Shown: piece by piece, positions 1 through 64,000 of the stretch
Layout: each line of letters begins with the position of its first letter
Numbering within the stretch: the stretch's first letter is position 1
From: Oxalobacteraceae bacterium CAVE-383
GTDB taxonomy: Bacteria > Pseudomonadota > Gammaproteobacteria > Burkholderiales > Burkholderiaceae_D
DNA: 64,000 nt
Assembly (NCBI GenBank): GCA_004134995.1
Contig: REGP01000001.1
Span: 186,001 to 250,000 of the forward strand
Direction: 5' to 3'
Notes under the pieces: generated by a model
The model's input: only the letters and a program-made list of their open reading frames with translations
Told to the model about the DNA's origin: nothing
The model's database searches: none
Translations under genes and position numbers: made by a program

Positions 1-891
1 ATGTCGGTGCTGATGAGCCTGAACAACAACGGCCAGGCCATCACGCTGTCGAAGAAACTGGCCGACAAGGGCGCCGTCGACGGCGCTTCGCTGGCCAAGC
101 TGATGGCGATGGAAAAGCGCGAATACACCTTCGCGCAGACCTTCCCGACCGGCACCCACGCGATGTGGCTGTATTACTGGATGGCGGCCAGCGGCATCAA
201 TCCGATGAAGGACGCCAAGGTCATCACCGTGCCGCCGCCGCAGATGGTGGCCAATATGCGGGTCGGCAACATGGACGGCTTCTGCGTCGGCGAACCGTGG
301 GGCCATCGCGCCATCGTCGACGGCGTCGGCATCACCGCCATCACCACCCAGGACATCTGGAAAGACCATCCCGAAAAGGTGCTCGGCTGCGCCACCGACT
401 TCGTCAAGAAGAATCCGAACACCTGCCGCGCGCTGATGGCCGCGGTGCTGGAAGCGAGCAAGTGGATCGACGCTTCGCTGGCCAACAAGAACAAGATGGC
501 CGAAGTGATCGCCGACAAATCGTACGTCAACACCAGCAAGGACGTGATCGACCAGCGCATCATGGGCCGCTACCAGAACGGCCTGGGCAAGACCTGGGAC
601 GATCCGAACTACATGAAGTTCTACAACGACGGCGCGGTCAATTTCCCGTACCTCTCCGACGGCATGTGGTTCATGACCCAGCATCGCCGCTGGGGCCTGC
701 TCAAGGACGATCCGGATTACCTGGCCGTGGCCAAGGCGGTCAACCAGATCGACCTCTACAAGGAAGCCGCGGCGATGACCAAGACGCCGGTGCCGAAGGA
801 TCCCATGCGCACCTCCAAGCTGTTCGACGGCGCGGTATGGGACGGCAAGAATCCGAAGGCCTACGCCGCATCGTTCAAGATCCACGCGTAA
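1..891 (+). CDS. nrtA: Nitrate-type ABC transporter substrate-binding protein NrtA, 5' partial
   Basis: This is the C-terminal two thirds of a NrtA/CmpA-family periplasmic binding protein that delivers nitrate or a related oxyanion to the permease encoded next. It contains family-typical stretches such as VPPPQMVANMRVGNMDGFCVGEPW (around residue 76) and the late WFMTQHRRWG segment. Only 296 residues are present against roughly 400-450 for the family, and there is no signal peptide, so the ATG at base 1 is an internal codon and the true start lies upstream of the window. It is followed after 12 bases by nrtB, with the stop at 889-891. Nitrate as substrate is inferred from family and operon; cyanate or bicarbonate relatives exist. 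Confidence 0.85.
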   Translation: MSVLMSLNNNGQAITLSKKLADKGAVDGASLAKLMAMEKREYTFAQTFPTGTHAMWLYYWMAASGINPMKDAKVITVPPPQMVANMRVGNMDGFCVGEPWGHRAIVDGVGITAITTQDIWKDHPEKVLGCATDFVKKNPNTCRALMAAVLEASKWIDASLANKNKMAEVIADKSYVNTSKDVIDQRIMGRYQNGLGKTWDDPNYMKFYNDGAVNFPYLSDGMWFMTQHRRWGLLKDDPDYLAVAKAVNQIDLYKEAAAMTKTPVPKDPMRTSKLFDGAVWDGKNPKAYAASFKIHA

Positions 892-903
892 GGGGTTGCT
901 CTC

Positions 904-1899
904 ATGAACGCATTGACAAACACCGCGGCGATCGATGGCGCGCCGCCAGCGGCTCCGGCCGGCCATCCGGCGCATTCAGCCCATCCGGCCCATGCAGCCC
1001 ATGCAGCCCATGCAGCCCATGCAGCCCATATTGCGCCGCAAGCGAAGGCAGCCGAACAGGCGCTGTCGAAACAGCAGCAGCGCGCAAGCGCCGACGCCAG
1101 GCGCGAAGCCTTGCGCAAAGGCGCCGCCGCTTTCATCAAGATGATCGTGCCGCCGCTGGCCGGCCTGGTCTTCCTGGTGCTGGTGTGGCAATTCATCGCC
1201 GCCAGGAACAGCAGCTTCCCGACGCCGGCGGTGACCTTCGCTGAAGCCCTGAAACTGTTCGCCGATCCGTTCTACCGCACCGGCCCGAACGACCAGGGCA
1301 TCGGCTGGAACATCCTGGCCTCGCTGCAGCGGGTGGCGATCGGCTTCGGCCTGGCGGCCGCGGTCGGCATTCCGCTCGGCTTCATGATCGGCCGCTTCAA
1401 ATTCCTCTCGGGCATGTTCGGTCCCATCATCAGCCTGCTCAAGCCGGTGTCGCCGCTGGCCTGGCTGCCAATCGGCCTGCTGGTGTTCAAGTCGGCCAAC
1501 CCGGCCGCGATCTGGTCGATTTTCATCTGCTCGATCTGGCCGATGATCATCAATACCGCCGTCGGCGTGCAGCGCGTGCCGCAGGATTACATGAACGTGG
1601 CGCGGGTTCTCAACCTCTCGGAATGGAAGATCTTCACCAAGATCCTGTTTCCGTCGGTGCTGCCGTACATGCTGACCGGCGTGCGGCTGGCCATCGGCAC
1701 CGCCTGGCTGGTGATCGTGGCGGCGGAAATGCTGACCGGCGGCGTCGGCATCGGTTTCTGGGTCTGGGACGAATGGAATAACCTGAACGTGCCGCACATC
1801 ATCATCGCCATCGTCGTCATCGGCGTGGTCGGCCTGCTGCTGGAGCAGTTGCTGGTGGCGCTGGCCAAGGCGTTCACATTCGAAGAAGTATCGAGCTGA
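904..1899 (+). CDS. nrtB: Nitrate-type ABC transporter permease NrtB
   Basis: Inner-membrane permease of the NrtB/SsuC (BPD_transp_1) family, 331 residues, with several hydrophobic segments from about residue 80 on and the characteristic EAA-type loop (VPQDYMNVARVLNLSEWKIF) near residues 222-242. A good ribosome site (aagggg) sits before the ATG at 904. The first 60 residues are unusual: an alanine/histidine/proline-rich cytoplasmic extension with the repeated tripeptide HAA, encoded by a perfect 9-bp tandem repeat. The gene lies between the binding protein and the ATPase, as is standard for nrt operons. Confidence 0.9.
   Translation: MNALTNTAAIDGAPPAAPAGHPAHSAHPAHAAHAAHAAHAAHIAPQAKAAEQALSKQQQRASADARREALRKGAAAFIKMIVPPLAGLVFLVLVWQFIAARNSSFPTPAVTFAEALKLFADPFYRTGPNDQGIGWNILASLQRVAIGFGLAAAVGIPLGFMIGRFKFLSGMFGPIISLLKPVSPLAWLPIGLLVFKSANPAAIWSIFICSIWPMIINTAVGVQRVPQDYMNVARVLNLSEWKIFTKILFPSVLPYMLTGVRLAIGTAWLVIVAAEMLTGGVGIGFWVWDEWNNLNVPHIIIAIVVIGVVGLLLEQLLVALAKAFTFEEVSS
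991..1029 (+). repeat. 9-bp tandem repeat inside nrtB (catgcagcc x4 plus cat)
   Basis: Four exact 9-bp units catgcagcc follow each other, then a partial unit. The array is in frame and encodes Ala-Ala-His repeats in the N-terminal extension of NrtB. Because the unit is a multiple of three, slippage would change protein length without breaking the frame. Confidence 0.9.
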
Positions 1900-1919
1900 C
1901 CGGAACCTGGAGAGCCATC

Positions 1920-2729
1920 ATGGAAATGCACAACAAATTCATCGATATTCAAAAGGCCGAGATGGTGTTCCACACCAAAAAGGGCAATTTTCATGCGCTG
2001 CGCGACATCAGCCTGACGGTGCGCAAGGGCGAGTTCATTACCCTGATCGGCCACTCCGGCTGCGGCAAATCGACATTGCTGAACCTGATCGCCGGCCTGA
2101 CCCGGCCCAGCGACGGCCTGCTGTTCTGCGCCAACCGCGAAATCGGCGGCCCTTCGCCGGAACGCGCAGTGGTGTTTCAAAACCATTCGCTGCTGCCGTG
2201 GCTGAGCTGTTATGAAAACATCTACCTTGGCGTCGAACGCGTATTCGCGGCCACCGAAAGCAAGGCGCAACTCAAGCAGCGCACGGCCGAAGCGCTGGCG
2301 CTGGTCGGCCTGGAAGCGGCCACGCACAAGCGTCCGCATGAGATTTCTGGCGGCATGAAGCAGCGCGTCGGCATTGCGCGCGCGCTGGCGATGGCGCCCA
2401 AGGTCTTGCTGATGGACGAACCCTTCGGCGCGCTCGACGCCTTGACCCGCGCTCATCTGCAGGACGAATTGCTGAAAATCGTCGCCAAGACCGAATCCAC
2501 CGTGGTGATGGTCACGCATGATGTCGACGAGGCCGTGCTGCTGTCGGACCGCATCGTGATGATGACCAACGGCCCGGCCGCCACCATCGGCGAAATCCTG
2601 GAAGTGAAGCTGGCGCGGCCGCGCGAACGGGTGACCTTGGCGCAGGATCCGGAATACGCCCAGTATCGCGGCGCGGTGCTGGAATTCCTGTATCGCAAGC
2701 AAGCGCATCCCGTTGCCAAGGCTGCCTAG
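1920..2729 (+). CDS. nrtD: Nitrate-type ABC transporter ATP-binding protein (NrtC/NrtD family, short form)
   Basis: ATPase subunit of the transporter, 269 residues. Walker A GHSGCGKST is at residues 44-52, the signature region is SGGMKQRVGIARAL, and Walker B with D-loop reads LLMDEPFGALDA. It lacks the NrtA-like C-terminal regulatory domain that makes cyanobacterial NrtC about 660 residues, so it is the short NrtD-like form. The ATG at 1920 follows cctggagag and begins 20 bases after the nrtB stop, so the three genes form one operon. Confidence 0.9.
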   Translation: MEMHNKFIDIQKAEMVFHTKKGNFHALRDISLTVRKGEFITLIGHSGCGKSTLLNLIAGLTRPSDGLLFCANREIGGPSPERAVVFQNHSLLPWLSCYENIYLGVERVFAATESKAQLKQRTAEALALVGLEAATHKRPHEISGGMKQRVGIARALAMAPKVLLMDEPFGALDALTRAHLQDELLKIVAKTESTVVMVTHDVDEAVLLSDRIVMMTNGPAATIGEILEVKLARPRERVTLAQDPEYAQYRGAVLEFLYRKQAHPVAKAA

Positions 2730-2834
2730 AAAGCGTTCCTGCCCCGCGTTCTTATCCGTATAATCACGCTGTTTCAGCCGAAGCGGTCGAATGCCGTTTC
2801 GGGATCAACAACGTTTTTTTACGGGATATGAACA

Positions 2835-3374
2835 ATGAAAACAAAGCGATATCATCCGTCGTCGATTTTCCTGCACTGGGCCATTTTCCTGCTGATCGCA
2901 ACGGCGCTGACGCTGATCGAATATCGCGGTTATTTGCCCAAAGGCGATGCGATGAAGACGCCGCTGCGCAATTGGCACATGCTGGCGGGGCAGACGGTGC
3001 TGTGGTTGGTGGTGTTGCGGGTTGCCGCGCGCACGCTGTTCGGCGCGCCGCCGCTGGTTGACGGTCCGCGCTGGCAGATCTGGAGCGCGCATACGGTGCA
3101 TGCCTTGCTGTATATCCTGATGTTCGCGCTGCCGGTTACCGGCATTCTCTTCAACCAGGCCGCAGGCCGGGAAATCAGCTATTTCGGCTTGATTCTGCCC
3201 CAATTGATCGCGCCGAATAAAGAACTGGGGCATTCCCTGCACGACATCCATGAATTGCTCGGCAACTCGGTCTATTACGTGGCCGGACTGCATATCCTGG
3301 GCGCCTTGTGGCACCAGTTCGTGCGCAAGGACCATGCGCTGCGCCGCATGTGGCCGGGGCAGGCCGCCGATTGA
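2835..3374 (+). CDS. cybB: Cytochrome b561 family membrane protein
   Basis: A 179-residue protein of the bacterial cytochrome b561 (YodB/CybB) family, a four-helix inner-membrane di-heme cytochrome. It opens with the family pattern YHPSSIFLHWAIFLLI, whose histidines include a heme ligand, and has further conserved histidines in the helix containing NWHMLAGQ, in HTVHALLYILM, and in the last helix (YVAGLHILGALWHQF). Likely role is quinol oxidation and electron transfer in the membrane. It is monocistronic; the start ATG at 2835 follows a gggata element. Confidence 0.88.
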   Translation: MKTKRYHPSSIFLHWAIFLLIATALTLIEYRGYLPKGDAMKTPLRNWHMLAGQTVLWLVVLRVAARTLFGAPPLVDGPRWQIWSAHTVHALLYILMFALPVTGILFNQAAGREISYFGLILPQLIAPNKELGHSLHDIHELLGNSVYYVAGLHILGALWHQFVRKDHALRRMWPGQAAD

Positions 3375-3498
3375 TTTCGTTAAAACTTGTCGTTGATATT
3401 CCTACAAGTTTTTCAGCATTGCGCTGCTGGTTTGTGCTTGCGAGCTTTTTTATGATGGAACTGCAGAGGTAAACCAGTTTCATTGAAAGGAGCTGAAC

Positions 3499-3828
3499 AT
3501 GCCACAACCAGGACAAAGCGCCAAGCGCACCCGGCAGTACGAGCACATCAAGGACAGCGTGCTGCATCGGGGCGGTTCGGAAAAACGCGCCAAGGAAATC
3601 GCCGGCCGCACCGTCAACAAGGTGCGCGCCCAGACCGGCGAAGCCAAAACCGCCAGCAAGACCTCATTGAACGATATGTCGCCATCGAAGCGCGGCGGCG
3701 AAAGATCGCACAGCGGCGCCGGCGGCCGCACTTATGCGCAGTTGTATCAGGAAGCGCAGACCAGGAAAATCAGCGGCAGGTCGAGCATGAACAAAGCGGA
3801 ATTGCTGAAGGCGGTGGGGCGGAGGTAG
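3499..3828 (+). CDS. Small basic Rho-N-like protein often labelled plasmid stabilization protein
   Basis: A 109-residue, strongly basic protein. The N-terminal part (QYEHIKDSVLHRGGSEKRAKEIAGRTVNKVRA) and the C-terminal SAP/Rho-N-like element (TYAQLYQEAQTRKISGRSSMNKAELLKAV in two short pieces) match a family that is common on proteobacterial chromosomes and usually called plasmid stabilization protein or Rho termination factor N-terminal domain protein. Its function is not established; nucleic-acid binding is inferred. An excellent ribosome site (gaaaggag) lies seven bases before the ATG, and a strong terminator follows at 3865-3900. Confidence 0.75.
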   Translation: MPQPGQSAKRTRQYEHIKDSVLHRGGSEKRAKEIAGRTVNKVRAQTGEAKTASKTSLNDMSPSKRGGERSHSGAGGRTYAQLYQEAQTRKISGRSSMNKAELLKAVGRR

Positions 3829-3864
3829 TTTGCAGGGCGATTATCGCTATTGATGCGATTATTC

Positions 3865-3900
3865 AAAAAAAGGCCGCGGCGAAAGTCGCGGCCTTTTTTT
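3865..3900 (+). terminator. Rho-independent terminator
   Basis: A GC-rich hairpin (GGCCGCG ... CGCGGCC) flanked by A-run on the left and seven T on the right, directly after the small basic protein gene. The symmetric A/T flanks would let it work on either strand. Confidence 0.9.
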
Positions 3901-3994
3901 GTCCGCTCGACACGAAAAATAAGACAGGTCTGATCGTTTCATCTCGCTTGGCGGAATAGTATCGATTCAGGAAAAACTTTATTGGATCGATCAT

Positions 3995-5776
3995 ATGTCT
4001 TGGATATCTCCCCCCACCGCCAGTACCCTTCAAGCGAAAAGTCAGGCCGCGGCTGGCGACGTTACAATCAAAACGACGCACCGCGAACGGACCATTTCGG
4101 TGATAAAAGGTAAATGCCGAAATGCGATCCGATTGTTGAGGAAAGCGATAGGCTGGAAGCCAACGCCGCGATTCAGCGAAAAAAGCAAGTCGGCGCCTAT
4201 GACTGCCGCGCCAAGAGCCTGGCCTGCTCCTCCGGTACACAGCTACAAGGCGATTGTTCCTGCGCCGGTCCGGCCGGCGGATTCGACAGCATGCGCGCAG
4301 CCGCCGGTTTTGCAATCGGCGGAATTGCCGTTGCCGCAGCCGTTGCGGGAAGTGTCGAATGTAGAGGTAGCGCCGATGCCGCCGGTCCAGACCGCGCATT
4401 CGGAAGCATGCGGGCAACCGCCGGTTGTACAGCCTGCGGCGATGCCTTTGCTGCCGGAGTCGTTGCGGGAAATATCGAATGCGGCGGTATCGACACCGCC
4501 GCCGGCCGCAGGCGAGGCCGAACCGATTGGTGCCCAGCCTGAACCAATTTGCGCTCCTGAAGCGGATGTGACGATGCCTTCGCTACGTCCAGTCTCGGAT
4601 TTAGTCCGTCAATTCAATTCGGAAAGCCCCATGCCGGATGTGTTCGCTGCAATTACTCAGACAATACCAAACGCACGGCGGCCTGATGGTCTTAATCGCC
4701 ATAGGCACAATACGGTATATGGACAAACGATGCAGCCAAACACTGTGGCCGGCACCGCATGGCCAGACGGCCGTCCCGAAGAGTATACCTATGAGGGCAT
4801 CCTTGCGCTCCGAAGCAATAGCGATAGCCCGGCAGCGAGCGCCGCGGCACGGGCGGCCGCCTACGGCGAGATACCGGCCCGCAAGCTGGAGCTGGCGGTC
4901 ATGGATTGGTATCCGGAAAGCGAACATCCGGAAATCGTGAAAACCTGGCGCGCTCACGAAGCAGAACATCCAAAGGATGCAAAAGAATTTTCTAAATTCC
5001 TCGATAAGCTTCAACATACCGTTTCCGCAAAAATTAAAACGTTCAAACCATCGGTGACCGCTTGGCTGTCGCGGATTTCCCGCTCGCCGAAAGAAGCATT
5101 CGCTGCCGCCAGATATTCCTCGGGAAGTTGCGAAGACCGGGTCAGCCTGGCGTTCAATAAAATGCAGGCGCTTCTCATTTATGACGACATCCGAAACGGT
5201 TTGTACGATAAGGATATCGGCGCTCTGGTTGGGACTCTTCGAAATGAATTTCGCCTGATGTGCCTTGAAGAGTTCGCCGGAAAAAAGTTAAAAACCATGC
5301 AGCCAAAGCCGGGGCTCGATGAAGTCGACGCCATCGAGGTTTATCTTGAATTGCAGATGGCGCTGCGTCACAAGCTGGATCTGACTGTGGCCAGTTTGGC
5401 AATGCGATATAAGTCCGATCTGACCAGCCAGGACTTGGCCGACGCGACAAATATCGTCAAGGAAAGAGAAGACGCCGAGTTCCCCGCTGACTTTGCAAAT
5501 TCCCCTTACTGGGATGCGTTCTTGCAGCGTCTTTATTCAGAGAAATATGCGGAATTCGAGGATCAGCGCAGCGATGCGATCGACAAGGCGCTGGAAACCA
5601 TCGAGGAAGATGTCGACGCTGAAATTGCCGCGCGCGGCTTGATGGACGATGATGAAACGCGTTCCGGCCTTCGCAAGGGCATTGTCGACAAGATTTGCGC
5701 CGACCTGAAAATGCCGTTTATCCAGGAAATCCTGAATTTGAACAATTGCTCGAATGCATTGGCGCCGGTGTGGTAA
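3995..5776 (+). CDS. Unrecognised 593-residue protein with Pro/Ala-rich internal repeat
   Basis: I do not recognise this protein. It starts with a basic N-terminus (residues 1-60, no clear signal peptide), followed by a proline/alanine-rich low-complexity region (about 65-180) that contains an imperfect duplication of about 39 residues: units beginning near STACAQPPV and HSEACGQPPV, each ending near LREVSN or LREISN. From about residue 260 to the end it is mostly helical and charged, with many short Asp/Glu-rich stretches and no transmembrane segment. Composition is less GC-rich than the neighbouring housekeeping genes. The layout (flexible N-terminus, helical body, no secretion signal) would fit a type III effector, but no secretion genes are in the window, so this is only a possibility. 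Confidence 0.7.
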   Translation: MSWISPPTASTLQAKSQAAAGDVTIKTTHRERTISVIKGKCRNAIRLLRKAIGWKPTPRFSEKSKSAPMTAAPRAWPAPPVHSYKAIVPAPVRPADSTACAQPPVLQSAELPLPQPLREVSNVEVAPMPPVQTAHSEACGQPPVVQPAAMPLLPESLREISNAAVSTPPPAAGEAEPIGAQPEPICAPEADVTMPSLRPVSDLVRQFNSESPMPDVFAAITQTIPNARRPDGLNRHRHNTVYGQTMQPNTVAGTAWPDGRPEEYTYEGILALRSNSDSPAASAAARAAAYGEIPARKLELAVMDWYPESEHPEIVKTWRAHEAEHPKDAKEFSKFLDKLQHTVSAKIKTFKPSVTAWLSRISRSPKEAFAAARYSSGSCEDRVSLAFNKMQALLIYDDIRNGLYDKDIGALVGTLRNEFRLMCLEEFAGKKLKTMQPKPGLDEVDAIEVYLELQMALRHKLDLTVASLAMRYKSDLTSQDLADATNIVKEREDAEFPADFANSPYWDAFLQRLYSEKYAEFEDQRSDAIDKALETIEEDVDAEIAARGLMDDDETRSGLRKGIVDKICADLKMPFIQEILNLNNCSNALAPVW

Positions 5777-5910
5777 TACGCCGCATTGCGGCATGATTGC
5801 GCGTGAACGGCTTATGCCGGGGCTGTAATCAGTGAGCGGGAATCCAATTCGTCGATGTTATTATTTCGCCGGTAGATTTCCCGCCGCCACACCCTTTCGA
5901 GAAAGCGCCC

Positions 5911-7599
5911 ATGCCCCATCACACGCCCCTCATCGCAACCATCGTCGGCGGCCTGGTTCTGGCGTTCATTTTCGGCGCGCTGGCCAATCGCCTGCGCATG
6001 CCGCCGCTGGTCGGCTATCTGGTGGCCGGCATCTGCGTCGGGCCGTTCACGCCGGGCTTTGTAGCCGACGCGAATCTGGCGCAGGAACTGGCCGAGATCG
6101 GGGTGATCCTGCTGATGTTCGGCGTCGGGCTGCATTTTTCGCTGAAGGATCTGCTGGCGGTAAAGAACATCGCGATTCCCGGGGCGCTGGCGCAGATCGC
6201 CATTGCCACGCTGCTGGGAATGGGGCTGGCATGGGCCTTGGGGTGGAGCATCGGCGCGGGGCTGATTTTCGGGTTGTCGCTGTCGGTGGCCAGCACCGTG
6301 GTGCTGCTGACCGCATTGCAGGAACGCCGCCTGCTGGAAACGCGGCGCGGCCAGATCGCCATCGGCTGGCTCATCGTCGAAGACATCGTCATGGTGCTCA
6401 CGCTGGTGCTGATCCCGGCGCTCAGCGGCGTGCTCGGCGGCGCCGGCGAAGCGGTGTCCACCGGCGCCTTATTGATTACCTTGGCCATCACCCTCGGCAA
6501 GGTGGTCGCCTTCGTCGCGGTCATGCTGGTATTCGGCAAACGCCTGATCCCGTGGATACTGGAACGCATTGCCGATACCGGCTCCCGTGAACTGTTCCGG
6601 CTGGCGGTGTTGGCCATCGCGCTCGGCTTCGCCCTGGGCGCGACCTATATCTTCGGGGTGTCGTTTGCATTGGGCGCATTCTTCGCCGGCATGATCCTGG
6701 CCGAATCCGAACTCAGCCATCGCGCCGCGGAAGAATCGCTGCCCCTGCGCGATGCCTTCGCCGTGCTGTTTTTCGTCTCGGTCGGCATGCTGTTCGATCC
6801 CTCCATCCTGATCCGCGAACCCTTGCTGATCCTGGCGACCGTCTTCATTATCGTGATCGGCAAATCGCTGGCGGCGCTGCTGATCGTGCGTTCCTTCAAA
6901 TATCCGCTGAGCACTTCGCTGACCATTGCCGCCAGCCTGGCGCAGATCGGCGAATTCTCCTTCATCCTGGCCACGCTGGGCATTTCGCTGGGGCTGCTGT
7001 CCTCGAACGGCCGCGACCTGATCCTGGGCGGCGCCATTCTTTCCATTCTCATCAATCCTTTATTGTTCGTCGGCCTGGAGCGGCTCAAGCCCTGGCTCCA
7101 GCGGCGCGAGGAGGAGGATGCCGGCGCCGGCATCGCGCCGGATCTCGGCGAAATGCTGAAACCGGTGCTGCCGCAGCATGGGCATACGGTGCTGGTCGGC
7201 TTTGGCAAGGTCGGCCATCTGGCGGCGGACGCGTTGCGCGAGCGGAACCAGCCGTTCATCGTGATCGAGGATCATGCCGACGCAGTGGAGGCCCTGTGCA
7301 TCGCCGGCACGCCGGCCATCTACGGCAATGCGGCCGCGCCCGGCATGCTGGACGCCGCGCACATCGCCGGCGCGCGTTATCTGCTGGTGGCCATTCCGGA
7401 CATCCTGGAAGCAGGCCAGATCATCGAACACGCATTGAAAATCAATCCCCGGCTGCACGTTATCGCGCGCGCCCAATCGGCGGCGGAAACGGCGCATCTG
7501 GAAGCGCACGGCGCGGCGGAAATCGTTATCGGGGAACAGGAAATTGCCAACAGCATGGTGGCCAAGGCGATCGCCGGCGCAGGCAGCCAGGGCCATTGA
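5911..7599 (+). CDS. ybaL: CPA2 family cation/proton antiporter with TrkA-N domain (YbaL/KefB-like)
   Basis: Inner-membrane monovalent cation:proton antiporter, 562 residues. About a dozen hydrophobic segments form the Na_H_Exchanger domain (residues 10-385), followed by a cytoplasmic RCK/TrkA-N Rossmann domain (about 415-540, beginning HTVLVGFGKVGHLAADAL, with the nucleotide-binding GxGxxG). Length and architecture match E. coli YbaL (558 residues). It probably exports K+ or Na+ under redox or pH stress and is gated by the nucleotide-binding domain. It stands alone; its 3' end faces lpxO. Confidence 0.88.
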   Translation: MPHHTPLIATIVGGLVLAFIFGALANRLRMPPLVGYLVAGICVGPFTPGFVADANLAQELAEIGVILLMFGVGLHFSLKDLLAVKNIAIPGALAQIAIATLLGMGLAWALGWSIGAGLIFGLSLSVASTVVLLTALQERRLLETRRGQIAIGWLIVEDIVMVLTLVLIPALSGVLGGAGEAVSTGALLITLAITLGKVVAFVAVMLVFGKRLIPWILERIADTGSRELFRLAVLAIALGFALGATYIFGVSFALGAFFAGMILAESELSHRAAEESLPLRDAFAVLFFVSVGMLFDPSILIREPLLILATVFIIVIGKSLAALLIVRSFKYPLSTSLTIAASLAQIGEFSFILATLGISLGLLSSNGRDLILGGAILSILINPLLFVGLERLKPWLQRREEEDAGAGIAPDLGEMLKPVLPQHGHTVLVGFGKVGHLAADALRERNQPFIVIEDHADAVEALCIAGTPAIYGNAAAPGMLDAAHIAGARYLLVAIPDILEAGQIIEHALKINPRLHVIARAQSAAETAHLEAHGAAEIVIGEQEIANSMVAKAIAGAGSQGH

Positions 7600-7729
7600 T
7601 TTTACGGCCCGCGGAAACAAGAAGGCGCACCGTAACTAGTGCCACGGCGCGCCGGTCTGCAGCCATGCATATCGATTGCATGTGCTGCAAGTGCCTACAG
7701 TAACCGGGTTTTATGACAGGATAATGACG

Positions 7730-7752
7730 CAGCGCCCCGGAAAGGGACGCTG
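7730..7752. terminator. Possible hairpin between convergent ybaL and lpxO
   Basis: An inverted repeat (CAGCG-c-CCC, ggaaa loop, GGG-a-CGCTG) lies between two convergent genes. There is no clear T-run, so its role as a terminator is only suggested by its position. Confidence 0.35.
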
Positions 7753-7779
7753 GGGGAAGAAGATGCCGGGGCGTCCGCT

Positions 7780-8682
7780 TTACAGATAAATGATCAGCAG
7801 CGCCACCGCGATGATCAAGCCGAATTTGGTGGCCTTGTACGCATTCTTGTTCCAGCGCTTGAAGCGGCGGCGGTATTGCCCGGCCTGCCAGACGAAGTGA
7901 AACAGTTTGTTGATGCGGCCGGTCTGGTCGCCGGTTTCGTTGGGCGAGCTGGCGGCGGTCATCATGGTCTTGCCCAGCCATTTGTTGACGCTTTGCGCCC
8001 ACTTGTAGCGCAGCGGCCGTTCGATATCGCAGAACAGGATGATGCGGTTGGTGTCGGCGCCGTTCTTGGCCCAATGGATAAAGGTTTCATCGAAGATCAC
8101 GCTCTGGCCGTCGCGCCAGCTGTAGCGCTCGCCGTCGACTTCGATGAAGCAGCGGTCGTCATTCGGCGTGACCAGCCCGAGGTGATAGCGCAGCGAACCG
8201 GCGAACGGATCGCGATGCGGATTGAGCACGCCTTCCGGCGGCAGCTCGGCGAACATCGCGGCCTTGACGCAGGGAATGCGCTTGAGCAGATCCACTGTCT
8301 TCGGACAGAATTCCACCGCCGACGGATGGTTGGCGTCATACCATTTCAGATAGAAGCGTTTCCAGCCGTTCTTGAAAAAGGAGTTGAAGCCGGCGTCGTC
8401 GTTGTTCTCGGCGGCCTTGATCTTGGAAATGGCCTGCAGATGCAGGCCTTCGTCGCGGATGGTCTGCCAGTTTTCGTCGAGCAGGTGCAGGCCTTCGAAA
8501 TGGCGCGATTTGACGTAAGGCACAGACACCGGCACCTTCGACATCGCGTACATGAACAGGTTGATCGGGGACATGATCGACGAGTGATCGAAAAACTGGC
8601 GCAGGAACGGCAGCCGCACGCGTCCGCGGAAATGAATAAACAGGATGGAAAACAGATAAATGCCGACAATCAACCACTTCAT
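7780..8682 (-). CDS. lpxO: LpxO-type lipid A / aspartyl-asparaginyl beta-hydroxylase family protein
   Basis: A 300-residue Fe(II)/2-oxoglutarate-dependent dioxygenase of the LpxO family, which 2-hydroxylates the secondary myristate of lipid A. An N-terminal membrane anchor (about 1-17) and a C-terminal hydrophobic tail (about 284-300) flank the catalytic domain, as in LpxO. The iron-binding triad is visible as H156 and D158 (NPHRDPF) and H203 (FIHWAKN), with a downstream arginine for 2-oxoglutarate. The start has a ribosome site AAGGACAC. Lipid A is the expected substrate; other members hydroxylate other acyl chains. Confidence 0.82.
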   Translation of the reverse strand: MKWLIVGIYLFSILFIHFRGRVRLPFLRQFFDHSSIMSPINLFMYAMSKVPVSVPYVKSRHFEGLHLLDENWQTIRDEGLHLQAISKIKAAENNDDAGFNSFFKNGWKRFYLKWYDANHPSAVEFCPKTVDLLKRIPCVKAAMFAELPPEGVLNPHRDPFAGSLRYHLGLVTPNDDRCFIEVDGERYSWRDGQSVIFDETFIHWAKNGADTNRIILFCDIERPLRYKWAQSVNKWLGKTMMTAASSPNETGDQTGRINKLFHFVWQAGQYRRRFKRWNKNAYKATKFGLIIAVALLIIYL

Positions 8683-8776
8683 GCGTGTGTCCTTATGGTG
8701 CAGACAGGGCGAGCCCCGAATCCGCTGATTTTACACCAAGCGGGGGAGAGCCCTGTAGGACAAGCACGGCAGGAAG

Positions 8777-10087
8777 TCAGGCCGGCTGCCGCACCATGCT
8801 GCCCGACGGATCGCGCCGCGGCATGCCGGTGAAATTGAAATTGACTTCGGGCTGCCGTCCCGAGACGATTTCGGCGATCGCGCGGCCGGAACCGGCGCCC
8901 ATGGTCCATCCCAGGGTGCCGTGGCCGGTATTGAGGAACAGGTTGCCGAATTTTGTCTTGCCGATGTAAGGCACGTTGGACGGCGTCAGCGGACGCAGGC
9001 CGGCCCAGTAAACCGGGTTGTCGTAATCGCAGGCATCGGGGAACAGTTCGCGGGTGCGGCGCGTGATCGCTTCGCAGCGGGTGGTGTTGAGTTCGCGGCC
9101 ATAGCCGTTCAGTTCGCAGGTGCCGGCCACGCGCAGGCGGTCGCCCAGGCGCGAGACCACCAGCTTGTAGCCGTCGTCGGTGAGCGAAACGGTCGGCGTG
9201 CGCGCCGGGTCCAGCACCTTGTAGGTACCCGAATAGCCCTTGCCCGGATACACCATCAGGCTGATGCCCAGCGGCTGCAGCAACTGCACCGAAAAACTGC
9301 CCATGGCGACCACGAATGCATCGGCGCGCAGCACCTGGTGGCGGCCTTCGCCGTTGATGATTTCAACCGCGGTCACGCGCGCCGATGCGCCGGCGCCTTC
9401 GGTGATCAGGCGGGTAATGGTGGTGTTGAAGCGGAAATCCACGCCTGCCGCGGCGGCGCGCGCGGCCAGGCCGGTGGTCAGCTTGTAGACGTCGCCGGAT
9501 TCATCGGTTTGCGTAAAGTCGCCGCCGACGATCTTGTGGCGGATGCTGGCCAGCGCCGGTTCGATCGCCACCACTTCATCGGCGCCGATGGATTTGCGCT
9601 CGCAGCCGAGTTCGGTCATCAGGCGCGCGGCCGGCAGCGATGCCTGGAATTCTTTCTCGTCGGTATAGAAGTGCAGAATGCCTTTGGTCAGGCAGTCGTA
9701 CTGGATGTCGGTTTCGGCGCGCAGCTGCTGCAGGGTCTGGCGGCTGTATTCGGCGATGGCGACGATCTGGCGGATATTCTCGTCGGTGCGGGCGGCGGTG
9801 CATTCGCGCAGGAAGCTCAATGCCCATTTCCATTGCAGCATTTCGGGACGGAAGCGGTACAGCAGCGGAGCGTCTTCCTTGCCCAGCCATTTCAGGATTT
9901 TCAGGGGAGCGGCGGGATTGGACCAGGGTTCGGCATGCGAGACGGAAATCTGGCCGCCGTTGGCGAAGCTGGTCTCCTGGGCGGCGCCGGGCTGGCGTTC
10001 CAGCACGGTGACATCGTGGCCTTGCTTGCTCAGGAACCAGGCCGAACTCGTGCCGATGATGCCGGCGCCCAATACGATTACTTTCAT
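8777..10087 (-). CDS. dadA: D-amino acid dehydrogenase small subunit
   Basis: FAD-dependent membrane-associated dehydrogenase, 436 residues, that oxidatively deaminates D-amino acids (notably D-alanine) and passes electrons to the respiratory chain. The N-terminal FAD-binding Rossmann motif GAGIIG is at residues 7-12, followed by VLERQPGAAQETSFANGG, and the C-terminal GHGTLGWTMGAGSGRAIAEI segment is diagnostic of DadA. The start codon at 10087 is preceded by GGAGAAG. No alanine racemase (dadX) is adjacent. The preceding 140 bases are AT-rich and may hold its promoter. Confidence 0.93.
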   Translation of the reverse strand: MKVIVLGAGIIGTSSAWFLSKQGHDVTVLERQPGAAQETSFANGGQISVSHAEPWSNPAAPLKILKWLGKEDAPLLYRFRPEMLQWKWALSFLRECTAARTDENIRQIVAIAEYSRQTLQQLRAETDIQYDCLTKGILHFYTDEKEFQASLPAARLMTELGCERKSIGADEVVAIEPALASIRHKIVGGDFTQTDESGDVYKLTTGLAARAAAAGVDFRFNTTITRLITEGAGASARVTAVEIINGEGRHQVLRADAFVVAMGSFSVQLLQPLGISLMVYPGKGYSGTYKVLDPARTPTVSLTDDGYKLVVSRLGDRLRVAGTCELNGYGRELNTTRCEAITRRTRELFPDACDYDNPVYWAGLRPLTPSNVPYIGKTKFGNLFLNTGHGTLGWTMGAGSGRAIAEIVSGRQPEVNFNFTGMPRRDPSGSMVRQPA

Positions 10088-10227
10088 GCCACTTCTCCGT
10101 TACGAATGCACCTTGAATGCTCACATTGTAGAAAATAAACGATTATTTTGTCTGACAATATGAAGGCGATATTTTTTATGTTTCGACAGGTAGTTTTATT
10201 TTTCTTTTAAAAAACAAAATAAAAATC

Positions 10228-10707
10228 TTAAAAACCTTTATTTTTGATCATTCTGGTTTTTTCGATTTCCTGTTCGACCGCCAGCAGCACGCTCTGCTGC
10301 AGGGCCTGCTCCAGATTGACCTGGATTTGCGCAGTGAGCTGCTGGGTGATGTGTTCGAAGGCGAGCGCCATCTGCTCGGCGACCTGCTGCTTGAGCAGGC
10401 TGTTGACCTGTCCCAGCAACTGCTGCAGCACCTGTTCCCGGATATCTTGCGACAGCTGGCGCCAGTGCGCTTCATCGTCCAGGTCGGGAGCGGGCGCGTC
10501 GCCGGCATGCCATTGCGCCGTTGCCGGCGGACGCGGCTGGCGCGGGTCCGGCCAGGTGGCCGGGGTATCGGGTATTTCCGGGGGCAGGGCGGCAATGGCC
10601 GCGTCGATGTCGGGCAGGGGCGCGTCCGGCTCGGGCGGCGGCGCCAGCACTTCGGTCAGCAGCGGAATGCCGCGGTCGGGCGGTTGTGGCGGTTGTGAGG
10701 TGCTCAT
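10228..10707 (-). CDS. Unrecognised coiled-coil protein coupled to holC
   Basis: A 159-residue protein with no recognised domain. Residues 1-85 are proline- and acid-rich and probably disordered; residues 90-150 form a long glutamine-rich amphipathic helix (QDIREQVLQQLLGQ, then QQVAEQMALAF and similar heptad-like stretches). Its start codon overlaps the holC stop by four bases (ATGA), so translation is coupled to holC. Position suggests a link to DNA polymerase III or simply an operon tail; nothing in the sequence decides this. Confidence 0.7.
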   Translation of the reverse strand: MSTSQPPQPPDRGIPLLTEVLAPPPEPDAPLPDIDAAIAALPPEIPDTPATWPDPRQPRPPATAQWHAGDAPAPDLDDEAHWRQLSQDIREQVLQQLLGQVNSLLKQQVAEQMALAFEHITQQLTAQIQVNLEQALQQSVLLAVEQEIEKTRMIKNKGF

Positions 10708-11129
10708 ACGGCTTGCGCAACGAAATGCGTGAGTGGATAACCGCGATCCTTGTAATAGCGATAGCGGTCGCGGCCGGCGGCCTTGTCGGCTTCATCGGCC
10801 GAAATGATTTCGAACATGCGTTCGAAGCGGGCGAAATGGGCGGGCGTGCGGCCGGACAGATTGATCAGCACATGATGATGCGGCAATTCGATGTCGTCGC
10901 CGGCGGCCAGGATCACCGGCGTGGCTTCGGCATGCGGATGCGCATGTGTGACGTGCGGCAGGAAATCGGTCGCCGAAAAGGTCCACAGCGCCTCGTCCAG
11001 CGCCGCCTGCTGTTCGGCGTCGCGGCTCAGCAGCACGATGCGGCACTGCGCCGCGCGCGCCTTGCGCACCAGCCGGCAGGTGTAGGTCAGCCGGTCGGCG
11101 ACGTTGCTGTGGAAATCGATGCGGGTCAT
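10704..11129 (-). CDS. holC: DNA polymerase III subunit chi
   Basis: HolC, the clamp-loader accessory subunit that links DNA polymerase III to single-stranded-DNA-binding protein. The protein begins MTRIDFHSNV and contains family features such as CRLVRKARAAQCRIVLLS and the LINLSGRTPAHFARFERMFEII block. I place the start at 11129 (141 residues); an in-frame ATG at 11150 would add seven residues that the family lacks. It lies 40 bases after prlC and overlaps the next gene by four bases, in the minus-strand operon folD-prlC-holC-unknown. Confidence 0.9.
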   Translation of the reverse strand: MTRIDFHSNVADRLTYTCRLVRKARAAQCRIVLLSRDAEQQAALDEALWTFSATDFLPHVTHAHPHAEATPVILAAGDDIELPHHHVLINLSGRTPAHFARFERMFEIISADEADKAAGRDRYRYYKDRGYPLTHFVAQAV

Positions 11130-11169
11130 GGCCGGGTCCTCAGGTTCCAAGCAGTTATCGAGCAGTTAT

Positions 11170-13317
11170 TCAGGCCGCCATGCCGCTATGGCGCAGCAAG
11201 GCGTCGATGCTGGGTTCGCGGCCGCGGAAGGCCTTGAACGATTCCAGCGCCGGACGCGAACCGCCGACGGCCAGGATTTCGTCGCGGAATTTGCGGCCGG
11301 CGGCGATCGACACCACATTGCCGCCGGCTTCCTCAAAGGCGGCGTAGGCATCGGCCGACAATACCTCGGCCCATTTGTAGCTGTAATAGCCCGCCGCGTA
11401 GCCGCCTGCAAAAATATGGCCGAACGCGTTCTGGTAGCGGTTGAACGGCGGCGCCGGCATCACCGAAAACTCGGCGCGCACTTCGTCCAGCACCTGTTGC
11501 ACATCGGTCTGGCCATTGCCCGATGCGCCGGAACCCTTGGCGCTGTCGTGCAGGCGCATATCGAACAGCGACATTTCCACCTGGCGCAGCATCTGCATGC
11601 CGGACTGGAAATTCTTGGCCGCGATCATCTTGTCGTACAGCGCGCGGGGCAGGGCGGCGCCGGTTTCGGCATGTGCGGTCATATGTTCCAGCACATCCCA
11701 TTCCCAGCAGAAGTTTTCCATGAACTGGGATGGCAATTCCACTGCATCCCACTCCACGCCGGCAATGCCGGAAACGCCGATTTCGCCGACCCGGGTCAGC
11801 ATGTGATGCAGGCCGTGGCCGAATTCGTGGAACAGCGTGATCACTTCGTCATGCGTCAGCAAGGCCGGCTGCACCACGCCATTCACCGTTGCGGGCGCCG
11901 TGAAATTGCAGGTCAGGTAAGCGATCGGGGTCTGCACGCCGCCGCCGGCCACCAGCCGGCGCGAACGGGCCGAATCCATCCAGGCGCCGCCTTGCTTGCC
12001 GGCGCGCGCGTACAGATCGAGATAGAACTGGCCGACCAGTTGATAGCCGCCGGGCGCATCATCGGTGGCCGGCGCCGCCTTTTCGATTTTGTAGAAGCGC
12101 ACGTCCGGATGCCATGCCGGCGCGGTATCGGCCGTGATGCGCACGTCGAACAATTGCTGCACCAGATGGAACAGGCCGCCCACCACTTTCGGCTCGGGGA
12201 AGTATTGCTTGACCTCCTGTTCGGAGAACGCATAGCGCTGCTCGCGCAGCTTTTCGGAAGCGTAAGGCACGTCCCAGGCTTCCAGCTGCGGCAGGCCGAG
12301 GTGATCGGCGGCGAAGGCGCGCAATTCGGCCAGATCGTTTTCGGCGAACGGGCGGGCGCGGTGGCCGAGGTCTTCCAGGAAGGCGATCACTTGCTGCGGG
12401 CTTTGCGCCATTTTCGGCACCAGCGACAGCTGGGCGTAGTTGTCGAAGCCTAGCAATTGCGCTTCTTCGCGGCGCAGGCGCAGGATGTTGTCGATATTGG
12501 CGGTGTTGTCCCATTCCACGCGCTTGCTGAAGTCTTCGCCCAGCAGGGAAGCCTTGGTGACGTTGGCGCGATAGACGCGGGCGCGCAGGGCGCGGTTGTC
12601 CGCATATTGCAGGATCGGGAAAAACGAGGGGAAATGCAGCGTGAATTTGAAGCCGCTCTTGCCGTCGGCCTCCGCTGCCGCGCGCGCGGCGCGTTTGGCG
12701 TCGTCCGGCAGGCCGGCCAGTTCGGCTTCATCTTCCACCAGCAGCGTGAAGTCGTTGGTGGCGTCGAGCACGTTTTCCGAGAAGCGCGTGGTCAGCGCGG
12801 CATGTTCTTCCTGGATTTCGGCGAAGCGCTGCTTTTGCTGTTCCGGCAATTCGGCGCCGCCGAGGCGGAAATCGCGCAACGCGTTTTCGATCACTTTCTT
12901 CCGTTCGGCCGACAGCGCCGCATAGTGCGGTCCGGCCTTGAGCGCCTTGTATTTGTCGAACAGCGCCAGGTTCTGCGAGACGGCGGTCCAGAATTCGACC
13001 AGCTTCGGTTCGGCTTCGTTATAGGCGGCGCGCAGTTCGGGCGTATCGACCACGCTGTTCAGATGCCCGACGATGCCCCAGGCGCGGCTCAGCTTTTCGG
13101 AAGCGTCTTCCAGCGGCTCGACGAAGTTCTCCCAATTGACATCGTCGGCCGGCGCTTCCAGCGCGGCCACCACGGCGCGCGTCTGCGCCAGCAGCGTATC
13201 GATGGCCGGCTTTACGTGTTCCGGGCGAATCGCATCGAAATGCGCCAGGCCGGAGAAGTCCAGCAGCGGATTGTTCTGCACGGTATTGCTGTCTGCTTGG
13301 GAGGTTTGGTTCGTCAT
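11170..13317 (-). CDS. prlC: Oligopeptidase A (M3 family zinc metallopeptidase)
   Basis: Cytoplasmic M3A oligopeptidase, 715 residues (E. coli OpdA/PrlC is 680). The zinc-binding HEFGH is at residues 497-501, followed by GLHHML and the conserved downstream E in GIAGVEWDAVELPSQF. It degrades short peptides, including cleaved signal peptides. The N-terminal 20 residues are polar and specific to this group. Its start lies 9 bases after the folD stop, so the two genes are cotranscribed. Confidence 0.95.
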   Translation of the reverse strand: MTNQTSQADSNTVQNNPLLDFSGLAHFDAIRPEHVKPAIDTLLAQTRAVVAALEAPADDVNWENFVEPLEDASEKLSRAWGIVGHLNSVVDTPELRAAYNEAEPKLVEFWTAVSQNLALFDKYKALKAGPHYAALSAERKKVIENALRDFRLGGAELPEQQKQRFAEIQEEHAALTTRFSENVLDATNDFTLLVEDEAELAGLPDDAKRAARAAAEADGKSGFKFTLHFPSFFPILQYADNRALRARVYRANVTKASLLGEDFSKRVEWDNTANIDNILRLRREEAQLLGFDNYAQLSLVPKMAQSPQQVIAFLEDLGHRARPFAENDLAELRAFAADHLGLPQLEAWDVPYASEKLREQRYAFSEQEVKQYFPEPKVVGGLFHLVQQLFDVRITADTAPAWHPDVRFYKIEKAAPATDDAPGGYQLVGQFYLDLYARAGKQGGAWMDSARSRRLVAGGGVQTPIAYLTCNFTAPATVNGVVQPALLTHDEVITLFHEFGHGLHHMLTRVGEIGVSGIAGVEWDAVELPSQFMENFCWEWDVLEHMTAHAETGAALPRALYDKMIAAKNFQSGMQMLRQVEMSLFDMRLHDSAKGSGASGNGQTDVQQVLDEVRAEFSVMPAPPFNRYQNAFGHIFAGGYAAGYYSYKWAEVLSADAYAAFEEAGGNVVSIAAGRKFRDEILAVGGSRPALESFKAFRGREPSIDALLRHSGMAA

Positions 13318-13326
13318 ATCAGGTTC

Positions 13327-14172
13327 TCAGGTTCTTTCAGCGGCTTCGATCGTGTTCACGAGCAGCATGGTAATGGTCATCGGCCCCACGCCGCCCGGCA
13401 CCGGCGAGATATAGCCGGCGACTGGCGCCACGCCGGCGAAATCGACGTCGCCGCATAATTTGCCGGCGGCGTCGCGGTTGATGCCGACGTCGATCACCAT
13501 GGCGCCGGGTTTGACCATATCGGCGGTAACGGTATTGGCGCGGCCCACCGCGGCGATCACGATGTCGGCCTGGCGGGTGTGGTACGCCAGATCGGGGGTT
13601 CCGCTATGGCATATGGTGACAGTTGCGTTGGCTTGCAATAGCAGCAGCGCCATCGGCTTGCCGACCGTATTGCTGCGGCCGATCACCACCGCGTGCTTGC
13701 CGCGCAGGCTGACGCCGGTGCTTTCGATCATCTTCATGCAGCCGTAGGGCGTGCAGGGGCGAAAGCCCGGCAGGCCGGTCATCAGTTCGCCGGCGCTCAG
13801 CACGGAATAGCCGTCCACGTCCTTGCGGGTGGAGATGGCTTCGATCACCTTGTTCGGATTGATATGCTTGGGCAGCGGCATCTGCACCAGGATGCCGTGG
13901 ATGGCGGGATCGTTGTTGAGCGCGTCGATGCGCTGCAGCAGTTCGGCCTCGCTGATGGCCGCGTCGTATTTTTCGAAGACGGAATGCACGCCGGCGTCGC
14001 CGCAGGCCTTGATCTTGTTGCGGACGTACACCTGGCTGGCCGGATCTTCGCCGACCAGGATCACGGCCAGGCCGGGTTGGCGGCCGGCGGCGGTCAGCGC
14101 GGCGGCGCGTTGCGCGACATCGGCGCGCAGGGTTTTGGATAATTGGTTTCCATCGATGATTTTTGCGGTCAT
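13327..14172 (-). CDS. folD: Bifunctional methylenetetrahydrofolate dehydrogenase/cyclohydrolase
   Basis: FolD interconverts 5,10-methylene-, methenyl- and 10-formyl-tetrahydrofolate in one-carbon metabolism. The protein starts [11 protein letters not shown] (281 residues) and shows the catalytic [10 protein letters not shown] lysine motif, QMPLPKHI, the NADP-binding [15 protein letters not shown], and the C-terminal [15 protein letters not shown] signature. A longer ORF reaches 14217, but the extra 15 residues are not part of the family. It heads the minus-strand operon and is divergent from gshA, with 132 bases between the two starts. Confidence 0.96.
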
Positions 14173-14304
14173 GGGGGGCGGCGTCGAAACGCGAAATGAA
14201 ATGAGTTTCAGAAACATGAATTATAAGGGCAGCGCATCGGCGGCGCGCTTTTTGAAATTCGGGTATTCTCGCCGAACTTTAAGTTTGATTTGCAAGGAAA
14301 CCGC

Positions 14305-15909
14305 ATGTCCGATCTGCTCGACCGACGCCTGGCGCTGTTCGCCGAACCCCACAATCGCGCCCTGCTGAGCCAGGGCCTGCGGGGCATCGAACGCGAAACC
14401 CTGCGCGCCGATCAGTTCGGCGATCTGGCCACCACGCCGCATCCGGCCGCCCTCGGCGCGGCCCTGACGCATCAGCAGATCACGACGGATTATTCCGAAT
14501 CTTTATTGGAATTTATTACCCCGGCAGAACACGACGTCGCCGATGCGCTGGCGCGGCTCGATCAGATCCACCGTTTTGCCTACAGCCACCTGGACGGCGA
14601 GCTGCTGTGGAACCAGTCCATGCCCTGCCATCTGCCCTCGGAAGAAGAGATCCCGATCGCCTATTTCGGCAAGTCCCATATCGGCATGCTGAAACATGTT
14701 TACCGGCGCGGCCTGGCGTTGCGCTACGGCAAGACCATGCAATGCATTGCCGGCATCCACTACAATTTTTCGCTCGACGAAAACATCTGGAAGCTGTTGC
14801 ACAAGGTGGAAGGGCCGGCCGACAGCAAGCTGAGCGATCGCCAATACCAGTCCGAAAGCTATATCGCGCTGGTGCGCAATTTCCGCCGCTACAGCTGGCT
14901 GCTGATGTACCTGTTCGGCGCCTCGCCGGCGCTGGCCGCCAATTTCCTGCGCGGCCGCAGCGGCCAGATGGAAAAGCTGAGCGACGACACCTACTATCTG
15001 CCCTATGCCACCAGCCTGCGCATGAGCGACATCGGCTACCGCAACAGCGCCCAATCCGGCCTGACGCCGCATTACAACGATCTGCAGAGCTATATCAGCA
15101 GCCTGGCGCATGCCGTCAGCGAGCCGTACCCGCCGTATGTGGCGCTGGGCACCCGGCGCGACGGCGAATGGATCCAGATGAACACCAACGTGCTGCAGAT
15201 CGAAAACGAGTACTACTCCACCATCCGCCCCAAGCGCGTGATCAACAGCGGCGAGCGGCCGGTCCAGGCGCTGTCGGCGCGCGGCGTGCAGTACGTGGAA
15301 GTGCGCTGCATGGATATCGACCCCTTCGATCCGCTCGGCATCAGCCTGGCCACTTCGCGTTTCCTGGATGTCTTCCTGCATCTGCTGGCATTCGAGGAAA
15401 GCCCGCTGACCTCGGACGCGGAAGGCGCCGAGAACAAACAGAACTTCGCCACCGTGGTCAAGCAAGGCCGCATGCCGGATCTGCAATTGCAGCGCTGCGG
15501 CCAGCGCATCGGCATGCAGCAATGGGGGCTGGAACTGCTGGACCGGATGATACCGATCGCGGCATTGCTGGACGAACAGGCGGGCGGCACCGCGCATGCC
15601 GAAGCGCTCGCGCGCCAACGCGCCAAATTGCACGACGCCGCCCTGACGCCTTCGGCGCGCGTGCTGGCGGCGATCCGCGAGAACGGCGGCTCCTTCATCG
15701 ATTTCACGCTCGCGCGCAGCAGCGCCGATGCCGCCTATTTCAAGGCGCGCCAGCCCAGCCCCGCCGAGCAGGCCGAATTCGAGGCCATGGCCGCCGCTTC
15801 CGTCGCCGAACAGCAGCAGATCGAAGCCGCCCAGACCGGGGATTTCGATGCCTTCGTCGCGGCCTATAGCGCCAGTACCTTGATCCGCATGAATGATTCT
15901 GCGAATTGA
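14305..15909 (+). CDS. gshA: Glutamate-cysteine ligase
   Basis: First enzyme of glutathione synthesis, joining L-glutamate and L-cysteine with ATP. The 534-residue protein is a class I (E. coli-type) Gsh[14 protein letters not shown] near residues 24-36, [13 protein letters not shown], and [14 protein letters not shown] are all family marks. I choose the ATG at 14305 (MSDLLDRR); an in-frame ATG 15 bases upstream lacks support. It is divergent from folD. No gshB is in the window. Confidence 0.95.
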
Positions 15910-15987
15910 TTGAATATTAAAGCGGCGATTCGAAACTGTTCAGCAACAGCGATGTTCTATTTAATAAGAGGAATCTCAACTCTTTGA

Positions 15988-16521
15988 ATGGAAGCCAACA
16001 TGCTGATCGACGTCAGGAGTGGTGGATCCAACAATTTTCGGACGTATGGCGGCTGCGCCGACTTTCGCATTGCAGGCAATGCGGTTGCACACAAACGAAC
16101 CGGGCTGCGCTTGCAAACCTATCGATCGGATGTGCGCGCGCCGGGTTTTTTCGCAAAAATCAAAAAAATCTTCAAGAAAATCGCGCGAGGCGTCGGGCGG
16201 GGCATCAGAAATTACTATGCCGATCCCGTCCCTACGCCGCTGGAGTTGAAATTCCGCGAATTTTTGCTGCGTCAGGACGATATGGGACCAATCGTGGGAA
16301 GAAGGGCGCTGGCTGGCGAAATGGCGAAACGGTGCGGGAAACTCCATTCCGCAGCCCTTAAAGCCGGCAGCGCCGATGTCAAACAGGCCGTAGCGGCAGC
16401 TCTGGCCACTTATATCGTGGCCTACCTGCGATGGAATTACGATATGAGTCTATGTTCCCAGGCATGTGTCCGGCTGCGCTGGAAGCTGGCGAAGATGCTG
16501 AAGGATTGGTCCGCCGAGTGA
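15988..16521 (+). CDS. Unrecognised basic 177-residue protein
   Basis: No family recognised. The protein is rich in Lys/Arg, especially around residues 50-75 (FFAKIKKIFKKIARGVGRG, a cationic amphipathic helix), with a more hydrophobic helix around 130-150 (VAAALATYIVAYLRWN). A second ATG at 16000 is better spaced from a purine-rich stretch and would shorten it by four residues. Base composition is less GC-rich than gshA and aceE on either side, resembling the other unknown gene at 3995-5776. Acquired gene or secreted protein are possible; neither is shown. Confidence 0.6.
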   Translation: MEANMLIDVRSGGSNNFRTYGGCADFRIAGNAVAHKRTGLRLQTYRSDVRAPGFFAKIKKIFKKIARGVGRGIRNYYADPVPTPLELKFREFLLRQDDMGPIVGRRALAGEMAKRCGKLHSAALKAGSADVKQAVAAALATYIVAYLRWNYDMSLCSQACVRLRWKLAKMLKDWSAE

Positions 16522-16721
16522 GCCGCAAATATTTTTTTGTTGTCATTTCGGAACGCATTAGCTGCATTAGTTCATAGCTGGACAAAAATGCGGCGCTGCA
16601 CTAAAAGGTTCGTTCCATTCTAGCCATAGGGTTTTGCAGATAACATCAAAATATGGGTAAAATCACATAATTTATACCGCTTTGCAGCATAATTTCACAT
16701 TATAAAATCGAATATCGTCAT

Positions 16722-16750
16722 TTGAAAATATAAAAAACCCCTGATAGAAT
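16722..16750 (+). promoter_or_regulatory. Candidate sigma-70 promoter for aceE-aceF-lpdA
   Basis: TTGAAA at 16722-16727 and TAGAAT at 16745-16750 are separated by 17 bases, close to consensus, about 95 bases before the aceE start. The region 16522-16843 between genes is otherwise AT-rich leader with no ORF; gaggaga-type ribosome site (caggagac) precedes the aceE ATG. Confidence 0.6.
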
Positions 16751-16843
16751 CCGTCGTCCTTACGGTAAAAAGCCGTACATTGGAACGAAACGCGCGCGAT
16801 TCGGCACATTTGTCGGGTCAACTTATTTATCAGGAGACAACAA

Positions 16844-19543
<2,700 letters not shown>

Positions 19544-19572
19544 AGCGCAAGCGAACTTACGGAGCGTCGCAC

Positions 19573-21246
19573 ATGAGTCAAATCGAAGTCAAAGTGCCGG
19601 ATATCGGTGATTTTGCGGAAGTCGAAGTCATCGAAGTCATGGTCAAGGTGGGCGACACGATCAAGGTCGACCAATCCCTGCTGACCGTGGAATCCGACAA
19701 GGCCAGCATGGAGATTCCTTCCAGCCAGGCCGGCGTGGTCAAGGAAATCAAAATCAAGGTCGGCGACAAGGTCAAGGAAGGTTCGGTCGTGCTGGTGGTG
19801 GAGGCTGCCGAAGGCGCCGCTGCCGCTCCTGCGCCGGCTGCCGCCGCTCCGGCGGCCGCTGCACCGGCTCCTGCGGCGTCCGCGCCTGCTGCTGCTTCGG
19901 CTCCAGCCGCTGCTCCCGCAGCCGGCGGTTCGCAATCCATCAGCGTGCCGGACATCGGCGATTTCGCCGAAGTCGAAGTTATTGAAGTCATGGTCAAGGT
20001 GGGCGATACGATCAAGGTCGATCAATCGCTGCTGACCGTGGAATCCGACAAGGCCAGCATGGAAATTCCATCCAGCCATGCCGGCGTGATCAAGGAACTC
20101 AAGGTCAAGGTTGGCGACAAGGTTGCCAAGGGTACGCAGATCGCGGTGATTGAAGCCAGCGGCGGCGGGGCTGCTCCTGCTCCAGCGGCTGCACCGGCGC
20201 CGGCCGCGGCAGCGCCTGCACCCGCCAGCGCACCTGCCCCCGCAGCTGCGGCAGCAGCGCCTGCCCACGCATCAACTTCCGCGGAAATCACGCCGCCAGC
20301 CACCATCTCCGGCAGCGGCGCGCACGCCTCGCCGTCGGTGCGCAAATTCGCACGCGAACTCGGCGTCAATCTGAGCAACGTGACCGGCACCGGTCCCAAG
20401 AACCGCATCCTGCAGGAAGACATCCAGAACTTCGTCAAGGCTGCACTGGCCGGCGGCGCGGGCACGGCCAAGGCCGGCGCTCCGGCTGGCGGCGGCGCAG
20501 GCCTGAACCTGCTGCCATGGCCGTCGCTGGATTTCAGCAAACAAGGCCCGACCGTATTGGAGCCGCTGTCGCGCATCAAGAAAATCAGCGGTCCGAACCT
20601 GCATCGCAACTGGGTCATGATCCCGCACGTCACCCAATACGACGAAGCCGACGTGACCGAGCTCGAAGAATTCCGCAAGAGCTCCAACGAATCGCTGGCC
20701 AAGGCCAAGTCGACCGTCAAGCTGACCATGCTGGCATTCGTGATCAAGGCATCGGTCGCGGCGCTGAAGAAATATCCGGCCTTCAATTCCTCGCTCGACG
20801 CCACCGGCGAAAACCTGATCCTCAAGCAGTACTACAACATCGGCTTCGCGGCCGACACCCCGCAAGGGCTGGTGGTGCCGGTGGTCAAGGATGCCGACAA
20901 GAAGAGCGTCAGCCAGATCGCGCAGGAAATGACCGATCTGTCGCTGCAGGCGCGCGACGGCAAGCTGAAGGGGGCCGACATGCAAGGCGCCACCTTCACC
21001 ATTTCCTCGCTGGGCGGCATCGGCGGCACATTGTTCACGCCGATCATCAACGCGCCGGAAGTGGCCATTCTGGGCCTGTCCAAGACCGCGTTCAAACCGG
21101 TCTGGGACGGCAAGCAGTTCGTGCCGCGCCTGATTCTGCCGCTGTCGCTGTCGTACGACCATCGCGTGATCGACGGCGCCATGGGCGCGCGCTTCATCAC
21201 TTATCTGAATGAAGTGCTGAGCGACTTGCGCAAGACGCTGCTGTAA
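19573..21246 (+). CDS. aceF: Dihydrolipoamide acetyltransferase (PDH E2) with two lipoyl domains
   Basis: E2 core of the pyruvate dehydrogenase complex, 557 residues. Two lipoyl domains (about 1-75 and 118-193), each with the lipoylated lysine in ESDKAS, are joined by long Ala/Pro linkers; then a peripheral subunit-binding domain (about 253-290, SPSVRKFARELGV) and the catalytic acetyltransferase domain ending in the active-site motif DHRVIDG with H530. E. coli has three lipoyl domains, most betaproteobacteria fewer, and here a third copy is fused to LpdA. It starts 29 bases after aceE. Confidence 0.97.
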   Translation: MSQIEVKVPDIGDFAEVEVIEVMVKVGDTIKVDQSLLTVESDKASMEIPSSQAGVVKEIKIKVGDKVKEGSVVLVVEAAEGAAAAPAPAAAAPAAAAPAPAASAPAAASAPAAAPAAGGSQSISVPDIGDFAEVEVIEVMVKVGDTIKVDQSLLTVESDKASMEIPSSHAGVIKELKVKVGDKVAKGTQIAVIEASGGGAAPAPAAAPAPAAAAPAPASAPAPAAAAAAPAHASTSAEITPPATISGSGAHASPSVRKFARELGVNLSNVTGTGPKNRILQEDIQNFVKAALAGGAGTAKAGAPAGGGAGLNLLPWPSLDFSKQGPTVLEPLSRIKKISGPNLHRNWVMIPHVTQYDEADVTELEEFRKSSNESLAKAKSTVKLTMLAFVIKASVAALKKYPAFNSSLDATGENLILKQYYNIGFAADTPQGLVVPVVKDADKKSVSQIAQEMTDLSLQARDGKLKGADMQGATFTISSLGGIGGTLFTPIINAPEVAILGLSKTAFKPVWDGKQFVPRLILPLSLSYDHRVIDGAMGARFITYLNEVLSDLRKTLL

Positions 21247-21273
21247 TCGCTGCAATCCACTCCCGGAGACAGA

Positions 21274-23052
21274 ATGAGCCAAATAGAAGTGCAAGTGCCG
21301 GACATCGGCGATTTTGCGGAAGTCGAAGTCATCGAAGTCATGGTCAAGGCCGGCGATACGGTCAAGGTCGATCAATCGCTGCTGACCGTCGAATCCGACA
21401 AGGCCAGCATGGAAATTCCATCCAGCCATGCCGGCGTGGTCAAGGAAGTGAAGGTCAAGGTTGGCGACAAGGTCAAGCAGGGCACGCCGATCATGACAGT
21501 GGAAGCCAGCGGCGCCGCTGCGGCTCCAGCGCCGGCTGCTGCGCCAGCCGCTGCAGCATCGGCGCCTGCTCCAGCCGCCGCTCCCGCAGCAGCAGCACCG
21601 GCCGCCGCCAGCTTCTCCGGCAAGGCCGATATCGAATGCGACACCCTGGTGCTCGGCGCCGGCCCCGGTGGCTATACCGCCGCGTTCCGCGCCGCCGACC
21701 TGGGCCAGAAAGTGGTGCTGGTCGAGCGCTATGCTTCGCTGGGCGGCGTCTGCCTGAATGTCGGCTGTATTCCATCCAAGGCGCTGCTGCATGCGGCCAA
21801 GGTGATTACCGAAGCGGAAGAAATGGCGCATTTCGGCGTCAAGATGTCCAAGCCCGATATCGATATCGACAAACTGCGCGGCTGGAAAGAAAGCGTCGTC
21901 ACCAAGCTGACCGGCGGCCTCGGCGGCCTGGCCAAGGCGCGCAAGGTGCAGGTCGTCACCGGCAAGGGCGCGTTCAGCTCGGCCAATACCCTCACCGTGG
22001 AAACCGCCGAAGGCAGCAAAACCATCGCCTTCAAGAACGCCATCATCGCGGCCGGCTCCTCGGTCGCCAAGATTCCCGGCTTCCCCTACGACGACCCGCG
22101 CCTCATCGATTCCACCGGCGCGCTCGAACTGCGCCAGATCCCGAAAACGATGCTGGTCATCGGCGGCGGCATCATCGGCCTGGAAATGGCCTGCGTGTAC
22201 GACGCGCTCGGCACCAAGGTCACCGTGGTCGAATTCGCCGACGGCCTGATCCCGGCCGCCGACCGCGACATCGTCAAGCCTTTGCAAAAGCGTATCGAAA
22301 AGCGCTACGAAGCCATCTATCTGAAGACCAAGGTCACCAAGCTCGAAGCAATGAAGGAAGGCCTGCGCGCCACCTTCGAAGGCGCCGACGGCAACGGCAG
22401 CGCGCCGAAAGATCCGCAACTGTACGACATGGTGCTGGTGGCGGTGGGCCGCCGTCCGAACGGCAAGGACATCGGCGCCGAGAAGGCCGGCGTGCTGGTC
22501 AACGAGCGCGGCTTCATTCCGGCCGACAAGCAACAGCGCACCAACGTCCCCCACATCTTCGCCATCGGCGACATCTGCGGCGATCCGATGCTGGCGCACA
22601 AGGCCACCAACGAAGCCAAGGTGGCGGCCGAAGTCATCGCCGGCCACAAAGTGGCGTTCGATGCGCTGACCATTCCTTCGGTGGCCTACACCGATCCGGA
22701 AATCGCATGGATGGGCCTGACCGAAACCGAAGCCAAGGCCAAGGGCATCCCGTTCGAAAAAGCCAACTTCCCGTGGGCCGCCAGCGGCCGCGCATTGGCG
22801 ATGGGGCGCGACGACGGCATGACCAAGCTGATCTTCGATCCGAAGACCAAGCGCATCCTCGGCGCCGGCATTGTCGGCGTGAACGCGGGCGAACTGCTGG
22901 CCGAAACCGTGCTGGCGCTGGAAATGGGCGCCGACCTGGAAGACCTGGCGCTGACCGTGCACGCGCATCCGACCCTGTCGGAAACGCCGATGTTCGCCGC
23001 CGAAATGGGGCTGGGCATCATTACGGATCTGTACGTGCCGCAGAAGAAATAA
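21274..23052 (+). CDS. lpdA: Dihydrolipoamide dehydrogenase (E3) with N-terminal lipoyl domain
   Basis: FAD/NAD+ E3 subunit that reoxidises the lipoyl groups, 592 residues. An N-terminal lipoyl domain (about 1-75, lysine in ESDKAS) and an Ala/Pro linker precede the flavoprotein. The redox-active disulfide is in [13 protein letters not shown], the FAD motif is [11 protein letters not shown] and the NAD motif [10 protein letters not shown]; the C-terminal catalytic segment is [10 protein letters not shown]. The lipoyl fusion is known in several betaproteobacteria and Neisseria. Translation starts after cccggaga at 21274; a terminator follows. Confidence 0.97.
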
Positions 23053-23089
23053 TCGTTGCAAGGCTGCCAGGGTTTCTGGCGGCGGCAAT

Positions 23090-23124
23090 AAAAAACCCGG
23101 AGCATTTGCGCTCCGGGTTTTTTT
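23090..23124. terminator. Bidirectional Rho-independent terminator (lpdA / chemoreceptor)
   Basis: Hairpin AAACCCGGAGC, loop atttgc, GCTCCGGGTTT, flanked by A-run and T-run. It sits between the convergent lpdA and chemoreceptor genes and can serve both. Confidence 0.92.
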
Positions 23125-23148
23125 ACGTCTATATCGATAGTACGCCGC

Positions 23149-24906
23149 TCAGAACTCTTCGAAGGAATCCTCTTGGCCGGCCGGAATCGAGACCGGTTTC
23201 GATGCCGGCCCCGCTCCTGAAGATAAGGCCGGCGGGAGGGCGGCGGCGGGCGCGGCTTTGGCGGGCGCCTGCGGCAAACGCGCCGGCTGCGGCGTGATAT
23301 CCACGCTGCGCGGCAGCTTGCGCCGCTCGACCGGTTCGATATTGGCCGCCGGTCCGCCGTTTTGCACCAGCTTGAATACGCCCACCACCCGCATCAGATT
23401 GGCGGCCTGGTCCTGCATCGATTGCGCCGCCGCGGCGGCTTGCTCCACCAGCGCGGCATTCTGCTGCGTGGTCTGGTCGATCTGCGTGATGGCGCGGCCG
23501 ATCTCATCGATGCCGCTGCTTTGCTCATGGCTGGCGGCGCTGATCTCGCCGACGATATCGGTCACGCGCCGCACGCTGTCGACCACCTCTTTCATGGTGG
23601 CGCCGGCCTGTTCCACCAGCTTGCTGCCGGCGTCCACCTTGTGCACCGAATCGTCGATCAGCAGCTTGATTTCCTTGGCGGCCGAAGCCGAACGCTGCGC
23701 CAGGCTGCGCACTTCCGAGGCCACCACCGCGAAGCCGCGGCCCTGTTCCCCGGCGCGCGCCGCTTCCACCGCCGCATTCAGCGCCAGAATATTGGTCTGG
23801 AAGGCAATGCCGTCGATCACGTTAATGATATCGACGATCTTCTTCGAGGAAGCATTGATCGAGCCCATGGTATCAACCACCTGGCCGACCACGCTGCCGC
23901 CCTTGACCGCCACTTCCGAGGCGGACCCCGCCAATTGATTGGCCTGGCGCGCATTGTCGGCATTCTGCTTGACGGTTGAGGTCAGCTCTTCCATGGCAGA
24001 GGCGGTTTCTTCCAGCGAGCCGGCCTGCTGTTCGGTGCGGCTGGACAGATCCATATTGCCGGCGGCGATTTCCCCGGAAGCGTTGGCGATGGTCTCGGTG
24101 CCGTTGCGCACCTGGCTGACGATATCGAACAGATTGGCGTTCATCACCTGCAGCGCCGACATCAGCTCGCCGATTTCATCCGTGGAATTGACAGCGGCTT
24201 CGGTCGTCAGATCGCCATCGGCAACGCGCTTGGCCACATCCACCGCGGCAATCAGCGGCCGCGTAATGCTGCGCGTGACCAGCAGGGCCACCAGCGCCGA
24301 GAGCAGCACCGTGATCACGGCCAATATATTGATGATCGTGCGCGCGCTTTGCGATTGCTCCATGGCAGACGCGCCGGCCTGGTTCATCATGCCGCCCTCG
24401 TACTCGAACAGGGCGTCCAGCGCAATGAAATACTTTACCTGCACCGGTATGAAATCCGTCTGCAGAAAAATCCGTCCCTCGGCCTCGTCGTGATCGAGCG
24501 CCAGTTTCAGCAGCTTGTCGCGCGCCGGCAGATAAGCGTCGCGCGCTGCGATGGCGGCGTTGACCAGGCGTTTGTCTTCCTCGCTTTTGGCGGTGTCGGC
24601 GGCCAGCTTCAGGCTGGCGTTCATTTTCTGGTCGGCGGCAATTGCGTCGGCGCCGAGGAGTTTGGTTTTTTCGTCATCGTTGGTCAGCAGCAGATCGCGC
24701 AAATCGATCGCGATCTTGTTGACCTGGATCTGGACCGTATTGGCCAGCGCGACGCTCGGGTAACGTTCGTTGGTGATCTGTTCCAGGCTGCCGTTCAAGC
24801 GCCCGAGCTGCATATTGCTCAGCACCGTGATGGCAATCAGCAGCGCAATCACAATGCCGAAGCCGAGGGCCAGGCGGGAGCCGATTTTCATATTGGATAA
24901 TTTCAT
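23149..24906 (-). CDS. Methyl-accepting chemotaxis protein
   Basis: Transmembrane chemoreceptor, 585 residues. A transmembrane helix (about 10-30), a roughly 155-residue periplasmic four-helix-bundle sensor (4HB_MCP type), a second transmembrane helix (about 190-212), a HAMP domain, and a long cytoplasmic signalling coiled coil with the conserved hairpin tip (GIAFQTNILALNAAVEAARAGEQ in two pieces around residue 385). The C-terminal 70 residues are Ala/Pro-rich and end in acidic SFEEF. The ATG at 24906 has AAAGGTG upstream and is preferred to an in-frame GTG nine bases earlier. Ligand unknown. No che genes are adjacent. Confidence 0.93.
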   Translation of the reverse strand: MKLSNMKIGSRLALGFGIVIALLIAITVLSNMQLGRLNGSLEQITNERYPSVALANTVQIQVNKIAIDLRDLLLTNDDEKTKLLGADAIAADQKMNASLKLAADTAKSEEDKRLVNAAIAARDAYLPARDKLLKLALDHDEAEGRIFLQTDFIPVQVKYFIALDALFEYEGGMMNQAGASAMEQSQSARTIINILAVITVLLSALVALLVTRSITRPLIAAVDVAKRVADGDLTTEAAVNSTDEIGELMSALQVMNANLFDIVSQVRNGTETIANASGEIAAGNMDLSSRTEQQAGSLEETASAMEELTSTVKQNADNARQANQLAGSASEVAVKGGSVVGQVVDTMGSINASSKKIVDIINVIDGIAFQTNILALNAAVEAARAGEQGRGFAVVASEVRSLAQRSASAAKEIKLLIDDSVHKVDAGSKLVEQAGATMKEVVDSVRRVTDIVGEISAASHEQSSGIDEIGRAITQIDQTTQQNAALVEQAAAAAQSMQDQAANLMRVVGVFKLVQNGGPAANIEPVERRKLPRSVDITPQPARLPQAPAKAAPAAALPPALSSGAGPASKPVSIPAGQEDSFEEF

Positions 24907-24915
24907 TGAATACAC

Positions 24916-25215
24916 CTTTTACAGATCTGGGTTGATGCGGCACACTAAAAAAAGTGAATAATGCGAATGTGGAATACAGCAGTCACCCGCAACGAATTTA
25001 AGGAATAGAATTCCCCTTTGGCGTGGACGAAAACGCAAAAGCCATGCCAGCGCGTTTTACGCGGGAATTCGCACTGATTAAGGGCTTGCGGCGCCGGTTG
25101 TGCCCATGTTTGGCTCACGTTTGGCCCACGATGCGTGGCGGCGCGGAACCTGTAAGACCTAAGTAAGCGTAAACGCCTATATTTTGCTAAAACGGCAATA
25201 CAGAATGATGAGGAG
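24916..25215. other. Intergenic region between chemoreceptor and acs
   Basis: About 300 bases between divergent genes. It must carry both promoters, but I see no near-consensus element or strong inverted repeat that I would commit to. It ends with gaggag immediately before the acs start region. Confidence 0.4.
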
Positions 25216-25221
25216 ATGATC

Positions 25222-27204
25222 TTGGCTAATATCGAAACATTCACGCAGGAAAACCGCGTTTTCGAACCGGCGCCTGCATTTGTAAAACAGGCCAATATCT
25301 CTGGCATGCCCGGCTACCGCGCCCTGTGCGACGAAGCCGCGCGCGACTATGAAGGCTTCTGGGCGCGCCTGGCGCGCGAAACGCTGAACTGGAAGCAACC
25401 CTTCACCAAAACCCTCAATGAATCCGAAGCGCCGTTCTACAAATGGTTCGAAGACGGCAAGCTGAACGTCTCCTATAACTGCCTCGACATCAACCTCGAC
25501 AACGGCAATGCCGACAAGACTGCAATTATCTTTGAGTCCGATGACGGCAATGTGACCCCGATCACCTACCGCGCCTTGCATCAAAAAGTTTGCCGTTTTG
25601 CTAACGGCCTGAAATCGCTCGGCATCAAAAAGGGCGACCGCGTCGTCATCTACATGCCGATGTCGGTTGAAGGCGTGGTGGCGATGCAGGCCTGCGCCCG
25701 CATCGGCGCGACGCATTCGGTGGTGTTCGGCGGCTTCTCCGCCAAATCCCTGCAGGAACGCATCATCGACGCCGGCGCCGTCGCCGTGCTGACCGCGGAC
25801 CAGCAAGTGCGCGGCGGCAAGCAACTGCCGCTGAAAGCCATCGTCGACGAAGCGCTGGAACTGGGCGGCTGCGAAGGCGTGAAGGACGTGATCGTCTATC
25901 GCCGCACCGGCGCCGACATCTGCTGGAAGGAAGGCCGCGACCGCTGGCTGCACGAACTCGTTGAAAAGCAGGCCGACGACTGCGCGCCGGAATGGGTTGA
26001 AGCCGAACATCCGCTGTTCATCCTCTACACCTCCGGCTCCACCGGCACCCCGAAGGGCGTGCAGCACAGCTCCGCCGGCTTCCTGCTGTGGGCCGCGCTG
26101 ACCATGAAGTGGAGCTTCGATATCAAGCCCGACGACATCTACTGGAGCACCGCCGACATCGGCTGGATCACCGGCCATACCTACATCGCCTACGGCCCGC
26201 TGGCGGTGGGCGCAACGCAGATCATCTTCGAAGGCGTGCCGACCTTCCCGAACGCCGGCCGTTTCTGGGAAATGATCCAGCGCCATAAAGTGAGCGTGTT
26301 CTACACCGCGCCAACGGCGATCCGTTCGCTCATCAAGGCCGCCGACGCCGACGAAAAAATCCACCCCGACCGCTACGATCTCTCGTCCCTGCGCATCCTC
26401 GGCACCGTGGGCGAGCCGATCAATCCTGAAGCCTGGATGTGGTACTACAAAAACATCGGCCGCGAAAACTGCCCCATCGTCGACACCTTCTGGCAAACCG
26501 AAACCGGCGGCCATGTGATCACGCCGCTGCCGGGCGCAACGCCGCTGGTACCGGGGTCCTGCACGCTGCCGCTGCCGGGCATCATGGCCGCCATCGTTGA
26601 CGAAGCCGGACACGACTTGCCGAACGGGCAGGGCGGCATCCTGGTCATCAAGCGCCCATGGCCCTCCATGATCCGCACTATCTGGAACGACCCGGCGCGG
26701 TTCAAGAAGAGTTATTTCCCGGAAGAATTCGGCGGCAAGATCTACCTGGCCGGCGACGGCGCCATCCGCAACAAGGACACCGGCTACTTCACCATCACCG
26801 GCCGCATCGACGACGTGCTGAACGTTTCGGGCCACCGCATGGGCACGATGGAAATCGAATCGGCCCTGGTGGCGCATGCGATGGTGGCCGAAGCCGCCGT
26901 GGTGGGCAAGCCGGACGACACCACCGGCGAATCGATCTGCGCGTTTGTCGTGCTGAAGCGGCCGCGGCCGACCGGCGACGAAGCCAGGCAGATCGCCAAG
27001 GAATTGCGGGATTGGGTTGCCAAGGAAATCGGACCGATCGCCAAGCCGAAGGAGATCCGCTTTGGGGACAATCTGCCGAAGACGCGTTCAGGCAAGATCA
27101 TGCGGCGCCTGCTGCGCCTCCTGGCCAAGGGCGAGGAAATTACCCAGGACGTATCGACCCTGGAAAATCCGGCGATTCTGGAGCAGTTGAAAGAGGCGCA
27201 ATAA
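25222..27204 (+). CDS. acs: Acetyl-CoA synthetase
   Basis: AMP-forming acetate:CoA ligase, about 660 residues, that activates acetate. The adenylation motif [11 protein letters not shown], the WQTETGG motif and the C-terminal acetylation-site lysine in [11 protein letters not shown] are all present. The start needs comment: the ATG at 25216 touches its ribosome site gaggag (25210-25215) with no spacer, whereas the in-frame TTG at 25222 has a six-base spacer and gives MANIETFTQ, so I favour TTG. A bidirectional terminator follows. Confidence 0.95.
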
Positions 27205-27239
27205 GGATGGCGTAGTAGATGATGCAGTAAAGATAAGAC

Positions 27240-27272
27240 AAAGAGGCAATCGCGAGATTGCCTCTTTTTTTC
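27240..27272. terminator. Bidirectional Rho-independent terminator (acs / ypfJ)
   Basis: Perfect hairpin AAGAGGCAATC, loop gcga, GATTGCCTCTT with a T-run on the plus strand, lying between convergent acs and ypfJ. Confidence 0.92.
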
Positions 27273-27282
27273 GTTTCTTTTT

Positions 27283-28188
27283 TTACAGTTGCTTTGCCTC
27301 AAAGGTATTGCAGTTGGCAACCTTGCCCGAATCGATGCCGCGCGTGAACCACTTGACGCGTTGCGCCGAGGCGCCGTGCGTAAACGAATCCGGCACCACA
27401 GTGCCCCGCGCCTGTTTCTGCAATGCATCGTCGCCGATGGCGGTGGCGGCCCGCATGGCGCCCTCGATGTCGCCCTGTTCAAGAATGGAACGCGCCTCGT
27501 TGGCGTGATAGGCCCAGACGCCGGCAAAGCAGTCCGCCTGCAGCTCCAGCCGCACTGACATCGCATTCGACTGTTTCTCGGACATGCGCCGGCGCGCCTC
27601 ATCGACCTTGCCGGAAATCCCCATCAGATTCTGCACATGATGGCCCACCTCATGCGCGATCACATAGGCCTGCGCAAAATCGCCATCGACCTGGAAGCGT
27701 TGCTTCATCAAGCGATAGAAAGCGAGATCGATATAGATTTTCTGGTCTTCGGGGCAGTAGAAGGGGCCGGTGGCGGACTGGCCGGTGCCGCAGGCGGTTT
27801 GCGTGCTGCCGGAAAACAATACAAGGTGCGGCCGCACATAATTGGCGCCGTTGGCGCGGAACATCGCGCCCCAGGTATCCTCGGTATCGGCCAGCACGGT
27901 GGAGACGAAGCGGACCATGCGCGCCTCTTCAGGGGACTGCGATTGCGGAGGGCGCGGTTGCTGCTGCTGTTGCTGCATTGGCGCCGGTTGTCCGCCGCCG
28001 GTCAGCAGGGACAGCACGGTCATCGGATTGATGCCGAAGAAGTAGGACGCGACCACCGCGATGGCGATGGTGCCGAGGCCGATCGAGCGTCCGCCGAAGC
28101 CGCCACCCCCGCCAAAGCCGCCTCCGCCGCCCTCATCGCCGCGCCGGTCCTCGACATTATCGCTTTCCCGATTGCCTTCCCATTTCAT
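27283..28188 (-). CDS. ypfJ: YpfJ-family neutral zinc metallopeptidase
   Basis: A 301-residue protein of the YpfJ/putative neutral zinc metallopeptidase family. After a charged Gly-rich N-terminus (about 1-35) there is one membrane segment (about 36-58, AIAVVASYFFGINPMTVL), a Gln/Pro-rich linker, then the peptidase domain with the zinc motif HEVGHHVQNLMG and the later QADCFAGVWA carrying the third ligand region. Length and order match E. coli YpfJ. Substrate unknown. A ribosome site AAGGAACC precedes the ATG. Confidence 0.88.
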   Translation of the reverse strand: MKWEGNRESDNVEDRRGDEGGGGGFGGGGGFGGRSIGLGTIAIAVVASYFFGINPMTVLSLLTGGGQPAPMQQQQQQPRPPQSQSPEEARMVRFVSTVLADTEDTWGAMFRANGANYVRPHLVLFSGSTQTACGTGQSATGPFYCPEDQKIYIDLAFYRLMKQRFQVDGDFAQAYVIAHEVGHHVQNLMGISGKVDEARRRMSEKQSNAMSVRLELQADCFAGVWAYHANEARSILEQGDIEGAMRAATAIGDDALQKQARGTVVPDSFTHGASAQRVKWFTRGIDSGKVANCNTFEAKQL

Positions 28189-28334
28189 GGCGGTTCCTTG
28201 TGTTCGTCGTGTTACTCGTGTTCATCGGCTTGCCGGAGAGTGTATCGATTTTCGGGGGCGGTGTGTCGGTGTTGGGGTGGGGTGTGCGGGATGTGTTGGT
28301 GCTGGAAAATTGGGATGTTTTGGCGTAGTTGAAA

Positions 28335-28377
28335 CAAAAAAACCTGCATGAACACTAAGTTTCATGCAGGTTTTTTT
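28335..28377 (-). terminator. Terminator of tRNA-Ser(GGA)
   Basis: Hairpin AAACCTGCATGAA, loop cactaag, TTTCATGCAGGTTT, with A- and T-runs on its flanks, six bases beyond the 3' CCA of the tRNA on the minus strand. Confidence 0.9.
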
Positions 28378-28383
28378 ACATTC

Positions 28384-28474
28384 TGGCGGAGAAAGGGGGA
28401 TTCGAACCCCCGGTAGGCTATGAACCTACACACGCTTTCCAGGCGTGCGACTTAAACCACTCATCCATCTCTCC
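28384..28474 (-). tRNA. tRNA-Ser(GGA)
   Basis: A 91-base class II tRNA on the minus strand with encoded 3' CCA. The acceptor stem is GGAGAGA paired with its complement near the 3' end, the anticodon loop reads CTGGAAA (anticodon GGA), a long variable arm is present, and the T arm contains GGTTCGAATCC. It reads UCC/UCU codons. Confidence 0.97.
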
Positions 28475-28504
28475 TGATTTCGCCTGACTTCTGCGAAGTC
28501 GGCA

Positions 28505-28510
28505 ATTATA
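28505..28510 (-). promoter_or_regulatory. -10 element of the tRNA-Ser promoter
   Basis: A perfect TATAAT (minus strand) lies 31 bases before the mature tRNA 5' end, leaving room for a short leader. The -35 is not clear. Confidence 0.55.
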
Positions 28511-28805
28511 GCAATAAACCGCCCAAAAATAATTGCTTTTCTCCCGAAAAGAGGTGGCTTTATGACTAATTCAGAATAATTCGCTGCTGTGGCCCTTTCT
28601 CTTTACAGTCAACGTAACTCATGGAGACAGAGCTTAATTCTCAATCATCTGAAATAATTCTCCATAATAACTAGAATAGGAATCTTCTTAGTGAATGCAA
28701 TGAATTATCCTATCGATTGTCACTGTAGCCGTTAACTGCCAAATTTTGGCCTTTACATCGTAATTTGGCGACAAGAATATAAAAAAAATAACACGGGGTT
28801 GAAAA
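28511..28805. other. AT-rich left boundary of the defence island
   Basis: About 300 bases without a gene between the tRNA and the HNH endonuclease gene. The base composition changes abruptly here from GC-rich to AT-rich. No integrase, att-like duplication of the tRNA end or inverted repeat was seen; the promoter of the HNH gene should be inside. Confidence 0.5.
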
Positions 28806-29654
28806 ATGGAGCCATTTAATATTGGTCAAGAATATGAACGATCAGAGTTACTCTCATTTGTGGGTAGCAAGCAACAACAAACCGGAGTGATTTGGGGCAA
28901 GAAAGAGCCTGGCTGCATTATCGCCACGTCAGGTGGGCGCCATGGAAAGAAAGTGGGATATTCGGACGAGCGTTTGCAAGATGGAAGTTGGTGGTACTTT
29001 GGGCAAGGCCAGAATGGTGATCATTCTATTAACAATGCTGCTAATGCAAAGCTCGTTAATGGTAAAGAATCCATATTACTATTTACAACCAGAGAACCAA
29101 CTGCCGGTGAAGTGAAGAGCAGGGGAAATTATAAAAAATTATTCGCTTTTCAAGGGGCGTTTAATGTCTCTCACTATGAGGTAGTAATTCCAACATCTGG
29201 ATCTCGTAAAGATCAGAAGCTACTTCGCTTTTTATTTAGTCCAGCAAGTAACATTACCGCTCAAGTAAGTGAGCCGCTTCCTTCTGTATTAGTAGACATT
29301 TCAATATTGCGCCAACAGTTAATCTCATTTGTGCAACCTGATGTGGCGCAAACACGTATTACGTCGGTGGAATATCGTCGGCGCTGTGCCCATGTTCGAA
29401 AATATGCAATTTTACGGGCAAAGGGAAATTGTGAAGCATGTGGCGCTTTGGCGCCATTTGTTGATAGCTCTGGCAATGGTTTTCTAGAGGTACATCATAT
29501 AGTGCGTTTGGCAGATGATGGTATTGACGCGCCATACAATGTGGCTGCGATTTGTCCAAATTGTCACCGAAGAGCACATTATTCTGTCGATCGGGAAAGC
29601 TTTCGGCAGCAGCTTCTGGCCTCAATCTTTGCTATAGAAAATAAAATTTGTTGA
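28806..29654 (+). CDS. HNH endonuclease with unassigned N-terminal domain (putative restriction enzyme)
   Basis: A 282-residue protein. The C-terminal zinc-bound HNH nuclease is clear: C209 and C212 (CEAC), the EVHHI motif with H230/H231, N245, then C250 and C253 with H254 (CPNCH). The N-terminal 130 residues (starting FNIGQEYERSELL, with WWYFGQGQNGDHS in the middle) resemble the compact modification- or DNA-sensing domains found in front of HNH nucleases in type IIM/IV enzymes, but I cannot name the family with certainty. It lies tail-to-tail with a cytosine methyltransferase gene, seven bases between stops, so it may be the restriction partner of that enzyme. The gene is AT-rich and foreign in composition. 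Confidence 0.8.
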   Translation: MEPFNIGQEYERSELLSFVGSKQQQTGVIWGKKEPGCIIATSGGRHGKKVGYSDERLQDGSWWYFGQGQNGDHSINNAANAKLVNGKESILLFTTREPTAGEVKSRGNYKKLFAFQGAFNVSHYEVVIPTSGSRKDQKLLRFLFSPASNITAQVSEPLPSVLVDISILRQQLISFVQPDVAQTRITSVEYRRRCAHVRKYAILRAKGNCEACGALAPFVDSSGNGFLEVHHIVRLADDGIDAPYNVAAICPNCHRRAHYSVDRESFRQQLLASIFAIENKIC

Positions 29655-29661
29655 AAAAAAT

Positions 29662-31002
29662 TCAAGAATTATCTACATTCAACAGATCCCTTTTGCTGGG
29701 TTTGCTGTGTCCTTTTTTTATTGGTGTTTTTAGGGTTTCTTGCAAGGATTCAAGTCGATGAAGTAAGATTTCCCCAATCGCTTCGGACAATAAAGGAGGA
29801 ACGGCATTTCCTACTTGAGTATAACGTGGACATTCTTGTTTCCGTTGTTTCCCGCCTGTAGTGTATTTCTCCTGAAATTCAAACCAGTCTGGGAAGGACT
29901 GAAGGCGTGCGCTTTCCCGTACAGTCAATATTCTTGGTTCGTTGTAGTGAAGAATATCATCTGGTAGCGTTGTTACCGTAGGAGCAGGTAAATCTGGATG
30001 AAGCACTGTTGTTGAATGTTTACGTGTGCCGGCCCTTTTCCGCTCTTCCATAGATAAACAAAATCCAGGGCGGCAAATCTCTTGGACAAGCTTAAAATAT
30101 TTAATGGTTTCTTGCTTATGCTTTGGAAGGCGTCGGCTGTTCGGAATGATGTCGGGTGCCGCGTTGCGCATCAATGCTTGAAATTTGGTTGGTGTTTTGG
30201 GGGGGGCATAAACAGCCTCTTTGAAGCCCTGCGTTGTTGAATCGAGGCAAGGAACAAGTTCACGGCCGCTAATTTCCAAATCGGAAATCGCTTCTTTAGC
30301 GCTAGTTGGCTTGTTGGTTGGCAAGCCATGGTTTTCAAGAAATAATTTACGGCTCTGTTTTAATGCTTCAAAAAGATTAGGGGTTGATGTTTGTTGATCC
30401 TTTCTTTCACAAATCATCAAAAAACGTTGCCGGCTTTGCGGTACACCGAAATCTGCGCAGTTTATTAACCCAACAGAAACCTCATACCCTTGGCTCTTAA
30501 GGCGAGAAGCGATGTATTCCGCATAAGATTTTTTTTCAGTGTCGCCCATTAAAAGTTCAACGCCGCTTTCATTTTCGAACTTCATGTCAAAGCCGGCGAC
30601 GTTTTCAATCACAATGAAGCGAGGTTTTACCAAGCCAACCAAAGCTAGATACTGTTCAGTCATTTTGTTACGAGGATCTGCTGGATTACGTTTTCCCGCC
30701 GTAGAAAACCCTTGGCACGGAGGACCTCCAACAATTAAGTCCACTTGCCCAGACAATTTCCCAACTTTGTTAGCATGGGTCGTAATAAGATCTTCGCATG
30801 TCATTGCTTCTGCTGGTAACCAACTGGGCCAATCGAAATTGTAATCACCATTATTGATTAAGTTATGTTTAAGCGTAGCGAATGCAAGCGGGCTCTTTTC
30901 TACCGCAAATATGCCTTGGCATCCAGCTGACATCAGGCCAAGCGATAAACCCCCGCAACCCGCAAATGCGTCAATAAATTTTAGCGTTGTGCGTGGTTTC
31001 AC
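29662..31002 (-). CDS. DNA (cytosine-5) methyltransferase, Dcm type
   Basis: All major C5-methyltransferase motifs are visible: motif I FIDAFAGCGGLSLGL, motif IV catalytic GGPPCQGFS, motif VI ENVAGF, motif VIII QSRQRF, motif IX RESARLQSFPDW and motif X QVGNAVPPLL. The target recognition domain between VIII and IX does not show its specificity. I prefer a GTG start at 31002 (protein beginning MKPRTTLKF, 446 residues) because AGGA precedes it at good spacing; an upstream GTG at 31080 would add 26 residues. It is divergent from the DptF-like gene and convergent with the HNH gene. Vsr downstream of the operon fits a 5-methylcytosine system. Confidence 0.93.
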   Translation of the reverse strand: MKPRTTLKFIDAFAGCGGLSLGLMSAGCQGIFAVEKSPLAFATLKHNLINNGDYNFDWPSWLPAEAMTCEDLITTHANKVGKLSGQVDLIVGGPPCQGFSTAGKRNPADPRNKMTEQYLALVGLVKPRFIVIENVAGFDMKFENESGVELLMGDTEKKSYAEYIASRLKSQGYEVSVGLINCADFGVPQSRQRFLMICERKDQQTSTPNLFEALKQSRKLFLENHGLPTNKPTSAKEAISDLEISGRELVPCLDSTTQGFKEAVYAPPKTPTKFQALMRNAAPDIIPNSRRLPKHKQETIKYFKLVQEICRPGFCLSMEERKRAGTRKHSTTVLHPDLPAPTVTTLPDDILHYNEPRILTVRESARLQSFPDWFEFQEKYTTGGKQRKQECPRYTQVGNAVPPLLSEAIGEILLHRLESLQETLKTPIKKGHSKPSKRDLLNVDNS

Positions 31003-31186
31003 GATATTCCTATTTTTTATGACTTTAAAATGGTGCTGCCGTGCCGGCGCCCAATTTTGCCATGCTTTTTCAAACCGCACCAGGACAAAATGTACGTTTT
31101 CGTGGCACTATCCATAAATGTAACTTTCTCGAAGGTAAAGGAGAGGTGTCGCTCTGATATTTCCCTTAGGAAAGCAAATCTAATAA

Positions 31187-33184
31187 ATGTCGGGACAAGG
31201 GGATGGCGTGACAAAAAATGTATTGCTCGGTAAGCTTTTGACCTTACAGCAAGACGGTCAAAGTGCTATTAGCGGCCCCTCGAACTGGCTTCAGCCAATC
31301 ATTCTTGAAGTGCAGACCGGCCTACACGAAGTGGTAGATGAGCTTGAGCGTGTAGTAATCCCTGATGCAGAGCAGAGGCAAATGGGGCGATGGCATTTTT
31401 TTGTGGGATCGCCCGGTAACGGCAAATCTGCAGGTGCAGGTGCCTTGGCGCGACGTTTGGATGCACGAGGTGACACCATCCTTGATCATGCGACAAAGAA
31501 GAATCTTCGTGATTTATCTCCATCTGAAGTGCCTTATAGACTGGAGGTTTATAAGGAAGGGCAAAACTTCCCTTACTTGTATATCGCTCAAGATGCATCT
31601 GTATTACCAGACCCATATGATTCCGATGCAGATCCAGCTCTCGCTTTGGAAGAATTGTTAATTGAGGCCGCTCAGCGAGGTGTATCGGTTGTTGTTTGTA
31701 CGAACCGGGGAGTTATTGAACGTGCATTTTCTCGCGGGTATTTAGACCCAGAAAAAAATGGAGAGGGATGGTTTAAGGCTATTCGAATGGCCGTTGGAAC
31801 AGAGTCGCCAGGGTTGATCAACCTAGGGCCGCCACTTCGTAAGCGAGTGTTTGATGAAATCGATGTCGGGGTTACATCGCTTGATCAGCGCAGTATGGTA
31901 CTTGGGTCAGATATCCTTGACCGCCTTATTTTGACGGCAATTGAAGCTCCTGAGTGGGAAGCCTGCAATGGATGTGCTTCCAAAGGGATGTGTCCGTTTC
32001 GGGCGAATCGTGATTGGTTGGTCAATCCAGAGCTTCGTAAAAATGTACTCAGATTATTTCTCCATGCAGAACTCTACGATGGCCAAGTAATTGTTCTTCG
32101 AGAAGCCCTAGCTTTAATTTCACTTTTGCTAGCGGGGTGTCCTCATGATTACAATTCTGGTCCGTGTGATTGGGTGCATCAACGCCTTGATGCTGGAGAC
32201 ATATTTGCATTGGCAAGTCGGCGGCTATATATGGTCTTGTTCTCGTCGTATTCGCCATCAGGATTGGCAATAGATAGAGAGGATCGAGAGATACAAATCG
32301 ATGATCTGAAATCATTGTCCAAAGCAGGAGCCGGCACAAACGATCATACCAATCGATCTTTAAAATTTGTTGTTAGTGGGAGGCACGGCACATCCACTGA
32401 TGTCGGCGTTCAACGCCTGTTAGGAAGAGGACGGGTATTTTCCGCACTAGATCCATTTGCGGATGTCTTGCCCTCAGATTTCCTTGATCGTTGGAATGAA
32501 TCTTGGACTGAATTAGAAAGCGGGAAAGAGTGGCTTAGCAATATCGAACGAGCATGTTTTGCATGTTGGGATGATATGCAAAAAGCTGCAGCTGCTTCAT
32601 TAGATTCCTCGCCGACGGTATATCGGTGGCTTACTCGATGGATTACCTCATTTACACTACGTGCTGGTGCTCTCGTTGAAGGGATTACGACATTCGGAGA
32701 TGACCTTGATGAGCTGGCTAGCATCTTGAGCATCAGCGGTCCACCGAACGCGCAGCAAATGGTGCTTTTACAAAAAATAGAAACGACTTTAGCTCATAGC
32801 TTAAATCCCGCGAGTGAAGGCTTAATGTTGTCCCCGACGACAAGCTTACATGGGGATTGGGCGAAGCAAGCACTCAAACCCCAAGTGTCGACTGGCGGCG
32901 ATCGAGCGATCACAGCACATCTCACATTTGGTGATCCAAATGGGGTGAAGATTCCGATGAGCACTCGTGCCTTTATATGGCTTAAGCGAAAGGCAGAGCG
33001 GGCTATGGCATCTGAGACATTCCCAAATGAGTATTTAGAAACGGCGCGCGATGCAATGCTTCGGGTAGCTGTGACTTCTGCATATGACACAAAGGACGGT
33101 ATCGAAATAAAGGTAACGCGCGCGACCGGGTCCACTATACAAATAAAACGATCCCATGGAGGCATGTTCATCGATGTCATCTAA
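31187..33184 (+). CDS. DptF-like P-loop ATPase of a DndFGH-type restriction triad
   Basis: A 665-residue ATPase. Walker A GSPGNGKS is at residues 74-81, and a zinc-finger-like CNGC...CPF with cysteines near 260, 263 and 269 follows, a combination I associate with DptF/DndF. DptF proteins I know of are shorter (about 550-600), so this is a divergent or extended member. It begins an operon of three genes; the next start overlaps its end. An alternative GTG start at 31208 has a better ribosome site (aggggat). Family assignment rests on motif order and on the size pattern of the operon, not on a database search. Expected role is the ATP-dependent partner in restriction of unmarked DNA. Confidence 0.68.
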   Translation: MSGQGDGVTKNVLLGKLLTLQQDGQSAISGPSNWLQPIILEVQTGLHEVVDELERVVIPDAEQRQMGRWHFFVGSPGNGKSAGAGALARRLDARGDTILDHATKKNLRDLSPSEVPYRLEVYKEGQNFPYLYIAQDASVLPDPYDSDADPALALEELLIEAAQRGVSVVVCTNRGVIERAFSRGYLDPEKNGEGWFKAIRMAVGTESPGLINLGPPLRKRVFDEIDVGVTSLDQRSMVLGSDILDRLILTAIEAPEWEACNGCASKGMCPFRANRDWLVNPELRKNVLRLFLHAELYDGQVIVLREALALISLLLAGCPHDYNSGPCDWVHQRLDAGDIFALASRRLYMVLFSSYSPSGLAIDREDREIQIDDLKSLSKAGAGTNDHTNRSLKFVVSGRHGTSTDVGVQRLLGRGRVFSALDPFADVLPSDFLDRWNESWTELESGKEWLSNIERACFACWDDMQKAAAASLDSSPTVYRWLTRWITSFTLRAGALVEGITTFGDDLDELASILSISGPPNAQQMVLLQKIETTLAHSLNPASEGLMLSPTTSLHGDWAKQALKPQVSTGGDRAITAHLTFGDPNGVKIPMSTRAFIWLKRKAERAMASETFPNEYLETARDAMLRVAVTSAYDTKDGIEIKVTRATGSTIQIKRSHGGMFIDVI

Positions 33185-34745
33185 TCTAGAAACGCCAACA
33201 CTGGATCAAATTTTAGCTGACGCTGATAAGTCAGTATTTGAGCCGACCGTTCCGAATTTATTTAAGAGATCTGCATTTTTTATTAACACGGTTGGTATGC
33301 GAGAAGCTCCGGAACGCCTGGTACTCGAATTATTTCGTGAAATTTCGTTCGAGAATATGCGGCCCTTAACCGAAACAAAGGCCCGAGATCTAATGCCCCG
33401 TGAAGGACAGGTTTTAGAAGAGTTAGCTTTATTGCATATTGCCCGCGGCCGTGGGAAACGTAAAAGAGATAAACTCAATAATTCAACATATTTTGGTCCG
33501 CTATATCCAGAACTCGCTCGCAATGCTTGGCCGCGTAAACAGGCTGAACGGGTAGTTGCATACCAACTTATTGATCGCCCGCTTGCGCAATACATTTTGG
33601 ACAAGCGAGAAGATCCTAGTGCTTACGCTAGAGATATCGTTACTGCAATGACCGGGAAGCCACGATCAGCAGATCCACGTCCAGATGCTTTAAAGGAAGC
33701 ATTGAATCGCATCCAGATCGATCGCACAGAGGCCGGTCTCCTCGATGAATCGCAAGCAATAGAAAAACTGGCCGATCGATTTAGTGCGGCCAAAGGTTCA
33801 ATTCTTGATTGCGGATTTCCTGATCAGTTGGCTGAGCGGTTAGCCAAAGATTTTCAAAATTTGTGCAAATTAGAGGGACATGTCCCAAGGCTTCTTTGGA
33901 TTGATCTTTTAAAGTGTTTTCTTCGTATGGCGCTTCCGACATGGTTGCTCGCCCATATGCGGCTAACAGTAAGTCTTCGTGATTGGACGCTTACTGCACT
34001 CGGTGGAATCGTCACTGATGACGAAAAAATCCTTCATGAAATTAAAAACAGATGGCAAGGTATTTTTCACCCGACTCAAACCGGTTCGAATGAGATCTCC
34101 CTGCATATTGAACGATATGTTAAGGCTCGGATTGAGCTTAGTTTGCTGACATATTGGGTACGAGGCATTCTTGGGCCGCAGTCGATTGATGCTACGTTAA
34201 CGGTCCGTTCGACTGGCAAAGATAATTTATCGATTTCAGATTGGCTAACGCGGTGCCGACAAGCCGGCGAAAACATTGGCCTTAGTGGTGATGGGCAGAG
34301 TATACGAACTAAAGTTATTCCGATGGCACAAGCTTTTGGCGCTTGGTTGAATCCTTCTACAAAAGGCCAGGGGAAAAATATAGAAGAATTTCTTCGGATA
34401 CTTCTTCGTTTGCCCGATTCGGATGAGGATGATGGCTATCTGCTGACCGGCACAAAAAAAGGTGGGTTCCAGCGAGTCGTAGTTTTCCCAGGCCCCGCTG
34501 TGCTCAAGACAATGCTTTATTTGGTAGCTGCAGAAAAAATGCGCGGGGCTATAAAGACCAGAGGGAAGTTAGTTTTATCTGATCTTGAAAATCATTTTTC
34601 TAAATATGGTGTTGACTTTGCTTCAAGCGTGGGTGCTCGACCGCAATTGATTTCCGAACTGTCCCGGCTGGGATTTTTGAAGGGAAGTCCTGATGCGGGC
34701 GATAGTGCTGAACTAATTGTGCCAGATATAACTGAGTTTAAATAA
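33174..34745 (+). CDS. DptG-like middle subunit of the triad
   Basis: A 523-residue protein with no classical catalytic motif visible. It is mainly helical with many charged residues. Its identification as DptG-like comes from its place between a DptF-like ATPase and a DptH-like HerA/FtsK ATPase and from the translational coupling: the start at 33174 overlaps the upstream stop by 11 bases, with GGAGG at 33158-33162. An ATG at 33156 in the same frame is possible. It is a weak call if taken alone; a profile search against DptG would decide. Confidence 0.55.
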   Translation: MSSNLETPTLDQILADADKSVFEPTVPNLFKRSAFFINTVGMREAPERLVLELFREISFENMRPLTETKARDLMPREGQVLEELALLHIARGRGKRKRDKLNNSTYFGPLYPELARNAWPRKQAERVVAYQLIDRPLAQYILDKREDPSAYARDIVTAMTGKPRSADPRPDALKEALNRIQIDRTEAGLLDESQAIEKLADRFSAAKGSILDCGFPDQLAERLAKDFQNLCKLEGHVPRLLWIDLLKCFLRMALPTWLLAHMRLTVSLRDWTLTALGGIVTDDEKILHEIKNRWQGIFHPTQTGSNEISLHIERYVKARIELSLLTYWVRGILGPQSIDATLTVRSTGKDNLSISDWLTRCRQAGENIGLSGDGQSIRTKVIPMAQAFGAWLNPSTKGQGKNIEEFLRILLRLPDSDEDDGYLLTGTKKGGFQRVVVFPGPAVLKTMLYLVAAEKMRGAIKTRGKLVLSDLENHFSKYGVDFASSVGARPQLISELSRLGFLKGSPDAGDSAELIVPDITEFK

Positions 34746-34760
34746 TCTTGGATGTGATTG

Positions 34761-37700
34761 ATGACAAACGTGCTGATTGAGACTTTGGCTCGCCTGGTGC
34801 GACTGTATTTTGACGAACTGAAGTCGGGAGGGGTGGAGTGCCGGCTGGTCTTGCCTGCCTTGACCGAACGGATTGCGATTGGCCTTCAGGATGCTTTAGT
34901 TAAGGATGATCTTCCTTCGTACCTTGTGGTTCCGCGCTCTCAGGAAACGAGTAAGGCACTTCGTTGGATTAGGGCAGAGGGCGTTACGAGTGTACGCCAA
35001 GGCGATATGATCGTTATAGTCTGGCCAGGTGAAATGTCGAGGATTCAAGATTCAGTAATTGGTGCTGGTGGCGCGATGAGGAATTTCGCATTTAGCGATG
35101 AATGGCCATGGCTAGATACCAGTAATGAATACTTTCGTTTCGATGGCCCAGTTTTGTCGGAAATTTTGACCCGCTGGGGTGTGCGCGCTGAAAGCGTTGG
35201 TGCCTATTCCATGATTCTGGTTGCGGCTCTTGATACATGTCGCGACTCGTTGCTAAGAGGCGTCGTGTATCTAGATCAAATGATCGGTGCCTTTGACCCG
35301 CAGACCCCCACCTCAATCGATAATGACATCAAGCGGCTTTTATTTCACTTAGGGATTCCATTACCTAATCGTGTGGAATGGTCTGAAAAAGGATCTGCAA
35401 AAAAATTCTTTACTGAAACACGAGGTGTCATCAGAGAGATGTCATTGCGTGTCCGTGATACGGATGGAAAGCAAGAGCTGTTATTACGCATTCCTGACAT
35501 TGAACCAGATACAGAAATTTCCTCAAAGTTGGCAAAGTCATTTGAGAAAATTATTGATTCTTTTATGACGCGTGGGGATGATCGACAAGAAGGCCTTTTA
35601 GCGCTGCATGGATGTTGGGAAGATACTGAAGCGTGGAACGATTGGACTTTATCCCGGCTTCAGGCGCTGCTGGACGTAGCTCCTACGGAAGAGCATGTAA
35701 TTGTTACGTGTGATATTGAAGTAAGTAGCGGGGTGGTAGCGCAAGACGGAAAATCTGCTGTTCTCATTGAAGGTGGCTTTGTCAAATTTTCAGTGAATTA
35801 TGAAGGACTTGTTGTTGATTCAACTGATAATGAAATACGGATTTTTGATCGAGCTAGATTATTGTTTAGCGCAAATTGTATTGGGACAGGTGGCCAGATC
35901 CAAACAGAAATTCATCATGATCTGCTCTTCGGCCAAAGTATTACGGGGAAAAAGAAGAGCTTGAGAATAGTTGTTGCCCGGGGTAAAAATGAACTCGCAA
36001 CTGCCCGCGCTACAGTTATTCCATGCGGGCCTAATCAGCCACTTATCGCGATTCTAGAACCAGGTTTTAAATATTATTTTGGTAAACAGCCAATTCTTGG
36101 CGCGGATCCTAGTGATGAAATTGAAAAGATTGAAGTCGGTGAGCCGGTGCAAATTACTCTCACAGCTTGGGATGGATACGAAGATGGGGAAATTGATGTC
36201 GACGATGAGCCAATTTTTTTAGAAAAAAACTCGGAAAATCCGCGGATTTTTTTATTCCCTAAAGCCATTGATCCGGGCATGTCTGGTACTGGGCGTTCAA
36301 ATGTCAATATACGTATTTCTGGTTTGGAAATAGATATTGATATTGAAGCCAAGAATATTACCCGTGGCGAGTTTACGCTTGAGCGAGAGTTAATCGTCCA
36401 ACTTACTGCAATGTCACAAGCAACTGGACATCGTTCAGCGGTAAGCCGAATAGTGGGAATATTTTCGGGTGAGAAGACAGAGTCTTATCCCGGCTTAGGC
36501 GGCTTGGATGATTCCACAAGATCTCGCATAAGGTTTGCCAGATTTTTTGAGACGATTGCAAACGGTCGCCCAATTATCGCAAATTTGCTTCAGGAAAATG
36601 TGTTAGGCGCGGAGCCACTTGATAGCCCATTTGCGTTGTGTGACGGCGGCGCATTGCCCGCACCATTTCATGGCGCGACAATTGGTGCAGAAGTTGTAGC
36701 ATTAATAGATAGTTATGCCGTAGCTCGGAAAACGGTACTTGATATTGTTTGTGAGGGAGCTCGTACCGATTCGCCATGGCCATACTACGCACAGTTACCT
36801 ATTCTTATTGATACCAAGCGTCGTCGTTTGGAGGACGCTATTTTTGCGTACTTAAAAGCTTATTCAGAAATTCTTATTTATGTTCGTCAGAAATTAGTGG
36901 AGTTATCCTGGGCGGAACTGTTTCGCCTTACATGCGTAGATTGTATTGTCCACTGGGAAGACGGGGCGCGAGCTCGTAAAATAATTTTGATTGGTCCTTG
37001 GCATCCAATCGTTGTCTCAAAACGTTTTATGGTCCAGTCCGCGCTATTGACTAGCGCACGTCGCCATCTTGGGCTAAAAGGCGACGGAAAGGCTCATGTT
37101 TTGGCGTTGTTGTTGGATCAGGTAAATGCATTGAGATGGTTTTCATCACCCGCGTCAGATGGAACGACTTTTGAGAGCTATTACGTGACATCTACATCTG
37201 ATCCTGGGTGGTTGGTCGCCATGACACACGATACCGTTGGAGGCGCTGACTATCTGTCATTTACGACAGGCCTTAGGCGCCTTCACGGATTGGAAACCGG
37301 CATGATGCCATCATCCCGCGATCAAGTTGCTAAAGGCTATCTTCAAGATTTTTTTAATGCATATCCAACGCGACGAGCTATTTCCGTTATCGCCGACGAG
37401 TCTTATTCACCGGCTCGCCTTGTCGAATCTGCACAAGCGCTTTTGTATGATGGAGAGAGTACATCAATAGTTGGAAGGCAATTGCCAGGTGGGATTCACA
37501 TCGCGGTTGCGGGCGAACGCGATTTGGATGCTCAGGAATGGAGAGAGCCGCCAGTATGCCTATATGGCGTCACTGACGTTGCGACAACCAGTCTCCAGTT
37601 TACTGACATCCATCTAATTTCCCCAGGGCGTGCGAAATCGACGCGTGACTCAGGGGACAGGGTTTCGTTACCAAGGGGACGTGGATTGCTGGCGGCGTTT

Positions 37701-40316
37701 TCCAGTCCAATTAAACAGGTCGGTGCATGGGCTGATGGAGTATTAAATTCGCGAGCATTTGAACGTGATTCCCTCACAGATTCCAGCGATTCGCTTGGGG
37801 ATATTTTTACCCAAGTGTGCAGCAGGCTCGCCAGTCTACCTGGAGAGGAAAGAGTGATGAGTTGGCAGGCAGATTTGCCTCCGACTCTTGATCATCTTTG
37901 GACGGTAATACCTGGGAATCACGTTGATCCAGCAGTATTTGTAAGGTATGTCACTGATGCTACTAAACGTGGAGAGAGCACGGCTTTATGGGATTACAGC
38001 ATGAGCCTCACTGGGGCTCTTAATAGTTATTTTGTTTTATCTCGCATTCCGGAAAGTGTGTCACATGAATTGAACAAAAGTTCTGTCTTGGGAGGGAAAC
38101 CACTTGCTCCTGCTGTTTTGGGGGAATTGGGACGAGTAGGGATGGCGTTAGGCAGCGAGAGCCTACGTTCAGGGAGCAAGGCTTTAGGCGTGATTGGCGT
38201 CGTTGCAGCGGTTAGATTATTCTTGCCAATCAATGCCAATAGCGCACCAATACGAAACGGTCGTTGCCTTCGCGGTTTCCTTTTACCAGTTGATTCATTC
38301 AAAGAGATTTTAGGCGGTTCGTTAGACAGCAAAGAGCCGGGGCAACGTCAAAGGGCTGATTTGGTAGCAATACAACTTGGATTACTAGATGATGGGTATG
38401 TAGGCATTTCCTGTTGCGCGATTGAATGCAAATACAGTAGTAATCCATTTGGTGCGGAGCTGATTAACGCTGCTTTGCAGCAAGCGGGTGCAACCCTAAG
38501 GCGCATTCAGGAATTACTTGAAATATCCCAAATAAATTCTGGAATACCTGAACGACTAGCATTGCAGTCTCTCATCTCATTTGGCCTGCGCCTTTCACAG
38601 GAGCAATTGGATGGCGATACGGCCGCGCATGCTGCTGTTGAGGCGGAAATACTTCAACGGATACTTGACGGAAAAATCAAAATTATTTTGCCTCGGGCCG
38701 GCAAAATCGTTGTAATTACGGATTGCAATGTTTCATCGGCTTCATGGACTCATGGACAAGGTCTGGTTATTAAGGTTGGTCCCGGACACTGGCCGGGAAT
38801 ATCTGAATCCAAGGAATTGCAAAGTGTCCGAGACCGTTTGTCGCAGGAATTCAATCCGATATTTGATGAAGTTGAGAAAGTTTCAGGATGTACGGAACAG
38901 GGTACGAAAAAACCTGATGCAGCGGGAATCGAGGAGCCCAATACACATATTAAGCCCGACGATCTGCCTAGTTCTCCAAATAACCAAAATATCGAAAGTC
39001 AGGGCGAATCGAAAGCCGAAATCACGAGTGCCGATTCTAATGGTAAGAAAGCGATAGATAAGGGTTTGATAGCTCCGATAGGTCCGCTCCGCCCTATCCT
39101 TCTAGGAACTGCTAATGGGCCTAAGTTTTTTTATGATCCTCAGAACCGTGAGACACCGCTCGATAACTACAATGTGATGGTTACAGGTTCTTCTGGCAAA
39201 GGGAAGACCCAGCTAATAAAGACGATCGTGTCCCGTTTAAGAGAACAGGACCGTAACGTATTACTGCTTGATTTTAAAAATGATTTTGCTAGCGATGAGC
39301 ATTTTGTTAAGAAAGCACGACTTCATCCCCAGTACGTGACGTTTGATGGACTTCCCTTTAATCCCTTAATACCTGTTCCGTTACGTAGGCCTGGATCACC
39401 TAAAGAATACTTACCAATCTCGGAGCATATTAATGGCTTGGTTGACATTTTCAAGAAGACTTTTGGTTTAGGTGACCAGCAGGAAGTGGCAGTAAAAAAT
39501 GCAATACGAGATTGTTTTGAGGCAAAAGGAATCCAGCCTAGGGGAACGGTAGAAGTAAGCGTCGATCTAGACTATCCAGATTTTAATGATGTTGGCGAAA
39601 GACTTCTTGAAACCAATCCAAATGCCTATAATCGTTTAGACCCATTGTTTGACCTTGGAATTTTTCCACCGAGTTCTCGTTTGACCCGATTTGATTCTAT
39701 GTTGGACGATTCTGTGGTCGTGGATCTCAGTCAGATACAAAGCGATAGAATCAAAAATGCGGTTGCAAAAATTCTTGTGATGTCTGCACATCGTTATTAC
39801 AACGCAAGAGAGCATTCTGGTCACTTACGCCAATTTTTTGCCTTTGATGAAGCCCATCGAGTACTGGATTCGGAATTTCTTTTACAGTTTGTGCGGGAAT
39901 GTCGGGCCTATGGGGTTGGTGTTTTACTTTCTTCGCAATACCCTACAGATTTTCCTGCTGATGTATCAGCTTCTTTGAATACGAAGATATTGCATGGAAA
40001 TGGCGCTGATCGTGATCGTGTTCGAGATATCACGAAGTTGATAGGGGGGGCGCTTCCTGATGACCAAATTGTACAGTTATCACTGTTTCAAGCTATCGTT
40101 TCCAATCCACAATATCTTCCGGCGGTTGTTAAGACTATTGGTTATCCAACGATGCTTGTGTTTGATGCTATTAGAGAGTTGGAAGGCATTTCGAGGTCTG
40201 AATTGTTGGTTGAGGGGATTGATGCCGCTAGATTAAATATTGATTATCTAATTTCGACTTTGTTAGAGATGGGAATGATCGTCGAAATATCGGGGCTACT
40301 TCACGTGCAGAATTAA
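34761..40316 (+). CDS. DptH-like giant HerA/FtsK ATPase with embedded PD-(D/E)XK-like motif
   Basis: An 1851-residue protein. The C-terminal HerA/FtsK-type motor has Walker A GSSGKGKT at 1476-1483 and Walker B FDEAH at 1695-1699, followed by LSSQYPTDFP, typical of HerA-like DNA translocases and of DptH. Before it, a charged, probably disordered linker (about 1370-1435) separates a large N-terminal region of about 1200 residues without recognised domain. At D1200 ... E1222-C-K1224 (ADLVAIQ ... AIECKYSS) there is a pattern typical of PD-(D/E)XK nucleases, which would make it motor plus nuclease. The ATG at 34761 is chosen over the adjacent in-frame TTG. The gene lies 15 bases after the DptG-like stop. 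Confidence 0.7.
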   Translation: MTNVLIETLARLVRLYFDELKSGGVECRLVLPALTERIAIGLQDALVKDDLPSYLVVPRSQETSKALRWIRAEGVTSVRQGDMIVIVWPGEMSRIQDSVIGAGGAMRNFAFSDEWPWLDTSNEYFRFDGPVLSEILTRWGVRAESVGAYSMILVAALDTCRDSLLRGVVYLDQMIGAFDPQTPTSIDNDIKRLLFHLGIPLPNRVEWSEKGSAKKFFTETRGVIREMSLRVRDTDGKQELLLRIPDIEPDTEISSKLAKSFEKIIDSFMTRGDDRQEGLLALHGCWEDTEAWNDWTLSRLQALLDVAPTEEHVIVTCDIEVSSGVVAQDGKSAVLIEGGFVKFSVNYEGLVVDSTDNEIRIFDRARLLFSANCIGTGGQIQTEIHHDLLFGQSITGKKKSLRIVVARGKNELATARATVIPCGPNQPLIAILEPGFKYYFGKQPILGADPSDEIEKIEVGEPVQITLTAWDGYEDGEIDVDDEPIFLEKNSENPRIFLFPKAIDPGMSGTGRSNVNIRISGLEIDIDIEAKNITRGEFTLERELIVQLTAMSQATGHRSAVSRIVGIFSGEKTESYPGLGGLDDSTRSRIRFARFFETIANGRPIIANLLQENVLGAEPLDSPFALCDGGALPAPFHGATIGAEVVALIDSYAVARKTVLDIVCEGARTDSPWPYYAQLPILIDTKRRRLEDAIFAYLKAYSEILIYVRQKLVELSWAELFRLTCVDCIVHWEDGARARKIILIGPWHPIVVSKRFMVQSALLTSARRHLGLKGDGKAHVLALLLDQVNALRWFSSPASDGTTFESYYVTSTSDPGWLVAMTHDTVGGADYLSFTTGLRRLHGLETGMMPSSRDQVAKGYLQDFFNAYPTRRAISVIADESYSPARLVESAQALLYDGESTSIVGRQLPGGIHIAVAGERDLDAQEWREPPVCLYGVTDVATTSLQFTDIHLISPGRAKSTRDSGDRVSLPRGRGLLAAFSSPIKQVGAWADGVLNSRAFERDSLTDSSDSLGDIFTQVCSRLASLPGEERVMSWQADLPPTLDHLWTVIPGNHVDPAVFVRYVTDATKRGESTALWDYSMSLTGALNSYFVLSRIPESVSHELNKSSVLGGKPLAPAVLGELGRVGMALGSESLRSGSKALGVIGVVAAVRLFLPINANSAPIRNGRCLRGFLLPVDSFKEILGGSLDSKEPGQRQRADLVAIQLGLLDDGYVGISCCAIECKYSSNPFGAELINAALQQAGATLRRIQELLEISQINSGIPERLALQSLISFGLRLSQEQLDGDTAAHAAVEAEILQRILDGKIKIILPRAGKIVVITDCNVSSASWTHGQGLVIKVGPGHWPGISESKELQSVRDRLSQEFNPIFDEVEKVSGCTEQGTKKPDAAGIEEPNTHIKPDDLPSSPNNQNIESQGESKAEITSADSNGKKAIDKGLIAPIGPLRPILLGTANGPKFFYDPQNRETPLDNYNVMVTGSSGKGKTQLIKTIVSRLREQDRNVLLLDFKNDFASDEHFVKKARLHPQYVTFDGLPFNPLIPVPLRRPGSPKEYLPISEHINGLVDIFKKTFGLGDQQEVAVKNAIRDCFEAKGIQPRGTVEVSVDLDYPDFNDVGERLLETNPNAYNRLDPLFDLGIFPPSSRLTRFDSMLDDSVVVDLSQIQSDRIKNAVAKILVMSAHRYYNAREHSGHLRQFFAFDEAHRVLDSEFLLQFVRECRAYGVGVLLSSQYPTDFPADVSASLNTKILHGNGADRDRVRDITKLIGGALPDDQIVQLSLFQAIVSNPQYLPAVVKTIGYPTMLVFDAIRELEGISRSELLVEGIDAARLNIDYLISTLLEMGMIVEISGLLHVQN

Positions 40317-40486
40317 TCAATTTTTATTGCTTCCCGCTGTTGCTCATTAGAAGTAAGAAGAATTTCCCATAGAACTACTGGCGAAAGATAGCAGCCTTTT
40401 TCTCTCGCATTCTGAAATGCCTTTGTTGTAATAGCATCTTGGATGTTGCGCTCCCAAAAAATAGATGCGCTGGAGGCAAGTATTAT
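40313..40486 (-). pseudogene. Decayed gene fragment on the minus strand
   Basis: An open stretch of 57 codons ending with TAA that shares bases with the DptH-like stop. It has no start codon and is cut off upstream by TGA. The conceptual peptide (ASSASIFWERNIQDA, then KGCYLSPVVLWEILLTS) has a gene-like composition and resembles the beginning of a small PIN-like or unknown protein. The surrounding 237 bases between the DptH-like gene and vsr hold no other gene. It may be the remains of a former component; chance is not excluded. Confidence 0.35.
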
Positions 40487-40553
40487 TCATTATTCTAATT
40501 TTAAATATTTATAACGCCATTTATAAATTATTTATCAACGCACTTATACAAAA

Positions 40554-40955
40554 ATGGAAGTTGATCAAGCTAAACGTAGCATCATCATGTCTAGTATTAA
40601 AGCAAAGAATACGAAGCCTGAGTTGGCTGTGAGGCGTATCGCATTTGCTCTCGGATATAGATATCGATTACATCGCAACGATTTGCCGGGAAAGCCAGAC
40701 ATTGTATTTCCACGTTTGCGCAAGATCATTTTGGTGCACGGTTGTTTTTGGCATCAACATCGATGTCAAGGAGGGCGGCTTCCTTCTTCAAATATAGAAT
40801 ATTGGATACCAAAACTCAAAAAAAATTTGGAGCGGGATAAAAATACGATAAAGATGCTCAAAAGACTGGGATGGAAATGTTTGGTGATTTGGGAATGTCA
40901 GCTTGAAAAGCCCGCACAGGTTAGGTCTCGAATCCAAAGATTCCTTGCCACGTAG
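40554..40955 (+). CDS. vsr: Very short patch repair endonuclease Vsr
   Basis: A 133-residue Vsr that nicks 5' of the T in T:G mismatches formed by deamination of 5-methylcytosine. The residues match E. coli Vsr with an offset of two: catalytic D49 (LPGKPDIVF), H62 and C64, H67, H69 and C71 in the VHGCFWHQHRC block, and C115 (WECQ) completing the zinc site. Vsr genes travel with cytosine-C5 methyltransferases, so this one belongs functionally with the methyltransferase at 29662-31002, although the DptFGH-like operon lies between them. Ribosome site weak; AT-rich. Confidence 0.93.
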   Translation: MEVDQAKRSIIMSSIKAKNTKPELAVRRIAFALGYRYRLHRNDLPGKPDIVFPRLRKIILVHGCFWHQHRCQGGRLPSSNIEYWIPKLKKNLERDKNTIKMLKRLGWKCLVIWECQLEKPAQVRSRIQRFLAT

Positions 40956-41213
40956 CTCATATCAACATTCGTCTTCAGAGACAATTCTGCCCGTGACATA
41001 TCGCGGGCGAGTTGCAGATACTGACATGGCGATTTGATGTCATCCGGACACTTTCTTAAATAAGGTACATGTACTCTAGATAAGATTGGGTGATGCTGGA
41101 ATCATGTGGGGGTGCCAAATTTTTCAAAGCACCGTCAATCAAAAATACTCGTCAGCCTTGGCAACGCGATACGAGACATTTGACTCGTCCCCAAAGCCCA
41201 ATCAGGAATAACC

Positions 41214-41720
41214 ATGCCAGCCAAGATCCATACGCTTAAAAACTCCGCAGAACTCAGCGCCTTAACAACATCAAACCTCGCCGCAGCGATGTCCCATTCC
41301 GCCAGAAGAGAATATAAACCCGTCGACAATGAATTCAGTTTTCTCAAGCTCCCCTTCGTATCTAGACGAAAGCATGGCTCTCAAACCAGCAGCAACTGGT
41401 CCGTCCCTCTAATCGATGACTACGCCCAAGCATGCGACATCGGCCGCGAATACGCCGCCCACTTCGTACAATACCTAAAAGATAATCCAGATATGTGCGG
41501 CGCAAATTCGCTTGGTCACATTGCCAGCAATATTGATTTTAAGGATGAATCGGACGCACAAGGTTATTGGGTAGGATTCTTCTCCCATCTGGAAAGAATC
41601 ATCTTTGCACAAGCCCAGCGCATGGACGTCTTTGACGATATAGACAGAATCAACGCATATTATGCAAAGGGCACCGATGCTGAAGAGTTTTTTGCAGATT
41701 TGGATAAAGCCGATCACTGA
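41214..41720 (+). CDS. Unrecognised 168-residue protein
   Basis: No family recognised. The protein is soluble, acidic towards the C-terminus (DAEEFFADLDKADH), with no signal peptide or membrane segment. A well-placed AGGA precedes the ATG at 41214. Composition is intermediate between the AT-rich island to its left and the GC-rich genes to its right, so it may mark the island edge. The 258 bases before it (40956-41213) hold nothing I can name. Confidence 0.6.
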   Translation: MPAKIHTLKNSAELSALTTSNLAAAMSHSARREYKPVDNEFSFLKLPFVSRRKHGSQTSSNWSVPLIDDYAQACDIGREYAAHFVQYLKDNPDMCGANSLGHIASNIDFKDESDAQGYWVGFFSHLERIIFAQAQRMDVFDDIDRINAYYAKGTDAEEFFADLDKADH

Positions 41721-41767
41721 TGACTTCGGTGCTGTCATCCCCAATCCGACAGCACCAAATCACACAC

Positions 41768-42829
41768 CTACCTCCCACGCTTCATAAACACATCATTATA
41801 AATCTGTGCCCACTTAGCCCCTTGATCCAGCGCCGCAGCCGGATCGATATAAATCATCGATGAGGTTTTCAAAACACCTTCGAACTTCCTGGCGGTGGCA
41901 ACCCCATGATCGTCATAAATCATCTGCTGCGCATCGCTCAGCATGAAATCATAGAACAGTACCGCCGCGTTCGGATGCGGCGCCTTTTTCATGATCGCGA
42001 TGGACTGGAATACCGCGATCGGCTGGCCGATCACAAAGCCTTCCACCGGCGCGCCTTTTTCTTTCATCTGATCCGGGTTGTAGCTATACAAAGTCAGCGC
42101 CAGCGGCACTTCGCCGGAGGCCACCATCTGGCCCAGCAGCGTATGTCCCTTGCGCACTGAAATATCATTAGTGGCGATAATGTCCTTGAACAGCTTGAGC
42201 CCCTTTTCCTGGCCCACCTGCTTCAGCACGCCCGCAAACCAGCTGTAGTCTTCCTGTTCGATGCCCAGCTTGCCCTTCCACTTTGGATCCAGCAGATCCT
42301 GGTAGCTCTTCGGCAGGTCTTCCTTCTTGATCTTGTTGGTGTTGTAGGCCTGCACGTATTCGTTGACCGCATACCCGACCCATTCCTTGTTTGCCGGCAC
42401 CGCCTGTGGAATCACGTCGGCCAGATACGGCGAATTGACCGCCTGCAGCAGCTTTTCGCGGCGGGTGGCTTCAATTTCCGGGGAACTGTTCTGCACCACA
42501 TCCAGTTCGGCGCGGCCGGCACGGCCTTCGGTCACCACGCGCTGCAACACATTCTCGGAACTGGCGCGCCAGAGATTGACCTTCACACCATATTTCTTCG
42601 TGAATTCGGCGGCAATCTTCGCCATCCCCGGATTTACCGCGTAAACCGTTACTTCGCCTTCTTTTTTTGCGCCGTCGATCAGCGCCTGCCGCCGGTTCGG
42701 GCCCTGCATCTGGGCAATATCGGCCACGCCGGCGCCGGCTTTTTCCTGTGCAAAGGCCGGCGCCGCCACTACGGAATTCAAACACAGCAGCAACAAGGCA
42801 AGAGCGGATTTACCGATAAATCTTTCCAT
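41768..42829 (-). CDS. Periplasmic solute-binding protein (iron/putrescine-type, orphan)
   Basis: An extracellular solute-binding protein of the Fe(3+)/polyamine type, 353 residues, with a Sec signal peptide (KSALALLLLCLNSVVAAPAFAQ in two halves, cleavage after AFA). Core features are the opening NRRQALIDGAKKEGEVTVY and WVGYAVNEYVQAYNT. The ORF is open far upstream to 44389, but the true start is at 42829 with GGAGA before it. No permease or ATPase gene is next to it. It is divergent from a LysR regulator, which probably controls it. It is paralogous to the protein at 55361-56449, which suggests a shared transporter or a sensing role for carboxylate-type substrates. Confidence 0.85.
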   Translation of the reverse strand: MERFIGKSALALLLLCLNSVVAAPAFAQEKAGAGVADIAQMQGPNRRQALIDGAKKEGEVTVYAVNPGMAKIAAEFTKKYGVKVNLWRASSENVLQRVVTEGRAGRAELDVVQNSSPEIEATRREKLLQAVNSPYLADVIPQAVPANKEWVGYAVNEYVQAYNTNKIKKEDLPKSYQDLLDPKWKGKLGIEQEDYSWFAGVLKQVGQEKGLKLFKDIIATNDISVRKGHTLLGQMVASGEVPLALTLYSYNPDQMKEKGAPVEGFVIGQPIAVFQSIAIMKKAPHPNAAVLFYDFMLSDAQQMIYDDHGVATARKFEGVLKTSSMIYIDPAAALDQGAKWAQIYNDVFMKRGR

Positions 42830-42909
42830 TGCGTCTCCATCTGGTTTTTTAGTTGTTCGACGATTCTCTGTCCTTTCCATTGCAATGACCACTACAATCC
42901 GTTTAGATA

Positions 42910-42919
42910 TCTGTCGAAT
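42910..42919 (+). promoter_or_regulatory. Candidate LysR binding motif, site 1 (TCTGTCGAAT)
   Basis: The 10-mer TCTGTCGAAT lies in the divergent region between the binding-protein gene and the lysR gene. The same word occurs in opposite orientation upstream of the dioxygenase gene (44187-44196). Confidence 0.35.
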
Positions 42920-42946
42920 TTCGTTATTGGCAAGAATATAACCAAC

Positions 42947-44179
42947 ATGAAAACCAGCATGAGTATCAATTTGCGGCATCTGCGCGCTTTCATCGCGGTG
43001 GCCGAATCGGGCAGCGTCACCAAGGCGGGGGAGTCGCTGTATCGCGCGCACTCGGCCATCTCGCGCTCGATCCAGGAATTGGAAACCATACTCGGCGTCG
43101 ATCTGTTCGAGCGCAAATCGAAAGGCATGCTGCCAACCGCGTTCGGCCAGTCGCTGCTGTATCGCGCGCACCGCGCCGCCAATGAATTTCACCTGGCGCG
43201 CGACGAAATGGCCTCGCGCATCCGCAAGGCCAACGGTTCGCTCAATGCACCGGTCTTCGACATGCTCTTCAACAAGGACCGGCTGCAGATTTTTGTGGCG
43301 CTGGCCGAATCGCATCACATGCCAACCGTCGCCAATCTGCTCGGCATTACCCAGCCGGCGGTCAGCGCGGCCATTACCGAACTGGAAGCCAGCATCGGCA
43401 TCCCGCTGTTCATCCGTACCGCCAAGGGCATGCTGTTGAACGAGTCCGGCGAAATCCTGGTGCTGCGCACCAAGCTGGCGCTGGCCGAGTTGCGCCATGT
43501 CGAAGCCGACATCGCCGCGCTGCGCGGCAAGACCCAGGGGCTGGTAACCGTCGGCACGCATCCGCTTTCCCGCACGGTGATCCTGCCGCGCGCCATCAAC
43601 CGCGTCTTGCGGGAACATCCGCTGGTGCGCATCGAAACGGTCGAAGGACGCGATCTCAGGGCCGGCCTGCGCTCCGGCGACCTGGATTTCGCGCTTCTTA
43701 CCCTGCGCGCCGGCCACCCGCTGCAGGGCATGGTCGACACGCCGCTGATGACCGATCGCATGGCCATATTCGCGCGCGCCGATCACCCGCTGACCAAGGT
43801 CGCCAAAGTCACCGTCGACGATCTGCGGCGGGCCGAATGGGTCCTGCCGTCGCGCCACACGCCGACGCGCGCAATGTTCGACCAGGCCTTCCATCATGTC
43901 ACCGGCGCGCTGCCGAAAAGCCCGATCGAAACCAGTGATCTGTCGATTCTGCGCGGCCTGTTGCTGGGCAGCGATCTGCTCACCGGCATTTCGCCGCAGC
44001 AGTTGGATATGGAACGCAAGCTCGGCATCCTCAAAATGCTGGATTTCGAATTCGAAAAGACCGCCCGCGTGATCGGCTTGATGCAGCGCGCCAAAAGCCG
44101 TCCTTCCCCGGGTGCGGCGGCCTTGATGAGCGCGATACGGCAGGTCGCCAGTGAATTGGAGCGCAATCCGGACGACTAA
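42947..44179 (+). CDS. LysR-type regulator with two tandem HTH domains
   Basis: A 410-residue LysR-family regulator, about 100 residues longer than usual because the N-terminal winged HTH is duplicated. The first HTH (about 7-75) reads LRHLRAFIAVAESGSVTKAG and later SRSIQELETILGVDLFER; the second (about 105-172) reads LQIFVALAESHHMPTVANLL and later SAAITELEASIGIPLFIR. A usual effector-binding domain follows. It is divergent from the binding-protein gene and 100 bases upstream of the dioxygenase gene, so both are likely targets. The ATG at 42947 or 42959 could be used. Confidence 0.9.
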   Translation: MKTSMSINLRHLRAFIAVAESGSVTKAGESLYRAHSAISRSIQELETILGVDLFERKSKGMLPTAFGQSLLYRAHRAANEFHLARDEMASRIRKANGSLNAPVFDMLFNKDRLQIFVALAESHHMPTVANLLGITQPAVSAAITELEASIGIPLFIRTAKGMLLNESGEILVLRTKLALAELRHVEADIAALRGKTQGLVTVGTHPLSRTVILPRAINRVLREHPLVRIETVEGRDLRAGLRSGDLDFALLTLRAGHPLQGMVDTPLMTDRMAIFARADHPLTKVAKVTVDDLRRAEWVLPSRHTPTRAMFDQAFHHVTGALPKSPIETSDLSILRGLLLGSDLLTGISPQQLDMERKLGILKMLDFEFEKTARVIGLMQRAKSRPSPGAAALMSAIRQVASELERNPDD

Positions 44180-44186
44180 TAAAAAA

Positions 44187-44196
44187 ATTCGACAGA
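44187..44196 (-). promoter_or_regulatory. Candidate LysR binding motif, site 2 (TCTGTCGAAT)
   Basis: Second copy, on the minus strand, in the 100 bases between lysR and the dioxygenase gene. The pairing of an identical 10-mer in both spaces flanking the regulator is the only support. Confidence 0.35.
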
Positions 44197-44279
44197 CTAT
44201 CAATGGAATTGCTATGGCTGCGCCGTGAGCGTTGTTCCAGAATGGCTGCATCGTTTTTAAAAAGCACAAGGAGACAATC

Positions 44280-45356
44280 ATGAGCGATTTCCGCACCTTC
44301 AGGAATGCCCAACGCCAGCCGGCCCAGCCGTTGCATAAAGTGATCGATCCGGCGGCATGGGAACCGCATTCCCTGGGCGACGTCGCCAACTGGAGTTATC
44401 ACATCACGGATGCCGAGCGCGACGCGCTGGTCGCCGCCACCGAGCATTTTCTTGGGCAGGGCCTGGCGCCGGAAGAGGTGACCAAGAACAATTTTCTGCT
44501 TGAGGGCAGTTTTCGGGATGTGATGAACGATGTGCGCGAAGAACTGCGCAACGGCCGCGGCATGGTGATGCTGCGCAATTTCCCGGTCGACCGGCTGGAC
44601 CGCGCCGGTATCGCGGTCGCCTATCTCGGCATCGGTACCTTCCTCGGCAAGCAGATGTCGCAAAACATGAAGGGCCACCTGCTGGGTCACGTCAAGGATC
44701 TGGGCGGCGACTATGCCGATCCGAACACACGCGGCTATCTGACCAAAGTTGAGATGCGCTGCCATGCCGATGCCTGCGACTATGTCGGCCTGCTGTGCCT
44801 GCAAACGGCAAAGAGCGGCGGCGCCAGCCGCGTGGTCAGTTCGGTCTCGGTGCATAACATCATGCTGGAGCGCCGGCCGGATCTGGTGGCGGTGCTGTAC
44901 CAGGATTTCTACCGTTCGCGCAAAGGCGATTTCAATCCAGGCGAAGAGCCATGGTACAAGCTGCCGATCTTCTGGTTTGCCGACGGTTACTTCAGCGCCA
45001 CCGGCGCCGGCGCGGCGATCGACAAGGCGCCTTCGCTGCCGGGCGTGCCGCCGCTGACGCCGATGCAGCGGGAAGCCATCAAGGTATACCGCGAAATTTG
45101 CGAAGAATGCCTGACCGATATTCCATTCCAGCCGGGCGACGTACAATTCCTCAATAATTACGTCGCCCTGCATACCCGGCGCGATTACGAAGACTGGCCG
45201 GAACCGGAGCGAAAACGCCATCTGCTGCGCCTGTGGCTGGCAGATCCGGACAACCGGCCGATCCCCCCGAAGCAGAGCAACGACTTCCGCGGCCGCGGCG
45301 TGCTGCCGGCCGGCGTCAAGCTGAATGCGCCGCTGGATGTTCATGAATTGGCTTGA
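44280..45356 (+). CDS. TauD/TfdA-family 2-oxoglutarate dioxygenase
   Basis: A 358-residue Fe(II)/2-oxoglutarate dioxygenase of the TauD/TfdA (clavaminate synthase-like) fold. Metal ligands H162 and D164 (RCHADACDYVGLL) and a distal histidine in ALHTRRDYED are visible, with the 2-oxoglutarate arginine in RHLLRLWL. The start at 44280 follows aaggagac. It is likely controlled by the upstream LysR protein. Together with the divergent binding protein this suggests uptake and oxidative attack of a small organic acid or sulfonate-like compound; the substrate cannot be read from sequence. Confidence 0.85.
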   Translation: MSDFRTFRNAQRQPAQPLHKVIDPAAWEPHSLGDVANWSYHITDAERDALVAATEHFLGQGLAPEEVTKNNFLLEGSFRDVMNDVREELRNGRGMVMLRNFPVDRLDRAGIAVAYLGIGTFLGKQMSQNMKGHLLGHVKDLGGDYADPNTRGYLTKVEMRCHADACDYVGLLCLQTAKSGGASRVVSSVSVHNIMLERRPDLVAVLYQDFYRSRKGDFNPGEEPWYKLPIFWFADGYFSATGAGAAIDKAPSLPGVPPLTPMQREAIKVYREICEECLTDIPFQPGDVQFLNNYVALHTRRDYEDWPEPERKRHLLRLWLADPDNRPIPPKQSNDFRGRGVLPAGVKLNAPLDVHELA

Positions 45357-45373
45357 GTGATGTCTTTCGCGGG

Positions 45374-45393
45374 CTAAGTCATTAAGGACTTAG
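45374..45393. terminator. Possible hairpin between dioxygenase and fic
   Basis: Perfect 7-bp inverted repeat CTAAGTC, loop attaag, GACTTAG between convergent genes, without a clear T-run. Confidence 0.35.
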
Positions 45394-45435
45394 GTATCCC
45401 CAGCGGCTGTTCATCGCCTTAACTCCTTCAGAAAA

Positions 45436-46611
45436 TCAATCTACATTTTTTGTGTGCGCTTCCGGATAGAGCTCCGGTAATAAGATGTATAAGTCATCAA
45501 GAGGTAAGCCAAAGCTTACGGGGCCTCGTGGGGAATCGCTGACAATTAATCCGGTTTTAAGCAATTCAGATAATATTTTTCTTCCGGTTCGTTCTTCCAA
45601 GCCGGTCAGTTGAGTAAATTCTCCTCGTGTTAAAGGGCCGCCCGAAAATAAATGGTAGAGGGGGAGAATAGCTTCTGAGCGTATGTCTTTGTTGGTAGTG
45701 GACTTCAACGTGATCAGGGCGTGGATACGTTTTTTCATGCCATCGAGATCAAGCATATGATTCATGAAGGTGACTTGGTCCTGACAAATCTTGAAAAAGA
45801 ATTCGACCCATTCAACCAAGCCGGCATTGGTCAGGTTTCCACGGCCATCATAATCGCCTTGGCGGTGAGCATCGGCGTTGTTTAATTTGGTGTAATACTC
45901 TTGCCTGGCACGTGCCAACCCTCTGCTTGTGGACCAGAGTCCCCCTGATAATGGCCATAAGGCACAATGGCTTTGAAGTCTGGTAGCCCTGCCATTTCCA
46001 TCAAAAAATGGATGTACCCATGCGGCCCTGTGATGTAGGCACGCAATGGAGATCAGTTGCCGTTCCTGACCTTTTTGATTGTCGTATTCTTCATCCATGC
46101 TTGCGAGAAATCGAGGAATTGATTCAGGCGCTGGAGGGATGTGATTTCCAACTTTAACCATTTCAGTGCGCAGCATTCCTGGTTGGACAATATGCCCATC
46201 CTTTGTAGTTCGATCTGCTTCGGAGAGTCGTGAATAGAGCGCTTTGTGCGCATCGATGAAAAAGTCAGAACGCATGGCGGAACGGCCTTTTTCTACTATT
46301 TGTTCGAGTTCTCGTTCTGCTTCGATATGAGCAAGCGCGATGCGCTGGAGCCGGGCAACATCCGGTTTTTTCGAAAAATCGTGTTTTAACGCACTTTCAA
46401 TGTTGGAGGGATGTGTCCCTTGTCCCTCGATACGGTTGCTGTAATAAGAGTTAATTGAACGAACCAACTCTCTGACGCCGCACCTTGCCGAATGATGGGC
46501 CGTAGAGTTTAAGGCCACGGACGCTCGTATGATGTCGCTGGCCCGTTCCAATAGAGCGTCCAATTGAGATTGAGGCAGTAATGGTGAGAATTGATATGGA
46601 GAATCGTACAT
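45436..46611 (-). CDS. Fic family AMP-transferase-like protein, class II (N-terminal inhibitory helix)
   Basis: A 391-residue Fic protein. The catalytic motif HPFFDGNGR is at residues 200-208, complete for nucleotidyl transfer. An N-terminal inhibitory motif of the S/T-xxx-E-G/N type (SNRIEG, 58-63) is present, placing it in class II, self-inhibited by its own helix. The C-terminal 100 residues look like a winged helix (LTRGEFTQLTGLEERTGRKI), so DNA binding or autoregulation is possible. It begins after GGAAAT. It sits in AT-rich accessory DNA next to a HicB gene. Target protein unknown. Confidence 0.9.
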   Translation of the reverse strand: MYDSPYQFSPLLPQSQLDALLERASDIIRASVALNSTAHHSARCGVRELVRSINSYYSNRIEGQGTHPSNIESALKHDFSKKPDVARLQRIALAHIEAERELEQIVEKGRSAMRSDFFIDAHKALYSRLSEADRTTKDGHIVQPGMLRTEMVKVGNHIPPAPESIPRFLASMDEEYDNQKGQERQLISIACLHHRAAWVHPFFDGNGRATRLQSHCALWPLSGGLWSTSRGLARARQEYYTKLNNADAHRQGDYDGRGNLTNAGLVEWVEFFFKICQDQVTFMNHMLDLDGMKKRIHALITLKSTTNKDIRSEAILPLYHLFSGGPLTRGEFTQLTGLEERTGRKILSELLKTGLIVSDSPRGPVSFGLPLDDLYILLPELYPEAHTKNVD

Positions 46612-46616
46612 TTTAT

Positions 46617-46723
46617 TTCCGGTTTAATTTCCATTTAATTTTTCACTATAATATATTGATTATTAAGTATTATTGTTAATATTTTAATGAAATTTGTTAT
46701 GGGGATTTTCCGGTTTATTTTCC
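46617..46723. repeat. Pair of direct repeats upstream of fic (TTCCGGTTTAaTTTCC / TTCCGGTTTAtTTTCC)
   Basis: Two 16-base near-identical words, at about 46617-46632 and 46708-46723, flank a very AT-rich stretch just before the fic start. They could be operator sites for the fic winged-helix domain. Confidence 0.4.
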
Positions 46724-46742
46724 GATAATTTTTCCTCTAGGC

Positions 46743-46874
46743 GCAGAAATGACAAAGAGCGCCCGAAAGCGCCCTGAATTTTCGGATACGGCAAGCTTGT
46801 CATCGCTTCTGCCAATCCGGCTTTCCATATGCCAATGGCGGTGGAAAGTCTCACAAGCCCCAAATGGGAACGCG
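46743..46874 (-). repeat. Dispersed ~132-bp structured element, copy 1 (candidate ncRNA)
   Basis: A sequence nearly the same as 50518-50650. On the minus strand it contains a stem closed by CTTTCCA/TGGAAAG with an inner GCC/GGC pair (copy 2 has AGC/GCT), and ends in a GC hairpin followed by TTTGTCATTT. Changes between copies keep base pairing and include a one-base indel that breaks any reading frame, so RNA or DNA structure is favoured over a small protein. It lies 13 bases beyond the hicB stop. Confidence 0.65.
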
Positions 46875-46887
46875 AGCATTGTAATGC

Positions 46888-47307
46888 TCAGGCCGCAATA
46901 AGTGTGAGCTGTTTTCCAAGCGCTGCAAGGGCTTGCTCGATGCGATCTATTTTTGTTGTTCGTTTTAGATCGATGAGTCTGCTTACTTCTTGAGGCGTCG
47001 TATCCATACGGCGAGCCAATTCGGATGCCCAAACATTCGACGACAACATTTCGTTCAGTAATAACACTTTGGCGGAAATGCTGGCAGGGAGATCGACCAA
47101 GCGATCGCCACGCTTGGCGGCGGATGGCAATGGTACAGCGCGTTTCTCGTCAAAATAGACACTCATTGCTTCAGTCAGAACATCACGTGCCATTTCCATC
47201 GCTTCATCTTCGGTATCGCCCTGTGTAATCGCTTCCGGGATATCGCGGAAGGTAACGACAAAACCACCATTCTTGCGGTCTCGGGTAAAAGTGGCTGGAT
47301 ATTTCAT
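46888..47307 (-). CDS. hicB: HicB-family antitoxin-like protein, orphan
   Basis: A 139-residue protein with an N-terminal HicB-like fold (YPATFTRDRKNGGFVVTF, then ITQGDTEDEAMEMARD) and a C-terminal HTH (ASELARRMDTTPQEVSRLID) for DNA binding. No hicA toxin ORF is found on either side, so it is either a solitary regulator or half of a broken pair. An inverted-repeat region directly before the start is a likely self-operator. Confidence 0.88.
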   Translation of the reverse strand: MKYPATFTRDRKNGGFVVTFRDIPEAITQGDTEDEAMEMARDVLTEAMSVYFDEKRAVPLPSAAKRGDRLVDLPASISAKVLLLNEMLSSNVWASELARRMDTTPQEVSRLIDLKRTTKIDRIEQALAALGKQLTLIAA

Positions 47308-47313
47308 GGTGTC

Positions 47314-47355
47314 CCTTTCTTCTAAAGAAAGGAAAATTTAATCAAAATTGATTAA
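47314..47355 (-). promoter_or_regulatory. Candidate hicB operator: two adjacent inverted repeats
   Basis: CCTTTCTT-cta-AAGAAAGG (47314-47332, includes the ribosome site) and TTAATCAA-aa-TTGATTAA (47338-47355) lie just before hicB; a further TTAATCAAA half-site is at about 47371. Binding by the HicB HTH is inferred. Confidence 0.5.
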
Positions 47356-47417
47356 TGTAGTAACTGTTATTTAATCAAATTGTTGTGACTGGATATCCAG
47401 TTTTTCGTCGAACCCCC

Positions 47418-48134
47418 TCATTCAGCATCATGAAAAATCACCCCCAAAGTACACCGATGCCCCGAACGCACCCTGCTAACCCCATGGCGTAGCTCAACCC
47501 GATAATTCCCCCGCGTCCCCTGCACCGGCCGCTTGCTGACGGCAAAGACAACCGCGTCGCCTTTATGAAGGGAGACAACCTCCGCCCGCGACTGCATGCG
47601 CGGGCGCTGTTCGGTCATCACAAATTCGCCGCCTGTGAAATCCTTTCCCGGTTCAGAGAGCAATATGGCCACCTGAAGGGGAAACACGTGCTCGCCATAC
47701 AGGTCCTGGTGCAGGCAGTTATAGTCATCTTCCTTGTACTGCAGCATCAATGGCGTAGGGCGTGTTTGGCCGGCGTCGTGGCAGCGCCGGATGAAGTCGG
47801 CATGCTCCGCGGGATAGCGTGCATCCATGTGCATCGCCTCGTTCCAACGGTTGGCGATAGGCGCCAATCGCGGATAAATTGCGGTCCGAAGGCCGTCAAC
47901 AATATCTGGCAGCGGGTAGGCAAAATATTTATACTCACCACGGCCGAAGTTGTGGCGGGCCATATTTATCCGGCTACGATAGAGATTATCCTGCGGGTAC
48001 AAGGAGACGAGAGCATCACACGCATCCTCATGGAGAATCCCGGTGATTTTTGCACAACCATATTGGCCCAGCTCGTCCTCGATTCCCTGCCAATCCAAGG
48101 CATCGATGCCTTGCAGAATTTCCCGTATATCCAT
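47418..48134 (-). CDS. 2OG-Fe(II) oxygenase (prolyl-hydroxylase-like)
   Basis: A 238-residue Fe(II)/2-oxoglutarate oxygenase. The metal motif HQD (CLHQDLYGE) and a distal histidine with arginine in the C-terminal region (LRHGVSRVRSGHRCTLGVIF) mark the double-stranded beta-helix fold. Substrate unknown; members of this group act on proteins, nucleic acids or small molecules. The alkylation-repair gene next door (3-methyladenine glycosylase, divergent, 127 bases away) hints at a DNA-damage context, which is only suggestive. Ribosome site AAGGAGC precedes the ATG. Confidence 0.82.
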   Translation of the reverse strand: MDIREILQGIDALDWQGIEDELGQYGCAKITGILHEDACDALVSLYPQDNLYRSRINMARHNFGRGEYKYFAYPLPDIVDGLRTAIYPRLAPIANRWNEAMHMDARYPAEHADFIRRCHDAGQTRPTPLMLQYKEDDYNCLHQDLYGEHVFPLQVAILLSEPGKDFTGGEFVMTEQRPRMQSRAEVVSLHKGDAVVFAVSKRPVQGTRGNYRVELRHGVSRVRSGHRCTLGVIFHDAE

Positions 48135-48260
48135 CGTGCGCTCCTTGCGACATTTCTTTTACTGTGTTGTCCGTTTATCCACCATCATATTGACGCAGGC
48201 AACGGCGCTGAAACACTCCAGATCTTGCGGTCGAATTAAAAATTGCGGTGCTTGTCCACA

Positions 48261-49025
48261 ATGAAAAACCTTATGCATCAAGCAGGGCCCGGTTCCCCCC
48301 AGTTCCATATGCTGGAAAATGCCTTCTTCAATCGCGACAGCCCGGCCCTCGCGCGGGCATTGATCGGCAAGGTATTGCGCCGGCGCTGGAAAAACCAATG
48401 GCTGTCCGCGCGCATCATCGAAACGGAAGCGTACCGGCTGGAGGAGAAGGGCAGCCACGCATCGCTTGGCTATACGCATAAAAGGCGCGCGCTCTTCATG
48501 GACGGCGGCACCATCTATATGTATTACTCCCGCGGCGGCGATTCGTTCAATATCAGCGCGGCCGGCCCGGGAAATGCGGTGCTGATCAAGTCGGCTTATC
48601 CCTGGATCGATGCCGTCGCAGGCCCCGAGGCATTGGCCCTGATGCAGGCGCAAAACCCGGGCCCCGGCGGCATCATGCGGCCCTTGCATCGCCTCTGCGC
48701 CGGGCAGGTTCAGCTCTGCCGCGCATTGGCGCTGCGCGTGCCCGATTGGGATGCCCACGCGTTTGATCCCGGCGAACTGTTTGTCGACGACGTGGGCGAA
48801 TCGCCCGAAATCCTGATTCAAACCACGCGCCTGGGTATCACGGCAGGGAGGGACGAGCACCTTCCGTATCGCTTTGTCGATCCTGCCTATGCAAAGTTTT
48901 GCACGCGCAATCCCCTTCGCAGGGGGCAAACCACGCCCGAACACTTCTGCTGGATCGATCGAGACGGGAATATCGCCTCCCATCAGGGCTTCCCGCCGGA
49001 TGTTGTGCCGATCACAGAATCTTAG
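48261..49025 (+). CDS. mpg: 3-methyladenine DNA glycosylase (AAG/MPG family)
   Basis: A 254-residue alkyladenine glycosylase of the AAG (human MPG) superfamily that removes alkylated purines. The active-site segment is SARIIETEAY with the catalytic glutamate, and further family marks are RALIGKVL and the YMYYSRGG strand. I take the ATG at 48261; an in-frame TTG at 48243 would add six residues. No strong ribosome site is seen. It is divergent from the 2OG oxygenase. Confidence 0.9.
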   Translation: MKNLMHQAGPGSPQFHMLENAFFNRDSPALARALIGKVLRRRWKNQWLSARIIETEAYRLEEKGSHASLGYTHKRRALFMDGGTIYMYYSRGGDSFNISAAGPGNAVLIKSAYPWIDAVAGPEALALMQAQNPGPGGIMRPLHRLCAGQVQLCRALALRVPDWDAHAFDPGELFVDDVGESPEILIQTTRLGITAGRDEHLPYRFVDPAYAKFCTRNPLRRGQTTPEHFCWIDRDGNIASHQGFPPDVVPITES

Positions 49026-49131
49026 AAGCAGATAGGGGGAAGCTGCGCAGCGCGAGCCAAGGAACAAACAGGAAATTTTAGAGCCATAGTCTATTTGCCG
49101 GGACGAGACAGCCCGGGTATGGAGCTAAAAA

Positions 49132-49767
49132 ATGCTAAAAAAAATCCTGCCGGCAATATTTGCAGCCTTGCTCATGGCTGCAGCCAATTCCGGCTATGCC
49201 CAGGAAGCCCCGGACAAAATGATCCAGCGCCTCAGCGAGGAGGTGATGGCGATTGTGCGGTCCGATCCCGCCGTCCAACACGGCGATCCCGGCAAAATTC
49301 GCCAGGTGATTGAAGACAAGATCGTGCCCAATGTGGATTTCGAGCGCGCTACGGCCTTGTCGGTTGGACGTTATTGGCGGCAGGCGACGCCGGAACAGAA
49401 AGCCCAATTGCAAACCGAATTCCGTGCGCTGCTGATGCATACCTATGCCGGCGCCATGTCGCAGATTCACGACCAGAAAATCAACTACGAACCCTATCGC
49501 GCCGATCCGGCGGATATCGATGTGCAAGTCTTCGCCAAGGTATTGAACACGCGCGGCGAGACGGTGCGCTTCGGCTATCGCCTGACCAAGACGCCGGCTG
49601 GCTGGAAAGTCTACGATGTCAATGTAATGGGGGCATGGATGGGGGAGGTCTACCGGCAGAATTTTACCGAGGAGATCCAGAAGTCCGGCATCGACGGCCT
49701 GCTCAAGATGCTCGCCGATAAAAACAGGCGCCTGGCGGCCAGGCCGCCGCAATCGCAGCAGCGCTGA
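49132..49767 (+). CDS. mlaC: MlaC-like phospholipid-binding periplasmic protein (Ttg2D family)
   Basis: A 211-residue periplasmic lipid carrier of the MlaC family with a Sec signal peptide (residues 1-23, cleavage near SGYA-QE). Typical segments are VDFERATALSVGRYWRQA, LLMHTYAGAM and YDVNVMGAWM. MlaC shuttles phospholipids between MlaA at the outer membrane and MlaFEDB in the inner membrane. Here it stands alone without mlaFEDB, so it may be a second copy or the operon is elsewhere. Ribosome site GGAG precedes the ATG. Confidence 0.9.
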   Translation: MLKKILPAIFAALLMAAANSGYAQEAPDKMIQRLSEEVMAIVRSDPAVQHGDPGKIRQVIEDKIVPNVDFERATALSVGRYWRQATPEQKAQLQTEFRALLMHTYAGAMSQIHDQKINYEPYRADPADIDVQVFAKVLNTRGETVRFGYRLTKTPAGWKVYDVNVMGAWMGEVYRQNFTEEIQKSGIDGLLKMLADKNRRLAARPPQSQQR

Positions 49768-49885
49768 ATCCTTACTTTTTCCTACATCACAATGCGCCGC
49801 CCGCTGGCTGCGAATCGCACAATGCATGGCTATGCTTTCCCTCTAACCGGCCACGCACGCCGGCCCACCAGCCATGGAGACAGCC

Positions 49886-50476
49886 ATGTTTTCCCTCAAA
49901 AAATTAAGTCCGACCATTACCGACATGATCCGCTTCGATCATTCCCACGCGCTGCTTACCTTCCATCAATATAAAGCGGCAACGCGGCCGACCGTGAAGA
50001 AGGCCCTGGCGGAAACGGTCTGCACGGCGCTGGAAATCCATGCGACCCTGGAAGAGGAAATTTTCTATCCGGCGGTGCGCCTCTTGAATCCGGAAGAAGA
50101 GGTGATTCGCAAAAGCGTGCCGGAACATGACGAAATGCGCCGCATCATCGCGGAACTGCGCATTACCGATCCCAAGGAAGTGCGGCACGATGAACTGATG
50201 CACGATCTGATGCGCGACGTCATGCACCATGTGGCCGATGAAGAATCGGTGCTGCTGCCGGAAGCCGAAAACATGCTTCCGGCCGAGCGGCTCAGCGAAC
50301 TCGGCGCCGACATGGCGAGCCGGCGCATGGCGCTGATGGCGCCCAAAACCGGCAGCATTGTGGCCAATACCGCCATCGGCTTTTCAGGCAGCACCACGGC
50401 CATTGTGATGGGCATCGCCGGCGCCTTGCTGGCGGCGAAGGCTTTTTCGAAGAAATCGGCGGATAAAACGGCCTGA
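49886..50476 (+). CDS. Hemerythrin HHE domain protein
   Basis: A 196-residue hemerythrin-like protein. The diiron-binding pattern is seen as RFDHSHALLTFHQ near the N-terminus, EIHATLEEEIFYPA, PEHDEM, and DVMHHVADEE. A C-terminal hydrophobic segment (IVANTAIGFSGSTTAIVMG) could anchor it. Likely roles are oxygen, iron or nitrosative-stress handling. The ATG at 49886, six bases after GGAG, is preferred over the one at 49874 which overlaps that ribosome site. Confidence 0.88.
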   Translation: MFSLKKLSPTITDMIRFDHSHALLTFHQYKAATRPTVKKALAETVCTALEIHATLEEEIFYPAVRLLNPEEEVIRKSVPEHDEMRRIIAELRITDPKEVRHDELMHDLMRDVMHHVADEESVLLPEAENMLPAERLSELGADMASRRMALMAPKTGSIVANTAIGFSGSTTAIVMGIAGALLAAKAFSKKSADKTA

Positions 50477-50517
50477 TTTTCTGGAGATCGGCCGTCTCAT
50501 CATGACGTGCCAAGCGT

Positions 50518-50650
50518 GCAGAAATGACAAAGGGCGCCTCGAAGGCGCCCCAAATTCTCGGAGACGGCAAGCTTGTCATCGCTTCTGCCGATCCGGCTTT
50601 CCACATGCTGATAGCTATGGAAAGTCTCACAAGCCCCAAATGGGAACGCG
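50518..50650 (-). repeat. Dispersed ~132-bp structured element, copy 2 (candidate ncRNA)
   Basis: Second copy of the element at 46743-46874, 133 bases, with a perfect GGGCGCC / GGCGCCC hairpin near its minus-strand 3' end. It lies 64 bases beyond the stop of the minus-strand PemK-like gene, a position like that of copy 1 beyond hicB. Confidence 0.65.
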
Positions 50651-50714
50651 CCCAGTATAGCAAATGCTAAACTTTTTGTTTAATAAATAAATTGCTTTAT
50701 GGCTGGTAGGATTG

Positions 50715-51095
50715 CTATGACAATTTCAATGCAGCTAATACGGCAGTCTTGATGGCAATAAAATCAGCTTCGCATATTTCCAGAGATATGTAATTTCTCT
50801 TGAGGGTCTTGAAGCGGTCCATCCTGGCGGTGGACAGTGTATAAATCATGTCGCATTTTGCCCAGCAACGAAGCGCCTTCTTGCCTGGGAGGGGATTTAC
50901 ACTCAATTCATGATGATGGTTGGCAAGCTGGATCGGTGGTGTCGTAGACAAAGGAATGACTGTGACGAGGTGAGCGTTATGACGGTGCTTGGTTAATACA
51001 ACGACAGGGCGGACTTTTACCATTTCTGGTGGATTGAATCCTGCAAAATCGCACATCACAATGCTTTTGATTCTTGGTTGATAAGATAAGGCCAT
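50715..51095 (-). CDS. PemK/MazF-like toxin, orphan
   Basis: A 126-residue protein of the PemK/MazF (CcdB-like SH3 fold) endoribonuclease family: IVMCDFAGFNPPEMVKVRPVVVL near the N-terminus and the conserved ...VTVIPLSTTPP strand. No antitoxin ORF lies upstream or downstream on the same strand, so the pair may be broken or the antitoxin unlinked. A start at 51056 (MCDFAGF) is also possible because the ATG at 51095 lacks a good ribosome site. Confidence 0.82.
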   Translation of the reverse strand: MALSYQPRIKSIVMCDFAGFNPPEMVKVRPVVVLTKHRHNAHLVTVIPLSTTPPIQLANHHHELSVNPLPGKKALRCWAKCDMIYTLSTARMDRFKTLKRNYISLEICEADFIAIKTAVLAALKLS

Positions 51096-51313
51096 TTAGA
51101 CGGGATTTTTATTATCCGACGCTGGCAGATTGTTGACCAACTTTCACGGAGAGTTTCTACATGCGCAGGCGTCTCGGGGAAACGCGGCTAGATGATACAT
51201 CCGCTTAAAAACTATTGAACCTGTCTAAGCAGATAGGAAATCAAATCGCGTTCTCTTAGCAGACATGCGCAGCCGCTAATCGCAATTGAAAGTATCTTTA
51301 CGGAAGGAAGTTA

Positions 51314-52465
51314 ATGCGGACCTGCATTTACTGCCAAAAAGAAAAACCAGATGGTCAGTTCAGCCTTGAGCATGTGATACCGCAGTGTCTAGGCGGGCTC
51401 TGTGCTCCAGATGAGTTCAAGACTCGTGATGTGTGTGCCAAATGTAATAACGATCTTGGATTATTTGTTGATGCTTCCTTTGAAAAAAGCTGGTTCGTGT
51501 CACATCAGCTTCAGGCCAACGCTCGATCGTTATTTGATCCATTGCATCCCCAAGCTTTACCTCTGGTCTGCATGGGGCCATGCAATCTCAAAGTACCAGG
51601 TATGCTTGAGACTGAGGTTTGCGAGTCGTGGCTTGGGCCTTTCGGAGAGCAGATTTACTGGATTCGCCCGCATGATGAAAGGCTATATTGGTATAGTGGT
51701 GGCAATCCGCGCACAACAAAGTCTATGGCGAGCAGGGCGTATTTCATGTTCTCCATTAATTCGACTAAAGATGCCGCGCTGACTTTGCGCTCATTTGATG
51801 AGGCATTCGCTGGACGTCTTGTCAAAAAAGTGATGTGTACGCAGGTGGTCGGATTTGATCTTGTTAAAATTGGATTTTCCAAGGCGGATCCGCTCGACGA
51901 GGAGAGAATAAAATTCCTGTTGGATAAGTGCGTACAAGGTCCAGATATTCATATCAGTCTTGGTATGAATGTGGATTTTGATCTTAGATTTGTAGCGAAA
52001 TTAGCTATCGGGATCTGTCATTGTTTGTTTGGTACCGAGTCAATTTCTAAAGCCTATTTGAATGAACTCCATAAGACTTTATGGCACACACCTGACAAGG
52101 AATTTCCCCAGATAAATGGAAGAACCGCATTCGGAAATGGATTGGATCAAAAATTTTCTGAATTGGTCGGATTAGAAGGGGCGATTGTACTTTTGATCAC
52201 TAAGGTAGGAGACGGAACTGCCTTAAATTTGAATTTAGGACCTCGATTGAATTGGACAATAAAAATTGCAGAACATGAAGATAATTTTCCGGGTGTTCAG
52301 GATAGAGCGATAGTCATTTTCAAAAGTATTGGCAAATCCATTCAGATGCCAATACATGAATTTTTTGCTTTCAAAATTGGCCAGAAGATTCATCCAGAGT
52401 TACAGGCAGCCATGGAAATCGTGCACGCATCAAATGATTACTTCGCATCATTAGAGAGACTTTGA
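51314..52465 (+). CDS. HNH endonuclease domain protein, AT-rich
   Basis: A 383-residue protein whose first 50 residues form a zinc-bound HNH domain: CIYC with C4 and C7, EHVIPQ with H20, CAKCN with C41, C44 and N45. The remaining 330 residues have no domain I recognise. The gene is AT-rich, with a strong ribosome site (aaggaag), and lies between a PemK-like gene and a catabolic operon, so it looks acquired. A defence or mobile-element role is likely but not shown. Confidence 0.8.
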   Translation: MRTCIYCQKEKPDGQFSLEHVIPQCLGGLCAPDEFKTRDVCAKCNNDLGLFVDASFEKSWFVSHQLQANARSLFDPLHPQALPLVCMGPCNLKVPGMLETEVCESWLGPFGEQIYWIRPHDERLYWYSGGNPRTTKSMASRAYFMFSINSTKDAALTLRSFDEAFAGRLVKKVMCTQVVGFDLVKIGFSKADPLDEERIKFLLDKCVQGPDIHISLGMNVDFDLRFVAKLAIGICHCLFGTESISKAYLNELHKTLWHTPDKEFPQINGRTAFGNGLDQKFSELVGLEGAIVLLITKVGDGTALNLNLGPRLNWTIKIAEHEDNFPGVQDRAIVIFKSIGKSIQMPIHEFFAFKIGQKIHPELQAAMEIVHASNDYFASLERL

Positions 52466-52528
52466 TTTATAGCAATACATCTTTCTTTGTATGACACCGT
52501 AGGTCAGCTATATGGATCAGTACTCCAA

Positions 52529-53368
52529 TCAACACCCGCCAAAAAAATCCAGCAAAACCGCTGCCACCAAATCACCCTGATCGATATTCGGCGAATGCCG
52601 GCTATCCATGATTTCCACGCGCGCATGGGGCAGGGCGGTACGCAATCGCTCCGGCCAGTAGGGCTGCAGCAGCACATCCCGCTTCCCCGCCACCAGCATC
52701 ACCGGCGTGGCAATCCCTTCCAACTCCCTGGGCCATTCATCAACCCGCCGCGCCCGCACCAATGACGCCGGCAAGGGCGTCGACACCGCCTTCACCGCCC
52801 GATAGTGTCCGGGGTCCGAAGCCCACTTCAAGCGCTCCGCCAATTGCGCTTCAAACACCGGACTATCCGCATCGATCAATAATTCGACAATCCGCCGCAA
52901 GTCGTTTTCGGTTCCGTCCCAATGCGGCAATTCCGCGGGCGAAGCATCCCCTTTCCAGGCCCCGCCGGTGCCGCAGATGGACGTCACCGAGCGGATCGCC
53001 AATGTCTTGCCATCCGCCAGCGCCTTCAGCGCCAGCGATCCCCCAAACGAATTCCCCGCCACGTGTATCGGCTCAGCTATCCCCAGCGCCTCCAGCAGCC
53101 ACTTCATCTGCCGCATGCGGGGCTGGTACTGGGCGCGGTCGACAAACACCACCTTGTCGCTGCCGCCGAAGCCCAGCATATCCGGCGCCAGCACATGGTA
53201 ATGCTCGGCAAGCCGCGGAATGATATCGCTCCAGGTGACCGAGCTGGCGCCGCCCCAGGCGCCGTCGTGCAGCAGCAGCACCGTCGGCGCGTCCGGCCGG
53301 CCTGCTTCAAGGTAACGCGTGCGAAACGGTCCCGCGTCGATCCACTTTTCTTCCGGTGCCAAGGCCAC
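52529..53368 (-). CDS. Alpha/beta hydrolase, probable esterase
   Basis: A 279-residue alpha/beta hydrolase. The oxyanion loop is LLLHDGAWGG and the nucleophile elbow GNSFGG. It begins with GTG at 53368 after AAGGAAG, 13 bases behind the monooxygenase gene, and so is translated in one operon with it. A Baeyer-Villiger monooxygenase makes esters or lactones, which this hydrolase could cleave; this pairing is inference from context. Confidence 0.85.
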   Translation of the reverse strand: MALAPEEKWIDAGPFRTRYLEAGRPDAPTVLLLHDGAWGGASSVTWSDIIPRLAEHYHVLAPDMLGFGGSDKVVFVDRAQYQPRMRQMKWLLEALGIAEPIHVAGNSFGGSLALKALADGKTLAIRSVTSICGTGGAWKGDASPAELPHWDGTENDLRRIVELLIDADSPVFEAQLAERLKWASDPGHYRAVKAVSTPLPASLVRARRVDEWPRELEGIATPVMLVAGKRDVLLQPYWPERLRTALPHARVEIMDSRHSPNIDQGDLVAAVLLDFFGGC

Positions 53369-53381
53369 AGGTTCTTCCTTT

Positions 53382-55331
53382 CTACAGAAACAGATAATCG
53401 TCCTTGTTCACCTTGCGCGTCTCCCGCCAATAATCGACCGTGCGCAGCGGCCAGTTCTGCGTCAGCCGTCCCTTGGCGTTCTTGTACCAGCTGTTCACGG
53501 TGGAGGCGCCATACACCACGCCGCCGCTGGCCGCATCGATGCGTTCGTTGTAGCGGTCCACCACCTCTTGCCGCACCTCCATCGCCCGTTTGTTCGATGC
53601 CAGCAGCAGCCGGATGCACTCCACGATATACATGGATCCCGATTCGGAAAGCAGCACCACGCTGGAATTGCCGTTCACGTTCGTGTTGGGCCCGTACAGG
53701 CAGAACAGATTCGGAAAATTCGGCACCGCGATGCCGTAATAGGCGCGGGCGTCGTCGCCATGCCATTGATCCTGCAGCTTCACGCCGCCGCGGCCGGTCA
53801 GCGGCAGCGTCGAGAGGAAATCGGCTGCCTTGAATCCGGTGCCGTAGACGATCACGTCGAATTCATGCAGATTGCCGTCGGCGGTCACGAGGCCTTTCGC
53901 GTTTGCCTTGAGGATTTTCTGGTTCTCCAGTTTTACATTGGGCTGTTTGATGGTGGCAAACCAGTTGCCGTCGTCGCGCAGCACGCGCTTGGCGTAGGGC
54001 GGGTAGTGCGGCGTCATCTTTTCCAGCAGATCGGGCCGGTCGGCGAGCTGTTTTTCCAGGTTGGCCATCATCACCTGGCGCAGGCCGTCGTTCTTTTCCG
54101 AAACGGAGACCGGATTTTTCCAATCCGGGTCCACCACGGTATAGGCGCGCCGGCACATGCCGGTCCAGATGCGGTAGACGCGGCACCAGCGGTGGTAGTT
54201 TTCCACATGCTCGAACAGCCAGCGGCTGCCTTCCTTCAGGAGGCTGTTGTAGCCCGGCGTATGGCTGATCCATGGCGGCGTTCTTTGGAAAACCGTCAGT
54301 TGGCCGGCGACCTTGGCGATTTTCTGGATCGCCTGGAATGCGCTGGCGCCGGTGCCGATCACGGCCACGCGCTTGCCGCTCAGATCCACATCGTGATTCC
54401 AGCGGGCCGTATGCCAGGAAGGGCCGGCAAAGGCGTCGATATTTTCGATGGCTGGATAGTTGGGGTTGTTGAGCTGCCCGACGGCGCTGATCAGCGCTTG
54501 CACGCGCAGCTTCCCGGTGCTTCCGTCCGCTTTCTTGAGCGTGAGATTCCAGCTGCGGTCGTTCTCGTCGTATTCGCCAGCCACCACTTCGGTGCTGAAG
54601 CGGATGTGCTTCTGCAGCCCGAATTTCTCGGCGCTGCCTTGCAGATAGTCCAGCACGGCGTCGCGGCTGGAGTATTCCTCTTTCCAGAGCGGATTCTGGT
54701 TGAAGGTATAGCTGTAGCCGAAGTTGCTGGTGTCCAGATGGCAGCCGGGATAATTGTTCTCGGACCACACGCCGCCGACTTCGTGATGCCGTTCCAGGAT
54801 CACGAACGGGATGCCGGCCTGTTTCAGCCGGTACGCCGCGCCGACGCCGGCCAGGCCCGCGCCGATGATCGCCACGGTGAAATCGGCGTTCGGCGCCAGC
54901 TGGGCCATATGCCATTTCGGCGCTTCGGCGCCTTCGGGTAATCCCAGTTCGTGCAGTAGCAAGGTGAAGTAATCGTCCGAGAATGGGCCGACCATGTATT
55001 CCATGATCTTGCGGACCTCGGCATTGGATGGCGCCGGCTTGCCTTTATACGCGCCTGTGCGTAATTGCTTGATCACATCGAACGCCATGGCGCGTGCTTT
55101 ATCCAGCGCGCTTGCCGAAAGGCCGCCTTGCGACTGGAAGCCGGCGGCGGTTTCAATATAGTTCGGGCGGAATTCTTCTTTCAGCAGGCTCAGGTCGCGG
55201 GTGGCGTAGGCGAGGGTGCCGAGCAGGCTGGGGAGGTGGGCGTCTTTCAGGATGTCGCGCAGCCTGGCGTCGTCGGGAAAATCCGGTGCCCTGGATGTGG
55301 CAATGGCAACAGAGGGATCAACAGAATTCAT
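53382..55331 (-). CDS. Baeyer-Villiger flavin monooxygenase with N-terminal extension
   Basis: A 649-residue flavoprotein monooxygenase. FAD motif GAGLAG at residues 157-162, second Rossmann motif GTGASAFQA, and the Baeyer-Villiger fingerprint FAGPSWHTARW (about 301-311, pattern FxGxxxHxxxW). The 150-residue N-terminal extension before the FAD fold resembles 4-hydroxyacetophenone monooxygenase-type enzymes. It oxidises ketones to esters with NADPH and O2; the ketone cannot be named. Middle gene of the minus-strand operon. Confidence 0.88.
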   Translation of the reverse strand: MNSVDPSVAIATSRAPDFPDDARLRDILKDAHLPSLLGTLAYATRDLSLLKEEFRPNYIETAAGFQSQGGLSASALDKARAMAFDVIKQLRTGAYKGKPAPSNAEVRKIMEYMVGPFSDDYFTLLLHELGLPEGAEAPKWHMAQLAPNADFTVAIIGAGLAGVGAAYRLKQAGIPFVILERHHEVGGVWSENNYPGCHLDTSNFGYSYTFNQNPLWKEEYSSRDAVLDYLQGSAEKFGLQKHIRFSTEVVAGEYDENDRSWNLTLKKADGSTGKLRVQALISAVGQLNNPNYPAIENIDAFAGPSWHTARWNHDVDLSGKRVAVIGTGASAFQAIQKIAKVAGQLTVFQRTPPWISHTPGYNSLLKEGSRWLFEHVENYHRWCRVYRIWTGMCRRAYTVVDPDWKNPVSVSEKNDGLRQVMMANLEKQLADRPDLLEKMTPHYPPYAKRVLRDDGNWFATIKQPNVKLENQKILKANAKGLVTADGNLHEFDVIVYGTGFKAADFLSTLPLTGRGGVKLQDQWHGDDARAYYGIAVPNFPNLFCLYGPNTNVNGNSSVVLLSESGSMYIVECIRLLLASNKRAMEVRQEVVDRYNERIDAASGGVVYGASTVNSWYKNAKGRLTQNWPLRTVDYWRETRKVNKDDYLFL

Positions 55332-55360
55332 GAATCGCTTTCGTTTAATTTGCGTTTACT

Positions 55361-56449
55361 TTATTTCGCGCGTTTATTGAAAATGCCGTCGAAGTTCTGG
55401 CGCCATTTGTCGTAGTTGTCCAGGAACAGACCGGGGTCGATGAATTTCATCGGGATCTTTTTCGCCTCGGCATCGTATTTGTTATTGGACGCAATCTTGA
55501 ATTGCCCGGACTGCAGTTCCTGGCCGTCGGTCAGCATGAAATCGTAGAACAGCATTGCGGCATGCGGATGCGGCGCTTTCTTTGCCACGCCCATGCCGGT
55601 GAACATGGCGATCGGCTGGGAGATGTTGAAACGATCGATCGGCGCGCCCTTTTTCTTGAGCTCGTCCGGCCCCCAACTGTAGAGGTTCATGGCCAGCGGC
55701 ACGTCGCCGGAGCTGACCATCTGCCCCAGCAGCGAATGGCCTTTGCGCAGCGACATGCCGTTGATGTCGACGATGTCGTTGAACAGCTTGATGCCCTTTT
55801 CCTGGCCGATATCCTGCAGCACATAGGCGAACCAGTCGTAGTCGCTGGTTTCGATGCCGAGCATGCCTTTCCATTTCGGATCGAGCAGGTCCTGGTAGGT
55901 TTTAGGCAGGTCTTCCTTTTTGATTTTCCTGGTGTTGTAGGCCTGGACGAACATTTCGACCGTGGTGCCCACCCATTCCCTGTGCTTCTGGATGGCTTCG
56001 GGCATCAGGTCTTTGAGGTAGGGCGATTTCACCACCTGCAGGAGTTTTTCCCGATGCAGCGCTTCCATTTCCGGCGCGTTGTTCAGCAGCGCGTCGACTT
56101 CATTGCGCCCGCCCGCGGCTTCGGAGGTGACGCGTTGCAGAATGCTGGAGGATTCGGAGCGCCAGGTCTTTACCTTGAGGCCGTATTTTTTGCCGAAGGC
56201 CTCGGCCACCGGCACCATGCCGGGATTGGAAAAATAGACCGTCAGCTCGCCTTCCTTCTTCGCGCCGTCCAGCAGGATCTGCTGGCGGTCGTTGCCTTCC
56301 AGCGAAGCGATTTCAGCGACGCTGCGCCCCGAACTTGTTTGCGCCGAGGCAGGGCCGGGCGCAATGCCCAGGCTGGCAGCGCCTGTGACCGCGCCGGCGG
56401 CCAGGGCGTGTTTCAGGAATCGGCGGCGATCCGATTTGATTTCTCGCAT
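55361..56449 (-). CDS. Tat-exported periplasmic solute-binding protein, orphan
   Basis: A 362-residue extracellular solute-binding protein of the same subfamily as the protein at 41768-42829: both share the opening RQxLxDGAKKEGE and the HPHAAMLFYDF or HPNAAVLFYDF block. The signal peptide is of the Tat type (SDRRRFLKHALAAGA), unlike the Sec signal of the paralogue. It leads the operon with the monooxygenase and hydrolase; GGAGAAG precedes its ATG. No permease or ATPase gene is near. Confidence 0.88.
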   Translation of the reverse strand: MREIKSDRRRFLKHALAAGAVTGAASLGIAPGPASAQTSSGRSVAEIASLEGNDRQQILLDGAKKEGELTVYFSNPGMVPVAEAFGKKYGLKVKTWRSESSSILQRVTSEAAGGRNEVDALLNNAPEMEALHREKLLQVVKSPYLKDLMPEAIQKHREWVGTTVEMFVQAYNTRKIKKEDLPKTYQDLLDPKWKGMLGIETSDYDWFAYVLQDIGQEKGIKLFNDIVDINGMSLRKGHSLLGQMVSSGDVPLAMNLYSWGPDELKKKGAPIDRFNISQPIAMFTGMGVAKKAPHPHAAMLFYDFMLTDGQELQSGQFKIASNNKYDAEAKKIPMKFIDPGLFLDNYDKWRQNFDGIFNKRAK

Positions 56450-56751
56450 GTTCTTCTCCGTAAGGATGTGACGATGCCGCGCACCGGCCGGCGCGCGACG
56501 GCGGAAGCGTTTGAATCAGGTATGGAAAAAGGATGCGGGGAATGCCGAGGGTGAAGCCCGGGGGCGGGCGCGAACGGGCGCCGAAACCGTGATGTGTCGT
56601 TTCAAGATTGTGTCTCCATATTTATTTTATATATCGAATAGTTGGTCGCTTTTTTTTGCGAATTCATTATTCGTTTTGTGCTGATCAGTATTAATTAAAG
56701 CCGGATCGGCGTCAAATAATATTGCGGATCGATAATAAAATTTATGGCAGA
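56450..56751. other. Upstream region of the binding protein-BVMO operon
   Basis: About 300 bases without a gene. The half near 56590-56745 is AT-rich and contains an inverted repeat CGAAT-tcatt-ATTCG at 56659-56673 that could be a regulator site; no regulator gene is adjacent. Promoter not assigned. Confidence 0.4.
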
Positions 56752-57564
56752 TCAAGCTTCGGTTTTAAGTTTGCTTTCAAGTTGCCGCCCTTGCTCGACA
56801 GCGAGCAGCCACTTGCAGATCGCATCGGCGGTCCACGCCGGATCGTCATGCGGCAAATCGTGTCCGGCCGTGGGGTGTATTGCATGCGCGGCTTCCTTCC
56901 ATTGCGCGGCAATGCGCGCCGAGCAGGCCGGGTCGACGAGACGGTCCGATGCCGACGACAGCAATAAAACGGGACAGCGCGGCGCTTGCCGGTCCGCCCG
57001 GAATCTGGCCGCGGCCCAAAGCTGGCGCAAGGCATTCGCGGCGCTCACCGGTGCGGTGCGGCGTATCTCTGCCCACGCGGCGATGTCTTCGTTGGCGGTA
57101 TCGGTGCGGTTGCAGGTGAGGGCATGGATAATCCGCTCGCTCGTTTCGGGATGCGGCCAGGCCCCGGCCAGTTGCGCAAGCGCGCTCCATGCCGCCGGCC
57201 GCAGGCGCTGCGTCATGTTGCAGAACGGGCGCATGCTCGTATTGATGAGGACCAGGTGTTCGATCTCTTCCGGATAGCGCTGCGCCCACGCGGTGCCGAC
57301 CATGCCCCCCAGCGACATGGCGAGCAGCCGGTACGGCGCGGGCAGGCCCAGCGCGGCGGCGCGGGATCGAACCGACATCATCATTTCCGGCACGCCGGGC
57401 GGCGCGCGCAATGCATGCTCGCGGCCGTTGCCGGGCAGTTCGAGAAGCGTCCCTGGTCCGTCGCCTGCGGCAAAGGATTCGCGCTGCCGGGCGAACAGCG
57501 CCGGGAACGATCCCCAATGACGTGCTTCGCGTGTGAGTCCGCGCAGCAGTATCCAGGTGCTCAT
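56752..57564 (-). CDS. Alpha/beta hydrolase, coupled to M14 peptidase
   Basis: A 270-residue alpha/beta hydrolase (MSTWILLRGLTREARHW). The nucleophile elbow is AMSLGGMVG, the acid region SSASDRLVDP and the catalytic histidine near TAGHDLPHDDP. Its start codon overlaps the stop of the M14 peptidase gene by four bases (ATGA), so the two are translationally coupled. The ORF is open much further upstream, but only the coupled start gives a normal hydrolase. Substrate unknown. Confidence 0.85.
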   Translation of the reverse strand: MSTWILLRGLTREARHWGSFPALFARQRESFAAGDGPGTLLELPGNGREHALRAPPGVPEMMMSVRSRAAALGLPAPYRLLAMSLGGMVGTAWAQRYPEEIEHLVLINTSMRPFCNMTQRLRPAAWSALAQLAGAWPHPETSERIIHALTCNRTDTANEDIAAWAEIRRTAPVSAANALRQLWAAARFRADRQAPRCPVLLLSSASDRLVDPACSARIAAQWKEAAHAIHPTAGHDLPHDDPAWTADAICKWLLAVEQGRQLESKLKTEA

Positions 57565-58595
57565 GATGCCGGCCTGTGCCGCCAGTGCTCCGTCGCGCGC
57601 AGCAATAGTTGCCGGCGATGCTCCTCTTGCGGCAGCCACCGGTGCGAGGCAAAGGCAGCCCTGGTCAGGAACTCGAAAAAACTGGCATGCCGCCGTATGA
57701 CGCGCGCGGTGCGGTGTGCCTTGATGGGATTGAAAATGCCGGCGCGCGTGAAAATCTGGCGCGGATTTTTCTTGATCCAGCGCCACGACCCCAGCTCCAG
57801 TGTCATCGGCAGGAAAATATTGGGTGGGCGCGCCTGATCGTACGCGCAATCCCACAGATCGCCATGGAGCAGATAGCGATGGCTTTGCGGCTCGAATACG
57901 TAGGGATGATGCGGATAGCCTTGCTCGAACATGGTCTTGAGCAAATACATTTCCGGCAGATGCTGCATTTGCCGGACGGTTCGCGCATAGGGAAACCATA
58001 TGCTGTCGCCCCAGCCGAAACCGGAATGGCAATCGAGCGCGAAGCTCAGCGGCCGCGACATCAATTCTTGTTTCACCGTTGCCAACAGCGCGGCGCTTTC
58101 GATTTCCATCGGACTTTTCCGGGCCCCGCGATACCATGGCAGCCAGGGGCCGATGCGCTGGCCGCCGGCGAGGAAGGGAGCGCTTCCTTCGGCGTTTTGC
58201 GGCGCATTGCGCATGAGATCGACGCCGTTCGGGTTGGCCCGGGTACCCGCCCACATGCCGCCGGGATTGACGATCGGCATGAATACCAGCCGCACCGCGC
58301 GCAATTGCGCATGCAGTTGCTCGTCCCATTCCATGCGCCGCAGCAAGGCGCGCATATAGTCGAGAATCAGCTGGGTGCCGATACGCTCCAGTCCATGCAC
58401 GCCGCCGAAGAATCCGATGGCGGGCGCATCCGGCGCATTCGAGCCGATCGTTGCGCTCAGAATCGGAAAAGTGTGCTGGCCGACGGGCACTTCGGCGACC
58501 GTACGGCTCTCGAACCGGCCCGCGCCCTCGGCCAGAATCGCTTTGAGATCATCCAGCTCGACGAAACTGCCTGAAGCCATGTTTGACTCGATCAT
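57561..58595 (-). CDS. M14-family zinc carboxypeptidase
   Basis: A 344-residue cytoplasmic M14 metallopeptidase. Zinc ligands are H67 and E70 (GGVHGLERIG) and H190 (DCHSGFG); NPGG at 110-113 and the substrate arginine region GVDLMRN match the family, and the catalytic glutamate is in TLELGSW. The fold is of the succinylglutamate/ murein-peptide amidase-like branch rather than a digestive carboxypeptidase. Context with a hydrolase suggests breakdown of a modified peptide or amide. Confidence 0.85.
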   Translation of the reverse strand: MIESNMASGSFVELDDLKAILAEGAGRFESRTVAEVPVGQHTFPILSATIGSNAPDAPAIGFFGGVHGLERIGTQLILDYMRALLRRMEWDEQLHAQLRAVRLVFMPIVNPGGMWAGTRANPNGVDLMRNAPQNAEGSAPFLAGGQRIGPWLPWYRGARKSPMEIESAALLATVKQELMSRPLSFALDCHSGFGWGDSIWFPYARTVRQMQHLPEMYLLKTMFEQGYPHHPYVFEPQSHRYLLHGDLWDCAYDQARPPNIFLPMTLELGSWRWIKKNPRQIFTRAGIFNPIKAHRTARVIRRHASFFEFLTRAAFASHRWLPQEEHRRQLLLRATEHWRHRPAS

Positions 58596-58714
58596 TTCTG
58601 CAGATCCTATCGGATGCGCGAGCGGCGGCCGGATGCCGCCAGAACCCGGTAAATCTTACCAAGGAAATAATAGGAGCCCGGCGGAATATTTCTCGTTGTT
58701 GTATTTCCCGATAA

Positions 58715-60082
58715 TTAACGGATACCGGCTTCTTCCAGCCACTTGGCCACGCCGAACAACGCTGCATCGTTATTCAATCTGTCCATCACCTGCAGCCCCA
58801 GCGGCAAGCCATCGGCCTGCATCAGCGGGAGTCCGATAACCGGCGTGCCGAGATATGACGCCGGCACATTCTGCACCGGGTTCCCGGTCGCTTCGAGTCC
58901 CACCGGCGCGGCGCCGGGCGCGGCCAATGAAATCGCGCCATCGAACTCGCCCAGCACGCTGTCGGCCAGCGCGCGCACCGATGCGCGCAGCGCCAGCGCG
59001 GCGCGGTAATCGGCCACGGTCATCTTGCGGCCGTCGGCCACCCGCGCCAGGGTATGGCTGCTGATCTTCGGTTCCGGCGCGCGCGCATATTCGCGCATCG
59101 GCCACAGCGACTCCCAGGTGATGATGCGGCGGCTTTCGGCGAAGGCATCGGCCAGCGCCTGTTCCAGCCGTTCCAGGCCGGCGTGGGAATGCCGATCGAT
59201 CAGATGGACGCCCGTGGCCTGCAAGCGTGCGCGCAGGGCATCGAATGCCGCGCGCGCCGCCGGGTCGGCCTTTGCATATCCCGCCAGCTCCAACACCGCC
59301 AGCGCGCGCGGGCGAGTCGCGGTCAAGGGCGGCAGATCGAGTCCGGCAAAGCCGGGATCGCCGCCGACTCTTTCGGCAATCGCCATCGCCACGTCCCGCG
59401 CATCTTCGAGCGAGGCGCCCAGCACGCCCATGCAGCTCTGGCTGAGCTGGTCATTCGAGCCGCCGCGGTTGAGCCCGCCCAGGCTCGGCTTGTAGCCATA
59501 GACGCCGCAGAACGACGAGGGCCGGATGATCGAGCCGACCACTTGCGTGCCCAGCGCCGCCGGCAGCATGCCGGCCGAGATCGATGCGGCCGAGCCGCTG
59601 CTCGATCCGCCCGGCGTGCGCGTCAGGTCGCAGGGATTGCGTGTGGCCGCCGGATAGGTGGCGGCGAATTCGGTGGTGGCGGTCTTGCCGAGAATGACGG
59701 CGCCGGCTTCGCGCAGCGCCAGCACCGCTGCCGCGTCGCGCCCGGTCTGCGTGCCGGCGAAACGTTCCGAGCCTTGCCCGGTGGGCATGCCGGCGGTTTC
59801 GATGACGTCCTTGATACCGATCGGCATGCCGTCGATCGGCGAGAGCGGGGCGCCGGCCTGCCAGCGCGCGCTCGATTCGGCGGCAGCACGCAGCGCCGCT
59901 TCACGGTCAAGTGCAATGAAGGCCAGGATTTCGCCGTCGCGGGCGTCGATGATGTTAAGGCAGCGCTGCAGAAAAGCGGTGGGGCTGTCCTCGCCTTTGG
60001 CAAAGGCCTGGCGCAGGCCGGCGAAGGATTGGAGATTGGGCTGCCGGGACGGTTGCGAAGATGGTTGCGGGGACGGTTGCAT
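58715..60082 (-). CDS. Amidase signature family protein
   Basis: A 455-residue amidase signature enzyme with the catalytic triad K91 (IGIKDVI), S160 (GGSSSGSAA) and S184 (VVGSIIRP). It hydrolyses carboxamides. The first 20 residues are a Pro/Ser/Gln repeat (QPSPQPSSQPSRQP) without signal-peptide character. It stands between the M14 gene and ohrR. Not GatA: the gatB/gatC genes are absent. Substrate not predictable. Confidence 0.88.
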   Translation of the reverse strand: MQPSPQPSSQPSRQPNLQSFAGLRQAFAKGEDSPTAFLQRCLNIIDARDGEILAFIALDREAALRAAAESSARWQAGAPLSPIDGMPIGIKDVIETAGMPTGQGSERFAGTQTGRDAAAVLALREAGAVILGKTATTEFAATYPAATRNPCDLTRTPGGSSSGSAASISAGMLPAALGTQVVGSIIRPSSFCGVYGYKPSLGGLNRGGSNDQLSQSCMGVLGASLEDARDVAMAIAERVGGDPGFAGLDLPPLTATRPRALAVLELAGYAKADPAARAAFDALRARLQATGVHLIDRHSHAGLERLEQALADAFAESRRIITWESLWPMREYARAPEPKISSHTLARVADGRKMTVADYRAALALRASVRALADSVLGEFDGAISLAAPGAAPVGLEATGNPVQNVPASYLGTPVIGLPLMQADGLPLGLQVMDRLNNDAALFGVAKWLEEAGIR

Positions 60083-60200
60083 GTGGGCGCCTATCGTTAT
60101 TTTGCGAAAATAAATTGTAGGACAATAATATAATTAATGTCCATATTTCTTTACGCCCCGAAATCGGCCGGTTTCGTCCGTCGGCCGTCGTCCGTCGCCG

Positions 60201-60716
60201 CTAGTCCCCTGAGCGCCTGCCGGTCTTTTCCTGGGCTTGCGTCGATTTGATCAGATTGTTGCGCAGCGTGGCGACCGCGTTCTGGATCTTCGGGAATTCC
60301 TCGGATGTCAGGCCGCTGGCGTCCACCAGATTCATGTCGAGCCCTTTTTCGCGCAGGCGGCGGCCGGCATCGGTGAGGCTGACCACGACCTGGCGCTCGT
60401 CGGCCGGATCGCGCCGGCGGCTGAGATAACCCATGCTTTCCAGCTTCTTGAGAATCGGCGTGAGCGTATTCGATTCCAGAAACAGCTTTTCGCCGAGGCC
60501 GCCGACGGTCTGGTTGTCCTCTTCCCAGAGCGCGATGATGGCGATGTACTGGGTATAGGTGAGGCCAAGATGATCGAGGATGGGTTTGTAGGCCCGCCCG
60601 AACGCCAGATTGGCGGAGTAAATGGCGAAGCACAGGAAATCGGAAAGCCGGACGCTGGACTGTTCGGCTGTTTCGACGGCATCGGCCCCGGCGGCGGCTG
60701 GAGTGGATTTTTTCAT
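60201..60716 (-). CDS. ohrR: MarR-family organic hydroperoxide regulator OhrR
   Basis: A 171-residue MarR-type repressor. The N-terminal SVRLSDFLCFAIYSANLAF with the redox-sensing cysteine (C29) is the mark of OhrR, and the winged HTH (GEKLFLESNTLTPILKKLE) follows. I take the ATG at 60716, preceded by GAGGA; the ORF is open 41 codons further up but lacks a ribosome site there. It is divergent from ohr and should repress it until oxidised by organic peroxides. Confidence 0.9.
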   Translation of the reverse strand: MKKSTPAAAGADAVETAEQSSVRLSDFLCFAIYSANLAFGRAYKPILDHLGLTYTQYIAIIALWEEDNQTVGGLGEKLFLESNTLTPILKKLESMGYLSRRRDPADERQVVVSLTDAGRRLREKGLDMNLVDASGLTSEEFPKIQNAVATLRNNLIKSTQAQEKTGRRSGD

Positions 60717-60781
60717 TTGATCCTCATTTCGGCATTGCATGCGTGATCGGTATGTACGCGTTTCATAGGCAGGCATTATAT

Positions 60782-60864
60782 ATCGCATACGATTTAATCG
60801 AAAGTGATTGACATGATTGAAATTTGGTTTATTATGCATCGCATCCGAATAAATCGGATGCGAT
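60782..60864. promoter_or_regulatory. Candidate OhrR operator region
   Basis: A perfect inverted repeat ATCGCATCCGA, spacer ataaa, TCGGATGCGAT occupies 60838-60864 between divergent ohrR and ohr. A third half-site ATCGCATACGA (10 of 11 matches) lies at 60782-60792. Position fits control of both genes. Confidence 0.7.
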
Positions 60865-60912
60865 TAATAATCGAATGCCCAATCTCTCATATCAATCTTT
60901 CAAGGAATCGTC

Positions 60913-61332
60913 ATGACCAAAATCGAAAAAGTGCTGTACACCGGCAAAACCCACACTTCCTCGGGCGGCCGCAGCGGCACTTCGCGCAGTTCCGACGGCC
61001 GGCTGGATATCAAACTGTCGCCGCCGGGTTCTGCCGGCGAGGGCACCAATCCCGAGCAGTTGTTCGCTGCCGGCTGGTCGGCCTGCTTTATCGGCGCCAT
61101 GGGCAAAGCCTCTGCCAAGTTGGGCATTCCGCTGCCGGCCGATCTGTTCGTGAACGCGGAAGTGGACCTGGGCATGACCGGCGACGCCTATTTCCTGCAG
61201 GCGCGCCTGAACGTCGGCCTGCCGGGCCTCACGCCTGAAGCGGCGCGCTCCCTGGTCGATACGGCGCATCAGACCTGCCCGTATTCCAAGCTGACGCGCG
61301 GCAATATCAACGTCGAAATCAATCTCGTTTAA
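60913..61332 (+). CDS. ohr: Organic hydroperoxide resistance protein
   Basis: Ohr, a thiol peroxidase of the OsmC family that reduces organic hydroperoxides using lipoyl donors, 139 residues. Catalytic cysteines C58 (AGWSACFIGAM) and C122 (HQTCPYSK) are in their family positions. The ATG follows aaggaa. The dependence of Ohr on lipoylated proteins makes the lipoyl-LpdA encoded earlier in the window a possible partner, as known for this family. Confidence 0.95.
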   Translation: MTKIEKVLYTGKTHTSSGGRSGTSRSSDGRLDIKLSPPGSAGEGTNPEQLFAAGWSACFIGAMGKASAKLGIPLPADLFVNAEVDLGMTGDAYFLQARLNVGLPGLTPEAARSLVDTAHQTCPYSKLTRGNINVEINLV

Positions 61333-61422
61333 TCGTTTTAACCATCGCAATCCCGGCGGAAGTGGCGGCGTTGATCGAGGCGGCGGTAACGGTGAAGTGA
61401 CTGCGGCTGGCGCAGCGGCTGC

Positions 61423-62340
61423 TTATTGCAGAAAATCCGCAATAACCGCCACCGTCGCCTTCGGCTGCTCTTCCATCAGCCAATGTCCGGAGCCGGGAAT
61501 AACGGCGCCCTGAACGTTGGAGGCTGCAAAGCGGACCACGGTTTCCATCGTGCTCCCGAAGGATTTCTCGCCGCCGATGGCCAGCACCGGCATCTGCAAT
61601 AGTCCCTTGGCGAGAAACGCCTTGTTGTCGATGGCATCCTGGTCGAAGGCATGGAACTGCTCGAAGCCGGAATGCATCGCGCCCGGCAAGGCGTAGAGTT
61701 TGGCGTAGTGGCGGCGCGAGGCTTCATCGAAGTTCTTGGGATCGGCGGAGAATTCGTTCCAGAAACGGTCCAGGTAAATCCGCTCGCGGCCCTTCACCAG
61801 CCGCTCCATGTCGGGGCCGCCGAAGCGGAAGTGCCACAGCAGGGGGTTTTTCAGAATTTCATCCCACGGGCCGACGCCCGGCAGCGGGGCATCCATCAGC
61901 ACCAGCTTGGTCACGCGATCGGGTTGTTCCGCTGTGAAAGCGTAGGCAACCATATTGCCGATGTCATGCGCGACCACGTCGACCTTGCCGATCTTGAGCG
62001 CATCCAGCACGCCGGCGATATCGCGCGCTTCGTTTTTCTTGTCATAGCCGGTCGCGGGATGATCCGAAAGACCCATGCCGCGCAGGTCGGGAACGATCAC
62101 CGTGTGGCTGCCGGCCAGTCTGGCGGCCAACGGCGCCCACATGTCGCCGCTTTCGCCGTAGCCGTGCAGCATGACCACCGCCGGCCCATGGCCGCCGACC
62201 CTGACATACATCTTCGCGCCGTTGACCGCGATGGTTTGCGTTTTGAATCCGGAGGGGAACGGCGGGACTGCCGCCGCGGCGGGCATGGCGTGAAGCGAAA
62301 TACCCAAGGCCAAGGCTAGCAAAGCAACTATTTTTCGCAT
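61423..62340 (-). CDS. Secreted alpha/beta hydrolase (epoxide hydrolase / dehalogenase-like)
   Basis: A 305-residue alpha/beta hydrolase with a Sec signal peptide (about 1-24, ALALGISLHAMPAAAA). The oxyanion loop is LHGYGESGDMW; the nucleophile elbow reads VAHDIGNMV, with aspartate as nucleophile, typical of epoxide hydrolases and haloalkane or haloacetate dehalogenases. A histidine near the end (GSGHWLMEEQP) completes the triad. GGGGAG precedes the ATG. Substrate not predictable. Confidence 0.87.
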   Translation of the reverse strand: MRKIVALLALALGISLHAMPAAAAVPPFPSGFKTQTIAVNGAKMYVRVGGHGPAVVMLHGYGESGDMWAPLAARLAGSHTVIVPDLRGMGLSDHPATGYDKKNEARDIAGVLDALKIGKVDVVAHDIGNMVAYAFTAEQPDRVTKLVLMDAPLPGVGPWDEILKNPLLWHFRFGGPDMERLVKGRERIYLDRFWNEFSADPKNFDEASRRHYAKLYALPGAMHSGFEQFHAFDQDAIDNKAFLAKGLLQMPVLAIGGEKSFGSTMETVVRFAASNVQGAVIPGSGHWLMEEQPKATVAVIADFLQ

Positions 62341-62435
62341 GTCTGAACTCCCCGTTTATTGTTCGTTGTTCATTGAGCAGGCCGGCCGGCCTGTGGGCGG
62401 ATAGTTGCACAATATATGGCGCAAGGCCAATGGTT

Positions 62436-63476
62436 TTATTGGCCGTCCCTGCCGCCTTCCCTGATATGCGCAATGCGCTCCTTGCTGCTCGGATGCGAAG
62501 CCAGATAAGGAATGGGCTCCTCGCCCTGATGGCCTAGTTTTTCGAAGACGTCGGCCAGTTTCGACAGTGGAATCCCATTCGTTTTGAAGATGGCGATCGC
62601 ATAGTCGTCGGCTTCCCGTTCGGCTTCGCGCGAGTAGTGCATGTCCAGCAGCAGCGCGGACATATTGGCGGCAACCACCGAAACATCGCCGAACAGCAAG
62701 GTCACGCCGCCGCCGATCACCGATCCCTGGATCAGCCGGCGCATCAGATGCCGCCCATGCACATGCCCCAGTTCATGCGCGAGCACGCCCATGATGGAAT
62801 CGTCATCCTTGAGCAGCGCGATCAGCGAATCGGTCATGACGATTTCGCCGGACGGCAGCGTGAAGGCATTCGGCCCGAGTATGCTTTTGCGGAACAGTAT
62901 CTTGTAGCCGTGTACCGGTCCGGTGCCGCCGGGCGGCGCCAGCGCATTGAAGCGCTCGATGATCGCCTGTTGCCTTGCAAGAGGCAGGGCCGACGGCTGC
63001 AGTACGTGCCGGTCGAGCAGCGCCAATGCGCCGTCGCCGATTCGCCGATCGACCGAGAGCGGCAAATTGTCCGCGATCAGTTTCGACGCCGCCGGAAGAA
63101 GATAAAAATAGCCAAATGCCAGCAGCAGGACCACGCCCGCCAGCGCGCCCAATGCCATGCGCCAGTTGTGCTGGGCGCGCACGACGGGCGATTCATCGAA
63201 ATGCGTGGCATCCAGCAAGGCGTTGAAGCGCGGGCTGTCGGCCGCCGCGATTTCGAGATAGGCGCCGTCCGGATAGGTCACCTTGCGGCCGGCGTGGCGG
63301 AAGCGTTCCGATACGCGCAGCGCGGCCAGTTCGCAGTCGCGCTGGACGTCGCCGCTCAGGCGCGCCGTGCCGCCATCCACCGAAAGCGCAACGCGATGCG
63401 GGCGCGACGATCTGCCGTCGAAATACAGGGCTTCGATCGGCGCCCCGGCATCGATATCGTCGATGCCTTCGATCAT
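62436..63476 (-). CDS. M48-family membrane metallopeptidase
   Basis: A 346-residue M48 (HtpX/Oma1-like) peptidase. The N-terminal 100 residues are a soluble beta-rich domain, then a membrane helix (about 118-137, LAGVVLLLAFGYFYLLP), then the peptidase domain with HELGHVHGRH and the downstream glutamate ligand in EREADDYA. Its start overlaps the stop of the DUF898 gene by four bases, a pairing that is common for this M48 type. I start at 63476 (MIEGIDD). Likely role is membrane-protein quality control. Confidence 0.88.
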   Translation of the reverse strand: MIEGIDDIDAGAPIEALYFDGRSSRPHRVALSVDGGTARLSGDVQRDCELAALRVSERFRHAGRKVTYPDGAYLEIAAADSPRFNALLDATHFDESPVVRAQHNWRMALGALAGVVLLLAFGYFYLLPAASKLIADNLPLSVDRRIGDGALALLDRHVLQPSALPLARQQAIIERFNALAPPGGTGPVHGYKILFRKSILGPNAFTLPSGEIVMTDSLIALLKDDDSIMGVLAHELGHVHGRHLMRRLIQGSVIGGGVTLLFGDVSVVAANMSALLLDMHYSREAEREADDYAIAIFKTNGIPLSKLADVFEKLGHQGEEPIPYLASHPSSKERIAHIREGGRDGQ

Positions 63477-64000
63477 AGGGACAAGCCGAAATCCATCAGA
63501 TCGGTCACGCCTTCGCCGGTGACGGAGCCGGACGCCTCGCTGTCGGCGGCGAATTCGCCGAGGTCGCTGGCCGGCAGCAGCACCATCGCTTCGATCCGGA
63601 AGCGTTGCCAGCGGATGGTCGCGAACGGCACGAACAGGCCGAGCGTCACGGCGATCAGGAACAGATTGCTGAGCAGGATCCAGACCGCGCGCGGCCATTC
63701 CATCCGGCTTTCGAAACGATGCTCGCCGAGGCGTGTGTTGTTCCAGACCAGGTTTTGGAGTAGCGAGAGGTAGATCGGCAGGATCACCAGCAACATGAGA
63801 TCTATCGCAAAAATGGTGATGTAGGTGCCGCGCATGATATTGCCGTTGGCACTTGCGTGACTGGCGGCGGAAAACATCGTGCTGTTGAATAATATGAACA
63901 TGGCGATGATGCCGCCGATAGCCAGCCCCCAGGAGGTCAGATAGAGTTTGTAAAAGCTGCCCACCGTCGCATGAAAGGAGAAACTGGCATTGCCGAAACG
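63473..64000 (-). CDS. DUF898 (YjgN-family) membrane protein, 5' partial
   Basis: C-terminal part of a DUF898/YjgN multi-pass membrane protein. Visible marks are YKLYLTSWGL, NLVWNNTRLGEHRFES and several hydrophobic helices. The reading frame stays open to the window end, with an RFGNASFSF-like repeat start, so the 5' end is outside the window; an ATG at 63964 is internal. Coupled by ATGA overlap to the M48 peptidase. Confidence 0.85.
   Translation of the reverse strand, partial: RFGNASFSFHATVGSFYKLYLTSWGLAIGGIIAMFILFNSTMFSAASHASANGNIMRGTYITIFAIDLMLLVILPIYLSLLQNLVWNNTRLGEHRFESRMEWPRAVWILLSNLFLIAVTLGLFVPFATIRWQRFRIEAMVLLPASDLGEFAADSEASGSVTGEGVTDLMDFGLSL

What the first reader, a model, noticed from the sequence alone, without database searches (positions are those of the whole stretch)
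28806..40955. DptFGH-like restriction triad with a cytosine methyltransferase, HNH nuclease and Vsr in place of phosphorothioation genes
Three coupled genes (665, about 523 and 1851 residues) show the size pattern and motifs of DptF-DptG-DptH: P-loop GSPGNGKS plus CxxC..C zinc motif in the first, HerA/FtsK motor in the last. In known Dnd systems FGH restricts DNA lacking phosphorothioate, and FGH without the modification genes damages the host. No dnd or ssp modification genes occur in the window; instead a Dcm-type methyltransferase is divergent from the triad, and Vsr follows it. This suggests 5-methylcytosine as self-mark for a DptFGH-like effector. Seen: genes and motifs. Inference: functional linkage.
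Basis: partly seen in the sequence, partly recalled or inferred. Interest (0 to 1): 0.88.

Follow-up and report, generated by a model that had tools for sequence, protein, structure and literature searches.

The report
Cytosine-methylation-coupled DndFGH-like restriction system
A mobile bacterial defence island pairs a three-protein DNA-cutting machine, so far known from systems that mark their own DNA with sulphur, with an ordinary cytosine methyltransferase and its repair enzyme, which suggests that the same kind of machine can use a methyl mark to tell self from foreign DNA.

Summary
A low-GC island (45% against 58-61% in the flanks) carries an HNH gene, a divergent C5-cytosine methyltransferase, a coupled F-G-H triad and Vsr. 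The triad is remotely homologous to DndFGH: clearly in H, moderately in F, weakly in G. H keeps the PD-(D/E)XK nuclease residues and HerA motifs. The genome's only PAPS-reductase-type genes are cysH and cysD, so it has no DndC/SspD-type phosphorothioation gene; the methyltransferase is its only C5 enzyme. I found 12 triads of this clade (window, a Tn7-associated copy, plasmids, a viral-collection contig, other genomes). All 12 lie 3-498 bp from a C5-methyltransferase, 9 have Vsr, and none matched DndB/C/D/E in the stretch examined. The methyltransferases are polyphyletic (6 gains or losses on the tree). Of 14 other Dnd/Ssp-type triads one has a C5-methyltransferase: a bona fide SspFGH, again with Vsr. 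The HNH gene is not conserved. Best reading: an ATP-dependent restriction-modification system with 5mC as self-mark, Vsr guarding the sites against deamination. That function is inferred, not tested. I found no description in the paper searches made.

The parts
28500..41760 (.). Low-GC acquired island holding the whole set (edges approximate)
   Evidence: GC 0.451 against 0.609 (1-28400) and 0.575 (42000-64000); sister system in L002 lies beside Tn7-like tnsA/B/C/D genes
28806..29654 (+). HNH endonuclease of McrA type with a possible N-terminal SRA-like domain; accessory, not conserved with the triad
   Evidence: Pfam HNH 1.2e-8, SAD_SRA 0.0067 (below cut-off); PADLOC mREase_IV 2e-18; PDB 6ghc, 5-methylcytosine-specific restriction enzyme A, 1e-17 over the HNH part; no relative in the other 11 triad loci
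29662..31080 (-). C5-cytosine DNA methyltransferase (M), divergent from F; the only one in the genome
   Evidence: Pfam DNA_methylase 1.2e-51; motifs intact; single PF00145 match in G000
31187..33184 (+). F: DndF/SspF-like P-loop NTPase with CxxC...C (probably zinc-binding) insert
   Evidence: hhalign to DndF 6e-6 over 247 columns; PADLOC SspF 2e-6 over about 100 residues
33156..34745 (+). G: DndG-like subunit with probable C-terminal winged helix (likely start 33174)
   Evidence: hhalign to DndG 8.5e-4, residues 442-518, collinear; pLDDT 48-79 by 10-residue blocks from residue 441, three helices and two short strands; no known family
34758..40316 (+). H: DndH-like protein with PD-(D/E)XK nuclease (D1201, E1223-C-K1225) and C-terminal HerA/FtsK ATPase (likely start ATG 34761)
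   Evidence: PADLOC DndH 2e-28 over the HerA part; hhalign 1e-49 to DndH; nuclease residues aligned to DndH in 12 of 12 triads; PDB 7es4 DptH 2e-11 with the profile A3
40554..40955 (+). Vsr: T:G mismatch endonuclease for deaminated 5mC
   Evidence: Pfam Vsr 6.6e-29, TIGR00632 2.6e-42; Vsr present in 9 of 12 triad loci
41214..41720 (+). 168-aa protein of unknown family inside the same low-GC block; membership unclear
   Evidence: no Pfam, PADLOC or NCBIfam match; GC about 0.47; no relative in the other 11 triad loci

Best explanation
It is a mobile, ATP-dependent restriction-modification system in which 5-methylcytosine, not phosphorothioate, is the self-mark. M methylates cytosine at a specific sequence throughout the host genome. 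F, G and H form one complex, as is reported for DndFGH: G (winged helix) and the N-terminal part of H read DNA, the HerA motor of H moves along it, F binds nucleotide, and the PD-(D/E)XK domain of H nicks or cuts DNA unless methylated sites restrain it. Vsr repairs T:G mismatches left by deamination of 5mC, so the protected sites are not lost from the host genome. Shown here: the genes, the homologies (weak for G), the conserved catalytic residues, the recurrent pairing and the absence of DndC-type genes. Inferred: the complex, the restraint by 5mC, the cleavage and the role of Vsr.
For: C5-MTase adjacent in 12 of 12 triads of this clade, 3-498 bp away, although F, G and H of 10 of the other 11 loci are only 18-26% identical to the window's. 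All 12 were found or found again with F, G or H queries, so the count does not rest on MTase queries. The 13 triad-linked MTases are polyphyletic, 6 gains or losses, all forced by supported branches; L117 carries two C5-MTases of different lineages, and L116 has, between F and its intact enzyme, an 84-aa degenerate fragment that matches the P0002-type profile. Vsr in 9 of 12. No match to Aliivibrio DndB/C/D/E in the stretches of the 12 loci, and no DndC-like gene in 7 of 7 whole genomes tested, one of them the SspFGH-type genome. Controls: C5-MTase and Vsr in 0 of 8 DndFGH plasmid loci, 4 of which carry dnd genes, and C5-MTase in 0 of 5 other Ssp/Dnd-type triads; the one other triad with a C5-MTase is a real SspFGH, also with Vsr. 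Nuclease D...ExK in 12 of 12. Papers: SspFGH damages unmodified DNA and is toxic without its modification genes (PMC8092258, passages); DndFGH is in some cases toxic without modification (PMC12707154, passages).
Against: No experiment. G matches DndG only weakly (8.5e-4, HH probability 24%), F has HH probability 85%, and the F and G values drop to 0.0019 and 0.066 without the window and L002 rows. Close relatives of M occur without the triad; in 6 of 9 such viral contigs inspected they adjoin a GHKL-type and a receiver-type protein, so these MTases also serve other partners. On the MTase tree the triad-linked enzymes are more clustered than shuffled labels (6 changes against a mean of 12.3), so part of the pairing is plain co-inheritance. 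Rakesh et al. argue that DndFGH works alone with several sensors and needs no modification module (PMC10853773, abstract, sections 19-22 and passages). A review passage says that none of the single dndF, dndG or dndH deletions fully abolished restriction (PMC12707154), against a strict three-part complex. The McrA-like HNH gene beside M could be a 5mC-dependent nuclease, awkward next to a 5mC writer.
Confidence: 0.72

Rival explanations
1. F-G-H is a standalone counter-invader machine triggered by phage nucleotides or proteins, as proposed for DndFGH; M and Vsr are a separate solitary methylation-repair pair that shares the island.
For: DndFGH is often found without modification genes (PMC10853773, passages); 4 of 8 control DndFGH plasmid loci show no dnd gene in the stretch fetched; M relatives live without the triad; a Vsr-like protein can stabilise a solitary C5-MTase (PMC12907096, abstract and passages).
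Against: 12 of 12 triads keep a C5-MTase, of several lineages and on either side of the triad; mere hitchhiking would not be expected to keep a C5 enzyme through such exchanges.
Confidence: 0.14
2. 5mC is an activating signal: F-G-H is switched on by methylated or hemimethylated DNA, as SspE is by phosphorothioate, and attacks in a context-dependent way.
For: SspE needs the modification for its activity (PMC8092258 passages); the island also holds a McrA-like HNH gene.
Against: The FGH-type effectors described in the passages read are restrained, not activated, by their mark; the HNH gene is not conserved with the triad.
Confidence: 0.07
3. The restriction partner of M is Vsr or the HNH enzyme (a small Type II-like set) and F-G-H is unrelated cargo.
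For: M lies tail to tail with HNH (7 bp apart) and Vsr is in 9 of 12 loci; loss of a C5-MTase provokes Vsr-dependent damage in Caulobacter (PMC12907096 abstract).
Against: M-F and H-Vsr gaps are at most 47 bp in L016, L018, L041 and L117, and L006, L022/L024 and L115 keep M and the triad without Vsr in the stretch; no P0001 relative is in the other 11 loci.
Confidence: 0.05

Closest known systems
DndFGH / DptFGH with DndABCDE
   Same: Three-gene order, similar sizes, P-loop F, H with PD-(D/E)XK nuclease and HerA motor; remote homology, strong in H
   Different: No DndC-type gene in the genome; 5mC MTase and Vsr instead; no match to TIGR03236/03237/03238
SspBCD-SspFGH
   Same: Same layout; F weakly matches SspF (2e-6); in L137 a real SspFGH also sits beside a C5-MTase and Vsr
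   Different: G and H of the window match no SspG/SspH model; no PAPS-reductase-type gene beyond cysH/cysD in the genome
paraMORC/HEF_HK + Response_reg_2 + C5-MTase modules (PMC8011034)
   Same: C5-MTases close to P0002 or L006_M serve what looks like this module, and Vsr is reported with it (passages)
   Different: A GHKL ATPase and a receiver protein, no F-G-H; L115 carries both modules
CxC ABC-ATPase/DndE systems with cytosine methylases (PMC10853773)
   Same: Cytosine methylation proposed in place of phosphorothioate in a Dnd-related system (passages)
   Different: That concerns the DndD/E modification core, not the FGH restriction triad
Dcm-Vsr (very short patch repair)
   Same: C5-MTase with a Vsr endonuclease
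   Different: Here tied to a large ATP-dependent triad

Membership tests
DndFGH/DptFGH (strict) | Operon of three genes F-G-H (control loci fetched here: F 532-812, G 438-520, H 1675-1776 aa) | tested here: met
   665/529/1852 aa, overlapping or 12 bp apart; G and H a little longer than these controls
DndFGH/DptFGH (strict) | Match to the curated DptF, DptG, DptH models | tested here: not met
   No TIGR03238/03236/03237 hit for P0003-P0005; control Aliivibrio proteins hit all three
DndFGH/DptFGH (strict) | Homology of F and H by profile comparison | tested here: met
   F 6e-6 (0.0019 without window and L002), H 1e-49, H without HerA 7e-5; controls 0.28-0.89
DndFGH/DptFGH (strict) | G with DndG-type winged-helix fold | tested here: inconclusive
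   8.5e-4 over residues 442-518, 0.066 without window and L002; AlphaFold mean pLDDT 37, best in the last 85 residues
DndFGH/DptFGH (strict) | Nuclease D...ExK and HerA Walker motifs in H | tested here: met
   12 of 12 triads aligned with 6 DndH sequences
DndFGH/DptFGH (strict) | Phosphorothioate modification partner | tested here: not met
   Only cysH/cysD in own genome; no match to Aliivibrio DndB/C/D/E in 12 of 12 loci (this single-sequence search missed one annotated DndE in control L124)
SspFGH | SspF, SspG, SspH model matches | tested here: not met
   SspF 2e-6 only, over about 100 residues; no SspG or SspH
SspFGH | SspBCD partner | tested here: not met
   No PAPS-reductase-type gene (SspD class) beyond cysH/cysD; SspB and SspC were not searched for
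5mC restriction-modification system | Active C5-MTase | tested here: inconclusive
   The five motifs looked for are present; methylation not measured
5mC restriction-modification system | Restriction activity blocked by the cognate methylation | not testable with these tools
   Needs phage plating or in vitro cleavage
Very short patch repair (Vsr) | Vsr family match and a C5-MTase partner | tested here: met
   TIGR00632 2.6e-42 over its cut-off; the only C5-MTase of the genome is about 9.5 kb away in the same island

The most novel reading that the evidence does not exclude
A 5mC-coupled branch of FGH systems exists beside the phosphorothioate ones, and the FGH machine is indifferent to the chemistry of the mark: any modification that alters its own target site (sulphur in the backbone or methyl on C5) restrains it. 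The modifying enzyme can therefore be exchanged freely, which explains the polyphyletic C5-MTases, the C5-MTase plus Vsr beside a bona fide SspFGH, and perhaps why FGH modules so often seem to lack a modification module.
Probability: 0.4. Interest if true: 0.87.

Novelty: new variant of a known kind. Interest (0 to 1): 0.74.

Why it matters
How FGH effectors tell self from foreign DNA is unresolved: only 10-15% of the consensus sites are reported to carry phosphorothioate, and FGH genes often lack modification genes (PMC10853773 passages). A version with an ordinary C5-methyltransferase makes the question testable with standard methylation tools, and would show that the self-mark of a large ATP-dependent nuclease complex can be exchanged. 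G matched no PADLOC model in the proteins tried and F matched weakly or not at all, so such systems are probably under-counted.

Tried and rejected
Not a plain Type II system: in the window no conventional restriction gene adjoins M except the non-conserved HNH gene, and the triad keeps a C5-MTase where HNH and Vsr are absent. HNH as a core part: rejected (L006 has an unrelated HNH_4 protein). Integration of the island into the tRNA-Ser 3' end: not supported; no direct repeat of 16 nt or more involves the tRNA, and in the 7 single-contig genus mates the metallopeptidase and tRNA-Ser matches lie far apart. The models of P0001 (mean pLDDT 32) and G (mean 37) were too poor for a fold search, so none was run. 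Viral scans with A2, with L022 G and with P0001 gave no relative. Plasmids searched with P0003 alone: no match; the order searched with P0004 alone: only the window's own genome, 1 of 399.

Rows dropped before counting: G851 (E 1.4e-5, three stops; the only profile hit in the fetched region is a 290-aa ORF that looks like a sugar-nucleotide transferase, recalled) and G1139 (E 9.6e-5, no F/G/H hit in the 4.3-kb contig); L139 (F-like gene at a contig end, no full triad); L161 (weak 9.2e-4 hit, no triad), L159 and L162 (cut by contig ends). Among the 14 comparison triads: L123 gave no DndH hit in its stretch; L158 has two genes between G and H and is cut inside H by my own stretch, so a gene beyond H could not be seen; in L160 only F matched a profile and G and H are judged by size and place. 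The contrast 12 of 12 against 1 of 14 gives a one-sided Fisher probability of about 1.3e-6 by my own arithmetic; related loci make this optimistic. Supplementary files of PMC10853773 were not available, and subscription papers were not searched.
Full report
OBSERVATION. Between about 28.5 and 41.8 kb GC falls to 0.451, against 0.609 on the left and 0.575 on the right, so HNH, M, F, G, H, Vsr and a 168-aa unknown form one acquired block. A tRNA-Ser lies at its left edge.

THE PROTEINS. M is a C5-cytosine methyltransferase with the motifs looked for and is the only PF00145 match in the 4.12-Mb, 98.97%-complete genome. Vsr passes the TIGR00632 cut-off. H matches PADLOC DndH at 2e-28 over its HerA part, and its relatives in L018 and L115 match DndH at 3e-71 and 3e-79 over the nuclease and HerA parts together. 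F matches SspF at 2e-6. G matches no family. One-to-one profile comparison of 7 of our loci with three DndF/G/H sets gives F 6e-6 (HH probability 85%), H 1.3e-49, H without HerA 6.9e-5 (63%) and G 8.5e-4 (24%); five off-diagonal comparisons gave 0.4-0.89 and four column-shuffled controls 0.28-0.7. Left without the window and L002 rows, F falls to 0.0019 and G to 0.066, while H stays at 3.6e-39. The nuclease residues (D...ExK) and the Walker motifs are kept in 12 of 12 H proteins of the clade, in register with six DndH sequences. The HNH protein resembles McrA in its HNH part (PDB 6ghc, 1e-17); an SRA domain is suggested but below cut-off (0.0067). AlphaFold gave poor models of P0001 (mean pLDDT 32) and of G (37; best in the last 85 residues).

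NO PHOSPHOROTHIOATION GENES. PF01507 has two matches in the genome, cysH and cysD of one cluster. A true DndC matches PF01507 at 2e-7, so it should have been seen; SspD was not tried as a control. Six further genomes (five with triads of the clade, plus the SspFGH one) give nine matches, all CysH or CysD by comparison with the window genome's own proteins and none matching DndC.

SURVEY. The G profile finds the clade in 2 of 398 phylum genomes, 2 real of 3 hits in 369 class genomes, 4 real of 5 hits in 145 family genomes and 1 of 78 genomes of the order of G437; these sets overlap and the first three include the window's genome. P0004 alone found only itself in 399 genomes of the order. In 72,556 plasmid records P0003 alone finds nothing, while the L018 F and L006 G proteins both find the same 4 records; L006 itself was first found with the window's H. 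IMG/VR gave one contig. With L002 (Janthinobacterium) this makes 12 loci: window, L002, L006, L016, L017, L018, L022/L024, L041, L115, L116, L117, L118. All 12 adjoin a C5-MTase, 3-498 bp away. Nine have Vsr; L006, L022/L024 and L115 have none in the stretch. None matched Aliivibrio DndB/C/D/E. The order M-F-G-H-Vsr on one strand is seen in L016, L017, L018, L041, L116 and L117; M-F-G-H without Vsr in L022/L024 and L115; F-G-H-M-Vsr in L118; M after H in L006; the window and L002 have M divergent, and in L002 Vsr is on the opposite strand. Against the window, L002 is 75-80% identical; the other 10 loci are 18-26%, so the association is old or repeatedly formed.

REPEATED PAIRING. A tree of 90 C5-MTases (13 triad-linked, 76 others from IMG/VR and L019; the IMG/VR set is the best 80 of a capped list) needs 6 gains or losses of the triad label, all forced by supported branches, and none of 200 bootstrap trees makes the triad-linked enzymes one clade; shuffled labels need 12.3 on average, so the label is also clustered. 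L117 carries two C5-MTases of different lineages. L116 has an 84-aa degenerate fragment matching the P0002-type profile between F and an intact enzyme of another lineage. Against an exclusive link: of 9 viral contigs inspected with related MTases but no triad, 6 (L028-L031, L033, L051) have a GHKL-type and a receiver-type gene next to or near the MTase (confirmed by Pfam in L051 and, for the same pair, in L115; by resemblance in the rest), a module described in PMC8011034 (passages). L115 carries both modules. L028, L029 and L067 end shortly after the MTase, so a triad beyond the end cannot be ruled out there.

CONTROLS. Eight plasmid records with a strict DptF relative, all that one search found: C5-MTase and Vsr in 0 of 8, dnd modification genes in 4 of 8. 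SspF model in 168 phylum genomes: 7 hits, all 7 fetched, C5-MTase in 0 of 7; G489 has a PP-loop gene upstream, as expected for SspBCD. From the earlier F search (5 of 398 genomes), L138 has no C5-MTase in its 20 kb, while L137 is a true SspFGH (SspF 4e-42, SspH 5e-90) followed by a C5-MTase and Vsr, in a genome without a DndC-like gene. Counting triads not cut off by contig ends, C5-MTase is in 12 of 12 of this clade and in 1 of 14 others (8 Dnd controls, L137, L138, L156, L157, L158, L160, with the caveats under Tried and rejected).

MECHANISM. FGH effectors are reported to damage DNA lacking the mark and, at least in some cases, to harm cells without it (PMC8092258 passages; PMC12707154 passages). 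With a C5-MTase in place of the mark-making genes at 12 of 12 loci, the simplest reading is that 5mC takes the role of phosphorothioate. Vsr then has its usual role, repairing T:G mismatches at M's sites. Both steps are inference. The main rival is the standalone model for DndFGH (PMC10853773; I saw the abstract, sections 19-22 and passages), which would leave M as a passenger; a C5 enzyme being kept through changes of MTase lineage speaks against it.

NOVELTY. Paper searches (25 of 86, 20 of 21, 15 of 24, 9 of 9, 2 of 2, 6 of 6 and 6 of 12 papers listed, judged by title and start of abstract) showed no description of an FGH triad with a C5-MTase and Vsr. [quoted passage not shown] PMC12839542 was seen in passages only. 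The system is therefore filed as a new variant of a known kind: it looks and probably works like DndFGH or SspFGH but fails their partner and curated-model tests.

Noticed in passing
L137:8686-19325 (G678): A bona fide SspFGH triad (SspF 4e-42, SspH 5e-90) followed by a C5-MTase and Vsr, with no DndC-like gene in the genome: the same pairing in another FGH family.
   Followed up: partly
L115:35-14266 (G893): One locus combines the F-G-H triad, a C5-MTase, a GHKL ATPase and a receiver-like protein, so both partner modules of these MTases sit together.
   Followed up: partly
L028-L031, L033, L051: C5-MTases related to P0002 in viral contigs adjoin a GHKL-type and a receiver-type gene, in L051 also a PNKP-type phosphatase.
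   Followed up: partly
L002:5-7833 and 20566-21865: The Janthinobacterium system lies beside Tn7-like tnsA/B/C/D genes, with a dUTPase/DCD-like and a cytidine-deaminase-like gene on the other side.
   Followed up: no
L006:5829-11202: H is split: a 164-residue ORF matching its N-terminus is followed by a separate ORF for the rest.
   Followed up: no
L022:17161-19734: F carries an N-terminal extension of about 150 residues that reminded me (recalled; no Pfam match) of MvaI/BcnI-type restriction enzymes.
   Followed up: no
L007:1-11080: Priestia dptFGH beside an AlwI-family restriction gene, with no dnd modification genes in the stretch.
   Followed up: no
window 46743-46883 and 50518-50659: A direct repeat of about 140 bases (87% over 120) flanks a region with an Oxygenase-NA gene and MlaC; an HNH_5 gene lies in a second GC dip at 51.0-52.5 kb.
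   Followed up: no
window 28384-28474: tRNA-Ser(GGA) beside the island; in the 7 single-contig genus mates the neighbouring metallopeptidase and the tRNA match at places far apart.
   Followed up: partly
window 41214-41720: 168-aa protein of no known family inside the low-GC block, after Vsr; not found in the other 11 triad loci.
   Followed up: partly
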